Assembly (NCBI GenBank): GCA_949959185.1
Contig: CATLIX010000017.1
Span: 1 to 58,265, forward strand
DNA from: an uncultured Eubacterium sp.
Lineage (GTDB): Bacteria; Bacillota; Clostridia; Lachnospirales; Lachnospiraceae
Direction of reading: 5' to 3'
DNA length: 58,265 nucleotides
A model generated the notes under the pieces. It ran no database searches. It was given only the letters and a program-made list of their open reading frames with translations, and was not told the origin of the DNA. Positions 1-58,265 of this stretch are shown one piece after another (within the stretch, counting starts at the first letter, position 1; the number at the start of each line of letters is the position of its first letter). Made by a program: the position numbers and the translations under genes.

Positions 1-1788
1 AAGACGCTTGCGGCGCAGCTATACGGAGAATTCAAGGAGATGTTCCCTGAGAATGCAGTGGAGTATTTTGTGTCCTACTACGATTATTACCAGCCGGAAG
101 CCTACGTGCCTTCTTCTGACACCTATATTGCCAAGGATTCCTCCGTCAATGAGGAAATCGACAAGCTCAGGCTCTCAGCCACAGCTTCGCTGATTGAGCG
201 TAAAGATGTGATTATTATTTCCAGCGTATCCTGTATCTATGGACTGGGCGAGCCGGAGAATTTTGAGAAAATGATGGTATCCCTGCGTCCGGGCATGAGC
301 AAGGACAGAGATGAGGTAATTCGGAGGCTGATTGATACCCAGTATACCCGAAATGATATGGATTTTCACCGGGGAACCTTCCGGGTACGGGGAGATGTGG
401 TGGAAATCTTTCCGGCCAACCGCGGAGAAACTGCTGTTCGAGTGGAGTTCTTTGGGGATGAAATTGACCGGATTACGGAAATAGATGTGCTGACAGGGGA
501 GATTAAGAACAGCCTGGAGCATATCAGCATCTTTCCGGCCTCCCATTATGTGGTGCCTCAGGAGCAGATTAATAAAGCTGCTGTGGCCATAGAGCAGGAA
601 CTGGAAGAACGGGTAAAATATTTCAAAGGGGAGGACAAGCTGCTGGAGGCCCAGCGCATTGCAGAACGCACCAATTTTGATATTGAAATGCTGCGGGAAA
701 CAGGATTCTGCAGCGGCATTGAGAATTATTCCAGGCATCTGGCAGGGGCTCCGGAAGGGGTTCCCCCCAATACGCTGATGGACTATTTTCCGGAGGAATT
801 CCTGATTATTGTGGACGAGTCCCATATCACCATTCCGCAGGTACGGGGGATGTATGCCGGAGACCAGTCCCGGAAGACCACGTTGGTGGACTATGGATTC
901 CGGCTGCCCTCGGCGAAGGATAACCGTCCTTTGAACTTTGAAGAATTTGAGAGCAAGATAGACCAGATGCTGTTTGTGTCCGCCACACCCAACGTTTATG
1001 AAAAGGAACATGAACTGCTGCGGGCAGAGCAGATTATCCGTCCTACCGGGCTGCTGGACCCTGAGATTGACGTGCGGCCGGTGGAAGGACAGATTGACGA
1101 TTTGATTGGCGAAGTCAACAAAGAGATTGGGAAAAAGAACAAAGTCCTGATTACCACCCTTACCAAGAAGATGGCGGAAGATTTGACTGACTATATGCGG
1201 GAAGTGGGAATTCGGGTGAAATATCTTCACTCTGATATCGACACCCTGGAACGGGCAGAGATTATCCGGGATTTGCGCCTGGATGTATTTGATGTGCTGG
1301 TAGGCATCAATCTGCTGCGGGAGGGACTGGATATTCCTGAGATTACGCTGGTGGCGATTTTAGATGCGGATAAAGAAGGCTTCTTAAGGTCAGAAACGTC
1401 TCTGATTCAGACCATTGGACGTGCAGCCAGGAATTCCGAGGGGCATGTTATTATGTATGCAGACAGCATTACCGATTCCATGCGTGTTGCCATAGATGAG
1501 ACGAACCGAAGAAGGGGCATTCAGCAGGCGTATAATAAGGAGCACGGAATTACCCCGGCAACCATACGCAAGTCTGTACGTGATTTAATCAGTATATCCA
1601 AAAAGGTGGCAAAAGAGGAATATCGGTTCCGGAAAGACCCGGAATCCATGAGCAAAAAAGAACTGGAGAAACTGATTGGAGAAATCCAGAAGAAAATGCA
1701 GACGGCAGCGGCCGAGCTGAATTTCGAAGCGGCGGCCGAGCTGCGTGACAAGATGATAGAACTGAAAAAGAATCTGCGGGATATGTAG
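1..1788 (+). CDS. uvrB: UvrABC excinuclease subunit B (5' end missing)
   Basis: UvrB is the damage-verifying helicase-like subunit of nucleotide excision repair; it is loaded by UvrA and recruits UvrC. The reading frame is open from base 1 and begins inside the motif [13 protein letters not shown], just after the Walker A region, so about 65 N-terminal residues including the P-loop lie outside the window. Seen in order: the beta-hairpin segment [16 protein letters not shown], the DESH helicase motif II, FVSATP (motif III), [13 protein letters not shown], the motif VI segment QTIGRAARN, and a C-terminal UVR motif (about the last 40 residues, [16 protein letters not shown]) that contacts UvrC. 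The 595 residues present plus the missing part fit the usual 660. uvrA follows after 56 bases. Confidence 0.98.
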
Positions 1789-1844
1789 CCTGACACTCCC
1801 GGCTCATGATACGCGGGAATCTACGGAAAAAGGAGTTTATCAAA

Positions 1845-4679
1845 ATGGCAAAAGCAGAAAAGCAGTATATTAAAATCAGGGGAGCCAATGAGCATAACCT
1901 GAAAAACCTGGATGTGGATATTCCGAGAAATGAATTTATCGTTTTAACGGGACTGAGCGGTTCCGGGAAATCCTCTCTGGCCTTTGATACCATTTATGCG
2001 GAAGGTCAGCGCAGATACATGGAATCTCTTTCTTCTTATGCAAGGCAGTTTCTGGGCCAGATGGAGAAGCCGGATGTGGAGAAGATTGAAGGGCTGTCTC
2101 CGGCCATTTCCATTGACCAGAAGTCTACCAACCGCAATCCCAGGTCCACCGTTGGAACAGTGACGGAAATTTACGATTATTTCCGTTTGCTGTATGCGAG
2201 AATTGGAATCCCCCATTGTCCGATCTGCGGAAAAGAGATTAAAAAGCAGTCGGTGGATCAGATGGTAGACCAGATTCTGTCTATGGAGGAAGGAACCAAA
2301 ATCCAGCTTCTGGCTCCGGTGGTCCGGGGACGCAAGGGAACCCATCAGAAATTATTTGAACAGTCCAGACGCAGCGGTTATGTGAGAGTGCAGGTTGACG
2401 GCAATATTTATGATCTGACAGAAGAAATCCCCATGGATAAAAATATCAAACACAACATTGAAATTGTGGTGGATCGTCTGGTGGTGAAGCCGGGCATTGA
2501 AAAGCGTCTGACAGATTCTGTGGAAGGTGTACTGGAACTGGCGGAAGGGCTGATGACGGTGGATGTGATTGGAGGCGAGCCGGTGAATTTTTCCCAGAGT
2601 TTTTCCTGCCCGGACTGCGGCGTCAGCATTGAAGAGATTGAGCCCAGAAGTTTTTCCTTTAACAATCCCTTCGGCGCCTGTCCGGACTGTTTTGGACTGG
2701 GGTATAAGATGGAATTTGATGTGGACCTGATGATTCCGGACAAGTCCTTAAGCATTGCGGCAGGAGCCATTCAGGTCATGGGATGGCAGTCCAGTACCGA
2801 TAAGGGCAGCTTTACCAATGCCATTCTCACTGCACTGGCAGAAACATATCAGTTCGATTTGGATACGCCCTATGAAGAACTGCCAAAAAAAATTCAGAAT
2901 ATTCTGATAAATGGCACCGCGGGAAAAGAACTGAAGGTTCATTACAAGGGCCAGCGGGGAGAAGGGGTCTATGATGTGGCCTTTGAAGGGCTGGTACGGA
3001 ATGTGCAGCGCCGGTACCGGGAGACCGGCTCCGATACCATGAAGCAGGAATATGAACAGTTTATGCGAGTGACTCCCTGTAAGACCTGCGGCGGTCAGCG
3101 GTTGAAGCGGGAAGCCCTTGCGGTGACTGTCTCCGGAAAGAATATTTACGAAGTCACATCCATGTCCATCCGAAAGCTGCAGGCATTTCTGAAAGATATG
3201 GAGCTGACGGAACATCAGAAACTGATTGGAGCTCAGGTGTTAAAAGAAATCCGGGCGAGAGTTGGATTTCTGGTGGATGTGGGACTGGATTATCTGACCT
3301 TATCCAGGGCAACGGGAACGCTGTCCGGTGGAGAAGCTCAGCGTATCCGGCTGGCCACTCAGATAGGTTCCGGGCTGGTGGGGGTGGCCTATATACTGGA
3401 CGAGCCCAGTATCGGCCTGCATCAGCGGGATAATGACAAGCTGCTGAATACCCTTCGAAATCTGAAAAATCTGGGAAATACCCTGATTGTGGTGGAGCAT
3501 GATGAGGACACCATGTTTGCGGCAGATCATATTGTGGATATCGGACCTGGAGCCGGAGAGCACGGGGGACGTCTGGTGGCTCAGGGAACTGCTCAGGAAA
3601 TCATGAAAAATAAGGAATCCGTGACAGGGGCTTATCTGAGCGGCAGAATTAAGATACCCGTTCCGGAAACCAGAAGAAAGCCTGCTGGTTTTCTGAAAAT
3701 CAAAGGGGCTCAGGAAAATAATCTGCAGAACATCAATGTGGAAATTCCCCTGGGCGTTATGACCTGTGTGACCGGAGTATCCGGTTCCGGCAAGTCTTCC
3801 CTTACCAATGAAATTCTCTACAAGCGTCTGGCAAGGGATTTAAACCGGGCCAGAGTGATTCCGGGCAAACATAAATCCATTGAAGGGATGGAGCAGCTGG
3901 ACAAGGTAATCGATATTGACCAGTCTCCCATTGGAAGGACGCCGCGGTCCAATCCGGCAACTTACACAGGAGTATTTGACCAGATACGGGATTTGTTTGC
4001 AGCGACGCCGGATGCCAAAGCCAAAGGATATGCCAAAGGGAGGTTCAGCTTTAATGTAAAAGGCGGCCGCTGTGAGGCATGTTCCGGCGACGGTATTCTG
4101 AAGATAGAAATGCATTTCCTGCCGGATGTTTATGTGCCCTGTGAGGTGTGCGGCGGCAAACGTTACAACAGAGAGACTCTGGAGGTAAAATATAAAGGAA
4201 AAAGCATTTACGATGTACTGGATATGACCGTGGAGGAAGCACTGACTTTCTTTGAAAATGTCCCTTCTATTAAGAGGAAAATTGAAACATTATACGATGT
4301 AGGGCTTTCCTATATCAAACTGGGTCAGCCTTCTACCACCCTGTCCGGCGGGGAAGCCCAGCGGATTAAGCTGGCCACGGAGCTGAGCCGGCGCAGTACA
4401 GGGAAAACCATCTATATTCTGGATGAACCCACCACAGGCCTCCATTTTGCAGATGTGCATAAGCTGACGGAAATTTTGCAGCGTCTGGCGGAAGGCGGCA
4501 ATACGGTGGTGGTAATAGAGCATAATCTGGATGTGATAAAGACAGCGGATTATATCATTGATATGGGGCCGGAAGGAGGAGATGGCGGCGGTATGGTCAT
4601 TGCAAAGGGAACTCCGGAAGAAGTGGCGGAAGTGAAAGAATCCTATACCGGCCAGTATATTAAAAAATATCTGAAATAA
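1845..4679 (+). CDS. uvrA: UvrABC excinuclease subunit A
   Basis: UvrA is the damage-sensing ABC-type ATPase of nucleotide excision repair and acts as a dimer that delivers UvrB to lesions. The 944 residues hold two ABC cassettes. Walker A GLSGSGKS is at residues 36-43 and GVSGSGKSS marks the second cassette; both halves carry LSGGEAQR signatures and DEP Walker B motifs. Zinc-binding CxxC pairs are visible (CPDCG...CPDCFG and CEACSG...CEVCGG). An ATG 13 codons upstream (1806) is in frame, but the ATG at 1845 has an AGGAG at 1831-1835 with good spacing and starts with the family's usual [14 protein letters not shown], so 1845 is chosen. It ends at an intrinsic terminator. Confidence 0.98.
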
Positions 4680-4684
4680 TCCAG

Positions 4685-4712
4685 GAATCCTGCAATGCAG
4701 GATTCTTTTTTT
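4685..4712 (+). terminator. Rho-independent terminator after uvrA
   Basis: GAATCCTGC, a 3-base loop, then GCAGGATTC form a perfect 9-bp stem (4685-4693 / 4697-4705) followed by seven T. It begins five bases after the uvrA stop codon. Confidence 0.93.
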
Positions 4713-4774
4713 ATCTTATAGGAAATACCGTGTCACTGTGAAGTGCTAAAATATATAGATTTCCTATAAGATAA
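4711..4774. repeat. Dispersed palindromic intergenic element, copy A
   Basis: A perfect 16-bp inverted repeat, TTATCTTATAGGAAAT at 4711-4726 and its complement at 4759-4774, encloses a 32-base core with an inner CACT...AGTG pairing. The core differs from copy B (17739-17802) at one base, while the arms of the two copies differ in a compensated way so that both remain perfectly paired. It overlaps the T-tract of the uvrA terminator. Downstream bases 4782-4800 resemble only the first part of the second hairpin module seen after copies B and C. No open reading frame lies within it. Confidence 0.85.
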
Positions 4775-4877
4775 AACCATTATGCGCAGCTCGCGGAGAA
4801 TGTGCATAGCATATCATTTTTACAATTCCCCGGAAATGACAAAAAGCGGGAAAACGGGGTGTTTTTGCGAAAAAAGT

Positions 4878-4886
4878 TGATATAAT
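4878..4886 (+). promoter_or_regulatory. Extended -10 promoter for the chemoreceptor gene
   Basis: TGATATAAT is a consensus extended -10 box 36 bases before the ATG at 4922. No good -35 hexamer lies 16-18 bases upstream, as is common for extended -10 promoters. No sigma-28 type flagellar promoter was recognised here. Confidence 0.55.
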
Positions 4887-4921
4887 TAAGAGGTAATAGT
4901 GAGAAAGGATAACAAAAGATT

Positions 4922-6891
4922 ATGGAGAAGAAGAAAACAATCAAACAGATTATCGTGTTTTATGTAATGTCTGTATCCATTACCCTTGGAGTTCTGCTTA
5001 CCGTTGTAATGATTATCAGCAGTTTTGTTTCCGCAGATTCTGTTTTACTGGAAAATCTGCAGATGATGGCTAAAACGTCTTCACAGAACGTGAGCGCCAA
5101 TCTGCATTTGCTGACGGACCGGATGGCCAATCTGGCGCTGGAGGAGGTTCTGACGGATGAGGAAGCCTCGAAAGAAGAAAAACAGGAGGTTCTGAATGAG
5201 CGGGAAAGCCGGATTGAATTTGTCTGGCTGGGCGGCTATGATTTGTCCGGGCAGAAAATGTACGGGGATAAGGCCGCTCCGGAAAGCATCGCAGAAGAAA
5301 AATTTTATACATATCTTACAAAAACAAATAATATTGTCATAGATGAACCGCGGTATGAGAATGACATATGGCAGCTTCGGGTTGCCCTGCCCATGACAAG
5401 AGAAGGAGAAGTGGATTCTTATCTGGTAGGAAGTTATAAATACGATTTGCTGCACGACGTACTGTCCAATATCAATATCGGAGTGACAGGCTCTTCCTAC
5501 ATGATTAACGAAGAGGGAACAATTATTGCGGATAAGGATTTGGAATATATGCAGAAACATGAAAATGTGTACGGACTGTATGATTCCGGGAAAAATAAAG
5601 CGGTATTTGACAATATGATAAATTCCCAGACAGGTTCAGAGTCCATGAGACTGCATGGAATCCGCCATTATGTGGCTTATGCGCCTGTACCTGGAACTAA
5701 CTGGACGCTGATTGTGGATGCGCCCCGGAGGGAATTTCAGGGAGTATTGTTTATTTCTGTGTTTGTATGCATTTTGCTGGCAGTGATTCTTCTGGTGGCG
5801 TCCCGGTATGTGATTGTGAGAATGGCGGACAGCATTTCCGATTCCCTTTCACTGGCTACAGGAAGGCTGACAGTTCTGTCGGAGGGAAATCTGAAAGACG
5901 AGGTGGTGCTGGCGGAAACCAATGATGAGGCTGAAGTGCTGACAAATGCACTGGCGAAAACCATATCCAGTATGGACGGGTATATCAATGATATCAAATC
6001 ATCTCTTGGATTTCTGTCGGAGGAGACTATTCCAGAGAAGTACCGGATACATTTACCGGGGATTTTGTGGCAATCCGGGAGGCTCTGACCGCCATTACGG
6101 TTTCCCTGAATGAAACCATGCGCAGAATTAATCATTCCTCCCTGGCAGTAAATGAAAATTCCTCCGAGGTGTCCGGTTATGCCAGACGGCTTTATGATGG
6201 TTCTACGGAGCAGGCAGTGGCGCTGGAACGACTCAGCAGCAGTATTCAGAAAATTACGGAGCAGATTGGACATATTACGGAAAATGCGGAACAGGTAAAG
6301 AAATGTGCAGGAGGCGCCGAATATAAAGTCAGTCAGGGACAGGAGCACATGGGAGCCATGCAGGAGGCGATGAAAGATATTTATGCAAATATGCAGGAAA
6401 TTATCAAAATCAGCCAGTTAATAGAAGAAATATCTTCTCAGACAAGTCTGCTGGCATTGAATGCTTCCATCGAGGCGGCCCGCGCCGGAGAATCGGGAAA
6501 AGGATTCGCGGTGGTAGCTCAGCAGATTGGCGTTCTGGCTGACCAGACAGCCGATGCCCTGAAACAGACGGGAGATATGATTGAGCAGGCGAATATGTCT
6601 ATCAAAAGGGGAATGGAAGCCGCGGAATTAACAGCAGATTCTTTCCAGGAAATCAATGCGGCTACGGAAGAATTTACCGGAATTTCCCATAATATGGCCC
6701 ATGTGGTGGAAGAACAGAAAAAAGCAGTTTCCATGGTAACGCAGGAAGTAGACAAAGTGTTGGAGATTGCCAATACCAATCAGCAGCTTGCCAGGGAAAC
6801 GGACGAGACAGCGGCCATGTCTCTGACCCAGGCGGAAGAACTGGGTGAAGTGGTGGCAGCAGTAAAGTTAAAGGAAGGTGATCCGGAATGA
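4922..6891 (+). pseudogene. Methyl-accepting chemotaxis protein, split by a frameshift
   Basis: A chemoreceptor transduces ligand binding outside the cell to CheA/CheW inside. The first frame (4922-6088) gives an N-terminal membrane helix (about residues 10-35), a periplasmic-type sensor region resembling dCache (about 36-275), a second membrane helix (about 278-298) and a HAMP region, then out-of-frame residues and a stop. The second frame (open to 6891) resumes with DYSREVPDTFTGDFVAIREAL and holds the conserved signalling hairpin EISSQTSLLALNASIEAARA. The join falls in GGAGGAG at 6019-6025: one extra base there restores a single protein of about 655 residues. Either a real -1 mutation or a sequencing error. 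The 3' end overlaps the lipoprotein start by ATGA. Confidence 0.85.
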
Positions 6892-7331
6892 AAAAGAAAT
6901 TTCTGGCGGCATTTGTGATGACAACAGCGGTTCTGCTGACAGGCTGCGGCAATAAAATGGAGGATGGTTATTATACTGCTGAAATGTCCGGTTTTTCTCA
7001 TGGATGGAAAGAATATGTCTGCATTCAGGTGAAGGATGATACCATTGTCTCAGCGGAATTTAACGCAAAAGATGAGAGCGGCTTTATCAAAGCATGGGAC
7101 AATGAATATATGCGGAATATGAGCAGTAAGGAGAGGACTTATCCCAATAAATATACCAGGGAATATGTGCGGCAGCTGATTGAAGGGCAGAGGGATACAA
7201 AGGTGGATATACTGAGCGGGGCCACTCATTCCGGCGAGAATTTCACGAAACTGATTGAAGCTGCCATGAAGCAGGCGGAACAGGGAGACTCCACCACGAT
7301 TCTGGTGGAGATGGAAGCGGAAGAAGAATAA
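6888..7331 (+). CDS. FMN-binding domain lipoprotein
   Basis: The 147-residue product has a lipoprotein signal peptide ending in the lipobox LLTGC, placing it on the outer face of the membrane. The C-terminal half carries DILSGATHS, the D-x-x-S-G-A-T motif in which the Thr is covalently flavinylated by ApbE in FMN-binding domains (as in NqrC/RnfG and extracellular electron-transfer proteins). A redox or electron-carrier role is inferred from the family; no ApbE gene is in the window. The start ATG overlaps the chemoreceptor stop (ATGA) and has GGAAGG upstream, so the two were one transcription unit and are probably translationally coupled. The tail is acidic. Confidence 0.8.
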   Translation: MKKKFLAAFVMTTAVLLTGCGNKMEDGYYTAEMSGFSHGWKEYVCIQVKDDTIVSAEFNAKDESGFIKAWDNEYMRNMSSKERTYPNKYTREYVRQLIEGQRDTKVDILSGATHSGENFTKLIEAAMKQAEQGDSTTILVEMEAEEE

Positions 7332-7388
7332 AGCGGCCAGGCCTGCCGGGTTCCCCTGTCTCCCTCAGTCCTGAGAGGATTGCACGCG

Positions 7389-7434
7389 TACTTTCACGTA
7401 TTAGCGTGATATGGTATTTTTTGTAAGATAAAAA
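7389..7434. repeat. Remnant of the palindromic element (copy E)
   Basis: Read on the - strand, this stretch matches the core and one arm of copy D (16149-16216): it shares TCACGCTAAT, GTGAAAGT and the arm TCTTACA/TATCTTACA with several changes. The other arm is missing. It lies directly after the lipoprotein gene and abuts the hairpin at 7434-7457. It is best read as a decayed, one-armed copy of the family. Confidence 0.55.
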
Positions 7435-7457
7435 GGGCTGTCCCAATGGACAGCCTT
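7434..7457 (-). terminator. Hairpin, terminator-like on the - strand
   Basis: GGCTGTCC (7436-7443) pairs with GGACAGCC (7448-7455) across CAAT, and the stem extends by a G-T and an A-T pair. The A-run upstream gives a T-run when read on the - strand, while the + side has only a short interrupted T tract. It may end transcription of the lipoprotein operon weakly or act on the - strand. Confidence 0.5.
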
Positions 7458-7474
7458 AACTTTCGGGGAGTACC

Positions 7475-7506
7475 TCCTGGATTCCGGATGTAACAGGAAT
7501 CCAGGA
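7475..7506. other. Unassigned 11-bp inverted repeat in the 527-base gap before mreB
   Basis: TCCTGGATTCC (7475-7485) and GGAATCCAGGA (7496-7506) are perfectly complementary around a 10-base loop. No T-run follows. The gap 7332-7858 holds no supportable gene: it contains the element remnant, two hairpins, an AT-rich stretch (about 7580-7700), the mreB promoter and a structured leader. Confidence 0.5.
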
Positions 7507-7696
7507 AGCATGAGTTATGAAAAATTATATTAGCTTGTTAGCTAGTACATGTACAAGTATAACCGGAGAATGTGAAAGATATGTGAAAAAAACGGGAAAA
7601 CTTTAGAAAAATTATAAAAAATCCATAAACTTTAATAAGGAATGCCATGGAAAAGGTTAATAATAGACGTTTTTTTATATTTTAGAAAAAAACACT

Positions 7697-7724
7697 TTGA
7701 AAATTCCCCGTGATTGTATATAAT
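7697..7724 (+). promoter_or_regulatory. Sigma-A type promoter upstream of mreB-flg genes
   Basis: TTGAAA at 7697-7702 and TATAAT at 7719-7724 are separated by 16 bases. Transcription would start near 7731, leaving a leader of about 128 bases before the mreB-like gene. Confidence 0.65.
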
Positions 7725-7790
7725 GTATGTATATATGGAAAAATAGAGTTATTATGTTTTATTGTATTTGGGCGGGAAGAAGTACCGTTA

Positions 7791-7822
7791 CCGCAGGAAG
7801 CGGAAGTGCCTGCGGCATTTCC
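7791..7822 (+). promoter_or_regulatory. Mutually exclusive hairpins in the mreB leader
   Basis: CCGCAGG (7791-7797) can pair with CCTGCGG (7809-7815). Alternatively GGAAGTGCC (7802-7810) pairs with GGCATTTCC (7814-7822) with one G-T pair. The two stems share bases and cannot coexist. They end about 24 bases before the ribosome binding site AAAGGGGA of the mreB-like gene. A regulatory switch is inference only. Confidence 0.35.
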
Positions 7823-7858
7823 GAAGCAGATAGATAAGAGAAACGAAAGGGGAACTAT

Positions 7859-8851
7859 ATGATGTCAACTGATATTGGAATTGACCTGGGAACAGCAAGT
7901 ATCCTTGTATATATAAAAGGAAAAGGCGTTGTGCTGAAAGAACCCTCAGTGGTGGCATTTGACAGAGATACCAACAAAATAAAAGCCATTGGAGAAGAGG
8001 CCCGTCTGATGCTGGGAAGAACTCCGGGAAACATTGTTGCGGTAAGACCTTTGCGCCAGGGGGTTATTTCTGACTACACAGTGACCGAAAAAATGTTAAA
8101 GTACTTTATTCAGAAAGCCATGGGCAAGAAAAGTTTCCGCAAACCCAGAATCAGCGTATGCGTACCAAGCGGTGTTACCGAAGTGGAGAAAAAGGCTGTG
8201 GAAGACGCCACGTATCAGGCAGGGGCAAGAGAAGTTTCCATTATAGAAGAACCCATAGCCGCCGCTATTGGCGCCGGTGTGGATATCTCCAAGCCGTGCG
8301 GTAATATGATTGTGGATATCGGCGGAGGTACTGCAGACATTGCAGTGATTTCCCTGGGAGGAACGGTGGTAAGTACCTCGATTAAGATTGCAGGGGATGA
8401 TTTTGACGAAGCCATCGTACGTTATATGAGGAAGAAGCATAACTTACTGATAGGAGAGAGAACTGCCGAGGACATTAAGATAAAGATTGGAACCTGTTTT
8501 CCGCTGGCACAGAATGATACCATGGATGTCAGGGGACGTAATCTTGTCACAGGCCTTCCGAAAACCGTATCCGTATCTTCGGAGGAGACGGAGGAAGCTC
8601 TCCGGGAAGCTACCTTACAGATTGTGGAAGCCGTACACAGCGTACTGGAGAAAACACCTCCGGAACTGGCGGCAGACGTGGCAGACCGGGGAATTATTTT
8701 AACGGGCGGCGGCGCATTGCTCCGCGGGCTGGAAGAACTGATAGAGGACCGAACCGGAATCAATACCATGACAGCAGAGGAGCCCATGACCTGTGTGGCC
8801 ATCGGAACCGGCAAATACGTGGAATTTTTATCCGGTAAGACAGATGAGTGA
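7859..8851 (+). CDS. mreB: MreB/Mbl-family actin-like protein
   Basis: The 330-residue product belongs to the bacterial actin family that forms membrane-associated filaments guiding lateral wall synthesis. Visible signatures are the phosphate-1 motif GIDLGTAS near the N terminus, VCVPSGVTEVEKKAVEDA, the phosphate-2 region VDIGGGTADIAVISLGG and the adenosine segment LTGGGALLRGLEEL. The start is one of two adjacent ATGs (7859 or 7862) behind AAAGGGGA. It lies 85 bases upstream of flgF, an arrangement often seen in Clostridia, so it may be a second MreB-type gene co-expressed with the flagellar rod rather than the mreB of an mreBCD operon (mreC and mreD are absent here). Paralogue identity (MreB, Mbl, MreBH) cannot be settled. 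Confidence 0.88.
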   Translation: MMSTDIGIDLGTASILVYIKGKGVVLKEPSVVAFDRDTNKIKAIGEEARLMLGRTPGNIVAVRPLRQGVISDYTVTEKMLKYFIQKAMGKKSFRKPRISVCVPSGVTEVEKKAVEDATYQAGAREVSIIEEPIAAAIGAGVDISKPCGNMIVDIGGGTADIAVISLGGTVVSTSIKIAGDDFDEAIVRYMRKKHNLLIGERTAEDIKIKIGTCFPLAQNDTMDVRGRNLVTGLPKTVSVSSEETEEALREATLQIVEAVHSVLEKTPPELAADVADRGIILTGGGALLRGLEELIEDRTGINTMTAEEPMTCVAIGTGKYVEFLSGKTDE

Positions 8852-8936
8852 CAGCTGCAGCTCTGTGCTTCGGAATAATTTCGGAGAATAAAATGCGGCA
8901 GGCAACATGTAGTTATCATACAAAGGAGCAGGAGCT

Positions 8937-9737
8937 ATGGTAAAGGGATTATATACTGCGTATACAGGGATGATAAACCAGCAGAACAGACTGGACGTAC
9001 TTACCAACAATCTGGCGAATTCTGCAACGAACGGATTCAAAAAAGAAGGATCAACTTCCCAGGCCTTCGATGATATGCTTGCAATTAAGATTAAGGACAC
9101 TTCGGCTATGGGGCTGTCCAGAAGACTGGGAGATGTGAGCCTGGGAGTTAAGATTGGGGAGTGTTATACGGACTACGGGCAGGGCTCTTTCCGTGTGACA
9201 GATAACGTCTATGACCTGGCTATTGACGGTGACGGATTTTTTGCCATTTCCTTCACCAACAAGGCAGGAGAGACTTCTGTGAAATATACCAGGGATGGTG
9301 CTTTTACCGTCAACAGGGAAGGATACCTGATGACGAAGGATGGGGATTATGTGCTGAATCAGGCGGCGGCCCAGGCGGGAAATCCGGGGCAGGCCGGATA
9401 CATACGGGTAGACCCCAACGTAGAACTGAAAGTAGATGAGAATGGAAATCTTTACCAGAATAATGCCATGGTGGGACAGGTAGGCGTGGTGGATTTTGCA
9501 GACTATAATTTCCTGTCCAAATATGGCGAGAATATGTATGATCTGGTGGAGGGCGGCCAGGTTCAGGCCACGGATGCGAGAGTGATTCAGGGAACCCTGG
9601 AGATGTCCAATGTGAACGTGATATCTGAGATGGTGGAGATGATTACCATTTCAAGAGCCTATGAGACCAATCAGAAAATTATTCAGTCTATAGATGGCAC
9701 ACTTGAAAAAGCTGTAAATAATATCGGCAAAGCATAG
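8937..9737 (+). CDS. flgF: Flagellar hook-basal body rod protein, FlgF-like
   Basis: The 266-residue product is a proximal/distal rod-type axial protein exported through the flagellar type III apparatus. The N terminus MVKGLYTAYTGM...LTNNLANSATNGFKKE is the axial-protein N-terminal motif. The middle segment AIDGDGFFAISF and the C-terminal helix with SNVNVISEMVEMITISRAYETNQKIIQ are typical of the FlgE/F/G family. As the first of a tandem pair it is called FlgF; it could equally be listed as FlgG-type (FlhO in Bacillus). Ribosome binding site AAAGGAG precedes the ATG. The next gene follows after 18 bases. Confidence 0.88.
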   Translation: MVKGLYTAYTGMINQQNRLDVLTNNLANSATNGFKKEGSTSQAFDDMLAIKIKDTSAMGLSRRLGDVSLGVKIGECYTDYGQGSFRVTDNVYDLAIDGDGFFAISFTNKAGETSVKYTRDGAFTVNREGYLMTKDGDYVLNQAAAQAGNPGQAGYIRVDPNVELKVDENGNLYQNNAMVGQVGVVDFADYNFLSKYGENMYDLVEGGQVQATDARVIQGTLEMSNVNVISEMVEMITISRAYETNQKIIQSIDGTLEKAVNNIGKA

Positions 9738-9755
9738 GAAGGAGCGGCATAAGTT

Positions 9756-10571
9756 ATGATGAGATCATTGTGGTCGGCAGCGTCCGGCATGATTTCCCAG
9801 CAGACGGCAGTGGATACCATTGCTCACAATCTGTCAAATGTGAATACCACCGGATACAAGACCGAGAAAACGGAATTCAAATCTCTGTTATATCAGACAC
9901 TGCAGACCAGAACAACCACTGCAAACGGAGAGAATAAACCGATTCCTGCCCAGGTGGGGCTTGGAACGCGGGTAGCGTCCATTACTTCCAATTTTACGCA
10001 GGGTTCCATGCTGGCCAGTGAGAGCTTTACAGCTATGGCAATCGCCGGAGACGGATTTTTTGCAGTGCGCGGAGCAGACGGAAATACCTATTATACCAGG
10101 AACGGGGATTTTAAGCTGAGTGTGGGCAATGACGGAAATCTTACGCTGGTAACAGCGGACGGTTATCCGGTGCTGAGCAGCGACGGGAATCCCATTACCA
10201 TGCCTGGGGATGTGAGCAACAGTAAAATACAGGTAACTACCGAGGGTGCGTTCGGATATATGGACGGCAACGGGAATTTTGTAAATGCAGGAAACATCGG
10301 ACTGTTCCAGTTCAGTAACCCGGCGGGTCTGGAGAAGCTGTCCAACAGTCTTCTGGCCGTGTCGGACGCTTCCGGACAGCCTTTGAATGAGGCAAATACC
10401 GCGAATCTGATAAGAAGCGAGATACGTCAGAAATATGTGGAAGGCTCCAATGTACAGGTGGCAGACGAGATGGTAAATCTGATTGTGGCCCAGAGAGCCT
10501 ATGAAATGAATTCCAAGGCAATTCAGGCTTCAGACGATATGCTGAGCCAGGCAAACCAGTTGAAGCGTTAA
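9756..10571 (+). CDS. flgG: Flagellar distal rod protein FlgG
   Basis: The 271-residue paralogue of the preceding gene starts MMRSLWSAASGMISQQTAVD with the IAHNLSNVNTTGYKTE motif. It carries AIAGDGFFAVRG in the middle and the C-terminal ending VQVADEMVNLIVAQRAYEMNSKAIQ that packs into the axial coiled-coil core. Length and motifs fit FlgG, the distal rod subunit. AAGGAG lies upstream of the two adjacent ATGs (9756, 9759). It is in an operon with flgF and the FlgJ-like gene. Confidence 0.9.
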   Translation: MMRSLWSAASGMISQQTAVDTIAHNLSNVNTTGYKTEKTEFKSLLYQTLQTRTTTANGENKPIPAQVGLGTRVASITSNFTQGSMLASESFTAMAIAGDGFFAVRGADGNTYYTRNGDFKLSVGNDGNLTLVTADGYPVLSSDGNPITMPGDVSNSKIQVTTEGAFGYMDGNGNFVNAGNIGLFQFSNPAGLEKLSNSLLAVSDASGQPLNEANTANLIRSEIRQKYVEGSNVQVADEMVNLIVAQRAYEMNSKAIQASDDMLSQANQLKR

Positions 10572-10648
10572 TGCTGCTGATGACAGTATTTCAATAAGTG
10601 ATATCTGTGCTTCGCCAGCAGCGGGCAATTCAGGAAAGAAGGGTACAT

Positions 10649-11008
10649 ATGAGTCTTGATTTAAATGCGATTAATTCCTGTTACAATAATTATAATATGG
10701 ATACAGCCACCGATTCTGCCGGCAAGCTGGAGGAAACGCTGAAGTCTGATTTGTCCACAGCCACCGAAGAAGAACTGATGGATGTATGCAAAGATTTTGA
10801 GGCATATTTTGTGGAGCAGATGTTCAAGGCAATGCAACGGATGGTGCCGGAATCTGAAGAAGATGTTTCCGCTTCTACCAGGCAGTTAAAGGATTATTAC
10901 AAAGAACAGATGACTCAGAGTTTTGCAGAACAGGCTACGGAGGGAGAAGGACTGGGAATTGCACAGATACTGTACGACCAGATGAAGCGCAATTACGGTC
11001 TGGAATAA
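10649..11008 (+). CDS. flgJ: FlgJ-type rod-binding protein (N-terminal domain only)
   Basis: The 119-residue product matches the N-terminal rod-binding/scaffold domain of FlgJ: LMDVCKDFEAYFVEQMFKAMQRMVPE followed by LKDYYKEQMTQSFAEQATEGEGLGIAQILYDQM. The C-terminal peptidoglycan hydrolase domain of enterobacterial FlgJ is absent, as is usual in Firmicutes. The longer frame from 10598 lacks a ribosome binding site; the ATG at 10649 is preceded by GGAAAGAAGGG and is chosen. It caps the rod operon flgF-flgG-flgJ. Confidence 0.8.
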   Translation: MSLDLNAINSCYNNYNMDTATDSAGKLEETLKSDLSTATEEELMDVCKDFEAYFVEQMFKAMQRMVPESEEDVSASTRQLKDYYKEQMTQSFAEQATEGEGLGIAQILYDQMKRNYGLE

Positions 11009-11012
11009 AATT

Positions 11013-13211
11013 GTGGAAACTTTGTCAGGATATGTGGAACATATTGTTTTTCAGAATACGGAGAATGGATATACCGTATTAAATCTGGTCTGTGAGGAAG
11101 AAGAGATTACCTGCGTGGGAATTTTTCACGGGGTCAGCGAAGGGGAGTGCCTGGAACTGACGGGAGAATACACCATCCATCCTTCCTACGGCAGACAGTT
11201 TAAGACCTCCTCTTTTCAGGTAAAACCTCCCGAAGATATGATATCGGTGGAGCGTTATCTTGCTTCCGGAGCCATTAAGGGAATCGGCGCGGCTCTGGCA
11301 GCCAGGATTGTGAAAAAGTTCCGGGAAGATACCATACGGATTATTGAGGAGGAGCCGGAACGACTGGCAGAAGTGAAGGGAATCAGCCAGCGCAAGGCAA
11401 TGGAAATTGCAGAACAGGCCGAGGGGAAGCGGGAATTGCGGCAGGCCATGATTTTCCTGCAGCAATACGGTATTTCCCAGACACTTGGGGCAAAAATTTT
11501 TCAGGCATATGGCCAGGAACTGTATGGGATTTTAAAGGAAAATCCATACCGTCTGGCAGATGATATTCAAGGTGTGGGTTTTCGGATTGCGGATGAAATT
11601 GCATCCAGAGTCGGAATCCACACCGATTCTGATTTTCGCATCCGCAGCGGCATTCTCTATGCACTGGTACAGGCCGCTCTGGAGGGCCATACCTGCCTGC
11701 CGGAATATCTGCTGACCGGGAAGGCCAGTGAGATTCTGGGAGTTGCTCCGGAATATATTGAGAAACATTACATGGATCTGGCCATAGAGAAGAAACTGGT
11801 TATCCGGGAACAGGAGGATGGCCGGTATATTTACGGAGCCAGTTATTATTATATGGAAGCCAATACGGCGGCCATGCTGGAACAGCTTGATTTTTCTTTT
11901 GAAGTGCCGGAAGCGGAAATCCGCCAACGGATCCGGAGTATTGAGCAGGATACGGGAATGGTGCTGGATGAACTTCAGGCAGAGGCCGTAAAGGAAGCAG
12001 TTACCAATGGACTGATGATTCTGACAGGAGGGCCCGGAACAGGAAAAACCACTACCATCAATACGATTATCCGTTATTTTGAGCTGGAAGGCATGGATAT
12101 TTTTCTGGCGGCGCCTACGGGACGGGCGGCCAAACGGATGAGTGAAACCACAGGATTTGAAGCCCGTACCATTCACCGTCTGCTGGAGTTAAACGGCGGA
12201 GCAGAAGGAAAAGAAGGTTTTGAGCGCAATGAGCAGAATCCTCTGGAGGCAGATGTGATTATCATTGATGAAATGTCAATGGTGGATATTTCCCTGATGT
12301 ATGCATTGCTCAAAGCAGTGGCTGAAGGCACCAGACTGATTCTGTCCGGAGATGTAAACCAGCTTCCCAGTGTGGGGCCGGGGAGCGTACTGAAAGACAT
12401 GATTGATTCCGGTCGGTTTCATGTGGTGCGGCTGAATAAAATTTTCCGTCAGGCAGCTCAGAGTGATATTATTGTCAATGCCCATAAAATCAATCGGGGC
12501 GAAGAGGTCATTCCGGACAATCAGAGTATGGATTTCTTTTTTCTGAAGCGGTATGACGCCAACGTAATCATCAGTGTGGTGATTCAGCTGATACAGCAGA
12601 AGCTGCCCAAATTTGTGGATGCGGAGCCTTTTGATATTCAGGTGCTGACACCCATGCGGAAAGGACTGCTGGGCGTGGAGCGGCTGAACGGGATTCTGCA
12701 GAAGTATCTGAACCCGCCGGAACAGGGGAAACGGGAGAAAGAACATGGCGATATTATCTTCCGGGAGGGAGATAAAGTCATGCAGATTAAGAATAATTAT
12801 CAGCTTGAATGGGAGATACGCAGTAAATACGGACTGGCTATTGATAAGGGAGCCGGAATTTTCAACGGTGATATGGGACGGATTCGCAGTATCAATACAT
12901 ACCAGGAACTGGTTACGGTGGAATTTGATGAAGGCAGAATGGTGGATTATTCCTTTAAACAACTGGATGAACTGGAACTCGCCTATGCCATCACCATTCA
13001 CAAATCCCAGGGAAGCGAATATCCGGCAGTGGTAATTCCCCTGCTGACAGGCCCCAGAATGCTGATGAACCGGAACCTGCTGTATACGGCGGTGACCAGA
13101 GCCCGGAAATGTGTGACACTGGTGGGGAATGATGCGACATTTCAGGAAATGATTGCAAACGTCAGCGAGCAGAAGCGGTATACAGGGCTGAAAGACAGAT
13201 TAATACGATAA
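11013..13211 (+). CDS. recD2: RecD2-type 5'-3' DNA helicase
   Basis: The 732-residue product is a superfamily 1B helicase of the RecD2/YrrC family, which lacks RecB/RecC partners and supports replication fork and repair processes. The N-terminal OB-like part starts LSGYVEHIVFQNTENGYTVL and is followed by helix-hairpin-helix-like repeats (GIGAALAARIVKKF, VKGISQRKAMEIAE, VGFRIADEIASRVG). The motor has Walker A GGPGTGKTT, Walker B IIIDEMSMVD, GDVNQLPSVGPG, and the C-terminal motif AITIHKSQGSEYP...LLYTAVTRARK. The start is GTG at 11013, only four bases after the flgJ stop and without a strong ribosome binding site, so translation probably couples to flgJ. Confidence 0.93.
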   Translation: METLSGYVEHIVFQNTENGYTVLNLVCEEEEITCVGIFHGVSEGECLELTGEYTIHPSYGRQFKTSSFQVKPPEDMISVERYLASGAIKGIGAALAARIVKKFREDTIRIIEEEPERLAEVKGISQRKAMEIAEQAEGKRELRQAMIFLQQYGISQTLGAKIFQAYGQELYGILKENPYRLADDIQGVGFRIADEIASRVGIHTDSDFRIRSGILYALVQAALEGHTCLPEYLLTGKASEILGVAPEYIEKHYMDLAIEKKLVIREQEDGRYIYGASYYYMEANTAAMLEQLDFSFEVPEAEIRQRIRSIEQDTGMVLDELQAEAVKEAVTNGLMILTGGPGTGKTTTINTIIRYFELEGMDIFLAAPTGRAAKRMSETTGFEARTIHRLLELNGGAEGKEGFERNEQNPLEADVIIIDEMSMVDISLMYALLKAVAEGTRLILSGDVNQLPSVGPGSVLKDMIDSGRFHVVRLNKIFRQAAQSDIIVNAHKINRGEEVIPDNQSMDFFFLKRYDANVIISVVIQLIQQKLPKFVDAEPFDIQVLTPMRKGLLGVERLNGILQKYLNPPEQGKREKEHGDIIFREGDKVMQIKNNYQLEWEIRSKYGLAIDKGAGIFNGDMGRIRSINTYQELVTVEFDEGRMVDYSFKQLDELELAYAITIHKSQGSEYPAVVIPLLTGPRMLMNRNLLYTAVTRARKCVTLVGNDATFQEMIANVSEQKRYTGLKDRLIR

Positions 13212-13220
13212 TGTTACGTG

Positions 13221-13252
13221 AAGGTAAGAGCAGAAAGGCTCTTGCCTTTTTT
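13221..13252 (+). terminator. Rho-independent terminator after recD2
   Basis: AAGGTAAGAGC (13221-13231) pairs with GCTCTTGCCTT (13238-13248), 11 bp with one T-G pair, followed by a run of T ending at 13252. Confidence 0.9.
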
Positions 13253-13318
13253 GTCATTCAATGTTATATTATAGAGTATCAACGCGTTTAAGCGCTAAAG
13301 TACAGGGAGGAAAGATTC

Positions 13319-14419
13319 ATGAAGAAAAAAATACTGACACTTGTATTGTCCATGACCATGGCAGCTTCCATACTGGCAGGCTGCGGTACGGTAGGTGGAG
13401 ATTCTGCAAAAAAATCTGAAGAAAGCCAGAGCTCCGAGGACAGTAAAGAGACAGAAGATACGACGGAAAAAGAAGACGCAGGAACAGAGGAACAGAAGGA
13501 AGACGATACGCAGAGTTCTGAAAGCCAGGGAGATAAAGTATACAGAATCGGTATCTGCCAGCAGCTGGAACATCAGGCGCTGGATGCGGCGACAGAAGGA
13601 TTTAAAGCGGCTCTGACAGAAAAACTCGGAGAGGGCAATGTGAAATTTGATTATCAGAATGCCCAGGGAGAGCAGGCAAACTGCGCAACTATTGCCACAA
13701 AATTTGTAAATGACAAAGTAGATTTGATTATGGCAAATGCCACCACTTCTCTGCAGGCATGTGCGGCTGCCACTGCAGATATCCCCATTGTGGGAACTTC
13801 TGTTACGGACTTTGTGGAAGCCGGCGTGGTGGAGAGCAATGAGGCACCGGGAAGAAACGTAACAGGAACTTCTGATCTGGCGCCTATAGATCAGCAGATT
13901 GACCTTCTGGCAGCATTGGTTCCGGATGCAAAAAAGGCAGGAATTGTATTCTGCTCTTCAGAGGCCAATTCTGTGTTCCAGGCGGAGCAGGCAGAGAAAG
14001 CACTGGAAGAAAAAGGTATTTCCTATGAGAGATTTACTGTGGCAGATTCCAATGATATCCAGCAGGTAGTAACCAGTGCTGTGGAAAGCTGCGACGTGCT
14101 CTATATCCCCACGGATAACACTATAGCAAATAATATGGAAGGCGTAAAAAATGTAACGGGCCCGGCAGGAATTCCCATTATCTGCGGCGAGGAAAATATG
14201 TGTGCCGGCGGCGGACTGGCAACGTTAAGTATTTCTTACTATAACATTGGTTATAACGCAGGAATCATGGCGTATGAAATTCTCACCGAAGGGAAAAATC
14301 CTGGGGAAATGCCCATTCAGTACGCAGATGAAGTGACCAAAAAATACAATGCGGAAGTGGCAGAGGCCCTGAACATGGAAATGCCTTCTGATATGGAAGA
14401 AATTGGAAAAGAGGAATAG
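13319..14419 (+). CDS. ABC transporter substrate-binding lipoprotein (TrpX-like)
   Basis: The 366-residue product has a lipoprotein signal with lipobox ILAGC. A Ser/Glu/Lys/Asp-rich linker of about 45 residues tethers a two-lobed binding domain that begins YRIGICQQLEHQALDAATEGF. The features NVKFDYQNAQGEQANCATIATKF, DLIMANATTSLQACAAAT and DVLYIPTDNTIANN are those of the ABC_sub_bind family (PF04392), which includes TrpX proteins linked to tryptophan/tyrosine uptake. The substrate here is not proven; no T-box or trp leader was seen upstream. The ribosome binding site is GGGAGGAAAG. The permease and ATPase follow directly, so it is the first gene of a three-gene importer operon. Confidence 0.88.
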   Translation: MKKKILTLVLSMTMAASILAGCGTVGGDSAKKSEESQSSEDSKETEDTTEKEDAGTEEQKEDDTQSSESQGDKVYRIGICQQLEHQALDAATEGFKAALTEKLGEGNVKFDYQNAQGEQANCATIATKFVNDKVDLIMANATTSLQACAAATADIPIVGTSVTDFVEAGVVESNEAPGRNVTGTSDLAPIDQQIDLLAALVPDAKKAGIVFCSSEANSVFQAEQAEKALEEKGISYERFTVADSNDIQQVVTSAVESCDVLYIPTDNTIANNMEGVKNVTGPAGIPIICGEENMCAGGGLATLSISYYNIGYNAGIMAYEILTEGKNPGEMPIQYADEVTKKYNAEVAEALNMEMPSDMEEIGKEE

Positions 14420-14422
14420 GAA

Positions 14423-15325
14423 ATGGGATCACTGATCAATGCACTTCCCGGCTCTGTGGCACAGGGGTTAATCTGGGGAATTTTGGCAATTGGTGTGTAT
14501 ATTACTTATAAAGTGCTGGATTATGCGGATTTGACGGTAGATGGAAGCCTTGCCACCGGCGGGGCAGTGGCGGTTATGTGCATTGTGGGCGGAATGAATC
14601 CTTATCTGGCCATGGTGATGGCCTTTGGGGCCGGAATGCTGGCAGGCCTTGTGACCGGGCTGTTTCATACGGTGTTTGGCATCCCGCCCATTCTGTCAGG
14701 TATTCTGACTCAGCTTGGGCTGTATTCTGTTAATATGCGGATACTGGGAAAATCCAATCAGGCAGTCAGCGTAGACCAGTATGAGCTGATTGTAAGCCTC
14801 CGCTACATTCAGGAAGCATGTATTACAGCAGGAATCTGCTGCCTGATTATCACATTGGTACTGTACTGGTTTTTCGGTACGGAACTGGGAGCTGCAGTCC
14901 GGGCCACCGGCTGTAATCAGAATATGGCGCGGGCACAGGGCATAAACACCAGTAATCAGAAGGTGCTGGGACTGGTGATTTCCAACGGGCTGGCAGGAGT
15001 TTCCGGCGCCCTGTACGCCCAGTATCAGGGCAGCGCGGACGTCAATATGGGCAGAGGAGCCATTGTGATTGGACTGGCTGCTGTAATTATCGGTGAAGTG
15101 GTATTTGGCAAAATATTTCATAATTTTGCACTGCGTATGCTGGCTGCCGTAATCGGCGCGATTATTTATTTTATTGTAATTGCAATTGTGCTGCAGCTTG
15201 GGCTGTCCACCAACGATTTGAAGCTGTTTTCCGCTCTGATTGTGGCTCTGTTCCTTGCAATTCCCCATCTGAAGAGTAAATATTTTGCCTCCGCAGGCAG
15301 AAAAGGAGGCAGGGCAGATGCTTAA
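14423..15325 (+). CDS. ABC transporter permease (TrpY-like)
   Basis: The 300-residue protein has eight to nine hydrophobic segments and belongs to the branched-chain-amino-acid type permease superfamily (BPD_transp_2), as do permeases paired with PF04392 binding proteins. Visible traits are YADLTVDGSLATGGAVAV near the N terminus and VLGLVISNGLAGVSGALYAQYQGSADVNMG in the cytoplasmic coupling region. It starts three bases after the binding-protein stop and its end overlaps the ATPase start by 8 bases. Confidence 0.88.
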   Translation: MGSLINALPGSVAQGLIWGILAIGVYITYKVLDYADLTVDGSLATGGAVAVMCIVGGMNPYLAMVMAFGAGMLAGLVTGLFHTVFGIPPILSGILTQLGLYSVNMRILGKSNQAVSVDQYELIVSLRYIQEACITAGICCLIITLVLYWFFGTELGAAVRATGCNQNMARAQGINTSNQKVLGLVISNGLAGVSGALYAQYQGSADVNMGRGAIVIGLAAVIIGEVVFGKIFHNFALRMLAAVIGAIIYFIVIAIVLQLGLSTNDLKLFSALIVALFLAIPHLKSKYFASAGRKGGRADA

Positions 15326-16112
15326 AATTGAAAAAGTGTATAAAACCTTTAATCCCGGAACCATCAATGAAAAGCGGGCGTTAAACGGGATAGATCTGGT
15401 ATTGAATGAAGGAGATTTTGTTACGGTAATCGGAGGAAACGGCGCAGGAAAATCCACTATGCTGAATATGATTGCCGGGGTTTATCCGGCAGACCAGGGG
15501 CAGATTCTCATTGATGAGGCGAATGTGACAAAACTTCCGGAACATAAACGGGCCCAATACCTGGGAAGGGTGTTTCAGGACCCCATGACCGGTACAGCGG
15601 CAGATATGAATATAGAAGAAAACCTGGCCATTGCAGCCAGAAGAGGTAAGAAACGGTTTCTGGGATGGGGAATTACCGGAAAGGAAAGAGAAGTTTATCA
15701 GGAGAAGCTGAAAGCTCTGGACCTTGGACTGGAGAGCAGAATGACTTCCAAAGTGGGGCTGCTGTCGGGCGGCCAGCGGCAGGCTTTGACCCTTTTGATG
15801 GCTTCTCTGGAAAAACCCAAAGTGCTGCTGCTGGATGAGCACACAGCGGCACTGGACCCAAAGACGGCAAAAAAGGTGCTGGATTTGACGGAGGAAATTG
15901 TGGACAGGGACCATCTGACCACATTGATGATTACCCATAATATGAAAGATGCTATCCGGCTGGGGAACCGTCTGATTATGATGCACGAAGGAAGAATTAT
16001 TTACGATGTGTCAGGGGAAGAAAAACGAGGACTTAAAGTACCGGATTTACTGGCAAAGTTTGAGGAAGCCAGCGGCGGGGAATTTTCCAACGACCGGATG
16101 ATGCTGTCCTGA
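15318..16112 (+). CDS. ABC transporter ATP-binding protein (TrpZ-like)
   Basis: The 264-residue ATPase energises the importer. Walker A is GGNGAGKST, the signature region is LLSGGQRQALTLLMA, Walker B is VLLLDEHTAALDP and the switch His is in MITHNM. An in-frame ATG at 15285 adds 11 residues, but AAAGGAGG at 15302-15309 places the start at 15318 (MLKIEKVYKTF). The DEHTAALDP wording (DEH rather than DEP) is typical of this subfamily. A terminator follows within 10 bases. Confidence 0.92.
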   Translation: MLKIEKVYKTFNPGTINEKRALNGIDLVLNEGDFVTVIGGNGAGKSTMLNMIAGVYPADQGQILIDEANVTKLPEHKRAQYLGRVFQDPMTGTAADMNIEENLAIAARRGKKRFLGWGITGKEREVYQEKLKALDLGLESRMTSKVGLLSGGQRQALTLLMASLEKPKVLLLDEHTAALDPKTAKKVLDLTEEIVDRDHLTTLMITHNMKDAIRLGNRLIMMHEGRIIYDVSGEEKRGLKVPDLLAKFEEASGGEFSNDRMMLS

Positions 16113-16120
16113 AACAGAAA

Positions 16121-16150
16121 GGACTGTTGCAAAATGCAGCAGTTCTTTTT
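16121..16150 (+). terminator. Rho-independent terminator of the ABC importer operon
   Basis: GGACTGTTGC (16121-16130) pairs with GCAGCAGTTC (16136-16145) with G-T pairs, followed by five T. The palindromic element copy D overlaps its end. Confidence 0.85.
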
Positions 16151-16216
16151 ATTTTGTCTTACAGAAATACACTGTCACGCTAATGCATGAAAGTGTATTT
16201 CTGTAAGACAAAATAA
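16149..16216. repeat. Dispersed palindromic intergenic element, copy D
   Basis: The longest copy: a perfect 25-bp inverted repeat (16149-16173 / 16192-16216) around an 18-base loop containing TCACGCTAATGCATGA. Its arms share TCTTAYAG-GAAAT with copies A, B and C, but several positions differ and every change in one arm is matched in the other. The gap 16113-16462 contains no supportable gene; it holds the terminator, this element, a second hairpin module and a 34-base motif. Confidence 0.85.
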
Positions 16217-16218
16217 TT

Positions 16219-16272
16219 ATGTATGCACACTCGCACAGGAGGAAAATATTGCTTCGCAATTGTGCTCGGCGC
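16219..16272. repeat. Second hairpin module of the intergenic element (after copy D)
   Basis: A stem GCACA (16233-16237) / TGTGC (16261-16265) encloses an inner ATTGC-TTC-GCAAT hairpin (16248-16260). The architecture matches the module after copy B (17805-17870), where the outer stem is GCGG/CCGC and the inner one ATTGCC/GGCAAT. The sequences differ but pairing is kept. Confidence 0.6.
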
Positions 16273-16306
16273 AGAAAAGTAGCCAGGTTCCTCAAGGTTG
16301 AGGGAT

Positions 16307-16340
16307 TCAGGGAGTTGAAGTGAACCTGTCCACTTTGTTC
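16307..16340. repeat. 34-base intergenic motif, copy 1
   Basis: TCAGGGA, an 11-base variable stretch, then CCTGTCCACTTTGTTC. The same layout and length recur at 17708-17741, with CCTGTCCGCTTTGTTC. Both lie beside a palindromic element. The remaining bases up to 16462 show no clear signal. Confidence 0.55.
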
Positions 16341-16462
16341 CAGGAAAATCCTAAGAATTTCTCCGGTACTTTTAGAAATTTTTAAGAAAAAACCGGTAGA
16401 ATCCATGGCGAAAGTGTGATACCATAAAATCGCCGGGAGACATTTTTCATAAAGTAACCATA

Positions 16463-17191
16463 TTGAAATTGAAGAAAGAAAAATTTTTGCATCTGTTGTT
16501 TCCGCCAAGATGTCCCGTCTGTGATGAAATACTTTTTTCGTCTTTTGCCGCGCCGGAGGAATTAATCTGCAAAAGCTGCAGAAATCTGCCGGAATATGTG
16601 AAAGAACCGGTATGCTTCCAGTGCGGAAAACCACTGGAAGATGAACGGAAGGAATACTGTTATGACTGCAGCCGGAAAGAATTTGCTTTTGATCAGGGAA
16701 AAGCATTGTGGATATACAGAGGAGCAGTCAGAGAATCCCTGTATCGGTTTAAATACCGGAACCGCCGGGAGTATGCGGAATACTACAGCTCTGAACTGGT
16801 AAGAGTATATGGCGGCTGGATAAAGGAGATGGGAATTCAGGCAGTAGTTCCCATACCTCTTTCACGAAAGCGTATGAGACAGCGGGGATTTAATCAGGCA
16901 GAGCTGGTGGCCGGGAAGGTTGGCAGGAAAATGAATCTGCCGGTATACGGCAGATTGCTGGTCCGTACCAGGGATACAAAGGCCCAGAAAGAATTAAATG
17001 ACGAAGAACGGAAAAATAATCTGAAAAGGGCTTTTAAAACCGGAAAAAATAAGGTACAATTAAGCCATATCTTATTGATAGATGATATTTATACGACCGG
17101 AAGTACGATGAACGAGGCCGCGAAAGAATTAAAGCGGGCCGGGGCAGAACGGGTATATTGCCTGAGCGTCAGTATCGGCAGAGGATATTAG
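16463..17191 (+). CDS. comFC: ComF family amidophosphoribosyltransferase-like protein
   Basis: ComFC-type proteins take part in DNA uptake and related DNA processing. The 242-residue product has an N-terminal zinc ribbon (CPVC...CKSC...CFQCGK...CYDC) and a C-terminal phosphoribosyltransferase fold: VVPIPLSRKRMRQRGFNQAELVA and the PRPP loop LLIDDIYTTGSTMNEA. The start is uncertain: TTG codons at 16463 and 16469 are in frame, with no good ribosome binding site and no nearby ATG, so translation may begin at either. It is followed after 13 bases by a YvyF-like gene, the same order as comFC-yvyF in Bacillus; comFA is not adjacent. Confidence 0.88.
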   Translation: MKLKKEKFLHLLFPPRCPVCDEILFSSFAAPEELICKSCRNLPEYVKEPVCFQCGKPLEDERKEYCYDCSRKEFAFDQGKALWIYRGAVRESLYRFKYRNRREYAEYYSSELVRVYGGWIKEMGIQAVVPIPLSRKRMRQRGFNQAELVAGKVGRKMNLPVYGRLLVRTRDTKAQKELNDEERKNNLKRAFKTGKNKVQLSHILLIDDIYTTGSTMNEAAKELKRAGAERVYCLSVSIGRGY

Positions 17192-17204
17192 GAGGAAAGA
17201 GGAT

Positions 17205-17612
17205 ATGGAAGTAAGAAATTGCAGGGGATGTGGAAGACTCTTTAATTATCTGCAGGGACCGCCTTTGTGTCCGGGCTGCATGGCAGAGCTGGAAGAAAAG
17301 TTTCAGCAGGTAAAGGAATATCTGAGGGAACATCCAAAGGCACCGTTAAATGAAATTGCAGAGACAAATGAAGTCAGCGTGAAGCAGATCAAACAGTGGG
17401 TGAGAGAGGAGCGTCTTGCATTTACCGAGGAGTCGCAGATTACGCTGGAATGTGAGGCGTGCGGGGCAAGAGTTCTGAGCGGAAGGTTCTGTGATAATTG
17501 CAGGTCACATCTTCAGAATGAACTTAACGGAGCGATTAAACGTCCCACTGCCACTGTGGCACCCAAGAAGAATGGCTCTACCAAAGACAGGATGAGGTTT
17601 TTGGACAACTGA
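17205..17612 (+). CDS. yvyF: YvyF-like flagellar operon protein
   Basis: The 135-residue product resembles the family encoded between comF and flgM in Bacillus, thought to modulate flagellar gene expression. It has an N-terminal zinc ribbon (CRGCGRLF...CPGC), a helix-turn-helix-like middle (LNEIAETNEVSVKQIKQWVREE) and a second zinc ribbon (CEACGARV...CDNC). The start ATG follows AGGAGGAAAGAGG. No flgM is found downstream; instead a terminator and intergenic repeats follow, so the usual flagellar continuation is broken at this point. Confidence 0.78.
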   Translation: MEVRNCRGCGRLFNYLQGPPLCPGCMAELEEKFQQVKEYLREHPKAPLNEIAETNEVSVKQIKQWVREERLAFTEESQITLECEACGARVLSGRFCDNCRSHLQNELNGAIKRPTATVAPKKNGSTKDRMRFLDN

Positions 17613-17617
17613 AACTG

Positions 17618-17687
17618 CCGGCAGAATATGTGTCTGCGAGCGGGTGCCGGAAGAGGTACGGTTCGCCGGACATGTTCTGCCGGTTTT
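17618..17687 (+). terminator. Long-loop hairpin after the yvyF-like gene
   Basis: CCGGCAGAATATGT (17618-17631) pairs with ACATGTTCTGCCGG (17670-17683) with one T-G pair and is followed by TTTT. The enclosed region is about 38 bases. Probably a terminator. Confidence 0.65.
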
Positions 17688-17707
17688 GTACTCTTACAGG
17701 AGAGGGG

Positions 17708-17741
17708 TCAGGGAAACCCCGTGGGCCTGTCCGCTTTGTTC
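17708..17741. repeat. 34-base intergenic motif, copy 2
   Basis: TCAGGGA, an 11-base variable stretch, then CCTGTCCGCTTTGTTC, matching 16307-16340. It abuts the left arm of palindrome copy B. The gap 17613-17995 has no convincing gene; it contains two terminators, this motif, copy B, the hairpin module, a half copy and a promoter. Confidence 0.55.
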
Positions 17742-17802
17742 TCTTATAGGAAATACCGTGTCACTGTGAAGTGCTAAAGTATATAGATTTCCTATAAGAG
17801 AA
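17739..17802. repeat. Dispersed palindromic intergenic element, copy B
   Basis: A perfect 16-bp inverted repeat, TTCTCTTATAGGAAAT at 17739-17754 and its complement at 17787-17802. The 32-base core is the same as copy A except one A/G change. Relative to copy A, the arm position A to C is matched by T to G in the other arm. Total length 64 bases, equal to copy A. Confidence 0.85.
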
Positions 17803-17804
17803 AA

Positions 17805-17870
17805 GCCCTCCGGGCGGGATGCGCAGTTCGCGGAGATGAAATTTATTGCCAGGCAATCCGCTCGCGCGCG
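17805..17870. repeat. 66-base GC-rich hairpin module after copy B
   Basis: It contains GCCC-TCC-GGGC, then GCGC...GCGG pairing with CCGC...GCGC around an inner ATTGCC-A-GGCAAT hairpin. The module recurs at 42423-42488 with 63 of 66 bases identical, in the same position two to three bases after the palindrome. Confidence 0.75.
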
Positions 17871-17896
17871 AAGAATGCGTAAGCGCATTCTTTTTT
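17871..17896 (+). terminator. Terminator-like hairpin at the end of the repeat block
   Basis: AAGAATGCG (17871-17879) pairs with CGCATTCTT (17884-17892) around TAAG, followed by a T-run to 17896. It isolates the downstream cda operon from upstream transcription. Confidence 0.7.
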
Positions 17897-17929
17897 ACAG
17901 GAAATACCGTATCACGCTAACGCGTGAAA
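17893..17929. repeat. Half copy of the palindromic element (copy F)
   Basis: TTACAGGAAATACCGTATCA and then CGCTAACGCGTGAAA match one arm and the core of the family, with a perfect inner TCACGC/GCGTGA stem. The second arm is not found downstream, where a promoter begins. Confidence 0.55.
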
Positions 17930-17945
17930 AAATGTGCACCTGTAC

Positions 17946-17974
17946 TTTTCCTTACAGAAAATGTGTGCTATAAT
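17946..17974 (+). promoter_or_regulatory. Extended -10 promoter for the cdaA operon
   Basis: TATAAT at 17969-17974 preceded by TGC (extended -10). A weak -35 candidate TTTTCC lies at 17946-17951 with 17-base spacing. It would start transcripts near 17981, just before the first gene at 17996. Confidence 0.6.
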
Positions 17975-17995
17975 AAAGCTGGTTAATTTCGGAAA

Positions 17996-18409
17996 ATGGA
18001 CGGTGCACCTATGTTAAATGAAGAAAGAATTCGCCTTATGACGAAAATGGCTGCCTATGAGGCAGGAGAAGGAAAAGAAAATCTGCCTGTGAAACAATAT
18101 TATCGGAGAGATTATGTGGGATACGAGATGCTCAAAACGTTTCTCACTTCCACCATATCTTTTGGGATTCTGCTGGTATGCTGGCTGGTATACAGGATGG
18201 AAGACCTGACAGAATTTCTCAAAGGCAGGGATTTGCCGGAACTGGGCATGTGGCTTATCATCCGGTATGTAGTATTTATCAGTATTTACCAGGTCATTGC
18301 CTGTATTGTATACACCAGACGTTATAAGAGAGCAACCGCCAGTGTAAAGGAGTATTATGCTACCCTGAAGAAGGTGGAAAAACTCCGGGAGAAGGAAGAA
18401 CGATTATAA
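17996..18409 (+). CDS. Small membrane protein of unknown function
   Basis: I do not recognise the family. The product (137 residues, or 132 if translation begins at the ATG at 18011) has two hydrophobic segments, about residues 48-66 and 86-107. They are flanked by a charged N-terminal region (LNEERIRLMTKMAAYEAGEG) and a basic C-terminal amphipathic helix (RRYKRATASVKEYYATLKKVEKLREKEERL). Neither start has a strong ribosome binding site. It is the first gene after the promoter at 17969 and is followed 18 bases later by another membrane protein and then cdaA, so a role in membrane or wall homeostasis is inferred only from position. Confidence 0.7.
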   Translation: MDGAPMLNEERIRLMTKMAAYEAGEGKENLPVKQYYRRDYVGYEMLKTFLTSTISFGILLVCWLVYRMEDLTEFLKGRDLPELGMWLIIRYVVFISIYQVIACIVYTRRYKRATASVKEYYATLKKVEKLREKEERL

Positions 18410-18427
18410 CTTTTGGAGGATTTGGAA

Positions 18428-19420
18428 ATGACAGGTTTGTTGGAAATAAGGGAAAAACTGCGTTTTTTTTACGGGAAATATGAGTTGTATGTGACAGCAG
18501 GCATAAAATTTGTTCTGGGTCTGACGGTATTTTTCATGATTAACAGCCAGCTTGGCTATATGGAGCGGCTGGACCATCCGGCGGTGGTACTGATGCTGTC
18601 TCTTGGATGTGCGTTTCTGCCCATTAATGCAATGATTGTGCTGGCCTGCGGAATGATACTGCTCCATCTGTCTGCACTGTCGCTGGAAGCCTGTGCCATT
18701 GGCCTGTGCCTGTTTTTGCTGCTTTTTTTTCTGTATGGGAAGTTTGCGCCTCAGAATGGGTACAGTGCCGTGCTGACTTCTGTGCTCTGCTTTTTCCGGA
18801 TACCTCATGTTATGCCGGTGGCAACAGGAATGTTGAAAGGGCCTTCTGCATATTTATCAGTATTGTGTGGAGTTGTCACTTACTTTTATGTAAGAGGAGT
18901 ACAGGAGAACCTGGTGAACTTCACATCTACAGAAGAGACGGAAGGATTTGCCAAATTTACAGCTGCTCTGCGGATTCTAACCGGGAACAGGGAAATGTAT
19001 CTGGTGCTGGCTGCCTTTCTGATTACCTCGCTGGTGGTCTATGTGATTCGCCGACAGTCCATCAATTATGCATGGAGGATTGCTCTGGTTGCAGGCAGTA
19101 TGCTGGAACTGATTATTCTGCTGGTAGGGTATATCCTGCTGGATATGACGGACAGAATCCTGTGGGTTGTGACAGGGGTTCTGATATCTCTGGGAATTTC
19201 TCTGATTCTGGAATTCTTTTTCTATAATCTGGATTATTCCAGGATAGAACGGGTACAATTTGAAGATGACGAGTACTATTATTTTGTGAAGGCCGTTCCC
19301 AAAGTATTTGTGACAAAAAAGGAAAAGAGAGTGAAGCGGATTACGCCGAAAAAGCGTACCACCGTCAATCGCAGGGATTTGGCCAGAGAACTGGATATTG
19401 ACCAGGATTTGCTGGAATAG
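18428..19420 (+). CDS. Polytopic membrane protein upstream of cdaA
   Basis: I cannot assign a function. The 330-residue protein has about eight to ten hydrophobic segments. A Lys/Arg-rich C-terminal cytoplasmic tail includes FVTKKEKRVKRITPKKR and ends ARELDIDQDLLE. The frame extends 5 codons upstream to a TTG, but GGAGG at 18415-18419 gives the ATG at 18428 (MTGLLEIREKL). Its place between a small membrane protein and cdaA-cdaR suggests it belongs to the c-di-AMP/cell-wall operon. The acidic ending looks like a docking tail, but this is speculation. Confidence 0.78.
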   Translation: MTGLLEIREKLRFFYGKYELYVTAGIKFVLGLTVFFMINSQLGYMERLDHPAVVLMLSLGCAFLPINAMIVLACGMILLHLSALSLEACAIGLCLFLLLFFLYGKFAPQNGYSAVLTSVLCFFRIPHVMPVATGMLKGPSAYLSVLCGVVTYFYVRGVQENLVNFTSTEETEGFAKFTAALRILTGNREMYLVLAAFLITSLVVYVIRRQSINYAWRIALVAGSMLELIILLVGYILLDMTDRILWVVTGVLISLGISLILEFFFYNLDYSRIERVQFEDDEYYYFVKAVPKVFVTKKEKRVKRITPKKRTTVNRRDLARELDIDQDLLE

Positions 19421-19438
19421 AAAAATGAACGGAATTCG

Positions 19439-19464
19439 GCCGGCTGCAGGAAGAGCAGGCCGGC
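19439..19464 (+). other. GC-rich hairpin before cdaA
   Basis: GCCGGCTGC (19439-19447) pairs with GCA-GGCCGGC (19455-19464) with one bulged base. No T-run follows, so it is not a standard terminator; it could attenuate transcription or stabilise mRNA between the membrane protein gene and cdaA. Confidence 0.4.
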
Positions 19465-19508
19465 AGTTTACGGAAATCTGAAATGACAAAAAGAAAGGGG
19501 ATGAAAAA

Positions 19509-20414
19509 ATGATACGGGATTTATTCGCAATGATGAATTCTTTTGCATCGAAGTACCTGTTCTGGGTAGACCGGCACAGTATAACCAAAACAGATATTGC
19601 GGAAATTATTATTATTTCATTCCTGATTTATAATATTCTGGTCTGGGTGAAACAGACCAGAGCATGGAATCTGCTGAAAGGAATCATTGTGGTGCTGGTA
19701 TTTGTTATGCTTGCCGCAATGTTCCAGATGAATAATATTCTGTGGATTGCAGGGAAAACCATTAACGTGGCGGTAATCGCGATTATCATTGTATTCCAGC
19801 CGGAGCTGCGGCGGGCGCTGGAACAGCTTGGACAGAAGAACTTTATAACATCGGTATTCTCTTTTGATTCACAGAAGAACCAGGAGCGGTTCAGCGAACG
19901 TGTGGTCAATGAGATTGTAAAGGCAACTTATGAAATGGCCAAAGTGAAGACAGGTGCGCTGATTGTTATTGAGCAGGACGTGGTGCTTAAGGAATATGAG
20001 AGAACCGGAATTCCGCTGGATTCTCTGGTGTCCAGCCAGCTTCTGATTAACATTTTTGAACACAATACACCGCTGCATGACGGAGCTATTCTTGTGCGGG
20101 GCGAACGTGTAGTATCGGCCACCTGCTATCTGCCCCTTTCTGATAATATGGAGCTGAGCAAAGAGCTCGGAACCCGGCATCGTGCGGCGGTAGGAATCAG
20201 TGAGGTCTGCGATGCCCTGACTATTGTGGTGTCTGAGGAAACCGGAAATGTGTCCATTGCTGTGGGAGGAGAACTGTATCGGAATGTGGATGCGGAATAC
20301 TTAAAAGGAAAATTGAATTTTATCCGAAAAGGCTCCATGGATGTGGCAAGATTCCGGATATGGAAAAGGAGGATGAAGCATGTTCAGGAAAATGATGAAG
20401 CATCTGGTGAATAA
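19509..20414 (+). CDS. cdaA: Membrane-bound diadenylate cyclase CdaA
   Basis: CdaA condenses two ATP into cyclic di-AMP, which controls potassium/osmolyte uptake and wall integrity. The 301-residue product has three N-terminal membrane helices (about residues 31-48, 56-72, 82-97) and then the DAC domain. The catalytic DGA motif is at 191-193 (LHDGAIL) and RHR at 223-225 (GTRHRAA). Ribosome binding site AAAGGGG. The 3' end overlaps the next gene, the regulator cdaR, by 35 bases, and glmM follows: the conserved cdaA-cdaR-glmM module. No ydaO-type riboswitch was recognised in the window. Confidence 0.96.
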   Translation: MIRDLFAMMNSFASKYLFWVDRHSITKTDIAEIIIISFLIYNILVWVKQTRAWNLLKGIIVVLVFVMLAAMFQMNNILWIAGKTINVAVIAIIIVFQPELRRALEQLGQKNFITSVFSFDSQKNQERFSERVVNEIVKATYEMAKVKTGALIVIEQDVVLKEYERTGIPLDSLVSSQLLINIFEHNTPLHDGAILVRGERVVSATCYLPLSDNMELSKELGTRHRAAVGISEVCDALTIVVSEETGNVSIAVGGELYRNVDAEYLKGKLNFIRKGSMDVARFRIWKRRMKHVQENDEASGE

Positions 20415-21831
20415 TCCGGGGCTGAAAATTCTGTCCGTCCTCCTGTCTGTTGTATTGTGGATGGTGGTAGTAAAAATGGCAGATCCGGACTTTACCAAAA
20501 CATTTTCTGTTCCGGTGGAAATTCTGAATAAAGAAGTGATTCGTACCATGGGAAAAGTGCCGGATATTGTGGGAGATACGGATATTGCAGTGTTCTATAT
20601 TTCCGGCCCCCGGAGTTATGTGGAAGACATGGACAGTGATGATTTCAGTGTGACTGCGGATCTGAGTCAGGTAGATTTGAGCCAGGACGGAGAGACGAAA
20701 CTGGTGCCCATTGAAATCACTGCGAAAAAGAATGAAAAGCATATTGACATTATCCGAAAAACAGTAAACATGCAGATTACCCTGGAGGATTTGTCTGAAC
20801 AGAAATTTGTAATATCTCCGGAAACCACAGGAACTCCGGCAGAAGGCTGCGCTATCGGTGATGTGGAGGTGATTCCGAATCTTCTGCAGGTATCCGGACC
20901 GGAATCTGTGGTATCAAGGATTAATCGCGTATCTGCTTCCATCAATGTGGATGGAATATCCAGCGATGTAACGGACAGCGTGAAGCCCGTCCTGTATGAT
21001 GAGAACGGAGAAGTGATTTCTTCTGAACTGCTGGAAATGAATCAGAATGTAGTGACCATAAGAGCCAGCATTCTGGGCACCAAAAGTGTGCCTGTCCGCT
21101 GTCAGGTAAGCGGAGCCCCGGCAGAAGGTTACGAGTACCGGGGTGTGGAATTAACACCGGAGACGGTTCTGATTAAAGGGGAGGCCGCATTGCTGAACGG
21201 AATTAATTCCATTGATATTCCGGAAGATGTAATCAATATAGAAGGGGAAAAGGAAGATATTGAGACTACCGTTGATATTACTCCTTATCTGGGAGACGGA
21301 GGAATTTCTCTGGTGGATGACACTGCCAATCAGGTGGTTGTAAAAGTGCTGATTGAGCAGAAAGAATCCAAAGTATTCCATTTGCCGGTGGACAGCATTA
21401 AAATCAACGGGCTGAGTCAGGATTATAAGCTGTCCTTCAGCGGAAGCACAGTCGCAATAACCGTCAGGGCACTGAAAGAGTATATGGATACCCTGCAGAA
21501 CGGAAGCATTAAGGCGGAGCTGGATGTTGCGGAACTGGAGCCGGGTACCCATACCCTGCCTCTTGACGTGACTTTGCCGGATGATAAATTTGAGTTGCCG
21601 GATACCATCAATGTACAGATTACCATTGAGGATAAAAATGCCCCTCCGGAAGTAAATCAGGATGAAGCAGATCAGTCCGGAAATAATAACAGCAATAATA
21701 ATAGTAATAACAACAATAATAGTAATGACAGCAATAACAATAGTAATAACAGCAATAATAACAGCAATCAGAACGGAAATAACAGCGGAACGAGCCAGAA
21801 TAACAGAGACAGAGATGCAGAAGAAGACTGA
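20380..21831 (+). CDS. cdaR: CdaA regulatory protein CdaR (YbbR domains) with Asn/Ser-rich tail
   Basis: CdaR is anchored by one N-terminal helix (about residues 13-32, LKILSVLLSVVLWMVVVKMA) and exposes tandem YbbR beta-domains outside the cell, where it modulates CdaA. The 483 residues fit about four YbbR repeats (roughly 45-410), for example FSVPVEILNKEVIRTMGKVP and KSVPVRCQVSGAPAEGYEYRGV. The last 60 residues are unusual: a low-complexity run of Asn with Ser (from about 21680 to 21800), encoded by AAT/AAC/AGC codons and prone to slippage. The gene begins inside cdaA, implying coupled translation. Confidence 0.92.
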   Translation: MFRKMMKHLVNNPGLKILSVLLSVVLWMVVVKMADPDFTKTFSVPVEILNKEVIRTMGKVPDIVGDTDIAVFYISGPRSYVEDMDSDDFSVTADLSQVDLSQDGETKLVPIEITAKKNEKHIDIIRKTVNMQITLEDLSEQKFVISPETTGTPAEGCAIGDVEVIPNLLQVSGPESVVSRINRVSASINVDGISSDVTDSVKPVLYDENGEVISSELLEMNQNVVTIRASILGTKSVPVRCQVSGAPAEGYEYRGVELTPETVLIKGEAALLNGINSIDIPEDVINIEGEKEDIETTVDITPYLGDGGISLVDDTANQVVVKVLIEQKESKVFHLPVDSIKINGLSQDYKLSFSGSTVAITVRALKEYMDTLQNGSIKAELDVAELEPGTHTLPLDVTLPDDKFELPDTINVQITIEDKNAPPEVNQDEADQSGNNNSNNNSNNNNNSNDSNNNSNNSNNNSNQNGNNSGTSQNNRDRDAEED

Positions 21832-21881
21832 CAGGTTCGTTTACCATAGTATGCAAAATTGCATACGGAATGGAGGAAAAT

Positions 21882-23231
21882 ATGGCAAGAATGTTTGGAA
21901 CAGACGGCGTGAGAGGCGTGGCGGGCACGGAGCTTACCATAGAGCTGGCTATGAAGCTGGGGCAGGCAGGGGCCTATGTACTCACGAAAGAAAAATCATA
22001 TCAGCCCACGATTATTGTGGGATGTGACACAAGAATTTCAGGAGGAATGCTGGCCAATGCCCTGATGGCAGGAATATGTTCCGTAGGGGCAAATGCCGTA
22101 TACATGGGTGTGGTACCCACACCGGCTATTGCTTATCTGACCAGAAAACATAAGGTGGAAGCCGGAGTAGTTATTTCCGCTTCCCATAATCCCATGGAAT
22201 TTAACGGGATTAAGTTCTTTAACGGAGAAGGGTATAAGCTGTCCGATGAACTGGAAGACGAGATAGAAGCTCTGATTAAGAATGGTATGAAAGATGTTGC
22301 CATGCCTCTCGGTTCCGGTATCGGAAATATCAGTTATCGTTTTGATGCCAGGGAAGAATATGTATTCTTCATGAAAAAAACAGTTCCGGTGGATTTAAGC
22401 GGTCTGAAAATTGTGGTGGACTGTGCGGAAGGGGCTTCCCATTATACGGCGGTGGAGACGTTAAAGGGTCTTGGAGCTAATCTGGTGGCAATCCATACCA
22501 GTCCCGACGGAACCAATATCAATGCCAACTGCGGCTCCACTCATATGGATGAGCTGCGGGCAAGGGTGGTTTACGAAAAGGCCAATGTGGGAATTGCGTT
22601 TGACGGGGATGCAGACCGTATGCTGGCGGTGGATGAGAAGGGTGATGTGGTAGACGGTGACCAGGTGATGGCCATTATCGGAAACTACATGAAAGAACAT
22701 GGCAATCTGAAGAAAAATACCATCGTGGGAACCGTTATGAGCAATCTTGGATTTACGCTGATGGGGAAACAACGGGGAATCCACATTGAACAGACAAAAG
22801 TGGGGGACCGCTATGTTCTGGAAAATATGAGAGAAAATGGGTATAATATAGGAGGAGAACAGTCCGGGCATATTATTTTCCTGGATGAAAATACCACCGG
22901 AGACGGTCTGCTGAGCGCTCTGCACCTGCTGGAAGTTATGGTGGAGACAAAAGAGCCTCTTTCTCAGCTGGCTCAGATTATGGAAGTATTGCCGCAGGCC
23001 CTTGTGAATGCAAAAGTACCAAATCACAAGAAAGAACATTTTATGGAATATCCGGAAATTGCCCAGGCAATCCATGAACTGGAACAGAAATTTGCAGGAG
23101 AAGGCAGAGTTCTGATTCGTCCATCCGGTACGGAACCGCTGATTCGGGTTATGATTGAGGGGAAAGACCAGGCAGAGATTAATCAGGATGCAAAAAATCT
23201 GGCCGATCTGATTATGAAAAATATGTTGTAA
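21882..23231 (+). CDS. glmM: Phosphoglucosamine mutase
   Basis: GlmM converts glucosamine-6-phosphate to glucosamine-1-phosphate for UDP-GlcNAc and peptidoglycan synthesis. The 449-residue product has FGTDGVRG at the N terminus, the phosphoserine loop VISASHNPMEFNGIKFF, the metal loop DGDADR, the sugar-binding GGEQSGHIIF and the phosphate-binding RPSGTEPLIRVM. The ATG at 21870 forms part of the ribosome binding region; GGAGG at 21871-21875 supports the start at 21882 (MARMFGTDGVRG). GlmM is known in several Firmicutes to bind and restrain CdaA, consistent with this operon. An 8-bp inverted repeat (21849-21866) lies between cdaR and glmM. Confidence 0.97.
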   Translation: MARMFGTDGVRGVAGTELTIELAMKLGQAGAYVLTKEKSYQPTIIVGCDTRISGGMLANALMAGICSVGANAVYMGVVPTPAIAYLTRKHKVEAGVVISASHNPMEFNGIKFFNGEGYKLSDELEDEIEALIKNGMKDVAMPLGSGIGNISYRFDAREEYVFFMKKTVPVDLSGLKIVVDCAEGASHYTAVETLKGLGANLVAIHTSPDGTNINANCGSTHMDELRARVVYEKANVGIAFDGDADRMLAVDEKGDVVDGDQVMAIIGNYMKEHGNLKKNTIVGTVMSNLGFTLMGKQRGIHIEQTKVGDRYVLENMRENGYNIGGEQSGHIIFLDENTTGDGLLSALHLLEVMVETKEPLSQLAQIMEVLPQALVNAKVPNHKKEHFMEYPEIAQAIHELEQKFAGEGRVLIRPSGTEPLIRVMIEGKDQAEINQDAKNLADLIMKNML

Positions 23232-23248
23232 TTTACAATGAGGAGGGG

Positions 23249-23284
23249 CCCGGTTATCTTATTCGAAAGGATAAGATAACCGGG
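23249..23284 (+). other. 16-bp hairpin with GAAA tetraloop between glmM and HPr gene
   Basis: CCCGGTTATCTTATTC (23249-23264) pairs with 23269-23284 over 16 bp (one T-G pair), closed by GAAA. No T-run follows. It is immediately followed by three tandem repeats. It may be a transcript-processing or stability element. Confidence 0.7.
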
Positions 23285-23400
23285 AGGAGTCCTGATGGTT
23301 CTATCCGGAGAGAAGTATTTTGAAAAGAGGAGTCCTGATGGGTTCTATCCGGAGAGAAGCATTTTGAAAAGAGGAGTCCTGATGGTTTTATCCGGAAAAA
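23285..23400 (+). repeat. Three tandem 43-44 base repeats upstream of the HPr gene
   Basis: Units begin AGGAGTCCTGATGG at 23285, 23328 and 23372. Units 1 (43 bases) and 2 (44 bases) differ by one inserted G and one T/C change; unit 3 diverges after 29 bases. Each unit contains an AGGAG spaced five bases from an ATG, so each copy duplicates a start-like signal. There are no spacers, so it is not a CRISPR array. Confidence 0.85.
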
Positions 23401-23450
23401 GACCGGGAGAAACCTGGCAGAAAATGTATTGGAGGAACGAAGATGGTTAG
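23295..23450 (+). CDS. Possible 51-codon small ORF running through the tandem repeats
   Basis: The frame starts at the ATG of repeat unit 1 (AGGAG five bases upstream), runs through units 2 and 3 and stops at 23448-23450. It overlaps the HPr start codon by eight bases. The product (MVLSGEKYFEKRSPDGFYPE and onwards) is rich in charged residues and matches no family I know. The overlap could couple its translation to HPr. It may equally be chance: units of 43 and 44 bases do not preserve the frame from unit to unit, although unit 3 returns to the frame of unit 1. Confidence 0.25.
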   Translation: MVLSGEKYFEKRSPDGFYPERSILKRGVLMVLSGKRPGETWQKMYWRNEDG

Positions 23451-23706
23451 TCAGAAAGTAACGATTAAAAATCCTACGGGCCTGCATTTAAGACCGGCAG
23501 GAATTTTGTGTAAAGAAGCGGTGAAATACCAGGCGTTGATTACCTTTAATTTTAAAGGAGGCACTGCAAATGCCAAAAGTGTGCTGAGCGTATTGGGAGC
23601 ATGTATTAAATCCGGTGATTCCATAGAATTTGTCTGTGAAGGGGAGGACGAAGAGGAAGCGCTGCAGGCGGTAGTAACAGCAGTGGAAAATGGACTTGGA
23701 GAATAA
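23443..23706 (+). CDS. ptsH: HPr family phosphocarrier protein
   Basis: HPr relays phosphate from enzyme I to PTS sugar permeases; in Firmicutes its Ser46 phosphorylation signals carbon catabolite repression. The 87-residue product has the active-site segment PTGLHLRPAG with His15 and NAKSVLSV with Ser46 in place, so both the PTS relay and HPr kinase regulation look intact. Ribosome binding site GGAGG precedes the ATG. No enzyme I (ptsI) gene is adjacent, and the gene lies alone between glmM and rfbD, so a paralogue elsewhere (Crh-like or the main HPr) is possible, though His15 argues against Crh. Confidence 0.93.
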   Translation: MVSQKVTIKNPTGLHLRPAGILCKEAVKYQALITFNFKGGTANAKSVLSVLGACIKSGDSIEFVCEGEDEEEALQAVVTAVENGLGE

Positions 23707-23710
23707 AACA

Positions 23711-23748
23711 GAGACCGGTTTCAGATTGTAAAATATGAAACTGGTCTC
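23711..23748 (+). terminator. Hairpin after the HPr gene
   Basis: GAGACCGGTTTCA (23711-23723) pairs with TGAAACTGGTCTC (23736-23748), 13 bp with one G-T pair. The following T content is poor, so termination may be partial. Confidence 0.65.
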
Positions 23749-23784
23749 CGATTTCTGTAAATCAGATTTAACATGGAGGCGATT

Positions 23785-24639
23785 ATGAAGAAAATTCTTA
23801 TTACAGGCTGCAATGGACAGCTTGGACGAGCACTGAATCAGATTTATGATGGAGCATATCTGATTAACACGGATGTGGCGGAGGGAGAAGGACGGAAGGC
23901 GCTGGATATTACAGATGTGGATGCAGTTTTAAAGATGGTGCGGGACGAAAAACCGGATGTTATCATTAACTGTGCGGCTCACACTGCAGTGGAACTCTGC
24001 GAGAGCCAGGAAGATCTGGCTTACCGCATTAATGCCATCGGAGCGCGGAATCTGAGCATTGCCGCTGCCCAGGTGGATGCAAAGCTCATTCAGATTTCCA
24101 CAGATTATGTGTTTGACGGAAATGGGACAAGGCCCTACAGGGAGTTTGATACTCCAGGGTCTGACAGTGTTTACGGCAAGACAAAGCTGGAAGGAGAACG
24201 GTTTGTAAAAGAATTTGCACCGAAGCACTTTATTTTGCGGACTGCCTGGCTCTATGGAGACGGGAAGAATTTCCTGAAAACCATGCTTCGGCTGTCCGAG
24301 ACAAACCAGGAAGTGAAGGTGGTCAATGACCAGTTCGGCAACCCCACCAGCGCGAAAGAGCTGGCAAGGCTGATTCATTTTCTGGAACCGGGGGAAAATT
24401 ACGGAACCTTTCATGCCACCTGTGAGGGACAGTGCAGCTGGGCGGATTTTGCAGCGAAGATATTTGAACTGGCAGGGAAATCCACAAAGGTCATCCCCAT
24501 TTCCACAGAAGAATATAACGCAAAAGTAAAAAGGCCTGCATATTCTGTTCTGGACAATTATATGCTGCGTCTGACCACGGATTACCGGATGGCAGACTGG
24601 GAAACAGCATTGCAGGAATATATGGACGAGTTACAGTAG
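23785..24639 (+). CDS. rfbD: dTDP-4-dehydrorhamnose reductase
   Basis: RfbD (RmlD) performs the last step of dTDP-L-rhamnose synthesis, NADPH-dependent reduction of dTDP-4-keto-L-rhamnose. The 284-residue product has the Rossmann motif ITGCNGQLGRAL at the N terminus, the segment INCAAHTAVELCE, STDYVFDG, and the catalytic YGKTKLEGE (Tyr-x3-Lys). The ATG at 23773 is part of the ribosome binding region; GGAGG at 23775-23779 supports the start at 23785. It lies 17 kb from the other three rhamnose genes (41239-44006) but completes the pathway with them. Confidence 0.95.
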   Translation: MKKILITGCNGQLGRALNQIYDGAYLINTDVAEGEGRKALDITDVDAVLKMVRDEKPDVIINCAAHTAVELCESQEDLAYRINAIGARNLSIAAAQVDAKLIQISTDYVFDGNGTRPYREFDTPGSDSVYGKTKLEGERFVKEFAPKHFILRTAWLYGDGKNFLKTMLRLSETNQEVKVVNDQFGNPTSAKELARLIHFLEPGENYGTFHATCEGQCSWADFAAKIFELAGKSTKVIPISTEEYNAKVKRPAYSVLDNYMLRLTTDYRMADWETALQEYMDELQ

Positions 24640-24660
24640 ACAAAGTAAGGAGATTCCGGA

Positions 24661-27174
24661 ATGAAAAGAAAGATACGCGGGGCAGCATTTCTTCTGCTGA
24701 TGGTTGTCATGGCAGGCTGTATCATACAGCAGTCTCAGAGAAGCTGGAAGGGAGAAGCAAAGACTGGCGGGCTGAGTATAGAGAATCAGGCAAACGTGGG
24801 AGAAATCCGAAAAGGAACGGAAATTGCCCAGACCTTTACTGCCGACCGAAATTTTTCCGGAGTCTCTCTGCTGATGGCCACCTACAATAAAAGAGTGTAT
24901 GGCCGGGTACATGTGAAACTTCTGGAAGAAGCAGGCGGACAGGTTCTGGCAGAGAAGACATATTATGCGGGTTCCATGGAGGATAACGCCCTGTATCATT
25001 TCCTGTTTGATCAGGAGATAGAAGTCTCCGGGCCCACCAGATACCGTGTTGTGATTACATCAGATGCGGGCAGATTCCGGAACGGAGTAACCATCTGGAA
25101 TTCCCTGGAGGACCAGTATCCGGAGGGAGAACTGTATATTAATGGGGAACAGCAGCCGGGAGACCTGGTATTCCGTATTGCATATGAGGGGAAGATGGAA
25201 TATCAGTGGGGCCTGTTTCTGCGCCGGGCTGTTTTGCTGATACTTTTGTTTGGATTTCTGGGAGCCCACTGTTTTCTGGATATCCCGCAGATGTACCGGT
25301 GGATATTTGAAAAAAGAGTGTGGATTTCTCTGGGATTGTTCGCATTTCTGGTGCTGAACAGATACCATTTTTCTTCCATCGGACAGTTTGACCGATATAT
25401 TCAGCCGGGAGACGGCTCTCAGTACGTGGCCCCTGTTGCCGGCCAGTCCAGAGCCATCCGAAGCGATGAGTGGATGCTGGGGGTGCCACGGTTTCTGTCG
25501 GCGGAATACAGTGATTATGGGAAATACAACCAGATAGTCCGGGCGGAAAAGACCACAAATCTGTCTGCTTCCGGCCTGTACCGCAGCTATTCCGCACTGG
25601 CCCAGCCCATGGACTGGGGCTTTTATCTCTTTGGCTCTGAGATTGGTCTGTCTTTTCGCTGGTGCTTTAAAATGGTCTTCGGCTTTTTATTTTCCTTTGA
25701 ATTCTGTCTGATTCTGACCAGGAAGAAAAAGCTGCTGTCATTGCTGGGCGCTTCTCTCATCTGGTTTTCCAGCTGCAACATGTGGTGGTCCACCATGAAC
25801 TGGATTCTGGCAGGGGAAGCCGCGCTGGTGTTTGTGTGGTACTTTCTGGAGGCGAAGGACAGAAGAAAACGCATGTTATGGGGGCTGGGCCTTGCAGTGT
25901 CTGCATCCTGTTTCCTGGTGGTGGATTTGTACCCCGCCTGGCAGGTGCCGGCAGGCTATCTCTACCTGATGGTCTTAATCTGGATGATAGCGGAACACTG
26001 GCAGGAGATACGCAGTTACAGATGGAAGGACTGGCTGCTGACAGCAGGGTGCCTGGCGTTTTTAATCAGTATTGCCGGGGTATACCTTCTGAATGATATG
26101 GAATATCTGACGGACATTATGAATACAAAATATCCGGGTCAGCGGGTCAGCTACGGAGGAAGAACCATTCAGCAGCTTCTGGGCTATCTTCCCACCTTTC
26201 TCACATCGCTGGAGCAGTATGCCAATCCCAGCGAGGCAGGAAGATTCGTAAGCTTCTTTCCCATTCCCTGGGTGCTGGCCCTGGTGGTTTTTGTACGCAG
26301 CCGGAAAAAGGATTTGCTGACAGGGCTGCTGCTGGCAGGAAGTACCTTTCTGTCTCTGTACTGTATGGTGGAACTGCCGGAATTTCTGGCCAGGATTTCT
26401 CTGCTTACTTATTCCACACCGGAGCGGACGGCACTTGTTCTGGGATTTGCCCAGATACTTCTGCTGCTTGCGGCAGTATCGCGGTGTGAGGAGTGGGAGG
26501 GACTGAGCCTTCCGGCGGGAATCTGCACGGTACTGCTGACAGGAATTGTGACGGTGTGGTACAGCAGGCAATGCTACCCGGATTATCCCAGATGGATTTA
26601 TTTTGCAGTTCTGGGAATTCTGGTATTCAGCGCTTTGCTGCCTGTCATTTCCGGATTTGGAAAAAATCTCCGTCCCTGGGCCATGGCGGGGCTGAGCCTT
26701 CTGCTTATTGTGACAGGCCTCAGAGTAAATCCGCTGATGTGCGGCCTGGATGCCATCAGAAGCAAGCCGGCGGCAGAAGCGGTGGCCCAAATTACGGAAC
26801 AGGACAGCACCGGTAAATGGCTTGCGGTGGAAAATATTGCAGCAGGAAACTTCCTGATTGCCTGCGGGGCTCCCGCAGTTAATTCCGTGAATTATATTCC
26901 CAATATGGATTTATGGAAAAAACTGGACCCGAAGGGGGAAAAGGAAGAAATCTATAACCGATATGCCCATATTCAGGTATTTCTGACAGAGGAAGACACA
27001 GAAATGGAGCTGGTACAGGCCGATTTAATTAACCTGAGGCTGTCCTGCGAAGATTTGAAAAAACTGGGAATTACGTATCTTTTTGCTTCCCATTCCCTGG
27101 ATGAGCTGGAGGATTTGCCGGTGAAATCCCTGTATGAGGAAAATGGGGTTTACATTTATCAGATGGAATACTGA
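24661..27174 (+). CDS. Large polytopic membrane protein, GT-C-like, of the glycan locus
   Basis: I do not recognise a characterised family. The 837-residue protein has an N-terminal hydrophobic segment ending in MAGC, which looks like a lipobox. A probable extracytoplasmic beta-rich domain follows (about residues 25-180), then about 12 membrane helices (about 187-690), then a C-terminal soluble domain (about 700-837). Conserved-looking polar loop residues such as IRSDEWMLGVPRF sit after the third helix. This plan, with an Asp/Glu-containing first large outer loop, is that of lipid-linked GT-C glycosyltransferases and related large integral proteins seen in Clostridia glycan clusters. Function is inference from fold plan and place between rfbD and heptose genes. 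Confidence 0.65.
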   Translation: MKRKIRGAAFLLLMVVMAGCIIQQSQRSWKGEAKTGGLSIENQANVGEIRKGTEIAQTFTADRNFSGVSLLMATYNKRVYGRVHVKLLEEAGGQVLAEKTYYAGSMEDNALYHFLFDQEIEVSGPTRYRVVITSDAGRFRNGVTIWNSLEDQYPEGELYINGEQQPGDLVFRIAYEGKMEYQWGLFLRRAVLLILLFGFLGAHCFLDIPQMYRWIFEKRVWISLGLFAFLVLNRYHFSSIGQFDRYIQPGDGSQYVAPVAGQSRAIRSDEWMLGVPRFLSAEYSDYGKYNQIVRAEKTTNLSASGLYRSYSALAQPMDWGFYLFGSEIGLSFRWCFKMVFGFLFSFEFCLILTRKKKLLSLLGASLIWFSSCNMWWSTMNWILAGEAALVFVWYFLEAKDRRKRMLWGLGLAVSASCFLVVDLYPAWQVPAGYLYLMVLIWMIAEHWQEIRSYRWKDWLLTAGCLAFLISIAGVYLLNDMEYLTDIMNTKYPGQRVSYGGRTIQQLLGYLPTFLTSLEQYANPSEAGRFVSFFPIPWVLALVVFVRSRKKDLLTGLLLAGSTFLSLYCMVELPEFLARISLLTYSTPERTALVLGFAQILLLLAAVSRCEEWEGLSLPAGICTVLLTGIVTVWYSRQCYPDYPRWIYFAVLGILVFSALLPVISGFGKNLRPWAMAGLSLLLIVTGLRVNPLMCGLDAIRSKPAAEAVAQITEQDSTGKWLAVENIAAGNFLIACGAPAVNSVNYIPNMDLWKKLDPKGEKEEIYNRYAHIQVFLTEEDTEMELVQADLINLRLSCEDLKKLGITYLFASHSLDELEDLPVKSLYEENGVYIYQMEY

Positions 27175-27191
27175 GGGTAGCAGTCAGAAAT

Positions 27192-27220
27192 TTGCATTAT
27201 ATGATAAAAGATGGTATAAT
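27192..27220 (+). promoter_or_regulatory. Promoter of the heptose operon
   Basis: TTGCAT (27192-27197) and TATAAT (27215-27220) with 17-base spacing, plus TGG before the -10. Transcription would begin near 27227, with a leader of about 86 bases before gmhA. Confidence 0.75.
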
Positions 27221-27312
27221 GGAGCGGTTTTAAGGGAAATAACGTATGTGACAGTAACAGTGAAATCACATGTTGAGCTCTTACTATGCGATATGTGACA
27301 GGAGGAAAATCT

Positions 27313-27915
27313 GTGTATCATAGATTAGATGAGATTCTGCTTCAGCAGAAGGAAAATATTGAAAAGGTCCGGGAGAGCGGATATCCGGAGCAGGTATCCC
27401 ATGCTGTCCGGCTCCAGCTTGAGGCGTTGCGGCAGGGGAATAAAATACTGATTGCAGGAAACGGAGGTTCCGCTGCGGATGCCCAGCATCTGGCAGGAGA
27501 GCTGGTAGGCCGGTTTCTGAAAGAGCGGAAAGGCCTTGGAGCAGTGGCTCTGAGTACCGACACTTCCATTCTCACCTCTGTTGGAAATGATTATGGATAC
27601 GGAGAAATTTTTGCCCGGCAGGTGGAGGCCCTGGGCAGGCCGGGAGACGTGTTCCTGGGGATTTCCACCAGCGGGAATTCGGAAAATATTATAAGGGCGG
27701 TAAAAAAAGCGCGGGAGCTGGGACTTGTCACCGTCTGCCTGACAGGGCGGGACGGAGGAGAACTGAAAGAACTCTGCGACTGTAATATGGTGGTGCCTCT
27801 GGAAGAAACGCCCAGAATCCAGGAATTTCACACCATGACGGTACATATGATGTGCGAACTGGTGGAAGAAGGTATGGCGGAAAACCAGTCTGAGGAAATG
27901 GCAGGTAAGTTATGA
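27313..27915 (+). CDS. gmhA: Sedoheptulose-7-phosphate isomerase
   Basis: GmhA converts sedoheptulose-7-phosphate to D-glycero-D-manno-heptose-7-phosphate, the first step to nucleotide-activated heptose. The 200-residue product (from the GTG) is a SIS-domain protein with LIAGNGGSAADAQHLAGELVGRF, ALSTDTSILTSVGNDYGY, the phosphate loop GISTSGNSENII and the C-terminal catalytic His region EFHTMTVHMMCELVEE. A frame extends to an ATG at 27286 with no ribosome binding site; GGAGG at 27301-27305 supports GTG at 27313. The stop overlaps the GT9 start by ATGA. Confidence 0.93.
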   Translation: MYHRLDEILLQQKENIEKVRESGYPEQVSHAVRLQLEALRQGNKILIAGNGGSAADAQHLAGELVGRFLKERKGLGAVALSTDTSILTSVGNDYGYGEIFARQVEALGRPGDVFLGISTSGNSENIIRAVKKARELGLVTVCLTGRDGGELKELCDCNMVVPLEETPRIQEFHTMTVHMMCELVEEGMAENQSEEMAGKL

Positions 27916-29153
27916 GAGAAAATCATTACAGTATATCCAATCTGTTTTTGAAGTTTAATCAGCTTTTATGGAAAAAGTCTTTTCTGCAGCATATCCGGGT
28001 ACTGTTTTACTGGATAGACGGTGTTCTGCTGTTGTTCTGCAGAGGGAAAAAGGGTGACGGGAGCAGAAAAAAGTCCCGCAAAAAGGTTCTGATTGTATAT
28101 AATATGGCGCTGGGAGATGGGATTATGTTTTGCGGTGTTTCCCGGTCTCTGCGCGAAATATGGCCGAAAGAGCAGTATGAAATTACCATAACATGCCAGT
28201 CGGCCTTTTCTTCATTATATGAAAGCACCGGAATTTACGATAAAGTGCTGCCTCTTGACTTTTCCGGGGCGGTGGTAAATCTGAAAAAGAGAAAAGAATT
28301 ATTCCGGAAACTTCGGGAAGAAACCTATGATATTGTGGCAGACCCGGTGGGCTGTGAGGAGTGTACCACCAATGTGTTTGTGACGCGGGCAGCCAGAGGA
28401 AAAGAAAAAATCGGCGTGCTGGACGTGTCCGTGAACCATCAGGCTCCGGACTGGCTGCGCAGAAAAATATATCACAGAGTAGTGGAGCTGAATCAGAAGC
28501 ATATGCATCTGATTCGGTATTACGGCGCTTTTTTCCGGGAACTGGGAGCTGTCTCCTGTGTGGCCAGACCGGCGGAGCTGCCTGCTGTGGAGCTGCCTTT
28601 TGAGACGCCGGAGAAATTTTTCATCATTTTTCCGGTGGCCAGCATGGCCGTAAAAAAATGGCCGCCGGAGCGGTATGCATATATTGCGGAGAAAATATAC
28701 CGTAAGACCCGTATACCGCTGGTACTGTGCGGAACGGAGCATGACAGGGCGGGGATTGAAGAATTCCGCAGCCTGCTTCCTTCGGATGTGGAGATAATGG
28801 ATTATATCGGCAAAACGGATATTATGCAGTTTGTGGAACTGATTGGCAGGGCTTCCCTGGTAGTCAGCAACGATACCAGCGCATACCATATTGCAGTGGC
28901 AAAGCAGGTGCCGGTGGCCATGATCTGCGGCGGGTATACCTATCATCGGTATGCAAAATATGACTATGAGAAGGAAGGCTGCAGAAATCCGTTGCTGGTG
29001 CGCCGGAACATGAAGTGCCAGGACTGTAACAATTACTGCCGCTACCATGGATTTGAGCTGTTTCCCTGTATTGATAAAATAGGTAAGAAGGAAGCCTGGA
29101 GAGAGATAAAGGCTTTGATTGAGAGAGAGGGACTGGATACAGATGACGATTGA
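27912..29153 (+). CDS. Glycosyltransferase family 9 (heptosyltransferase-like)
   Basis: GT9 enzymes transfer heptose from ADP-heptose to lipopolysaccharide core or other acceptors. The 413-residue product has an N-terminal membrane-proximal segment, then YNMALGDGIMFCGVSRSLRE (GT9 N-terminal acceptor-side motif) and DIVADPVGCEECT. The C-terminal domain has IFPVASMAVKKWPPERYAYIAE, VLCGTEHDR and VVSNDTSAYHIAVAKQVPVAMICGG, the nucleotide-sugar binding region. A Cys-rich ending (CQDCNNYCRYHGFELFPC) is typical of Gram-positive members. It sits between gmhA and hldE with overlapping ends, so ADP-heptose is the likely donor; the acceptor is unknown. Confidence 0.85.
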   Translation: MRENHYSISNLFLKFNQLLWKKSFLQHIRVLFYWIDGVLLLFCRGKKGDGSRKKSRKKVLIVYNMALGDGIMFCGVSRSLREIWPKEQYEITITCQSAFSSLYESTGIYDKVLPLDFSGAVVNLKKRKELFRKLREETYDIVADPVGCEECTTNVFVTRAARGKEKIGVLDVSVNHQAPDWLRRKIYHRVVELNQKHMHLIRYYGAFFRELGAVSCVARPAELPAVELPFETPEKFFIIFPVASMAVKKWPPERYAYIAEKIYRKTRIPLVLCGTEHDRAGIEEFRSLLPSDVEIMDYIGKTDIMQFVELIGRASLVVSNDTSAYHIAVAKQVPVAMICGGYTYHRYAKYDYEKEGCRNPLLVRRNMKCQDCNNYCRYHGFELFPCIDKIGKKEAWREIKALIEREGLDTDDD

Positions 29154-30582
29154 GAAGTTGAATAAAATAGCAGATATCAGGGTATTGCTGTTCGGCGATT
29201 TTATGGTGGACAAATACATTCACGGAAAGGTTTCCCGCATATCGCCGGAAGCGCCGGTCCCCGTGCTGGAGGTGACCGCCAGGCAGACCAAACTGGGAGG
29301 CGCCGGAAATGTGGTCAACAATATCATGACACTGGGAGCCAGTGTGCGGGTACTGGGCTGTGTGGGAGATGATGCGGACGGAGACTGGATTCTCTCGGAG
29401 CTTTCGGAGAAAGGCATTGAAACCGGGTATATGAGAAAATATCCTCAGGTGCAGACCATTTCCAAAACCCGTCTTGTGTCGAAGAACCAGCAGTTTCTGC
29501 GGTATGATGAAGAAAAAATTCAGGATATTCCGGATGATTATGTGAAGGAAATCCGGCAGCAGGAGGAACGCCTCTTTCAGGATATTCAGGCAGTGATTAT
29601 TTCCGATTACGGAAAGGGTGCGGTGACGAAAGAAGGGGCTCAATTTCTGACAGAAGGCGCCCGCCGCAGGGGAATCCCTGTGATTATTGACCCCAAAGGA
29701 ACTGATTACAGCAAATATAAAGGAGCGGACGTGTGTACCCCCAATGTAAAAGAACTGGGGGATGTGACAGGAAGAGCCCTGCACACGGAACAGGAGATTC
29801 TGGAGGCAGGACAGAGGCTGAGAGAAGACATCGAGCTGAAATATCTGCTTCTGACCCGTTCGGAACAGGGGATTTCCCTGTTTGACCAGGAACAGGGAAA
29901 ACAGGACTTTCCGGCAGCCAGCAAGGATGTGGTGGATGTAACGGGAGCCGGAGATACCGTGGTGTCAGCGGTGGCCCTGATGATGGCGGCAGGATTTTCC
30001 CCGGAGGAATGCTGTATTCTGGCAAATACTGCCGCTTCTATTGTATGCTCCAAATTCGGCGCCGCCACACTGTCTCTGAATGAACTGATGGAACAGGTGG
30101 TAAACAGCGGAGAATTTAAGCTGGTGGATGTGACCACAGCCAGATATGTGCTGGCCAGTCTGAAAGAAAAAGGGAAGAAAATTGTGTTCACCAACGGCTG
30201 TTTTGACATGCTTCATGCAGGACACCTGGCTTCTTTTCTGCAGGCACGGAAATTTGGAGACGTGCTGATTGTGGCAGTGAACAGCGACGCTTCCGTAAAG
30301 CGGCTCAAAGGGCCGGAGCGCCCCATTGTGGAGCAGCAGAACAGAATTCGTATGCTCTGTGCGCTGGAATGTGTGGATTATGTGATTCTGATGGAGGATG
30401 ATACGCCGGTTCCCCTGATTCAGGCCCTTCACCCGGACGTTACCGTAAAAGGAAAAGACTGGGAAGACAAAGATATTCCGGAGCGCGCCGTGGTGGAAAG
30501 CTATGGGGGCGCCGTGAAATTTATAGATTTGGAGGGGGGACTGTCCACCACAAATCTGATAGGGAAAATCAGACATGAATAA
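29143..30582 (+). CDS. hldE: Bifunctional heptose-7-phosphate kinase / heptose-1-phosphate adenylyltransferase
   Basis: HldE phosphorylates D-glycero-beta-D-manno-heptose-7-phosphate at C1 and, after GmhB, couples the 1-phosphate to AMP. The 479-residue product has an N-terminal PfkB/ribokinase domain (GGAGNVVNN at about 52-60, catalytic DVTGAGDT with Asp271). The C-terminal nucleotidyltransferase domain has FTNGCFDMLHAGH (HAGH at 358-361) and NSDASVKRLKG. Both active sites look intact and length matches the enterobacterial fusion. The start ATG at 29143 is preferred over the upstream in-frame codon at 29119 because it overlaps the GT9 end by only 11 bases and begins MTIEKLNK. Confidence 0.95.
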   Translation: MTIEKLNKIADIRVLLFGDFMVDKYIHGKVSRISPEAPVPVLEVTARQTKLGGAGNVVNNIMTLGASVRVLGCVGDDADGDWILSELSEKGIETGYMRKYPQVQTISKTRLVSKNQQFLRYDEEKIQDIPDDYVKEIRQQEERLFQDIQAVIISDYGKGAVTKEGAQFLTEGARRRGIPVIIDPKGTDYSKYKGADVCTPNVKELGDVTGRALHTEQEILEAGQRLREDIELKYLLLTRSEQGISLFDQEQGKQDFPAASKDVVDVTGAGDTVVSAVALMMAAGFSPEECCILANTAASIVCSKFGAATLSLNELMEQVVNSGEFKLVDVTTARYVLASLKEKGKKIVFTNGCFDMLHAGHLASFLQARKFGDVLIVAVNSDASVKRLKGPERPIVEQQNRIRMLCALECVDYVILMEDDTPVPLIQALHPDVTVKGKDWEDKDIPERAVVESYGGAVKFIDLEGGLSTTNLIGKIRHE

Positions 30583-31090
30583 AGCAGTATTTTTAGACCG
30601 GGACGGAACCATCAACCGGGATTTCGGATATGTATACCAGAAAGAAAAACTGGAATTTCTGCCTGGAGCAGCAGAAGCTCTGAAACAAATCCGGCAGGCG
30701 GGATTTCTCCTGATTGTCATTACCAATCAGTCGGGGATTGCCAGAGGATATTTTTCCCTGGAACAGTACCGGGAATTTGAAGCATTTTTTCTGGACAGGC
30801 TGAAGGAACAGGATGTATGGGTGGATAAAGTATATTTCTGCCCCCATGGAGCGGAGGAGGGCTGCCTTTGCCGGAAGCCGGAAACCGGCCTGTTTTATCA
30901 GGCGGCGAAAGAATTTGACATTGACTGGAGCCGGTCTTATGCCGTAGGGGACAGGGAGCGGGATCTGTGTATCTGCAGCAGGGAACCGGTGACCGGGATT
31001 TTGTATGGTTCAGGGGAAAGATCCGAGCCGGATGTAATCTGTCTGGAAAGCTGGGCGGAGATTGCAGAAGTAATCTGCCGGAACCGCTGA
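30575..31090 (+). CDS. gmhB: D-glycero-beta-D-manno-heptose-1,7-bisphosphate 7-phosphatase
   Basis: GmhB removes the 7-phosphate between the two HldE steps. The 171-residue HAD phosphatase has DRDGT with nucleophile Asp8 and acid/base Asp10, VITNQSGIARGYFS, and the structural zinc ligands CPHGAEEGCLC. KPETGLFYQAAKEF and AVGDRERDL complete the HAD motifs. It overlaps the hldE stop by eight bases. With gmhA and hldE it completes a route to ADP-D-glycero-beta-D-manno-heptose; the epimerase HldD was not identified in the window. Confidence 0.93.
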   Translation: MNKAVFLDRDGTINRDFGYVYQKEKLEFLPGAAEALKQIRQAGFLLIVITNQSGIARGYFSLEQYREFEAFFLDRLKEQDVWVDKVYFCPHGAEEGCLCRKPETGLFYQAAKEFDIDWSRSYAVGDRERDLCICSREPVTGILYGSGERSEPDVICLESWAEIAEVICRNR

Positions 31091-31136
31091 AAACACGCTC
31101 CGGGAATTTTACACCGGACATAAGGAAAGTGACAGT

Positions 31137-32369
31137 ATGGACAATATGAAGAAAAATATCGCCTGGAATACCTGCGGCAGTGTATTTTACTGCGTCTGTC
31201 AGTGGCTGATTACCATTCTGGTGGTGTGGCTGGACAGCTATGGCGCGGCGGGAGACCTCTCCCTGGCCATGACTACCAGCAGCAGCTTTTCGGCCATTGC
31301 TTTATTCAGTATGCGCAATTTTCAGGTGTCGGACGTGGCGGAGGAATATTCTGCCGGCCAGTATGTGAGCAGCAGGATTCTCACCTGCGGGGCGGCGTTT
31401 GTCAGCTGCCTGGCAGCTTCCCTCTGTTCCGGCAACACGCCTTACGAAGTGCTGTGCATCGGAGCGTTTATGATGATTCGGGTGGCGGAAGCCATCGTGG
31501 ACGTGCTTCATGGGATTAACCAGAAATACATGCGGTATGATCTGATTGGAAAATCCTATATAATCCGGGGGATTCTGACGGTGGGCTCTTTCTGTGCAGG
31601 ACTGGCTTTCACCGGAAATCTCATGGTCACTCTTATGATTATGGCGGGGCTGAATCTGCTGACAGCTTTTGTCTATGACTGGATTCATACGGGAAAGCTG
31701 GAGGAGTTTTCCATTCGCCTGAAAGACAGCAGGATACGGAATCTGCTGACAGCCTGCGTGCCCATTGTGGCATTTTCCTTTTTGCTGAGCCTGGAAAATC
31801 TGATTCCGAAAACAATTCTAAAGGAACAGTACGGCAGAGACCAGCTTGGGATTTATTCTTCCATGGCGTCCCCTACCCTGGTGGTTCAGGTGTTTGCCTC
31901 TGTGGCATTTAACCCCTTTCTGCCGGCCTTTTCCCTGGCTTATCAGCAGGGAGATTTGAAGCGGTTTCGGAGCATGTTCCACAAATCTCTGGCGGTGCTG
32001 GCAGGTATGTGTCTGGTGGTGACGCTGGGAGCAGTGATTCTGGGCAGGCCAGGTCTTAGACTCCTGTTCGGGCCGGATATTCTGGAGCATTATGGTTTGT
32101 TTCTGCCCATTGTATGGTGTACCATATTAACGGCATTAATCTGGATTCTGTCTTCACTGGTGGTGGCCCTCAGAAGAATTCGATGGCTCTTAATCGGCAT
32201 GATTGGGGACTTTCTGGTCTGTGTGCTGGCAGCGGAACCGGTGGTACGTACCTATGAAAAAAACGGAGTCAGCATTCTGCAGATTGGCGCATACGCAGCG
32301 TATATTGTCTGGCTGATTGCAGTATGCGAAATCTGTACGAAAAAGGAAAAAATGGATAAAGACAGGTAA
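31137..32369 (+). CDS. Polysaccharide flippase-like membrane protein (Wzx/MOP type)
   Basis: The 410-residue protein has about 11-12 membrane helices and the general plan of oligosaccharide flippases: an N-terminal NIAWNTCGSVFYCVCQWLITILVVW helix, charged loops such as MRNFQVSDVAEEYSAGQYVSSR, and a second half starting LLTACVPIVAFSFLLSLENLIPK. These proteins move lipid-linked oligosaccharides outward across the membrane. Identity within the MOP superfamily is inferred from topology and context. The ribosome binding site is AAGGAAAG. Its presence together with a Wzm/Wzt exporter (48887-51052) suggests more than one glycan is made here. Confidence 0.75.
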   Translation: MDNMKKNIAWNTCGSVFYCVCQWLITILVVWLDSYGAAGDLSLAMTTSSSFSAIALFSMRNFQVSDVAEEYSAGQYVSSRILTCGAAFVSCLAASLCSGNTPYEVLCIGAFMMIRVAEAIVDVLHGINQKYMRYDLIGKSYIIRGILTVGSFCAGLAFTGNLMVTLMIMAGLNLLTAFVYDWIHTGKLEEFSIRLKDSRIRNLLTACVPIVAFSFLLSLENLIPKTILKEQYGRDQLGIYSSMASPTLVVQVFASVAFNPFLPAFSLAYQQGDLKRFRSMFHKSLAVLAGMCLVVTLGAVILGRPGLRLLFGPDILEHYGLFLPIVWCTILTALIWILSSLVVALRRIRWLLIGMIGDFLVCVLAAEPVVRTYEKNGVSILQIGAYAAYIVWLIAVCEICTKKEKMDKDR

Positions 32370-32384
32370 AGAAGGGAAAAACAG

Positions 32385-33074
32385 ATGAAAAAGTTAGTCA
32401 TCATACCGGCTTATAATGAAGGGGAAAGCATTTATAATACGGTAAAAGAAATAGAGAAAGCAGCGCCGGATTTCGATTATGTGATTATCAATGACTGCTC
32501 CGGTGACGATACCAGGAAAATCTGTGTGGAAAACGGATTTCATTATATAGATCTTCCCATCAATCAGGGAATCGGCGGAGCGGTACAGACAGGCTATCTC
32601 TATGCTTATGAAAATGACTATGACGTGGCGGTACAGGTGGACGGAGACGGGCAGCATGACCCGGCTTTTCTGCAGCAGATGGCAGATACCCTTCAGAGAG
32701 AACAGGCGGATATGGTCATCGGCTCCAGATTTATTGAGCGGAAAGGCTTTCAGTCTTCTGTTACCCGTCGCATTGGCATCCGCTATTTCACCTGTCTGAT
32801 TCGATTGCTGACAGGGGCGAAAATTACGGACCCCACGTCGGGCCTTCGAATGATTGGGAAAGATGTGATAGCATTGTTTGCCAAATCTTATCCGCGGGAT
32901 TATCCGGAGCCGGAGAGTGTGGTGGATATTTTATGCAAAAGGAAAAAAGTGGTGGAGCTTCCGGTGCTGATGCGGGAGCGGCAGGGAGGCGTGTCCTCCA
33001 TCCGCATGGGAAAATCTGTTTACTATATGATAAAGGTTACGCTGGCAATCTTTCTGTGCCGGATTTCCCAGTAA
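32385..33074 (+). CDS. GT2 glycosyltransferase (dolichyl-phosphate-mannose-synthase-like)
   Basis: The 229-residue enzyme has the GT-A fold motifs VIIPAYNEGESIYNTVKEIE, IINDCSGDDT, the donor-binding VDGDGQHDP (DxD type) and SGLRMIGKDVI. It resembles polyprenyl-phosphate sugar synthases that charge undecaprenyl phosphate with a single sugar; no C-terminal GtrA-like membrane domain is present. The next gene encodes a DUF2304 membrane protein, a pairing common in Gram-positive glycan loci, so the two probably act together at the membrane. Sugar specificity cannot be read from the sequence. Confidence 0.85.
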   Translation: MKKLVIIPAYNEGESIYNTVKEIEKAAPDFDYVIINDCSGDDTRKICVENGFHYIDLPINQGIGGAVQTGYLYAYENDYDVAVQVDGDGQHDPAFLQQMADTLQREQADMVIGSRFIERKGFQSSVTRRIGIRYFTCLIRLLTGAKITDPTSGLRMIGKDVIALFAKSYPRDYPEPESVVDILCKRKKVVELPVLMRERQGGVSSIRMGKSVYYMIKVTLAIFLCRISQ

Positions 33075-33125
33075 AGTCCGGTATCGGAGTTCTGGCGCCG
33101 CCAGAAAGGAAAGGGAGGAAGCAGT

Positions 33126-33500
33126 ATGTCGGGAATATTAAGGTGCGCGCTGGGCGCAGGGGTGTTGATTTATTTTATACTGGTCATATACTTTTTAAAG
33201 CGCAGGCTGATTGATTTGAAATACAGTCTGGTCTGGCTGCTGGCGGGAATCTGCCTGGCGGTTTTCATCATATGGCCAAATGCCCTGTATACGCTGATGG
33301 GCGCTTTTGGAATTTCCATTCCGGTGAACGGGGTATTTCTGGTCTGTATCGGATTTATCATTGTGATTTTAATGTCCATGACCTCCATTGTGTCCAGACA
33401 GACAGACCGGATTAAACAGCTGGTACAGCACCAGGCTTTGCTGGAAAAGCGGATTCGGGAGCTGGAAGAAAAGGAAAACCACCTGGCGGAAAAGCAGTGA
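33126..33500 (+). CDS. DUF2304 family membrane protein
   Basis: The 124-residue protein has three hydrophobic segments (about residues 5-22, 33-50, 66-86) and ends in a charged coiled-coil helix (RIKQLVQHQALLEKRIRELEEKENHLAEKQ). The central SLVWLLAGICLAVFIIWPNALYTL matches DUF2304 proteins, which usually sit beside a GT2 polyprenyl-phosphate glycosyltransferase as here. A membrane partner or scaffold for that enzyme is inferred. The ribosome binding site is GGGAGG. Confidence 0.8.
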   Translation: MSGILRCALGAGVLIYFILVIYFLKRRLIDLKYSLVWLLAGICLAVFIIWPNALYTLMGAFGISIPVNGVFLVCIGFIIVILMSMTSIVSRQTDRIKQLVQHQALLEKRIRELEEKENHLAEKQ

Positions 33501-33599
33501 AACAGAAAGGGGCAGCCCGCAGGGGAACGGGGAAAGGAAGCTGGAAGTTGCTCTGACAGAAAGACAGTGAAACCAGAGGCAGCAGGAAAGGAAAAGAAT

Positions 33600-34439
33600 A
33601 TGGAAATAAAGACAGTATTGGTTACCGGGGCGGCCGGATACATGGGGCGTCATGTGGTACGGGCCTTTCTGGAGGCCGGTTACCAGGTTCTGGTAAATGA
33701 TTTGAATTACAAAGGAGTGGATGAGCGGGCCAGGCGGCAGGAAGCAGATATTTTTTCCGGAGAGAAAGATATTTATGAGCAGATGGGAAAACCGGATTTA
33801 CTGGTTCACCTGGCCTGGAGGGATGGGTTTGTCCACAATTCCGACGCTCATATGAAAGATTTGTCTGCCCATGCGGAATTCCTGCAGCATATGATTGACG
33901 GAGGCGTGAAAGCAGTTTCCGTTATGGGAAGTATGCATGAGGTGGGATACTGGGAAGGAGCCATTGATGAACATACTCCCTGCAGTCCCCAGTCCATGTA
34001 CGGCATTGCCAAAAATGCACTGCGCCAGTTCCTGTTACAGTATACGGAACACAAAGATACGGTGGTGCACTGGCTGCGGGCCTATTATATTTACGGAGAC
34101 GACGCAAGAGGAAGCTCCATTTTTGCCAAAATTGTGCAGGCGGTGGAGGACGGGAAAAAAACCTTTCCCTTTACCAGCGGAAAAAATAAATTTGACTTTA
34201 TCCACATTGACCGGCTGGCGGAGCAGATTGTAAAAGCCAGTGTGCAGGAGGAAGTAACAGGAATTATCAATGTGTGCACCGGGACGCCGGTTTCACTGGG
34301 CGAAAAGGTGGAGGAATTTATCAGCAGCCATGGATATGATATCCGGCTGGAATACGGCACTTTTCCCGACCGGCCCTACGACTCTCCGGCAGTGTGGGGA
34401 GACGCCGGAAAGATTCAGAAGATTATGAAGAATCCGTAA
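33600..34439 (+). CDS. NAD-dependent epimerase/dehydratase (extended SDR)
   Basis: The 279-residue product has VLVTGAAGYMGRHV (NAD-binding GxxGxxG), the segment VHLAWRDGF, VMGSMHEVGYW, and the catalytic YGIAKNALR (Tyr-x3-Lys), all of the extended SDR class acting on nucleotide sugars. The reaction is not identifiable. It is the only unassigned sugar SDR near the heptose genes, so a role on an activated heptose or on another sugar is possible. A frame from 33567 lacks a good site; AGGAAAGG supports the ATG at 33600. Confidence 0.82.
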   Translation: MEIKTVLVTGAAGYMGRHVVRAFLEAGYQVLVNDLNYKGVDERARRQEADIFSGEKDIYEQMGKPDLLVHLAWRDGFVHNSDAHMKDLSAHAEFLQHMIDGGVKAVSVMGSMHEVGYWEGAIDEHTPCSPQSMYGIAKNALRQFLLQYTEHKDTVVHWLRAYYIYGDDARGSSIFAKIVQAVEDGKKTFPFTSGKNKFDFIHIDRLAEQIVKASVQEEVTGIINVCTGTPVSLGEKVEEFISSHGYDIRLEYGTFPDRPYDSPAVWGDAGKIQKIMKNP

Positions 34440-34485
34440 GTTCCCGGCAATTTGTCTGTGAGGCAGAGGAAAGAAAGGACAGAAC

Positions 34486-35292
34486 ATGAGACAGTATCAT
34501 CATTATACAGGCCAGGATATCACTGTTGTGATTTGTGCCTACGGAACATGTGAATATCTGGAAAATTGTATCCGTGCGATTAAAAGGCAGACAGTAAAGC
34601 CCAGGGTGCTGATTTCCACCTCCACCCCCAATGACCATATCCGGGGGCTGGCGGAAAAATATAACCTGGAAGTAAGGGTAAATCCTGACGGAGGCCATGT
34701 AAAGGACTATAATTTTGCCATGAGGCAGGCAGATACGCCTCTGTGTATGCTGGCCCATCAGGATGACTTAATTGCAAAAACCTTTGTGGAGAAAAATCTG
34801 AATGCGTTAAACCGCAGCCGGAGGCCCATTATTTCCTTTTCAGATTATCTGGAAATGCATGAGGATGTGGCGGACAAAAAGCCTTCCACCATGGTAAAAA
34901 TCAAGCGGCTTATGCTCCTTCCTCTGAAAATACCGGGGCTGGGGCGCACCGGATTCGGGAAATGGCTGATTCAGTGCCTGGGAGACCCTATCACTCATCC
35001 TACGGTGGTCTGCGTGATGGAAGAAATGCCCGGCCAGCTGTTCCGGGAGCAGTACAAAGCCTCCATGGACTGGGATTTGTGGCAGCGCCTTTCCAGACAG
35101 AAGGGGGAATTCGTGTATGTGAGCCAGGTACTGCTGTATCACAGAATGAATAAGGAAAATGCCACAGCGAAGCTCTTTGCCCATACCAATGCCAGATATG
35201 AAGAAGAATCTGAGATTTTAGGCCGGTTCTGGCCAAAATGGGTGGTAAAGATTATCATGCACTTTTATGCAAAGGCAGCGAAGTATTATTGA
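34486..35292 (+). CDS. GT2 glycosyltransferase
   Basis: The 268-residue protein starts with ITVVICAYGTCEYLENCIRAIKRQ and carries AHQDD as the metal-binding DxD-type motif, followed by SMDWDLWQRLSRQKGEF, the acceptor-side WDLW segment. It has no signal peptide or clear membrane helix, so it works on the cytoplasmic face on lipid-linked glycan. Donor and acceptor are not identifiable. AAAGGA precedes the ATG by a short spacer. Confidence 0.8.
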   Translation: MRQYHHYTGQDITVVICAYGTCEYLENCIRAIKRQTVKPRVLISTSTPNDHIRGLAEKYNLEVRVNPDGGHVKDYNFAMRQADTPLCMLAHQDDLIAKTFVEKNLNALNRSRRPIISFSDYLEMHEDVADKKPSTMVKIKRLMLLPLKIPGLGRTGFGKWLIQCLGDPITHPTVVCVMEEMPGQLFREQYKASMDWDLWQRLSRQKGEFVYVSQVLLYHRMNKENATAKLFAHTNARYEEESEILGRFWPKWVVKIIMHFYAKAAKYY

Positions 35293-35313
35293 ATGGCATA
35301 AACAGGAGGAGTT

Positions 35314-36363
35314 ATGAAGTTAAGTGAAATAACCGGAGGCAGAGAGAATAACCTGGACGTCATCCGGTTCTGTGCGGCGGTTCTGGTAATCCTCTGCCAT
35401 GCCTTTCCCATCAGCCTGGGAGAAGGCCATGTGGATATCCTGGGCAGGCTTACAGAAGACCAGATTCACTTCGGGAATCTGGCTGTGTGTATTTTCTTCT
35501 TTTACGGGGGCTTCCTGATTTGCAAAAGCGCGGAACGATTGCAGAAAGCCGGCCCTTATTTCAAAGCCAGAATCCTGCGGATTATTCCATGTCTGGCTGT
35601 GGTGACTTTTGTACTGGCCTTTGTGGCGGGCCCCATACTGACTGAACTGAGTCCGGGAGATTATTTTACAAATCCGGGCACATTCCGATATCTTCTGAAC
35701 TCTGTTATGGTGCTGGTACATAATCTGCCGGGGGTATTTCAGGAAAATATTTATAACCCCACAGTCAACGGGCCCCTATGGACCCTTCCGGTGGAGTTTT
35801 TGTGCTATATCATGTGCTTTCTGGCTCTGAAACTGCATTTTGTCAATGAAAAAAATGCCAGATGGATGATTCTTATGTTTGCGGCCGGATATCTGGGAGC
35901 CGTAAAGGTGCTGGCAGGTTCTCAGGTGCTGAGTGCCGCCCTGCGTCCGGTGGGCCTCTTTTTTGCAGGAATGGTATATTACATATATCGTGAAAAAATA
36001 ATCATCCGGCCCTGGCTGGCGGGAGTCTGCGGCGTTCTCCTTGCAGCCGCGGCGGCAGTCCATCTGCTGGAGCCTGTGATTTTTTTCTGCTTTCCCTATC
36101 TGATGGCCTGGCTGGGCTTCGGAACCAGGCATAAATGCAGCGGTTTTGCCAGAAGGGGAGAGGTGTCTTACGGCATGTATCTTTGCGGCTGGCCCATTCA
36201 GCAGATCATCTGTCAGGCTTTCGGAGGACAGATGAACCCGTATCTGAATGCGGCGCTGACAGTTCCGCTGGCAGTTCTGTGCGGCTTTCTGCTGAACCGG
36301 CTGGTGGAACAGCCTCTGGGCAGACGGTTTGCCCGGCAGCCGGAAAAGAAAAGGCAAAAGTAA
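35314..36363 (+). CDS. Acyltransferase 3 family protein
   Basis: The 349-residue membrane protein has about ten helices and the family's N-terminal LDVIRFCAAVLVILCHAFPIS with the catalytic His, then FFFYGGFLICKSAERLQ and the re-entrant KARILRIIPCLAVV. Such OafA-like enzymes O-acetylate or otherwise acylate surface sugars from an acyl donor. The substrate is probably the glycan built by the neighbouring enzymes. The ribosome binding site is AGGAGG. Confidence 0.88.
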   Translation: MKLSEITGGRENNLDVIRFCAAVLVILCHAFPISLGEGHVDILGRLTEDQIHFGNLAVCIFFFYGGFLICKSAERLQKAGPYFKARILRIIPCLAVVTFVLAFVAGPILTELSPGDYFTNPGTFRYLLNSVMVLVHNLPGVFQENIYNPTVNGPLWTLPVEFLCYIMCFLALKLHFVNEKNARWMILMFAAGYLGAVKVLAGSQVLSAALRPVGLFFAGMVYYIYREKIIIRPWLAGVCGVLLAAAAAVHLLEPVIFFCFPYLMAWLGFGTRHKCSGFARRGEVSYGMYLCGWPIQQIICQAFGGQMNPYLNAALTVPLAVLCGFLLNRLVEQPLGRRFARQPEKKRQK

Positions 36364-36403
36364 TGGAGACGTGCAAAAGAAGAAAGGATAAGAGGAATAC
36401 AAC

Positions 36404-38185
36404 ATGGAAGGTTCGATCATAAGCTCAGTTTTTTTTGTGGTAAGTGTCATCTTGCTGTATATGGGAATATTCCGGATAAAGAAATCAGAGAACCCTTTAA
36501 ACGGGGTAATCTGGGTGATGATGAACTTTATTTCCCTGCTGTGCTGGGGTGCTTTTTGCGGTGGAATTATCAACATGCTGCACATACCGGTCAATATTGT
36601 CAGTATGGGCGTAATTTATCTTGCTTCGGCGGCAGTGCTGTTTTTTAAGATAAAAAAAGACGGGGAAACCCAGATTTATGTATGGAAGAAATATGATATT
36701 CTCTATACCTGTATTTTTGCAGGGGTGATTTTCCTGCTTCTGCTGAACCGTATTACCGTACATATGGATTTTGTGTTTAACAACAGCGACGGGGCGGTGC
36801 ATATGCGCAATTCCCTGACCATTGTGAGAACCGGAAAACTGGACACCATGTATTTTGCCCCTATGCACAATGCCCTGGTGACGGAAGTGTTTCTTCCTTT
36901 TATCGAAAAGGTGAGCACTTATAAAATTTTTATGATTGTGGACGGGGTAATGTTCATTCTGGAAGCAGTGTTTTTCATGGCCATGATTCGGGAATACCTG
37001 AATAAGACGGTTCTGAAAATTCTGGGAATTACCATAGGATTTGCCTATGTGTTCGGCTACCCCATGCACAGTTATCTGTTATGCTTTTTTTACTGGGGTA
37101 TGGGCGTACTGCTGATTGAGTATGTGATTACGCTGGTAAAGGAATTTATGGCGGGTAATATCCGGAAAGAAACGGGGCTGTTTCTTCTGATGACAGGCTG
37201 TACTTCCATTACCATGTGCTATATGCTGTTCGGCCCGGTCAGTTATGTGGCGGTATTTGCCTGTCTCTGTCTGGAATTCCGCAGACAGCATACGCTGTTT
37301 TCCTGGGATACGGTGAAAATATCCCTGCAGATTTTCCTGATTCCCTGTATCCTGTCCGTGTACTACTGCTATTTTCTGTTTTTGAAAAAGCAGAATCTCT
37401 CTATCGGGGATGCGCTGAACCTGCAGGGAGGTATTTATGGAGAACTTTTTATCAATTTTATATGGATAATGCCCTTTGTTATTTACAAACTGATAAAAGC
37501 AGCGAAGCGGAAGCATCTGGATGAGATTATGGTGTTCTTCCTCTGTTTTCTGGTGATGTTGCTTTCCATCGGCGTCCTTGCGGTGCTGGAAAAAGCCTCG
37601 GCCTACTACTATTTTAAATTCTACTATCCGGTCTGGATGCTGGGATTCGTTATTACTGCCCAGGCGGTGGCGGAGATTTATGAGGAGGCCAGAGATTTGC
37701 TGCTGTCCGGAATGTTTGTGGCGGTTATCCTGCTGGGAATCAGCGTGACCAACCTGGAGGAGCGGGTGCAGAACCGGGGTATTGGCTATGGCGACCGCAC
37801 CTCCGAGCTGTTTGATATTTATTACCATAATGTGACCGAGTACCGGAACCGGAAGATTGTGTTTGATAAGGATTATCTGGAAGCCTGCAATTATGTGATG
37901 GAAAATATGGGAAAAACAGAAAATGTTCCGCTGATTTCCCTGATTGACAATTACGAATACTGTTACTGGTATGAGGCTCTGACCGGGGAGGATTCTTCGG
38001 ATTATTATACCTGGGATTATGGAATGAATGACATTATGGATAAGCTGAACCATAAAGAAACGAAGTATTTCGTCATATGCAAAACCCATCCGGTGTACCT
38101 GCTTCATCAGGATTATTTCGATTCTTTCCATTGGGTATTTGAAAATGATAAGGTGTTTATTGCGGAAACAGAGAACAGGAAATGA
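36404..38185 (+). CDS. Polytopic membrane protein, GT-C-like, unknown function
   Basis: I do not recognise a characterised family. The 593-residue protein has about 12-13 membrane helices and a C-terminal soluble domain of about 120 residues (from DRTSELFDIYYHNV). The first large outer loop reads FNNSDGAVHMRNSLTIVRTGKLD, with an acidic residue where GT-C glycosyltransferases place their catalytic carboxylate. It may be a lipid-sugar-dependent glycosyltransferase or a polymerase (Wzy-like). It is the last gene before a new promoter at 38252. Confidence 0.62.
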   Translation: MEGSIISSVFFVVSVILLYMGIFRIKKSENPLNGVIWVMMNFISLLCWGAFCGGIINMLHIPVNIVSMGVIYLASAAVLFFKIKKDGETQIYVWKKYDILYTCIFAGVIFLLLLNRITVHMDFVFNNSDGAVHMRNSLTIVRTGKLDTMYFAPMHNALVTEVFLPFIEKVSTYKIFMIVDGVMFILEAVFFMAMIREYLNKTVLKILGITIGFAYVFGYPMHSYLLCFFYWGMGVLLIEYVITLVKEFMAGNIRKETGLFLLMTGCTSITMCYMLFGPVSYVAVFACLCLEFRRQHTLFSWDTVKISLQIFLIPCILSVYYCYFLFLKKQNLSIGDALNLQGGIYGELFINFIWIMPFVIYKLIKAAKRKHLDEIMVFFLCFLVMLLSIGVLAVLEKASAYYYFKFYYPVWMLGFVITAQAVAEIYEEARDLLLSGMFVAVILLGISVTNLEERVQNRGIGYGDRTSELFDIYYHNVTEYRNRKIVFDKDYLEACNYVMENMGKTENVPLISLIDNYEYCYWYEALTGEDSSDYYTWDYGMNDIMDKLNHKETKYFVICKTHPVYLLHQDYFDSFHWVFENDKVFIAETENRK

Positions 38186-38251
38186 TATATTATCATATTT
38201 ATATCACATTTATCCGGTATAAAGAAAGGGCAGACAGGCCTTAATTTTTAC

Positions 38252-38281
38252 TTGTGGTTTCTGCAGTGAAAATGATATAAT
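38252..38281 (+). promoter_or_regulatory. Promoter for the InlB-repeat/GH-like gene
   Basis: TTGTGG (38252-38257) and TATAAT (38276-38281), 18-base spacing, with TGA before the -10 (extended -10). The gene starts 48 bases downstream. Confidence 0.7.
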
Positions 38282-38328
38282 AGTATACACAGTGGAAAAA
38301 GATATGAGCGACAGAAGAAAGGACAACG

Positions 38329-41205
38329 ATGATGAAACGTATTATGACACTGTTTTTAGCAGTGATACTTCTGTTTCAGACAGAAGTGGGAATATTGTAT
38401 GCCATGGAACCATTACCCGTACAGCAGCCGGGAACGGATGTGACAGAGGGAGCGGAGGATTCCGGACAGGAGGATACGCCTTCCGGAGAAGAAATCCCCG
38501 AAGAGCCTTCTGCCAGGACCGGAGCGGAGAACCCGGCGGAATATACCATTACCTTTCAGTTTAACGGAGGAATGACAGAAGGAAGCACGGAAACCTCCAG
38601 TCAGATTATCGTGACAGAAGGAGAGGAGGCGACCTCTGTTGCCGCAAGGGTTCCGGTACCGGTAAGAACAGGTTATAAGCTGGAGAACTGGAAGGATGAA
38701 GCCGGAATCGTATATGATTTTACCCGGCCGGAGAGCCTGCCGGAAATCACCTCAGATCTGACGCTGAACGCGTGCTGGACAGCCATCGCCTATACCATTC
38801 ACTTTGACGCCAACGGCGGAACCGGAGAGATGGCAGACCAGATCATCCGGTATGACGAAGACCAGAATCTGGCGGCCTGCCAGTTTACCCGTCCCGGCTA
38901 TGCTTTTGAAGGCTGGAAATGGGAAGAGATGAATATTACATATCAGGATGAGAATCCCGTAAAGAACCTGACAGACCAGGACGGAGCGGTGATTACCCTG
39001 AAGGCCATCTGGAAAGTGGGAAATTATACGGTCCGTTTTGACGCCAACGGCGGAACCGGTGAAATGGATGAACAGGAGTTTACCTATACTCAGAATAAGG
39101 CGCTGTTGAACAACAAATATAAACGGACCGGTTATACCTTTAAAGGCTGGAATACAAGGCCGGACGGAACCGGAATTTCCTATCAGAACAAGCAGAAGGT
39201 AAAATCTCTGACAGAGGAAAACGGCGGAGTGGTAGTACTCTATGCCATGTGGGAGGGGAACCCCTACCGGGTCACTTATAACGGAAACGGGGCCACCAGC
39301 GGCAGTATGGCCGACAGCAGCCATGTATACGGAACATTCAGTTCGCTGAACCGGAATAATTTTAAGCGGAAGGGCTTTCTCTTTGCAGGATGGAATACGG
39401 AAAAGAACGGAACCGGAAGGGCTTTTTCCGACGGGGCGCAGGTGTATGACCTTACCACGGAAAAAGATGAAACCGTTACCCTGTATGCCTGCTGGACGCC
39501 CATTACCTATACCATTACATATTACACAAACGGAGGAAAGCTGTCTTCCTCCAGCAGGAAAACCTATACGGCAGACGCGCCCTTTGTGCTGCCAAGGCCC
39601 ACCCGAAAAGGGTATGATTTTGACGGATGGTATAAAAAGTCCAATTTTAAGAGCCGGATTGGTGAAATAAAACCGGGCCAGACCGGGAATCTGGTGGTCT
39701 ATGCCAAATGGGTAAAATGTACGGAGAAAGCCAAATCAGATTCAGCCAAACTTACCACCTGCAAAGCCACAGGCTCCGGGAAGGTGAGTGTGCAGGCCAC
39801 CATCAAAAAAAGGGTGGCAAGCTCGGATGATTACTACTATCTGATGTATATAAATCCCATGAATCAGAAAATATATAAAGTAGCTTCCAAAGTTTACAAG
39901 AAGAAAAATATTACATTTAACCTGAAAACAGCGGAGAATCAGGGCTATGCCACATCTACCTTCGGCATTGCTGTGAAAAAGAGCGGGAAATACAAGCTGA
40001 TCAGCAATACTTCCTATGTGAAAAATGTAGAGAAGGCAGCCAAAAACAAGTCCAAATACAATCCGGGGCGGACGAAAAAAGGCATTCAGTTTTCCGATAA
40101 TCTGCAGGAAGTCTATAACTGCGGAGCGAAACAGACCTTTTTGAATGTTACGGTTTCCATGGTGTGCAACAACGGAACCGTGCCCTATGTGTATAACGGG
40201 AAGACCTATTATTTTAATCCCATGGACAGTTACCGGGAGATTGTCATGGACTGTAACCGGAACAATGTGACAGTGACCATGCAGGTAATGCTGGACTGGA
40301 CCGAAGGCCATACGGATCTGATTGCCTCCAAAGCCAGAGTCCGGGGTGTGGCGCCTTTCTATACCTGGAATGTGACCACTAATAAATCCAGAGAGAAAAT
40401 GGAAGCGATCTTCTGTTATCTGGGCATGGTATTCGGAAAGAAAAACTGCAGCGTGTCCAACTGGGTACTGGGAAATGAGGTCAACAATCCGGCAGGATGG
40501 AATTATAAGGGCGGCATGTCGGAGACTGCCTACTTCAAGGCCTATGCCTATGGATTCCGGGCTTTGTACTATGCCATCCGGAGCCAGTCTTCCAACGCTC
40601 ATATTTTCATCTGCACGGATAATCTGTGGAATACTTCCGTAAAGGGAGGCTACAGTGCCCGACATGTAATTGAGGCATTCAACAAGCAGCTCAATAAGAT
40701 ACAGAAAGGGCTGAAATGGCACCTGGCATACCATGCCTATTCCACGCCTCTGACCTACACCAAGTTCTGGGACGGACTGGGTATTACGGGAGATGTGAAT
40801 ACCCCTTACATCACCATGAAAAATATTGATGTGCTGACGAAATATATTAAGAAGAATTATGGTTCTTCCGTGCGCATTATCCTGTCAGAGCAGGGCTATT
40901 CTTCCACCTGGGGAGAAACCAATCAGGCGGCGGCCCTGGCTTACAGTTACTATATTGCGGCCTGCAATCCCATGATTGACGCTTTCATTATCCGGAGTTA
41001 TTCCGACCATCCCGTGGAGGTTGCCCAGGGACTGAAAATGGGAATTTACGGAAAAGAAGCCTTTAAAGTATTTAAATATATGGACACTTCTCAGACGAAT
41101 AAATACACCAAAAAATATCTGTCCATTATAGGGGCCACTTCCTGGAAAAAAATTGTGCCGGGATATAAATTCAACAGGCTCCGGAAAATGTATCGAAATG
41201 TATAA
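38329..41205 (+). CDS. Secreted InlB-repeat protein with GH-like (DUF5722) catalytic domain
   Basis: The 958-residue product has a signal peptide (about residues 1-26), an acidic linker, and five InlB B-repeats (Listeria-Bacteroides repeats) between about 71 and 462, for example YTIHFDANGGTGEMADQ and FKGWNTRPDG. A basic linker domain follows (about 463-575), then a C-terminal TIM-barrel-like domain (about 585-958). That domain carries WVLGNEVNNP (Glu717) and IILSEQGYSS (Glu854), placed as the acid/base and nucleophile of clan A glycoside hydrolases. No LPxTG anchor is seen. A secreted glycosidase acting on the locus's own glycan or host glycans is inferred. Confidence 0.8.
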   Translation: MMKRIMTLFLAVILLFQTEVGILYAMEPLPVQQPGTDVTEGAEDSGQEDTPSGEEIPEEPSARTGAENPAEYTITFQFNGGMTEGSTETSSQIIVTEGEEATSVAARVPVPVRTGYKLENWKDEAGIVYDFTRPESLPEITSDLTLNACWTAIAYTIHFDANGGTGEMADQIIRYDEDQNLAACQFTRPGYAFEGWKWEEMNITYQDENPVKNLTDQDGAVITLKAIWKVGNYTVRFDANGGTGEMDEQEFTYTQNKALLNNKYKRTGYTFKGWNTRPDGTGISYQNKQKVKSLTEENGGVVVLYAMWEGNPYRVTYNGNGATSGSMADSSHVYGTFSSLNRNNFKRKGFLFAGWNTEKNGTGRAFSDGAQVYDLTTEKDETVTLYACWTPITYTITYYTNGGKLSSSSRKTYTADAPFVLPRPTRKGYDFDGWYKKSNFKSRIGEIKPGQTGNLVVYAKWVKCTEKAKSDSAKLTTCKATGSGKVSVQATIKKRVASSDDYYYLMYINPMNQKIYKVASKVYKKKNITFNLKTAENQGYATSTFGIAVKKSGKYKLISNTSYVKNVEKAAKNKSKYNPGRTKKGIQFSDNLQEVYNCGAKQTFLNVTVSMVCNNGTVPYVYNGKTYYFNPMDSYREIVMDCNRNNVTVTMQVMLDWTEGHTDLIASKARVRGVAPFYTWNVTTNKSREKMEAIFCYLGMVFGKKNCSVSNWVLGNEVNNPAGWNYKGGMSETAYFKAYAYGFRALYYAIRSQSSNAHIFICTDNLWNTSVKGGYSARHVIEAFNKQLNKIQKGLKWHLAYHAYSTPLTYTKFWDGLGITGDVNTPYITMKNIDVLTKYIKKNYGSSVRIILSEQGYSSTWGETNQAAALAYSYYIAACNPMIDAFIIRSYSDHPVEVAQGLKMGIYGKEAFKVFKYMDTSQTNKYTKKYLSIIGATSWKKIVPGYKFNRLRKMYRNV

Positions 41206-41238
41206 AATAAATGTATAAAATAAAGGAGAAGACAGAAA

Positions 41239-42318
41239 ATGAGAACTTATCTTGTAACCGGAGGAGCCGGTTTTATCGGCTCAAATTATATTCATTATAT
41301 GTTCCGGAAATATGATAACGAAATCAGGATTATCAATGTGGATAAACTGACTTATGCGGGAAATCTGGAAAATCTGAAAGATGTGGAATCCAGAGATAAC
41401 TACACCTTTGTAAAAGCTGATATCTGCGATAAGGAGAAGATTAGCAGAATATTTGAGGAAAATGACATTGACCGGGTGGTGCACTTTGCGGCAGAGAGCC
41501 ATGTGGACCGCAGTATCCGCAATCCGGAAGTGTTTGTGCAGACCAATGTGCTGGGCACAGCAGTGCTTCTGAACTGTGCCAAAGCAGCCTGGGAGCAGGA
41601 AGACGGAAGTTTTAAGGAAGGAAAGAAATTTTTGCATGTTTCCACAGACGAGGTGTACGGTTCCCTGGAGGAAGACGGGGCTTATTTCTATGAGACAACT
41701 CCCTATGATCCTCACAGCCCTTATTCCGCCAGTAAGGCCAGCTCCGATTTTCTGGTAAAGGCCTATATTGACACTTATCATTTTCCGGCCAACATTACCA
41801 ACTGTTCCAATAATTACGGGCCTTATCAATTCCCGGAAAAGCTGATTCCCCTGATTATCAACAATGCGCTGCAGGGGAAGAAACTTCCGGTATACGGAGA
41901 CGGGAAAAATGTGCGGGACTGGCTCTATGTGGATGACCATGCCAAAGGGATTGATATGGTGCAGGAGCATGGAAAGCTGGGTGAAACCTACAATATCGGC
42001 GGACATAATGAGAAGCAGAACATTGAAATTATCAATATTATTATCGAAACCCTGCAGGAAATGTTGCCGGAGGACGACCCAAGGCGGAAACTGGTGAGCA
42101 AAGATCTGATTACCTATGTGGAAGACCGGAAAGGACATGACAGAAGGTATGCCATCGCCCCGGATAAAATCAAAGCTGAAATCGGCTGGGAGCCGGAGAC
42201 CATGTTCAAAGAAGGAATCCGAAAGACCATTGCCTGGTTCTTTGAGCATGAGGACTGGATGAAAAATGTAACCAGCGGCGATTATCAGAAATATTACGAG
42301 GAAATGTACGCAAAGTAA
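41239..42318 (+). CDS. rfbB: dTDP-glucose 4,6-dehydratase
   Basis: RfbB (RmlB) makes dTDP-4-keto-6-deoxyglucose, the second step of dTDP-rhamnose synthesis. The 359-residue product has VTGGAGFIGSNYIHY (NAD binding), VHFAAESHVDRSI, STDEVYG, and catalytic YSASKASSD. NCSNNYGPYQFPEKLIPL and GDGKNVRDWLYVDDHA are family-specific. AAAGGAGA precedes the ATG. A hairpin and palindromic element copy C separate it from rfbA, which would usually be adjacent. Confidence 0.97.
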   Translation: MRTYLVTGGAGFIGSNYIHYMFRKYDNEIRIINVDKLTYAGNLENLKDVESRDNYTFVKADICDKEKISRIFEENDIDRVVHFAAESHVDRSIRNPEVFVQTNVLGTAVLLNCAKAAWEQEDGSFKEGKKFLHVSTDEVYGSLEEDGAYFYETTPYDPHSPYSASKASSDFLVKAYIDTYHFPANITNCSNNYGPYQFPEKLIPLIINNALQGKKLPVYGDGKNVRDWLYVDDHAKGIDMVQEHGKLGETYNIGGHNEKQNIEIINIIIETLQEMLPEDDPRRKLVSKDLITYVEDRKGHDRRYAIAPDKIKAEIGWEPETMFKEGIRKTIAWFFEHEDWMKNVTSGDYQKYYEEMYAK

Positions 42319-42327
42319 ATCAGACAG

Positions 42328-42356
42328 GCTCTGTGTCCCGAAACAGGACACAGGGC
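42328..42356 (+). terminator. Hairpin between rfbB and rfbA
   Basis: GCTCTGTGTCC (42328-42338) pairs with GGACACAGGGC (42346-42356), 11 bp with one T-G pair, followed by TGTTTG. The T tract is poor, so it may only attenuate transcription into rfbA. Confidence 0.5.
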
Positions 42357-42364
42357 TGTTTGTA

Positions 42365-42419
42365 GTCTTACAGGAAATCCCCTGTCACACTAAAGGGTGA
42401 AAGTATCTTCCTGTAAGAC
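42365..42419. repeat. Dispersed palindromic intergenic element, copy C
   Basis: GTCTTACAGGAA (42365-42376) and its exact complement (42408-42419) flank a 31-base core containing TCAC...GTGA. Compared with copies A and B, TATAGG has become TACAGG in one arm and CCTATA has become CCTGTA in the other, keeping the pair. It sits inside the rfbB-rfbA interval. Confidence 0.82.
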
Positions 42420-42422
42420 AAC

Positions 42423-42488
42423 GCCCTCCGGGCGGGATGCGCAGTTCGCGGAGAGGAAATCTATTGCCAGGCAATCCGCTCACGCGCG
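42423..42488. repeat. 66-base GC-rich hairpin module after copy C
   Basis: It matches 17805-17870 at 63 of 66 positions, in the same orientation and spacing to the palindrome. It ends 28 bases before the rfbA start codon. One in-frame reading through it artificially extends rfbA upstream ([20 protein letters not shown]). Confidence 0.78.
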
Positions 42489-42516
42489 ACAAAATGGAAT
42501 CAGAAGGAGGAGAACC

Positions 42517-43395
42517 ATGAAAGGAATTATTCTGGCGGGAGGCGCCGGAACCAGGCTGTACCCGCTGACAAAGGCTATTTCCAAGCAGATTATGCCGGTG
42601 TATGACAAACCCATGATTTATTATCCCCTGTCGACGCTGATGCTGGCAGGGATTCGGGAGGTGCTGATTATTTCCACACCCAGGGATTTGCCGGTGTTTG
42701 AGGATTTGCTGGGAGACGGAAGCCAGCTCGGCATGAAATTTGCGTATGCAGTACAGACGGAGCCCAGGGGGCTGGCAGACGCTTTTATTATCGGCGCTGA
42801 TTTTATCGGTAAAGACGCTGTGGCACTGGTGCTTGGAGACAATATTTTTTACGGGCAGAGTTTTTCAAAGGTGCTGCTGAATGCGGCCAGTCGGACGGAG
42901 AGCCAGCCGGGAGCCACGATTTTCGGTTACTATGTGCGAGACCCCAGAGAGTACGGTGTGGTGGAATTTGATGAAGCAGGAACTGCCATTTCCATTGAGG
43001 AAAAACCGGAACATCCCAAATCCAACTATGCGGTACCGGGACTGTATTTCTATGACAATGACGTGGTGGAGATTGCCAGGAATGTGAAACCTTCCGGCCG
43101 GGGAGAAATTGAGATTACCAGTGTCAATAACGAGTATCTGAGCCGTGGGAACCTGAAAGTGGAAACCCTGGGCCGGGGATTTGCCTGGCTGGACACCGGG
43201 AACCACGATATGCTGCTGGCAGCGGCTGATTTTGTGTCAGCATTCCAGAAACGGCAGGGAATGTATATTTCCTGTATTGAAGAAATCGCTTACAAGCGGG
43301 GCTTTATTGATGCGGAGCAGCTGAAAAAGCTGGCGGAACCTTTGCTGAAAACAGAATACGGACAGTATCTGATGGAAATTGCGGCAGGGCTGTAA
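42517..43395 (+). CDS. rfbA: Glucose-1-phosphate thymidylyltransferase
   Basis: RfbA (RmlA) makes dTDP-glucose from dTTP and glucose-1-phosphate, the first step of dTDP-rhamnose synthesis. The 292-residue product begins [24 protein letters not shown], with the nucleotide loop [34 protein letters not shown] and [20 protein letters not shown]. The open frame extends 40 codons upstream through the repeat module, but AGGAGGAG at 42505-42512 fixes the ATG at 42517. rfbC follows after 29 bases. Confidence 0.97.
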
Positions 43396-43424
43396 TGTAA
43401 AAGGCAACACATAAGGAGAAATCA

Positions 43425-44006
43425 ATGGGAAAGATTAAAGTGACGGATAACTGCAACGGAATTGCAGGGCTGAAAGTAATTGAGCCGGCAGTGTTCGGCG
43501 ATGCCAGAGGCTATTTTATGGAAACCTATAATTATAATGATTTTGCAGAGGCAGGCATTGACTGCACCTTTGTGCAGGATAATCAGTCCGCCTCCAGAAA
43601 AGGTGTTTTGCGGGGGCTGCATTTTCAGATTAACTATCCTCAGGATAAACTGGTCCGGGTGGTAAGAGGACAGGTGTTTGACGTGGCTGTGGATTTGCGT
43701 GAGGGCTCCGAAACCTTTGGAAAATGGTTTGGTGTTACTCTGTCTGAAGAAAATAAAAAGCAGTTTTTTATTCCGAAAGGATTTGCCCACGGATTTGTGG
43801 TGCTGTCCGATTATGCGGAGTTTTGCTATAAGGTAACTGATTTTTACCATCCCAATGACGAGGGAGGCCTGTTGTGGAAAGACAGCGGCATCGGTGTTCA
43901 GTGGCCCATGCCGGAGGGCATGACCGAGGAGGAGCTGATTCTGTCAGATAAGGACAAAGTCTGGGGCGGTATTGAGGAGTATATAAGCAACAAAAAGGAA
44001 AGGTAG
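43425..44006 (+). CDS. rfbC: dTDP-4-dehydrorhamnose 3,5-epimerase
   Basis: RfbC (RmlC) epimerises C3 and C5 of dTDP-4-keto-6-deoxyglucose. The 193-residue cupin has FGDARGYFMETYNYNDF, FVQDNQSASRKGVLRGLHFQ with the catalytic His (LRGLHFQ), QDKLVRVVRGQVFDVAVDLR and IPKGFAHGFVVLSD. AAGGAG precedes the ATG. With rfbA, rfbB and the distant rfbD it completes the rhamnose pathway. Confidence 0.96.
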   Translation: MGKIKVTDNCNGIAGLKVIEPAVFGDARGYFMETYNYNDFAEAGIDCTFVQDNQSASRKGVLRGLHFQINYPQDKLVRVVRGQVFDVAVDLREGSETFGKWFGVTLSEENKKQFFIPKGFAHGFVVLSDYAEFCYKVTDFYHPNDEGGLLWKDSGIGVQWPMPEGMTEEELILSDKDKVWGGIEEYISNKKER

Positions 44007-44015
44007 GAGGATGCA

Positions 44016-46085
44016 ATGAAAAAGAGGATTTTAGCGTTATTCCTGGCAGGAGTTATGACCTTTACCATGGCTCCCGCAGAAGCATTTGCAACAGCGCCCG
44101 GCGGAGAATCATCTGCTTCACCGGAAACAGAAGAAACGGTTCCGGAAAAAGAGGATGCTGCAGATACAGAGGAAGATATTTCTTTTCAGAAAGACAGTAT
44201 TGACGTAACGGATGAGATGTTTTCAGATACTTCTGAACCGGTGGAACTGCCGGAACGGATGATTCCGGAAGAAACGGAGTCGGAAACAGAATCCGAACTG
44301 CCGGAAGACTGGACGCCTCCTGTGGGCGGAATGGTGCGGCCGGAAGTCATTGAGCTGCCGGAAGGGGCTGCGGATTCCCTGGATACCTTGGATTTAACAG
44401 AGAATGAAGACGGAGAACTGCTGTACCGTTCCAAAGTTCTGGGCTCTCAGCAGTACAGTTCTCCCTGGGATATTTATTCTTCCAATTATATCTATAATCG
44501 CCTGAATGAAAAGGAGAGGACATTTTGGGATGCGCTGGATCTGGTTTCTCTGGAATACCTGACCGGTGTTCAGAATGGAGTAAACCAGCCTTTAGATGGT
44601 GAAATATACTATATATCAGAGAAAGGAATTAGCTTCACTTCTCTGGGAATAAGTGTGGACAGAGCAGCGGATCTGTTTCTTCTGTTTACCTATTCCAATC
44701 CCCAGTATTATTTCTGGGATCAGGGCTTCCTGAGAACTTCCAGCGCCATGTACCCTCTTTTTTATGACGCTTTTGCCAATGGAGCAGCAAGGGCGGCGGA
44801 AACGGCCAAAGTAAAGGCTCAGATTGACGCTATGGAAGCTCAGATTGCAGCGGGAGCTACAGAACTGGAAAAGATTCAGATTGCCCATGACCTGATTATC
44901 CGGAAGGTAATGTATGATCACGGCATCAATCTGAATAATCCGGGAGCGTCCCAGACTCAGAATCCGTATCATCAGAGTGCCTACAGTGTATTTGCTACAG
45001 ATTATACCGTATGTGCCGGATACACCAAAGCCTTTACCCTTTTGATGAACGGAGCGGGTATTGACGCCATAAGTGTGACAAGTCATAACCATGCCTGGAA
45101 TCTGGTGGCTATCAATGATTCCTGGTATCAGATTGACTGTACCTGGGATGATATGGACGGGGAGTCTGGCCGGGATTTGATGTATGGATATTTTAACCGC
45201 AGTTCAGCCATGATTACCGGGGCTCTTGATCAGCAGGGTTCCCACAGAATGGAAGCATTCTATACGGGCATGGTGCCGGTTTGCAGCCAGGATTCCGGAG
45301 CTGCCCCGGACAGTATCGGAACTTATGCAACGCCCGCAGCTCAGACGGCTGCACCGGTTATTACCCAGCAGTATACGGGGGATAAAGTGGCGGTAACTCT
45401 GACTTCCGCTACGCCGGGGGCAGAGATATATTATACCATAGATTCCACCAACCCATCTTCTTCTGCCACCCGTTGCTTTTACTACAGAGGAGCCTTTGCA
45501 GCAGATCCCAATACGGTGATCAATGCTGTGGCAGTTTGCGATACACTCTGGGACAGCGGAATTTCCACAGTCAGAACAGAGGAAAAAACTTACACGGTGA
45601 AATTTGATGCCAGAGGCGGAAGCAAGGTATCTTCACAGAAGGTTTCAGCAGGTACGAAGGCGAAGAAACCGTCTAATCCCAAACGCGGGAAATACAGTTT
45701 TGAAGGCTGGTATACCAGCAAAAATTATAAGACGAAGTGGGATTTCAGCAAAAAAGTAACCAAAGACATGACCCTTTATGCAAAGTGGAAAAAGGTTTCT
45801 GTAAAGCAGGTTACCATTAACAAAGTCACAAATGTTTCCGGTAAGAAAATGAAGGTAACTCTGAAGAAGGTCAGCGGCGCCAAAGGGTACGAAATCCGCT
45901 ATGCCACCAATTCCAGTATGAAATCTTCCAGACGGGTAACCAGTACATCCACCGGCAAGACTATAAAGAAGCTGAAAAAAGGAAAGACATATTATGTGCA
46001 GGCCAGGGCATACAAGAAAGATTCCAAAGGAAAGAAAGTATATGGCTCCTGGAGTAAGAAAAAGACAGTTGTCATTCAGAAATAG
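44016..46085 (+). CDS. Secreted transglutaminase-like protein with InlB and Fn3-like repeats
   Basis: The 689-residue product has a signal peptide (about residues 1-26) and a Glu/Ser-rich acidic linker (about 30-135). A transglutaminase-like core follows with Cys333 (TVCAGYTKAF), His359 (SHNHAWNLV) and Asp374 (YQIDCTWDD), the complete catalytic triad. Then come a chitobiase C-terminal-like domain (about 445-525, AEIYYTIDSTNPS), one InlB B-repeat (about 527-595, VKFDARGGSKVSSQK, FEGWYTSKNYKTKWDFS) and a basic Fn3-like domain ending KTVVIQK. It starts ten bases after rfbC behind AGGAGG. It may crosslink or cleave proteins at the cell surface; the triad alone does not tell which. Confidence 0.85.
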   Translation: MKKRILALFLAGVMTFTMAPAEAFATAPGGESSASPETEETVPEKEDAADTEEDISFQKDSIDVTDEMFSDTSEPVELPERMIPEETESETESELPEDWTPPVGGMVRPEVIELPEGAADSLDTLDLTENEDGELLYRSKVLGSQQYSSPWDIYSSNYIYNRLNEKERTFWDALDLVSLEYLTGVQNGVNQPLDGEIYYISEKGISFTSLGISVDRAADLFLLFTYSNPQYYFWDQGFLRTSSAMYPLFYDAFANGAARAAETAKVKAQIDAMEAQIAAGATELEKIQIAHDLIIRKVMYDHGINLNNPGASQTQNPYHQSAYSVFATDYTVCAGYTKAFTLLMNGAGIDAISVTSHNHAWNLVAINDSWYQIDCTWDDMDGESGRDLMYGYFNRSSAMITGALDQQGSHRMEAFYTGMVPVCSQDSGAAPDSIGTYATPAAQTAAPVITQQYTGDKVAVTLTSATPGAEIYYTIDSTNPSSSATRCFYYRGAFAADPNTVINAVAVCDTLWDSGISTVRTEEKTYTVKFDARGGSKVSSQKVSAGTKAKKPSNPKRGKYSFEGWYTSKNYKTKWDFSKKVTKDMTLYAKWKKVSVKQVTINKVTNVSGKKMKVTLKKVSGAKGYEIRYATNSSMKSSRRVTSTSTGKTIKKLKKGKTYYVQARAYKKDSKGKKVYGSWSKKKTVVIQK

Positions 46086-46111
46086 GAAGTGAATCAGAAA
46101 TCAGCCGGGAA

Positions 46112-46150
46112 GGGCGGGCAAGAAGCAATTGTTTTTGCCCGCCTCTTTTT
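46112..46150 (+). terminator. Rho-independent terminator after the transglutaminase-like gene
   Basis: GGCGGGCAA (46113-46121) pairs with TTGCCCGCC (46135-46143), followed by TCTTTTT. It closes the rfb operon. Confidence 0.9.
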
Positions 46151-46214
46151 GATCTTTCTACAGGGAGTATGACGAAATGTAACATATGATGTTGCGTGGG
46201 TACAGGGAAATTGC

Positions 46215-46243
46215 TTGTACAAAATGATGTATTAGGATATGAT
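46215..46243 (+). promoter_or_regulatory. Promoter for the XRE regulator pair
   Basis: TTGTAC (46215-46220) and TATGAT (46238-46243) with 17-base spacing. The leader to the GTG at 46340 is about 90 bases. Confidence 0.55.
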
Positions 46244-46339
46244 GGTAATGGCAAAGGGATTGGAAGGTATACCTTATGGAACATTAGCAGTTCAATAAGT
46301 ATATATTGCTGGTAAAGGAAGCAGAGAGGGGGCTCAATT

Positions 46340-46816
46340 GTGGAAATTGGTACAAAAATTGCCCATGCAAGGAGAGAGATGGGAATGACACAGGGAGAAC
46401 TGGCAGATAAGATGTCTGTCACAAGGCAGACGGTATCCAGATGGGAAACGGGAACCGCGCTTCCTGATGTTGAAAAAGTGGCAGGCCTTGCAGATATTTT
46501 GCAGGTATCCTGCGATTATCTTTTAAAGGAACAGTTGCCGGCCTCTGAAGAAAAATTATCAGCGGAAGATGAAAGAACGCCGGAACATGCAAGCTCTGTC
46601 ACAAAATTACTTTCCGGTATCGAAGGGAAACATGTCCGCATATCTTTTTATGACGATGAGGAGGATATGGATGTATGGGAGCGAATCTGCAGAATAGATG
46701 GTTTTGAAGGAAACTGGGTCAGAGTTGCCATACAGCATAAAAACAGAGAACAGAAAAAACTGATAGCCCTTTCCTCGGTGCTTTCATTTGAAATTGTGGA
46801 TGAAGGAGGCTGTTAA
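46340..46816 (+). CDS. XRE-family transcriptional regulator with a novel C-terminal module
   Basis: The 158-residue product has an N-terminal helix-turn-helix (about residues 1-62: ARREMGMTQGELADKMSVTR, QTVSRWETGTALPDVEKVAGLADILQVSCDYLL). A linker leads to a C-terminal module of about 65 residues beginning GKHVRISFYDDEEDMDVWERI and containing NWVRVAIQHKNREQKKLIALSSVLSFEIV. The same module is found in the next gene. The start is GTG at 46340 after GAGAGGGGG. The target genes are unknown; autoregulation is likely given its own promoter. Confidence 0.85.
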   Translation: MEIGTKIAHARREMGMTQGELADKMSVTRQTVSRWETGTALPDVEKVAGLADILQVSCDYLLKEQLPASEEKLSAEDERTPEHASSVTKLLSGIEGKHVRISFYDDEEDMDVWERICRIDGFEGNWVRVAIQHKNREQKKLIALSSVLSFEIVDEGGC

Positions 46817-46818
46817 AT

Positions 46819-47178
46819 ATGGAGATTTTATATAAGATGGGGGCAATTTTCGGATTGCTTGCATTTTTTCAGGTAAGTGCAGTTGCCGCCAGACTTCGTC
46901 GGCTGGAACGCAGTGAAAACGGTGTACTGCACGCAGAGCGAAGCAGTGTGAAAGATGATATGACAAAAATACTCGCTCCTTATACAGGAAAAAGAATACA
47001 ACTGGATTTTTATGAAAATGAGGAAGATATGGATTTGATAAATATCAGCAAACAGAATAAAATCATTTTACTGGATATGGATGAAAAATGGGCGCTGGTT
47101 CGCATTGAAACATCAAAAAATCACAGAGATAAACTGATACGCATTTCTTCCATAAAAGGGGTGTCCTGTGGGGAATGA
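46819..47178 (+). CDS. Small membrane-anchored partner sharing the regulator's C-terminal module
   Basis: The 119-residue product has one N-terminal hydrophobic helix (about residues 6-24, MGAIFGLLAFFQVSAVAAR), a charged linker, and a C-terminal module with GKRIQLDFYENEEDMD...KWALVRIETSKNHRDKLIRISSIKGV. That module aligns residue by residue with the C terminus of the preceding XRE protein (shared FY-EEDMD, W-x-x-V, KLI-x-x-SS). It starts two bases after the regulator's stop codon, so the two are co-translated. A membrane anchor that binds or titrates the regulator through the shared module is an inference. I know no named family for it. Confidence 0.75.
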   Translation: MEILYKMGAIFGLLAFFQVSAVAARLRRLERSENGVLHAERSSVKDDMTKILAPYTGKRIQLDFYENEEDMDLINISKQNKIILLDMDEKWALVRIETSKNHRDKLIRISSIKGVSCGE

Positions 47179-47218
47179 TATGGGTGAGAAAATAAGATTT
47201 GAATTGTCTGTAAAAACA

Positions 47219-47273
47219 CTGTTTCGCCGGACTGTCAGATACATTGATACCTGACAGTCCATGGCCGAAACAG
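47219..47273. terminator. Bidirectional terminator between convergent genes
   Basis: Nested inverted repeats: outer CTGTTTCG/CGAAACAG (47219-47226 / 47266-47273) and inner GGACTGTCAG/CTGACAGTCC (47229-47238 / 47251-47260). A T-run lies on the - strand side and a short one on the + side. It serves the + strand gene ending at 47178 and the - strand gene ending at 47322. Confidence 0.8.
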
Positions 47274-47321
47274 AATTTTCAGGCTATGAAATTTTCTGAA
47301 GTTTGTCGCTGTGTTCAGCCA

Positions 47322-47804
47322 CTACTTTTTTATAACAGATATATCCTGTTTCATTGCTTCATAAGTTTCCACACTGTCTTTGTAACGGTTGTAAGTCGAG
47401 GTATAGCAGGATTCTATGGTATTTAACCGCGGCAGAATCAGATTTTCCTGTGTTAATTCAATCTTTCTGACCCTTTCTTTGAGTTCCTGTACATCGCCTT
47501 TGAGTTCCTGTACATCGCCTTTGAGTTCCTGTACATCGCCTTTCAGCAGCGCTACATCGCCTTTGAGTTCCTGTACGTCGCCTTTCAGCAGCGCTACGTC
47601 ACCTTTGAGTTCCTGTACATCGCCTTTCAGCAGTTCTACGTCGCCTTTGAGTTCCCGTACATCAGTTTTGAGCCCCTGTACATCAGTTTTGAGCCCCTGT
47701 ACATCAATTTTGAACTCCTGAATATCATCTTTGAGTCCCTGTATATCTTCCCTGACGGGGTCAAGGATTTTTGATATGGCAAGTAATAATTCATTGTCTG
47801 TCAT
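47322..47804 (-). CDS. Coiled-coil protein with 13 consecutive heptad repeats
   Basis: The 160-residue product starts MTDNELLLAISKILDPVRED and then has 13 exact seven-residue repeats of the type KGDVQEL (residues 25-115, DNA 47460-47732), ending in a short conserved-looking tail (ERVRKIELTQENLILPRLNTI...YNRYKDSVETYEAMKQDISVIKK). Unbroken heptads with Val and Leu at the core positions predict a straight, probably multimeric coiled coil. Three variants of the unit (QEL, ALL, QGL) alternate, a sign of recent duplication of 21- or 42-base units. The frame extends to an ATG at 47822, but GGAGG at 47812-47816 on this strand supports 47804. No signal peptide or membrane helix; function unknown. Confidence 0.8.
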   Translation of the reverse strand: MTDNELLLAISKILDPVREDIQGLKDDIQEFKIDVQGLKTDVQGLKTDVRELKGDVELLKGDVQELKGDVALLKGDVQELKGDVALLKGDVQELKGDVQELKGDVQELKERVRKIELTQENLILPRLNTIESCYTSTYNRYKDSVETYEAMKQDISVIKK

Positions 47805-47910
47805 TGTATCGCCTCCGTTCATTCTGTGGAGTGTTTCGCATTTCAGGTTCTCTGGTTATATCACGATATGTATCTTTTTGATTTTCATCATATTTCCCTG
47901 TTCAGGAAAA

Positions 47911-47939
47911 AGTATAACACAGGACAGAAGAAAAGTCTA
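47911..47939 (-). promoter_or_regulatory. Promoter for the heptad-repeat gene
   Basis: On the - strand, TAGACT (47939-47934) and TATACT (47916-47911) with 17-base spacing. The leader to 47804 is about 100 bases. Confidence 0.5.
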
Positions 47940-47954
47940 CGGAGCTGCCGGTAA

Positions 47955-48662
47955 TTATTCTTTGATACAATTCCAGGTCAGCGTCACATAAGATTTTGTC
48001 TTTGCATGATACATGGTCACGGTAATATAATCCAGATTTCCTTTAAAGGCCACTTTTTTGGAAAAAGAAGATTTTTTGCAGGAACTGATTTCATAAGTGC
48101 CGGAGCCATACTGCATTTTCATGGAAGAAATTTTCCACCCTTTTGCAGCTTTGATGGAAACGGTTTCCTTTTTCATTTCGGAGGTATGAAAATAATTATA
48201 TTCCGTGGCATAATTAAAACGCGGTGTGAAATCTTTTTTGCCCACCTTAAAAGAAGCCAGAGGATTGGCATATTCTTTTACGGTGATTCTGGAGGAAAGG
48301 GTCTGTTTGCCAATCTGAAAAGAAATATCGGCAGTGCCGGTTTTCTTAAAAAAGTAAATCCGAATGTCACCGGCCTTGTCAATCCAGGGCCTTGCAACAG
48401 AAGAATCACTGCTGGTCAGGGATTTGATACTGGAGGCTTTCGGTTTTTTGCTGCTTCCCTGCCGGTAAACCTTTAAGGTTACATAGGTGGCCGGAAGATC
48501 ATCGGGGGCACAGTAAAACACCATGTTTTTGTAGGAACCAGGAATATAATAAGTGGAAGCGGCCTCTGCGGTATCCCCCTCGCAGGGAAGGAAAAGCAGG
48601 CCGCCCGCCAGTACGGTCAGCGCAAGGAGCAGAGAAACAGATTTTTTCAATATTTTTTTCAT
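47955..48662 (-). CDS. Secreted protein of unknown function
   Basis: The 235-residue product has a basic N terminus, a hydrophobic core (SVSLLLALTVLAGGLLFLP) and a probable signal peptidase site after AEA (TAEAAS). The mature part is rich in Lys, Ser, Tyr and Thr and looks like two beta-sandwich (Ig-like) units: VTLKVYRQGSSKKPKASSIKSLTSSDSSVARP resembles bacterial Ig-like domains, and the C terminus DYITVTMYHAKTKSYVTLTWN ends in a beta strand. The frame continues 28 codons upstream, but GGGAGG supports the ATG at 48662. It is transcribed divergently from the wzm operon; no function is proposed. Confidence 0.75.
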   Translation of the reverse strand: MKKILKKSVSLLLALTVLAGGLLFLPCEGDTAEAASTYYIPGSYKNMVFYCAPDDLPATYVTLKVYRQGSSKKPKASSIKSLTSSDSSVARPWIDKAGDIRIYFFKKTGTADISFQIGKQTLSSRITVKEYANPLASFKVGKKDFTPRFNYATEYNYFHTSEMKKETVSIKAAKGWKISSMKMQYGSGTYEISSCKKSSFSKKVAFKGNLDYITVTMYHAKTKSYVTLTWNCIKE

Positions 48663-48795
48663 AGTAAAGACCTCCCGTAAAATATTTGAGTGAAACAGAA
48701 CATTTGCGTTAATAATAAAGGTAACATATTTAGCCTGAAAAAACAATGGCGTCAGGGTAAGAGAATTATTAAGAATTATTAAGAGATTACAATAT

Positions 48796-48824
48796 TTGCT
48801 TATTTTGGAGAATAATGGTATAAT
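48796..48824 (+). promoter_or_regulatory. Strong promoter of the wzm-wzt glycan operon
   Basis: TTGCTT (48796-48801) and TATAAT (48819-48824) with 17-base spacing and TGG before the -10. The leader to wzm is about 55 bases. Genes from 48887 to 58011 follow in one direction without a clear terminator. Confidence 0.75.
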
Positions 48825-48886
48825 ACCCTGAAAGCTGAGAGATATGCATTTTTCTCACCAACTAAAAAAAGGATCAGGATTAATTT

Positions 48887-49714
48887 ATGAACGATACATC
48901 AGGAAATATCCTTACGGAGATAGTCCAAAACCGCCGGCTCATCAGAAGTCTGGCCAAAAATGATTTCAAAACCAAATTTGCAGGTTCTTATCTGGGAACT
49001 ATCTGGGCCTTTGTACAGCCGGTGGTCACCGTACTGATTTACTGGTTTGTCTTTGACAAGGCCATAGGCATGAGGGTTTCCATACGGAGCGAACTTCCCC
49101 TGCCTTATGTACTGTGGCTGGTGGCAGGCATTGTGCCCTGGTTTTTCTTTTCAGACTGTATCAGTGCCGGAACATCCGTACTGGTGGAGTATAATTATCT
49201 GGTGAAAAAAGTGGTGTTCAATATAGATATTCTGCCGGTGGTGAAAGTATTTGCTTCCATTTTTGTACATGTGTTTTTTGTATTGTTTATGATGGGGCTT
49301 TTTCTGTGCTATGGCTATCCGCCGGATTTTTATGTGCTGCAGGCACTGTACTACAGTGCCGGGGTATTGCTGCTGGCGCTGGGATTAAGCTATTTTACCA
49401 GTGCAGTGTCAGTGTTTTTTCCGGATATGCGCCAGATTGTGAATATTGCCCTGCAGGTGGGGATCTGGATGACTCCTATTATGTGGAATCTGGACGATAT
49501 GAGGGAGAAAATACCTTCTTTTCTGCTGATTATACTGAAATGCAATCCCCTCTATTATATTGTGATGGGATACCGGGAAACATTTATCGACAAAGTCTGG
49601 TTCTGGGAACATCCGGGCATGACCGTGTATTTCTGGGCTTTCACCGGAATTGTATGCCTGCTGGGCGTAAAAATATTCAAACGGCTGAAAATACATTTTG
49701 CAGATGTGCTGTAA
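48887..49714 (+). CDS. wzm: Polysaccharide ABC transporter permease Wzm
   Basis: The 275-residue ABC-2 type permease exports completed lipid-linked polysaccharide. It has an N-terminal amphipathic gate region (RRLIRSLAKNDFKTKFAGSYLGTIWAFVQPVVTVLIYWFVF), six helices, and the characteristic GIWMTPIMWNLDDMREKIP and KCNPLYYIVMGYRE segments of the TagG/Wzm/KpsM family. It may equally be called TagG or RfbA-type. The ATPase Wzt follows 75 bases later. Confidence 0.93.
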   Translation: MNDTSGNILTEIVQNRRLIRSLAKNDFKTKFAGSYLGTIWAFVQPVVTVLIYWFVFDKAIGMRVSIRSELPLPYVLWLVAGIVPWFFFSDCISAGTSVLVEYNYLVKKVVFNIDILPVVKVFASIFVHVFFVLFMMGLFLCYGYPPDFYVLQALYYSAGVLLLALGLSYFTSAVSVFFPDMRQIVNIALQVGIWMTPIMWNLDDMREKIPSFLLIILKCNPLYYIVMGYRETFIDKVWFWEHPGMTVYFWAFTGIVCLLGVKIFKRLKIHFADVL

Positions 49715-49789
49715 GAAGTTCGGACGCAGCCGCAGACAGAATCGGATGTTCCTCACGTGAATGTTGAAGCAGGCATAAAGGAGTAAAAC

Positions 49790-51052
49790 ATGCAGGAGAC
49801 AGCAATTAAAATAACCGGAGTCAGCAAAATATATAAACTTTACGATACGCCGTCTGCCCGGCTGAAAGACGCCCTGGGGCTTTCCCGCAGGCAGGTATAC
49901 CGGGAACATGCGGCCCTTCACGATATCACGCTGGAAATAAAAAAGGGCGAGACTGTGGGTATTATCGGTACCAACGGTTCCGGAAAATCCACTCTGCTGA
50001 AAATTATTACGGGGGTGATTCGCCAGACACAGGGAACCGTGGAGGTAAATGGGAGAATTTCTGCTCTGCTGGAACTGGGAGCCGGATTTAACAACGAATA
50101 TACCGGAATTGAAAATATATATTTACAGGGAACCATGATGGGATTTTCCGGAGAGGAAATAGATAAAAAAATGGCGTCCATACTGGAATTTGCAGATATC
50201 GGCGATTTTGTCCATCAGCCGGTGAAAACATATTCCAGCGGAATGTTTGTGCGTCTGGCCTTTGCAGTGGCGATTAATATTGACCCGGAAATCCTGATTG
50301 TGGACGAGGCATTGTCCGTGGGAGACGTGTTTTTTCAGTCCAAATGCTACCGGAAATTTGAGGAATTCAAAGAAATGGGCAAGACGATTCTGTTTGTGAG
50401 CCACGATTTGAGCAGCATTACTAAATACTGTGACCGGGCAGTGCTGCTGAACAAAGGGGACAAAGTGATGGAAGGCACTCCCAGGGAAGCAGTGGACCGG
50501 TTTAAAATGGCGCTGGTGGCCCAGGAAGAGGAACAGCGCAGAGAGAATTCTTCCCTGTGGCAGCCGGACCATACCGGGAAGAAATGGCGGGACAGTTTGT
50601 CGGTGAATCCGGAGACACTGGAATACGGGGATAAGAAAGCGGAAATTGTCGACTTTGCAGTGGTGGATAAAACCGGAAAAATTTCCAATGTAATTGAAAA
50701 GGGCGGCAGATTCACCATTAAAATGAAAGTGCGGTTTCAGGAAGAGGTGGCGGAGCCCATTTTTGCCATTACACTGAAAAACCGGATGGGGATTGAGCTG
50801 ACAGGCACCAATACCATGCTGGAGCAGGTGCCCATTGAGCCGAAGAAAGCCGGGGATGTCCAGACTGTCAGCTTTACCCAGAATATGAGGCTGCAGGGAG
50901 GCGAGTACCTGCTGTCTTTTGGGTGCACCGGATATGAGCAGGAAGAATTCAGGGTGCACCACAGACTGTATGATGTGTGCAGCATTGCTGTTATTTCAGA
51001 TAAAAATACCGTAGGATATTTCGATATGGAATCTGAGGTGGAGACAGAATAG
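49790..51052 (+). CDS. wzt: Polysaccharide ABC transporter ATPase Wzt with glycan-binding domain
   Basis: The 420-residue product couples ATP hydrolysis to glycan export with Wzm. The N-terminal ATPase (about residues 1-240) has Walker A IIGTNGSGKST, signature YSSGMFVRLAF and Walker B ILIVDEALSVGD with LFVSHDLSS. The C-terminal domain (about 275-415, IVDFAVVDKTGKISNVIEKGGRF, AITLKNRMGIELTGTNT, LQGGEYLLSFGC) is the Wzt_C jelly-roll type. In E. coli O9a that domain recognises the capped chain end before export. Its presence predicts that this glycan also carries a terminal modification. The ribosome binding site is AAAGGAG. Confidence 0.93.
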   Translation: MQETAIKITGVSKIYKLYDTPSARLKDALGLSRRQVYREHAALHDITLEIKKGETVGIIGTNGSGKSTLLKIITGVIRQTQGTVEVNGRISALLELGAGFNNEYTGIENIYLQGTMMGFSGEEIDKKMASILEFADIGDFVHQPVKTYSSGMFVRLAFAVAINIDPEILIVDEALSVGDVFFQSKCYRKFEEFKEMGKTILFVSHDLSSITKYCDRAVLLNKGDKVMEGTPREAVDRFKMALVAQEEEQRRENSSLWQPDHTGKKWRDSLSVNPETLEYGDKKAEIVDFAVVDKTGKISNVIEKGGRFTIKMKVRFQEEVAEPIFAITLKNRMGIELTGTNTMLEQVPIEPKKAGDVQTVSFTQNMRLQGGEYLLSFGCTGYEQEEFRVHHRLYDVCSIAVISDKNTVGYFDMESEVETE

Positions 51053-51098
51053 AATCCCGGAAGATTCGGGAGTAAATCAGATAAAGGAACAGAGCGGA

Positions 51099-53561
51099 AT
51101 GGAAAAGTTTAATGTGGTAAGAGTCCGGTTTCATATAGAAGAAAAGCAGACGCTGGTGATTCAGGGCTGGAAATATAATATGAAGCCGGAGGACAGACTG
51201 GAAATCACGCTGGACGCAAAGGAGCTTCCCTGGGTTCAGAACAGCTACGACGGAATGGAAGTGCGGCAGCGCTATATGATTTACGATTTGGGGATTGAGG
51301 AAGAATATTTTCTCTACGTGACACTGCCGGAAGTCCTGGAGGGCAAAAAAGAACTGGTATTATGGGTGGTTGACGGTGAAGCAGATTCCCAGGGAGAAGG
51401 AAGACGCCCGGTCTACCGGGAAAAAGTATCTCATCTGCAAAAACTTCAAAATGAAATCGATTTCTTCCTGGAACAGGTGACTCTGGAGCAGGAGCATTGT
51501 TATATCAAAGGCTGGGCGGCTTCGGCTTCTCCAGTTGCGGTTCAGGTAAAAGGGCCGGGCGGAAGGCTCCTGGAGAGCCAGGTTTCCTGGCATGAGCGCA
51601 GGGATGTAACTCAGGTGTACCGGGAAGTTTCCAATCTGCCGGACAGCGGATTCGAGATTGTGCTGCCCCATCACGGAATGTCCGGCGTTCACCTGGAGCT
51701 GTCCAACGGAAGCCGGAAAAGCCAGGTGAAAGTGCCCATTGTATCCACGTTCTTTTTTGAGAATATGCTGGGAAATAACTATCTGGGCAAAGGGGCCAGA
51801 TTCCTGCAGCGCCATGGCTGGAAGCAGTTCTGCACCAGAACCATGCAGGTGCTGGCAAAAAAGGCCGCCCCCCAGGGAGATTATGAAAAATACCGGCAGG
51901 CAGTAACGCCAGGAAAAGAAGATTTGGAGAAGCAGAAAAGAGAGACTTTTTCTTTGGCGCCCCTGTTTTCCATTGTGGTGCCCCTGTATAAAACGCCGGA
52001 AAAATACCTGGAACAGCTGGTGGATTCCGTCCGAAGCCAGACCTACGGGAACTGGGAGCTGTGTCTGTCCGACGGAAGCGGAGAAGATTCTCCCCTGGAA
52101 AAATATCTGAAGAAACTGGAAAACCAGGATGCACGGGTGAAGGTTGTCCGTAACAGCAGACCGCTGCAGATATCAGAAAACACCAATCAGGGGCTGAAAG
52201 CTGCCGGAGGAGATTTTGTGGTATTTGCCGACCATGACGACCTGCTGACCCCGGACGCCCTGTATGAATGTGCGAAAGCACTGCAGGAACAGCCGGATAC
52301 GGAGCTGATTTACTCCGATGAAGATAAGATTTCCATGAATGGAAAACATTATTTTCAGCCCCATTTCAAATCAGACTACAATCCGGATTTGCTCTGCAGT
52401 ATGAACTACTTCTGCCATCTTGTGGCGGCAAAAAAATCTCTGATTGAAAGGGCCGGTATGCTGGACTCTGCCTTTGACGGAGCGCAGGATTATGACTTTG
52501 TGCTGCGGTGTACGGAGCATACCCAGGCCATTTACCATATCCCGAAGGTATTGTATCACTGGCGTGCCCATGAGAATTCCACAGCGGAGAACCCGGAGAG
52601 CAAGCGGTATGCCTTTGAGGCCGGTATGCGGGCGGTACAGGCTCATTTTGACCGGCTTAAGATTCCTGCCAGAGTGGAAATGGGGGAATATCCCGGACTG
52701 TACCGGACACGCTATCAGTGGAAGGAACAGCCTCTGATTTCTATTCTGATACCCAATAAGGACCATACGGAGGATTTGAATAAGTGTATTCAATCCATTG
52801 AGGAAACCTCCACCTATCGGAACTATGAGTATATTATAATAGAAAATAACAGCGAACTGCCGGAAACCTTTGATTATTACAAAAAGCTGGAGCAGGAAAA
52901 CAAAAAAGTCCGGGTGGTTTACTGGGAGGGAGCATTTAATTTTTCAGCCATCAACAATTTCGGCGCAGAATCTGCCAGAGGCGAGTATCTGCTGCTGTTA
53001 AACAACGATACGGAAATCCGGAACCCGGACTGCCTGTGGGAGCTTTTGGGCCCCTGTATGCGGGAAGATGTGGGGATTACCGGAGCCAGGCTCTACTATG
53101 AAGACGGAACCATACAACATGCGGGGGTGGTGATTGGCTTTGGAGGAATTGCAGGCCATACCTTTATCGGATTTGACGGGAAAGCCAACGGATATTTTTC
53201 CCGTATTATCTGCGCCCAGGACTACAGTGCGGTGACCGCAGCTTGTATGATGACGAAAAAATCCCTGTACCAGCAGGTGGGAGGCCTGACGGAAGAACTG
53301 GCGGTGGCTTTTAATGATATTGATTACTGCATGAAAGTCAGAAAATTTGGAAAGCTGATAGTATATAACCCGTACGCAGAGCTCTTTCATTATGAATCAA
53401 AATCCCGCGGACTGGAAGATTCTCCGGAAAAGCAGGAACGTTACTATAAAGAAATGAAATATTTTGTGACAAAGTGGCAGGAATTTATGGACAGGGGAGA
53501 CCCTTATTACAATCCCAATCTGACGTTGTCCAAAGCAGATTTTTCTTTAAAGCAGATATAA
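51099..53561 (+). CDS. Double GT2 glycosyltransferase with N-terminal beta modules
   Basis: The 820-residue protein has an N-terminal region with two beta-sandwich-like modules marked by IQGWKYN (about 21-27) and IKGWAAS (about 136-142). GT2 domain 1 (about 288-530) has SIVVPLYKTPEKYLEQLV and ADHDD at about 377-381. GT2 domain 2 (about 545-800) has SILIPNKDHTEDLNKCI, LNNDTE at about 634-639 and the base-containing FNDIDYCMKV. Tandem GT2 enzymes often build alternating linkages in rhamnan-type polymers; since dTDP-rhamnose genes are present, rhamnose is a reasonable donor for one domain. The GW modules may bind the growing chain. It is between wzt and the capping-enzyme candidate. Confidence 0.85.
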   Translation: MEKFNVVRVRFHIEEKQTLVIQGWKYNMKPEDRLEITLDAKELPWVQNSYDGMEVRQRYMIYDLGIEEEYFLYVTLPEVLEGKKELVLWVVDGEADSQGEGRRPVYREKVSHLQKLQNEIDFFLEQVTLEQEHCYIKGWAASASPVAVQVKGPGGRLLESQVSWHERRDVTQVYREVSNLPDSGFEIVLPHHGMSGVHLELSNGSRKSQVKVPIVSTFFFENMLGNNYLGKGARFLQRHGWKQFCTRTMQVLAKKAAPQGDYEKYRQAVTPGKEDLEKQKRETFSLAPLFSIVVPLYKTPEKYLEQLVDSVRSQTYGNWELCLSDGSGEDSPLEKYLKKLENQDARVKVVRNSRPLQISENTNQGLKAAGGDFVVFADHDDLLTPDALYECAKALQEQPDTELIYSDEDKISMNGKHYFQPHFKSDYNPDLLCSMNYFCHLVAAKKSLIERAGMLDSAFDGAQDYDFVLRCTEHTQAIYHIPKVLYHWRAHENSTAENPESKRYAFEAGMRAVQAHFDRLKIPARVEMGEYPGLYRTRYQWKEQPLISILIPNKDHTEDLNKCIQSIEETSTYRNYEYIIIENNSELPETFDYYKKLEQENKKVRVVYWEGAFNFSAINNFGAESARGEYLLLLNNDTEIRNPDCLWELLGPCMREDVGITGARLYYEDGTIQHAGVVIGFGGIAGHTFIGFDGKANGYFSRIICAQDYSAVTAACMMTKKSLYQQVGGLTEELAVAFNDIDYCMKVRKFGKLIVYNPYAELFHYESKSRGLEDSPEKQERYYKEMKYFVTKWQEFMDRGDPYYNPNLTLSKADFSLKQI

Positions 53562-53624
53562 TTTTTGAAAAATTAGTGATAAATACCTGTTTTAGCAGAT
53601 AAGGAACCGGGAATGGAGGATACT

Positions 53625-55787
53625 ATGGAAAAAATCGGAAAGGTTGTGCTGGATACCGCCTGTTATCCGGGAGAGGATTTATACAGCGACGGAGCTGTGG
53701 AAGACCGGATTCTGGAACTGGTCAGGACATATCCGGAGCAGGAATACAATCAGGTGATTGCCAGAGAGCAGGACTGGGCGGTGATGTATCATCTGGCCCA
53801 TGAGCGGGGCAATATTCTGAGCTGGTATCCCTTTGAACCGGGAAGCAAACTGCTGGAAATCGGTTCCGGCTGCGGCGCGGTGACCGGCGCGGCGGCAGCT
53901 TCCGCAGCTTCCGTCACCTGTGTGGATTTGTCCATGAAGCGCAGCACCATCAACGGAGTGCGTCATCAGGACCGGGAGAATATTAAAATCTGTGTGGGCA
54001 ATTTTCAGGATATCGAAAAAGGGCTGGAGCAGGATTTTGACTATGCGACACTGATTGGCGTATTTGAATATGGCAGAGGCTATATGGAGGGGGAAAAGCC
54101 CTACCATAAGTTTCTGACTACGGTGATGAACCATTTAAGACCCGGCGGAAAACTGCTGATTGCCATTGAAAATAAACTGGGGCTGAAATACTGGGCAGGC
54201 TGCCGGGAGGACCATACGGGGACTTTTTTTGAGGGACTGGAAGGGTATCATCATACGGAAGGAGTCCGCACCTTTTCCCGTCCAGAGCTGATTCGGATTC
54301 TGGAAGAATGCGGATATGAGGACTACCGGTTTTACTATCCCTATCCGGATTATAAATTTCCAACGGTCATTTATTCCGATGAATATCTGCCCGGAACCGG
54401 GGAACTGAACCGGAATATCTGTAATTTTGACCGGAACCGTCTGGTACTGATGGATGAAGGCCGGGTATTTGACCAGCTTTCTGAAGACGGTCTGTTTCCC
54501 CTGTATGCCAATTCCTTTTTTGTGGAAATAACGAATCCCTCCAATGATGGGGAATCAGAAAAAGAGCAGGTGCTTTACACGAAATATTCCACGGGCCGGG
54601 CTCCGGAATTTGCCATCCGAACCTGTATCGGCAGAGACGTCCGGGGCGGATATTTTCTGTACAAAACAGCAGAATATCCCCAGGGGCGTCATCATATCCA
54701 ATCAGCAGCGAAAGCCGGAGCAGAACTTGAGAAGCTCTGGGGAGGAAAAGGTATGCTGCGGCCCAATCGATGCAGACTGGAAGACGGACGGGTATTTTTT
54801 GAATATCTGAAAGGGACTACTCTGGAGGAAAAACTGGACAGGCTGCTGGAACAGGGAGAAGAACAGCAGGTCCGGGAATGGATGGAAGCAGCCTTTGACA
54901 GAATACTGGCCGGCGCGCCCACCCAGGAATTTCAGATAACACCGGAGTTTCAGCAGGTATTCGGACAGGTATCCTTTCAGGAGCCGGAACCGGCTTTTTC
55001 TGCAGCAGATGTGGATTTGATTTTTTCCAATCTGTTGCTGACAGAAGACGGGAGCTGGCATGTGCTGGATTATGAATGGACCTTTTTCTTTCCGATTCCG
55101 GCGGGCTACGTTCTCTGGCGCGCATTTCACTACTATACGGAAGGAGCGGAAGGAAGAAAAAAATTAAAAGAAGACTTAACTCTGTGCAGGAAATATGGAA
55201 TCTCCGGAGACAGAGAAGAACAGTATAAAATAATGGAGCAGAATTTCCAGGCATATATCAGAAAAGGCTACGTTCCTGCCGGAGAGCTGTACCGCACCAT
55301 GGGCAAACAGGCCTTACCGCTGGGAGAACTTCTGGCTGAGACAGACAGGAGAAGAATCCAGGTGTACCTAGATTACGGACAGGGATTTTCCGAGGAGCAA
55401 TCCTTTTTCCTGGACCAGGGAGTCCGGCAGGAGATTACCGCTGAACTTACTATTCCGGCAGGGGTTTCCGGCCTCTGGCTGGATCCGGCCCTGAGTTCCT
55501 GTATGTTAAAGGATGTGAAACTGTTCTGGATTGGTTCGGACGGGCAGACGTCGCCTGTGAAATACAGCACTACCGGGTTTGAAATGGAAAAAAACTGTTA
55601 TTTATTTGACAATTCTGACCCAAAGATTATAATAGAAGAAATCCCTGAGGAGAACAGAAGAATGAAAATTTCCTGGCGTATCAGTATTCTGGAGGAGGAA
55701 ACGGCAGTTATGCTGATGGACAGGCTGAATGCCAGGGGACGGATGAAAAAGAAAGTACGGGGTCTGCTCCGAGGGCAGGAACCATAA
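53625..55787 (+). CDS. Methyltransferase-kinase fusion, candidate glycan chain-terminating enzyme
   Basis: The 720-residue protein starts with a class I SAM methyltransferase (about residues 40-300; KLLEIGSGCGAVTG at 76-88, VTCVDLSM, HLRPGGKLLIAIENKLG). A region with kinase-like features follows (about 315-520): FLYKTAEYP as possible nucleotide-binding strand, FFEYLKGTTLEEKL as hinge, DVDLIFSN (Asp462/464, Asn469) as catalytic loop and HVLDYEW (Asp482) as metal-binding strand. A C-terminal beta-rich domain ends the protein. Methyltransferase plus kinase next to wzm-wzt matches the logic of WbdD, which methylates and phosphorylates O-antigen ends to stop elongation and license export. The start at 53613 is possible; GGAGG at 53615-53619 favours 53625. 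Confidence 0.7.
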   Translation: MEKIGKVVLDTACYPGEDLYSDGAVEDRILELVRTYPEQEYNQVIAREQDWAVMYHLAHERGNILSWYPFEPGSKLLEIGSGCGAVTGAAAASAASVTCVDLSMKRSTINGVRHQDRENIKICVGNFQDIEKGLEQDFDYATLIGVFEYGRGYMEGEKPYHKFLTTVMNHLRPGGKLLIAIENKLGLKYWAGCREDHTGTFFEGLEGYHHTEGVRTFSRPELIRILEECGYEDYRFYYPYPDYKFPTVIYSDEYLPGTGELNRNICNFDRNRLVLMDEGRVFDQLSEDGLFPLYANSFFVEITNPSNDGESEKEQVLYTKYSTGRAPEFAIRTCIGRDVRGGYFLYKTAEYPQGRHHIQSAAKAGAELEKLWGGKGMLRPNRCRLEDGRVFFEYLKGTTLEEKLDRLLEQGEEQQVREWMEAAFDRILAGAPTQEFQITPEFQQVFGQVSFQEPEPAFSAADVDLIFSNLLLTEDGSWHVLDYEWTFFFPIPAGYVLWRAFHYYTEGAEGRKKLKEDLTLCRKYGISGDREEQYKIMEQNFQAYIRKGYVPAGELYRTMGKQALPLGELLAETDRRRIQVYLDYGQGFSEEQSFFLDQGVRQEITAELTIPAGVSGLWLDPALSSCMLKDVKLFWIGSDGQTSPVKYSTTGFEMEKNCYLFDNSDPKIIIEEIPEENRRMKISWRISILEEETAVMLMDRLNARGRMKKKVRGLLRGQEP

Positions 55788-55829
55788 GGCGAGCAACTGT
55801 AACAGAGTAAACTGCAAAAGGATAAAGGT

Positions 55830-57197
55830 ATGAGAAGACGAGAACAGTACAAGCATTTATTGAATCTGGCGGCAAACTGCATAATGCTGGCTCTGGAGGC
55901 AGTCATGTTCGGTTATCTGTGGTATGAGATTTATTATCCCATGCTGGAGAAGGCCAACCGGCCCTGGCACAGAGGAAACTGGGCTGTCATCGGGATTTAC
56001 ATGCTGATACTGTATTTTTTTACCAGAACCTTTGGAGGATACCGGATTGGCTATCTGCGGATTACCGATATCTGTCTGTCCCAGATACTTTCCATTTTCT
56101 GCGCCAACGTGATTGGCTATCTGCAGGTATGCCTGGTGGCCAACGATTATATGCCGGCCCACCCTATGATTGTGCTGACCGGAGCGGAGCTCCTGGTGAT
56201 TCTGCCGGGGGTATATCTGGTGCGTTTTATCTACACCAGGCTGTACCCGCCCAGAAAAATGATTGTGATTTACGGGGAACATTCGCCCCTGGAACTGATA
56301 GATAAAATCAATGCCCGGAAAGACAAATACAATGTGTGCGCCACAGCCAGCGTGTACCTGGGATATGAGGAGCTTTATCTGCGGATTCTGGAATACGAAG
56401 CGGTGGTGCTCTGCGACCTGCCCACCAGTATGCGCAATCCCATTTTGAAATTCTGCTTTGACCAGAACAAACGGACTTATATTACGCCGAAAATTTCAGA
56501 TATTATACTGACGGGTACGGAGCAGATTCATCTTTTTGACTCGCCGCTGATGTTGTCCAGAAACCGGGGGCTGCCCATTGAACAGCGGTTTGTAAAGCGG
56601 GCCATGGACATTGTGCTGTCTTTGATTGCCATTGTGATTTCCTCGCCGGTGCTGCTTCTGATTGGACTGAGTATCAAATTATACGACAGAGGGCCTGTAT
56701 TTTACACTCAGGAACGACTCACCAGAGACGGAGAAGTGTTCCGGATTATCAAATTCCGCAGTATGCGGATGGATTCCGAGCGGGAAGGAGCCCAGTTAGC
56801 CCGGAAGGACGACGACCGGATTACCCCGGTGGGCAGAATCATCCGTCGGACCCATTTTGACGAGCTGCCCCAGATATTCAATATCCTGAAAGGAGAAATG
56901 TCCTTTGTGGGGCCGAGGCCTGAGCGGGAAGTGATTGCAAAAGAATATGAAGCGGTGATACCGGAATTCAGTTTCCGCCTGAAAGTCAAGGCAGGGCTTA
57001 CGGGATATGCCCAGATATACGGAAAATATAATACCACACCTTACGATAAATTAAAACTGGATTTAACATATATTGAAAACTATTCCTTCTGGCTGGATAT
57101 CAAACTGATGCTGATGACCTTTAAGATTATTTTCCAGAAAGAAAACACAGAAGGGATTGATAAAAAGCAGAAGACAGCCATCCGCAGGCAGAACTGA
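55830..57197 (+). CDS. Polyprenyl-phosphate glycosyl-1-phosphate transferase (initiating enzyme)
   Basis: The 455-residue enzyme starts glycan assembly by moving a sugar-1-phosphate onto undecaprenyl phosphate. It has four N-terminal helices, a central CoA-binding-like regulatory region (KMIVIYGEHSPLELIDKINARKDKYN), then a membrane re-entrant helix and the catalytic bacterial sugar transferase domain. That domain carries KRAMDIVLSLIAIVISSP, FRIIKFRSMR, THFDELPQIFNILKGEMSFVGPRPE and KAGLTGYAQIYGKYNT. This is the long (WbaP/CpsE/EpsL-like) form. It is a likely initiator for the glycan exported by Wzm/Wzt. AAAGG lies before the ATG. Confidence 0.92.
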   Translation: MRRREQYKHLLNLAANCIMLALEAVMFGYLWYEIYYPMLEKANRPWHRGNWAVIGIYMLILYFFTRTFGGYRIGYLRITDICLSQILSIFCANVIGYLQVCLVANDYMPAHPMIVLTGAELLVILPGVYLVRFIYTRLYPPRKMIVIYGEHSPLELIDKINARKDKYNVCATASVYLGYEELYLRILEYEAVVLCDLPTSMRNPILKFCFDQNKRTYITPKISDIILTGTEQIHLFDSPLMLSRNRGLPIEQRFVKRAMDIVLSLIAIVISSPVLLLIGLSIKLYDRGPVFYTQERLTRDGEVFRIIKFRSMRMDSEREGAQLARKDDDRITPVGRIIRRTHFDELPQIFNILKGEMSFVGPRPEREVIAKEYEAVIPEFSFRLKVKAGLTGYAQIYGKYNTTPYDKLKLDLTYIENYSFWLDIKLMLMTFKIIFQKENTEGIDKKQKTAIRRQN

Positions 57198-57222
57198 CAG
57201 AAAAAATACATGGAGAAAACAC

Positions 57223-58011
57223 ATGGCAGACGTGGAGCGTATGGAACAGAACCGGAAGGATGACCGAATCAGTATCGTGATTCCTGTTTACAATTCAGAA
57301 AAGTATATAGAAGCAACCATCCGGTGCATACAGGCCCAGACCTGTCCGGACTGGGAAATTATTTTTGTGGACGACTGCTCCGGGGACAGGAGCGTTTCCA
57401 TTATCGAGTCTTATCTGTCTGAAGACAGCCGTATGCACCTGTACCGGAATGAGCGGAACATGGGGCCTGCTTATACCCGGAACCGGGGAATCAAAAAGGC
57501 CTGCGGCAGGTATCTGGCCTATATGGACGCAGATGACCTGTGCGACCGGGACAAGCTGGAAAAGCAGCTTCGGTTTATGAAAAAAACAGGCTGCGCCTTC
57601 TGTTTTACGGGCTATGAATTTGCAGGAGCAGACGGAGTGCGCAACGGGAAAGTAGTTCACGTTCCCCAAAAGATTGATTATAAAGGGGCCCTGAAACGCA
57701 CCACCATTTCCACCATAACCGTTATGTTTGACCGGGCTCAGATTCCCACGGAAGTGCTGACCATGCCTTTAAATGCCAGAGGGGAAGATACGGCCACCTG
57801 GTGGAAAATTCTGCGGCATGGATATGTGGCATATGGAATTGACGAACCTCTGTCTGTTTACCGGAGATATCCGGGCAGCAGGTCTTCCAACAAGCTGGAC
57901 GCAGCCTGGGGAACCTGGAAAATGTACCGGGAATGCGAACATCTGTCCCTGTTAAAAAGCAGTTACTATTTTTGCCACTATATTTTAAATGCATTAAAGA
58001 GAAGAATGTAA
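57223..58011 (+). CDS. GT2 glycosyltransferase
   Basis: The 262-residue product has ISIVIPVYNSEKYIEATIRCIQ, IIFVDDCSGD, AYMDADDL as the DxD motif and LNARGEDTATWWKILRHGYVAYGI near the C terminus, the EDxxxW-type base motif. It resembles galactosyl/glucosyl-transferases acting early on lipid-linked sugars, and it lies directly after the initiating transferase, so it may add the second sugar. The frame from 57157 overlaps the previous gene; GGAGA supports the ATG at 57223. It is the last gene in the window. Confidence 0.85.
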   Translation: MADVERMEQNRKDDRISIVIPVYNSEKYIEATIRCIQAQTCPDWEIIFVDDCSGDRSVSIIESYLSEDSRMHLYRNERNMGPAYTRNRGIKKACGRYLAYMDADDLCDRDKLEKQLRFMKKTGCAFCFTGYEFAGADGVRNGKVVHVPQKIDYKGALKRTTISTITVMFDRAQIPTEVLTMPLNARGEDTATWWKILRHGYVAYGIDEPLSVYRRYPGSRSSNKLDAAWGTWKMYRECEHLSLLKSSYYFCHYILNALKRRM

Positions 58012-58049
58012 CCCGGAATTCCCATCAAATTTCCATCATATTTATCCAT

Positions 58050-58055
58050 TATAAT
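58050..58055 (+). promoter_or_regulatory. Isolated TATAAT box after the last gene
   Basis: A consensus -10 hexamer 39 bases after the last stop, without a convincing -35 at 16-18 bases. It could start a transcript containing the hairpins at 58140-58265. Confidence 0.3.
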
Positions 58056-58139
58056 AACAGGCGTGTAATTTCAAAACAGGGATAAACAGGCATGGAGCTG
58101 GCAGGAGGAGGGTTCCGTTCTTCGTAACAGTTCAGCCCA

Positions 58140-58265
58140 GGACTTTGCACCTGCTGCAAAGTCCGTGAGAATGTGTAATGGTTGAGATGAATCCGGCCTC
58201 TTTGCCGAAGGCAAACTGGAACAGGCCGGATTCAGTAACTATGAAGCCGAAGGCTGAATAGTTAC
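58140..58265. repeat. Cluster of three hairpins at the window end
   Basis: GGACTTTGCA/TGCAAAGTCC (58140-58149 / 58155-58164). GAATCCGGCCT/AGGCCGGATTC (58189-58199 / 58223-58233) encloses TTTGCC-GAA-GGCAAA. GTAACTAT/ATAGTTAC (58235-58242 / 58258-58265) encloses AGCC-GAA-GGCT. The second and third share the nested layout with a GAA triloop. No gene is visible here; the structure may continue past the window. Confidence 0.65.

Follow-up and report, generated by a model that had tools for sequence, protein, structure and literature searches.

Introduction

The locus described here raises a simple question: which end group, if any, does a Gram-positive bacterium place on a glycan before an ABC transporter exports it? 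Cap-and-check glycan export is best known from Gram-negative bacteria. The stretch of DNA that we analyzed, hereafter the window, comprises 58,265 nucleotides from an uncultured Eubacterium sp. of the Lachnospiraceae (contig CATLIX010000017.1), and it encodes an ABC glycan exporter beside a fusion of a methyltransferase and a kinase-like domain.

Results

An export locus with a candidate chain terminator

Genes for Wzm, Wzt, a double GT2 and a methyltransferase-kinase fusion are consecutive on one strand between 48887 and 55787. An ORF check of the window thus agrees in coordinates, strand and order with an earlier, sequence-only reading of this DNA. The features of the window that bear on the question are as follows.

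23773..24639, + strand: rmlD, last dTDP-L-rhamnose step (TIGR01214, over cut-off)
41239-42318, + strand: rmlB, dTDP-L-rhamnose supply (TIGR01181, over curated cut-off)
42397-43395, + strand: rmlA, dTDP-L-rhamnose supply (TIGR01207, over curated cut-off)
43425-44006, + strand: rmlC, dTDP-L-rhamnose supply (TIGR01221, over curated cut-off)
48887..49714, + strand: Wzm-like ABC transporter permease, 275 aa (PF01061, E 1.4e-18)
49790..51052, + strand: Wzt-like ATPase with C-terminal domain of cap-binding type, 420 aa (PF00005, PF14524)
50618..51028, + strand: Wzt_C domain, residues 277-413, predicted chain-end reader (PF14524, E 1.3e-43; PDB 2r5o, E 2.2e-7)
51099..53561, + strand: double GT2, 820 aa, candidate polymerase (PF00535, two stretches)
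53613..55787, + strand: methyltransferase-kinase-beta domain fusion, 724 aa, predicted chain terminator (AlphaFold2; homology of ORF6-O7 type)
53613..54512, + strand: class I SAM methyltransferase domain, residues 1-300 (PF13489, PF08241; counterparts of the ORF6-O7 SAM site)
54513..55352, + strand: APH/Mph-like kinase-fold domain, residues 301-580 (AlphaFold2, Foldseek, invariant residues)
55356..55688, + strand: beta-strand domain, residues 582-692, candidate carbohydrate-binding module (DSSP of model)
55695..55769, + strand: single short C-terminal helix, residues 695-719 (DSSP of model)
55830..57197, + strand: polyprenyl-phosphate sugar-phosphate transferase, candidate initiating enzyme (PF02397, E 4.3e-65; TIGR03025, over cut-off)
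57157..58011, + strand: TuaG-like GT2 glycosyltransferase (PF00535, E 4.8e-37; NF047683, E 2.2e-79, under cut-off)

The N-terminal ~285 residues of the double GT2 carry no annotation, and the start of the last gene was set mechanically, so that its true start may be later. Scans of the DNA for promoters and terminators returned sites no more numerous than in shuffled sequence. The window also holds all four dTDP-L-rhamnose genes, which the earlier reading did not mention. At least one rml homologue is found in 66 of the 80 loci L031-L110, and rmlC in 64.

The fusion contains a conserved kinase fold

Structure prediction bears out the suspicion that the middle of the fusion is kinase-like. AlphaFold2 models the fusion with confidence (pLDDT 91.5, pTM 0.84) and gives residues 301-580, at a pLDDT of 88.1, a kinase fold. 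For this domain Foldseek returned 552 PDB matches at E<=0.001, macrolide phosphotransferases first, at low TM-scores of 0.25-0.49. No substitution is seen at K351, D468, N473, D486, E488 or W489 in any of the 53 aligned sequences, the window protein among them. The two motifs on which the suspicion had rested, DLIFSN (D468-N473) and then LDYEW (L485-W489), contain five of these invariant residues and are therefore not chance occurrences. All 53 sequences match PF13489 and PF08241 at the methyltransferase N-terminus, and only one matches Pfam Pkinase (E 0.0083); the kinase-fold domain of the window protein matches no Pfam or NCBIfam model.

One could envision that the kinase fold is a scaffold and that the methyltransferase acts alone, leaving the kind of O-methyl cap that is known for E. 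coli O8 and Geobacillus WsaE. Methyl-only caps are indeed reported in the same export class (PMC2943079, PMC9445017), but the positions of the lysine, the catalytic Asp, the Asn and the metal-binding Asp do not vary in the 53 sequences, and the domain is retained when it is split off or joined to glycosyltransferase (GT) modules. We regard a scaffold role as highly improbable.

Beyond the kinase fold lie a beta-rich third domain and a short helix at the C-terminus, neither of which the sequence-only reading had described.

WbdD shares the domain order and has a ruler that the fusion lacks

The fusion had been likened to WbdD, and the structural part of this comparison stands. WbdD structures were the only Foldseek matches of about 550 columns among those listed for the whole model; they align both domains in the same order, methyltransferase then kinase, at 11-12% identity and an rmsd of 16-19. 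A sequence relationship did not emerge. WbdD is not among nine PDB matches of the single protein at E<=1, the 14 matches of the kinase profile at E<=10, or the best 60 of 76 matches of the whole-protein profile, the remainder of which have E 0.12 or more. Nor is it in the best 50 Foldseek matches of the isolated kinase, to which Mph/APH enzymes are nearer. We thus set WbdD aside as the closest relative in favor of the Klebsiella O7 type described below.

WbdD of E. coli O9a and Klebsiella O3 is described as working, like the window system, with a separate polymerase and Wzm/Wzt, and as having a coiled-coil ruler that is missing from the window fusion (PMC3482155). The 32 residues after the beta domain contain one 25-residue helix in the model (DSSP), with no long coiled coil found there, and fewer than 60 residues follow this domain in 46 of the 53 aligned sequences. 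The idea that the cap sets chain length through a WbdD-type ruler consequently finds no support, and ruler-type control has no place in our explanation. WbdD also has a C-terminal membrane helix and a polymerase recruitment site; what the model of the fusion shows at its C-terminus is the short helix. A heptad-repeat protein at 47322-47822 was considered as a ruler acting in trans and rejected; none of the ORFs in loci L001-L110 is homologous to it.

The closest known enzyme is a Klebsiella O7 terminator

Comparisons with the O7 and WbdD enzymes relied on residues given in the literature, on a homologue each from Pseudomonas and Citrobacter, and on Foldseek and PDB sequence searches. On this evidence ORF6-N, the Klebsiella O7 terminator, takes the place of WbdD as the closest enzyme known. 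It is reported to put methyl-phosphate on terminal rhamnose at O3; its authors state that the O7 kinase differs from WbdD in sequence and structure, and that a long coiled coil marks this terminator strategy (PMC11231755). A plasmid-encoded protein of Pseudomonas asturiensis links the two: all six methyltransferase residues published for O7 occur in it under the same numbers, and its D443 is two residues away from the published O7 catalytic Asp, D441. Window residues Y24, Y59, G84, G86, D105, Y153 and D468 align with Y28, Y66, G91, G93, E112, Y158 and D443 of this protein. Five of the six O7 SAM-site positions, aligned in this way, are thus identical; the sixth changes from E112 to D105, a position with D in 32 and E in 21 of the 53 aligned sequences.

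Profile comparisons point the same way. Against P. asturiensis the methyltransferase scores 307.3 and the kinase 73.6 (best of ten shuffles, 21.3 and 15.4). The kinase profile matches the P. asturiensis region at E 6.3e-11 and Citrobacter at 2.8e-7, with an unrelated control at 0.33. The beta domain matches the corresponding P. asturiensis region weakly (28.2, against 15.2 for the best of ten shuffles), and its profile has no match in the Citrobacter homologue. At blastn sensitivity, the Citrobacter gene found no homologue in E. coli genomes.

As described, O7 ORF6-N runs in the same order, from methyltransferase through an unannotated APH-like kinase to a beta-rich domain, and its gene is clustered with wzm, wzt and rml; the C-terminal GT modules of ORF6-O7 recur in some relatives of the window protein (PMC11231755). 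In ORF6-O7 the domain behind the kinase is an Ig-like CBM, and the window beta domain is a candidate for a carbohydrate-binding module. In contrast to the O7 enzyme as reported, the window fusion lacks a long coiled coil, its candidate polymerase is the separate double GT2, and its host has no outer membrane. Its kinase lysine, furthermore, is invariant in the Lachnospiraceae family, whereas H or R aligns with it in the two proteobacterial homologues.

Homology to ORF6-N also bears on the chemistry of the cap. Terminal rhamnose could be phosphorylated and the final cap be something other than methyl-phosphate, such as a cyclic phosphate, or a phosphate and an O-methyl group on different hydroxyls. 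Precedent exists in a Gram-positive, ABC-exporting system, the C. difficile SLCT-11 glycan, which is reported to end in 2,3-cyclophosphoryl-rhamnose (PMC6254364). Moreover, 14 of the 80 loci encode the methyltransferase and the kinase in two ORFs, so fusion does not force coupling on one phosphate. Against this, the methyl-phosphate product reported for ORF6-N (PMC11231755) and the fact that both domains match the same proteobacterial proteins make such a different cap unlikely.

The exporter carries a Wzt_C domain

That Wzt ends in a domain of glycan-binding type is supported by its membership of the Wzt_C family. The PF14524 match spans residues 277-413 and profile positions 3-143 of 143 (E 1.3e-43), fused to the ABC_tran ATPase. 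The solved Wzt-like chain 8dku matches residues 6-402 (E 1.5e-81), and the C-terminal 160 residues alone match 2r5o (2.2e-7), 7k2t and 8dku (3.5e-5), and 8dky and 6o14 (about 1e-4; 6o14, 9.5e-5). We take 8dku to be a chain of the same Aquifex aeolicus protein as 6o14, a structure of its carbohydrate-binding domain (CBD). Recognition of the chain end by Wzt_C domains has been reported (PMC9445017, PMC11231755). The A. aeolicus CBD binds a modified chain end, as is predicted for the window domain; the modification described is 3-O-methyl, with no phosphate (PMC9445017).

Across loci L031-L110, Wzt_C is found in 76 of 80 and a Wzm homologue in 78, three of which (L034, L039 and L041) have it only as a downstream second copy. 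The second Wzm/Wzt pair of close relatives was considered and rejected: the L031 copy lacks Wzt_C and lies beside an IspD-like gene and two CDP-glycerol glycerophosphotransferase genes, and thus looks like a teichoic acid system.

The kinase pairs with one Wzt_C subtype

A survey of 299 Lachnospiraceae genomes, of the kind that the earlier reading had proposed, shows that kinase module and Wzt_C track each other: 159 have the kinase, 180 Wzt_C, 149 both and 109 neither (Fisher p 2.8e-40, a value that overstates independence because these genomes share ancestry). Of 148 genomes with a strong Wzt_C match, 147 have the kinase; the remaining one is G170, whose contig breaks off within a gene of this methyltransferase family beside Wzt. 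Where both places were listed, in 139 genomes, kinase and Wzt_C lie on one contig in 134, and all 134 pairs are within about 5 kb on the same strand. For comparison, we used 20 Wzt_C loci from genomes chosen for lacking the kinase; given this choice, two observations on them carry weight, a missing methyltransferase and unlike CBDs. The stretch covered, which reaches about 7 kb downstream in 16 of these loci and less than 4.2 kb downstream of Wzt in four, contains no member of the methyltransferase family in any of them. Compared with the window CBD, theirs match at E 3e-12 or more weakly, or not at E 1e-3, and those of kinase-linked loci score 157-282 bits. In Lachnospiraceae, the kinase pairs near-obligately with one Wzt_C subtype.

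This pairing speaks to the possibility that the fusion adds its phosphate and methyl groups to side chains or internal residues while Wzt_C recognizes something else. The lack of a coiled-coil ruler and the few loci without Wzt_C would suit such decoration; the nearly one-to-one tracking of a single subtype, the unlike CBDs of kinase-free genomes and the chain-end reading reported for Wzt_C domains (PMC9445017, PMC11231755) argue against it, and we consider it very unlikely.

Gene architecture varies among the 80 loci: 63 encode a methyltransferase-kinase fusion, nine the two parts split, five split parts with the kinase joined to a GT, and three a methyltransferase-kinase-GT protein. Adjacency of kinase and Wzt_C is kept through fusion, fission and insertion of one gene between them, and is seen again in the distant homologues L112 and L113. 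Most fusion homologues are linked to Wzm/Wzt. The counter-case that the earlier reading had named, homologues in loci without Wzm/Wzt, does arise in a minority: L068 and G188 (locus L118) show neither gene within the stretch covered. L068, which lies beside a double GT2, is the only such case among 77 loci with upstream sequence. In what was examined, the kinase has no Wzt_C neighbor in at least L068, G076 and G188 within the family, and in G485, G436 (Wzt without a CBD), G595 and G364 outside it. The relatedness of the genomes, and the modules of L068 and L118 with no Wzm/Wzt in the stretch covered, would fit an adjacency due to operon inheritance only, with an enzyme that modifies a polyprenyl-linked adaptor or other small substrate unrelated to export. 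Such an origin is scarcely credible given an adjacency that survives rearrangement and reappears in distant homologues.

Discussion

Homology, structural models and analogy with characterized systems lead us to consider it likely that the fusion adds a methyl-phosphate cap to a rhamnose-containing glycan and that Wzt reads this cap before export. The computed results behind this explanation are the domain folds, the conserved catalytic residues, homology of the O7-terminator type, pairing with a Wzt_C subtype and nearby dTDP-rhamnose genes. The sugar-phosphate transferase and GT2 enzymes would build the glycan on polyprenyl phosphate. The fusion would end each chain: its kinase would add phosphate to a hydroxyl group of the sugar at the non-reducing end, and its methyltransferase would then methylate that phosphate, as ORF6-N does on rhamnose O3. 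We propose that the C-terminal domain of Wzt recognizes the cap once it is complete, which would restrict export by Wzm/Wzt across the single membrane to capped chains.

A capped, ABC-exported glycan would not in itself be new to Gram-positive bacteria; such glycans are known from Geobacillus and C. difficile. Geobacillus stearothermophilus is reported to export a rhamnan through Wzm/Wzt with WsaE, in which a methyltransferase is fused to GT domains; its cap is 2-O-methyl-rhamnose, its target is the S-layer protein, and the available part of the report mentions no kinase (PMC2943079). The SLCT-11 S-layer glycan is likewise clostridial, ABC-exported and rhamnose-rich, with phosphate at the non-reducing end; it differs in that the phosphate is cyclic, and no capping enzyme is named in what is available of the report, the words 'kinase' and 'methyltransferase' being absent from its main text (PMC6254364). 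As a possible known product we looked at Ruminococcus gnavus glucorhamnan, for which our literature search found no gene-level source. Among the matching titles and abstract openings listed, with limited coverage of subscription journals, no report of this kinase in Lachnospiraceae was found.

There is an even chance, in our judgment, that about half of the sampled Lachnospiraceae (159 of 299) carry methyl-phosphate cap-and-check export for rhamnose-rich surface glycans, mostly without a ruler. In that case, chain length must be set in another way, perhaps with polymerase and terminator competing, or with the kinase fused directly to GT modules. The missing ruler makes this question directly testable, and the natural architecture variants are ready experiments. 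If the explanation is correct, the cap-and-check logic of Gram-negative O antigens would be widespread in a major human and animal gut family, and gut glycans would commonly carry an uncharacterized epitope, the predicted methyl-phosphate end group. A likely function would then also be at hand for a kinase-fold domain that, in the window protein, matches no Pfam or NCBIfam model.

Gene cluster and fold of the fusion protein

Six plus-strand genes run from 48887 to near the window's end and encode Wzm, Wzt, a double GT2, a 724-residue fusion (53613-55787) that is the predicted chain terminator, a polyprenyl-phosphate sugar-phosphate transferase and a GT2. The gene set that the sequence-only reading had placed at 48887-55787 (Wzm, Wzt with a complete Wzt_C domain in the Pfam search, double GT2 and fusion) is confirmed. 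The match between this Wzt and solved Wzt-like chains in the PDB spans most of the protein. Searched alone, its C-terminal 160 residues matched chains of the carbohydrate-binding type domain (CBD), led by 2r5o (2.2e-7), which we take to be the Wzt domain of O9a. Among named relatives, the nearest come from Lachnospiraceae, the top record at 69% identity. A sigma-70-like promoter match (12/12) lies inside the fusion gene at 55606-55633; such sites are no more frequent in the region than in shuffles.

The middle of the fusion has no covering match in Pfam, NCBIfam or PDB-sequence searches. Pfam Pkinase is matched by one of 53 aligned sequences (E 0.0083), and the kinase profile retrieved 14 PDB sequences at E<=10, protein kinases first, at a non-significant E of 0.11-0.15. 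An AlphaFold2 model from the 53-sequence alignment (pLDDT 91.5, pTM 0.84) resolves the fusion as follows, listed with one unannotated region of its neighbor.

Features of the fusion model and of the double GT2
Fusion residues to ~300: methyltransferase
Fusion residues ~300 to ~580: two-lobed domain
Fusion residues 582-692: beta strands
Fusion residues 695-719: single helix
51099-51953, + strand: N-terminal region of the double GT2, ~285 residues, no annotation from the domain search

Modeled alone (pLDDT 88.1), the middle region showed the kinase fold that had been proposed for it, with 552 Foldseek matches in the PDB at E<=0.001. The best 50 of the 552 are macrolide and aminoglycoside phosphotransferases, protein kinases and RIO kinases; with a top E of 1.6e-6 and TM-scores of 0.25-0.49 among these 50, the modeled fold is clear and kinship to the matched kinases is distant. 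K351, D468, N473, D486, E488 and W489 are invariant (53/53).

Comparison with WbdD and the Klebsiella O7 terminator

WbdD structures rank 13, 17, 29 and 44 among the best 50 Foldseek matches of the whole fusion model and, among the matches listed, are the only ones to reach ~550 aligned columns. These columns align at 11-12% identity and an rmsd of 16-19, so domain order agrees but domain packing does not.

A second capping enzyme, ORF6-N of Klebsiella pneumoniae serotype O7, is described as combining a methyltransferase and an unannotated, AmiN-like kinase (D441) with an Ig-like CBM and a coiled coil; in vitro it puts methyl-phosphate on O3 of the terminal rhamnose (PMC11231755). We compared the fusion with it through the published O7 residues and two plasmid homologues found by tblastn, from Pseudomonas asturiensis and Citrobacter braakii, both immediately downstream of Wzm- and Wzt-like genes. 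The P. asturiensis protein has exactly the published O7 residues at Y28, Y66, G91, G93, E112 and Y158, and its D443 is near the published D441; the window fusion aligns at all seven positions, with D105 replacing E112. Our domain profiles score 307.3 (methyltransferase), 73.6 (kinase) and 28.2 (beta domain) on the P. asturiensis protein, against 21.3, 15.4 and 15.2 for the best of ten shuffled controls. On the Citrobacter protein the first two score 318.8 and 49.1 (controls 20.0 and 19.9) and the beta domain profile finds no match (8.1 versus 11.4). An unrelated window protein reaches E 0.33 with the kinase profile. The two homologues differ from the fusion at K351: at the aligned position one carries H, the other R.

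Sugar supply and chain length

Four dTDP-L-rhamnose genes in the window each exceed NCBIfam cut-offs, and 66 of 80 loci of homologues carry at least one rml homologue (rmlC 64, rmlA 52, rmlB 45, rmlD 6). Since the O7 cap acceptor is rhamnose (PMC11231755), these genes point to rhamnose as the acceptor here, but do not prove it.

In known terminators of this class, an extended coiled coil is described as the ruler (PMC11231755). The window fusion has 32 residues after its beta domain. Tails in the 53 aligned sequences, two of them trimmed ahead of a GT part, span 0 to 137 residues (<60 in 46, at least 80 in 6), and a rough heptad score makes some of the long ones look like short coiled coils. 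In 8/80 loci GT modules are attached to the kinase. Length control by the cap, as put forward earlier, is unsupported in its ruler form for the window fusion. The WbdD-like reading had the direction right, but it erred on length control and on the nearest relative, which is of the Klebsiella O7 type.

Elsewhere in the window, a 166-residue protein of 21-base, 7-residue repeats (47322-47822, minus strand; 11 register copies) is likely a coiled coil and has no homologue among the ORFs of loci L001-L110. Heptose genes at 27286-31090 encode a SIS-domain protein, a GT9 heptosyltransferase-like protein and a bifunctional HldE-like protein with both rfaE domain models over cut-off, in a Gram-positive host; a 171-residue ORF follows. 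An 837-residue protein with DUF7657 and DUF7654 (24661-27174) lies inside the polysaccharide region. In a close relative (L031, 13413-20177), a second Wzm/Wzt pair lacks Wzt_C. The genes after it encode a GT2, an IspD-like protein, an alcohol-dehydrogenase-like protein and two CDP-glycerol glycerophosphotransferases; the set is probably a teichoic acid export system next to the capping locus.

Pairing with Wzt_C

The fusion had been expected to travel with Wzm and Wzt. Wzt_C is present in 76 of the 80 loci, directly upstream in 69 and, as in the window, one gene removed in seven; three loci lack it where the contig begins nearby, and L068 has neither Wzm nor Wzt within the ~9 kb examined on either side. 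These loci were retained for similarity to the query, and we hence added 299 Lachnospiraceae genomes, evenly drawn and blind to the locus. The proposed co-occurrence held in them: the kinase profile is found in 159 and Wzt_C in 180 (both 149, kinase only 10, Wzt_C only 31, neither 109), although genome kinship limits any p-value for this pairing. Where Wzt_C reaches E<=1e-35 (148 genomes), 147 also carry the kinase; the remaining one, G170, has its contig cut off inside a methyltransferase of the fusion's family. Kinase and Wzt_C share a contig in 134 of 139 genomes with both positions listed, always on the same strand, within 2 kb in 119 and 5.0 kb apart at most, with Wzt upstream in 131.

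Three of the ten kinase-only genomes were inspected: G279 is truncated by a contig end, and G076 and G188 show no Wzt_C in the stretch retrieved around the kinase. By coordinates, the kinase also sits at a contig edge in G277 and G090; G010, G042, G101, G186 and G245 were left out.

Twenty loci were taken from the 31 Wzt_C-only genomes, where the kinase is absent by selection. No methyltransferase of the fusion's family occurs in the stretch examined (~7 kb downstream in 16, 0.2-4.1 kb in four), and matches of their CBDs to that of the window are no better than E 3e-12, or absent at E 1e-3, versus 157-282 bits in linked loci. CBD subtype can thus be predicted from the terminator. In two kinase-free genomes, a Wzt-adjacent protein (L154, 2492-3871; L155, 557-1684) matches the fusion's beta domain but gives no match with either the methyltransferase or the kinase profile, and is possibly another terminator type.

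Precedents and distribution

A capped, length-controlled wall polysaccharide had been expected to be new in Lachnospiraceae. Among Gram-positives, Geobacillus WsaE is reported to cap an ABC-exported rhamnan with a 2-O-methyl group (PMC2943079), and the ABC-exported S-layer glycan of C. difficile SLCT-11 is reported to end in 2,3-cyclophosphoryl-rhamnose, a terminal structure its authors compare with O9a (PMC6254364); capping in Gram-positives is therefore not new. Orthologues of the O7 terminator are named in alpha- and gammaproteobacteria and cyanobacteria, and the words Gram-positive, Firmicutes and Clostridi are absent from the main text of that paper (PMC11231755). Among the records listed from the open-licence literature we found no Gram-positive methyltransferase-kinase terminator of the O7 kind that is this common and this tightly tied to one CBD subtype.

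Phylum-wide, the kinase profile occurs in 9 of 348 genomes, four of them in Lachnospiraceae with the window's own genome counted. Outside the family, G505 has the full Wzm-Wzt_C-methyltransferase-kinase order, G436 has a Wzt without Wzt_C, and no Wzt_C turned up in the stretches retrieved from G485, G595 and G364. Locus L134 (5828-9958), also outside the family, is an exception to the pairing: a 1377-residue protein that matches the methyltransferase profile, and the kinase profile in part, comes after a 259-residue Wzt with no C-terminal domain. Within the 348-genome sample, Lachnospiraceae is where the system concentrates.
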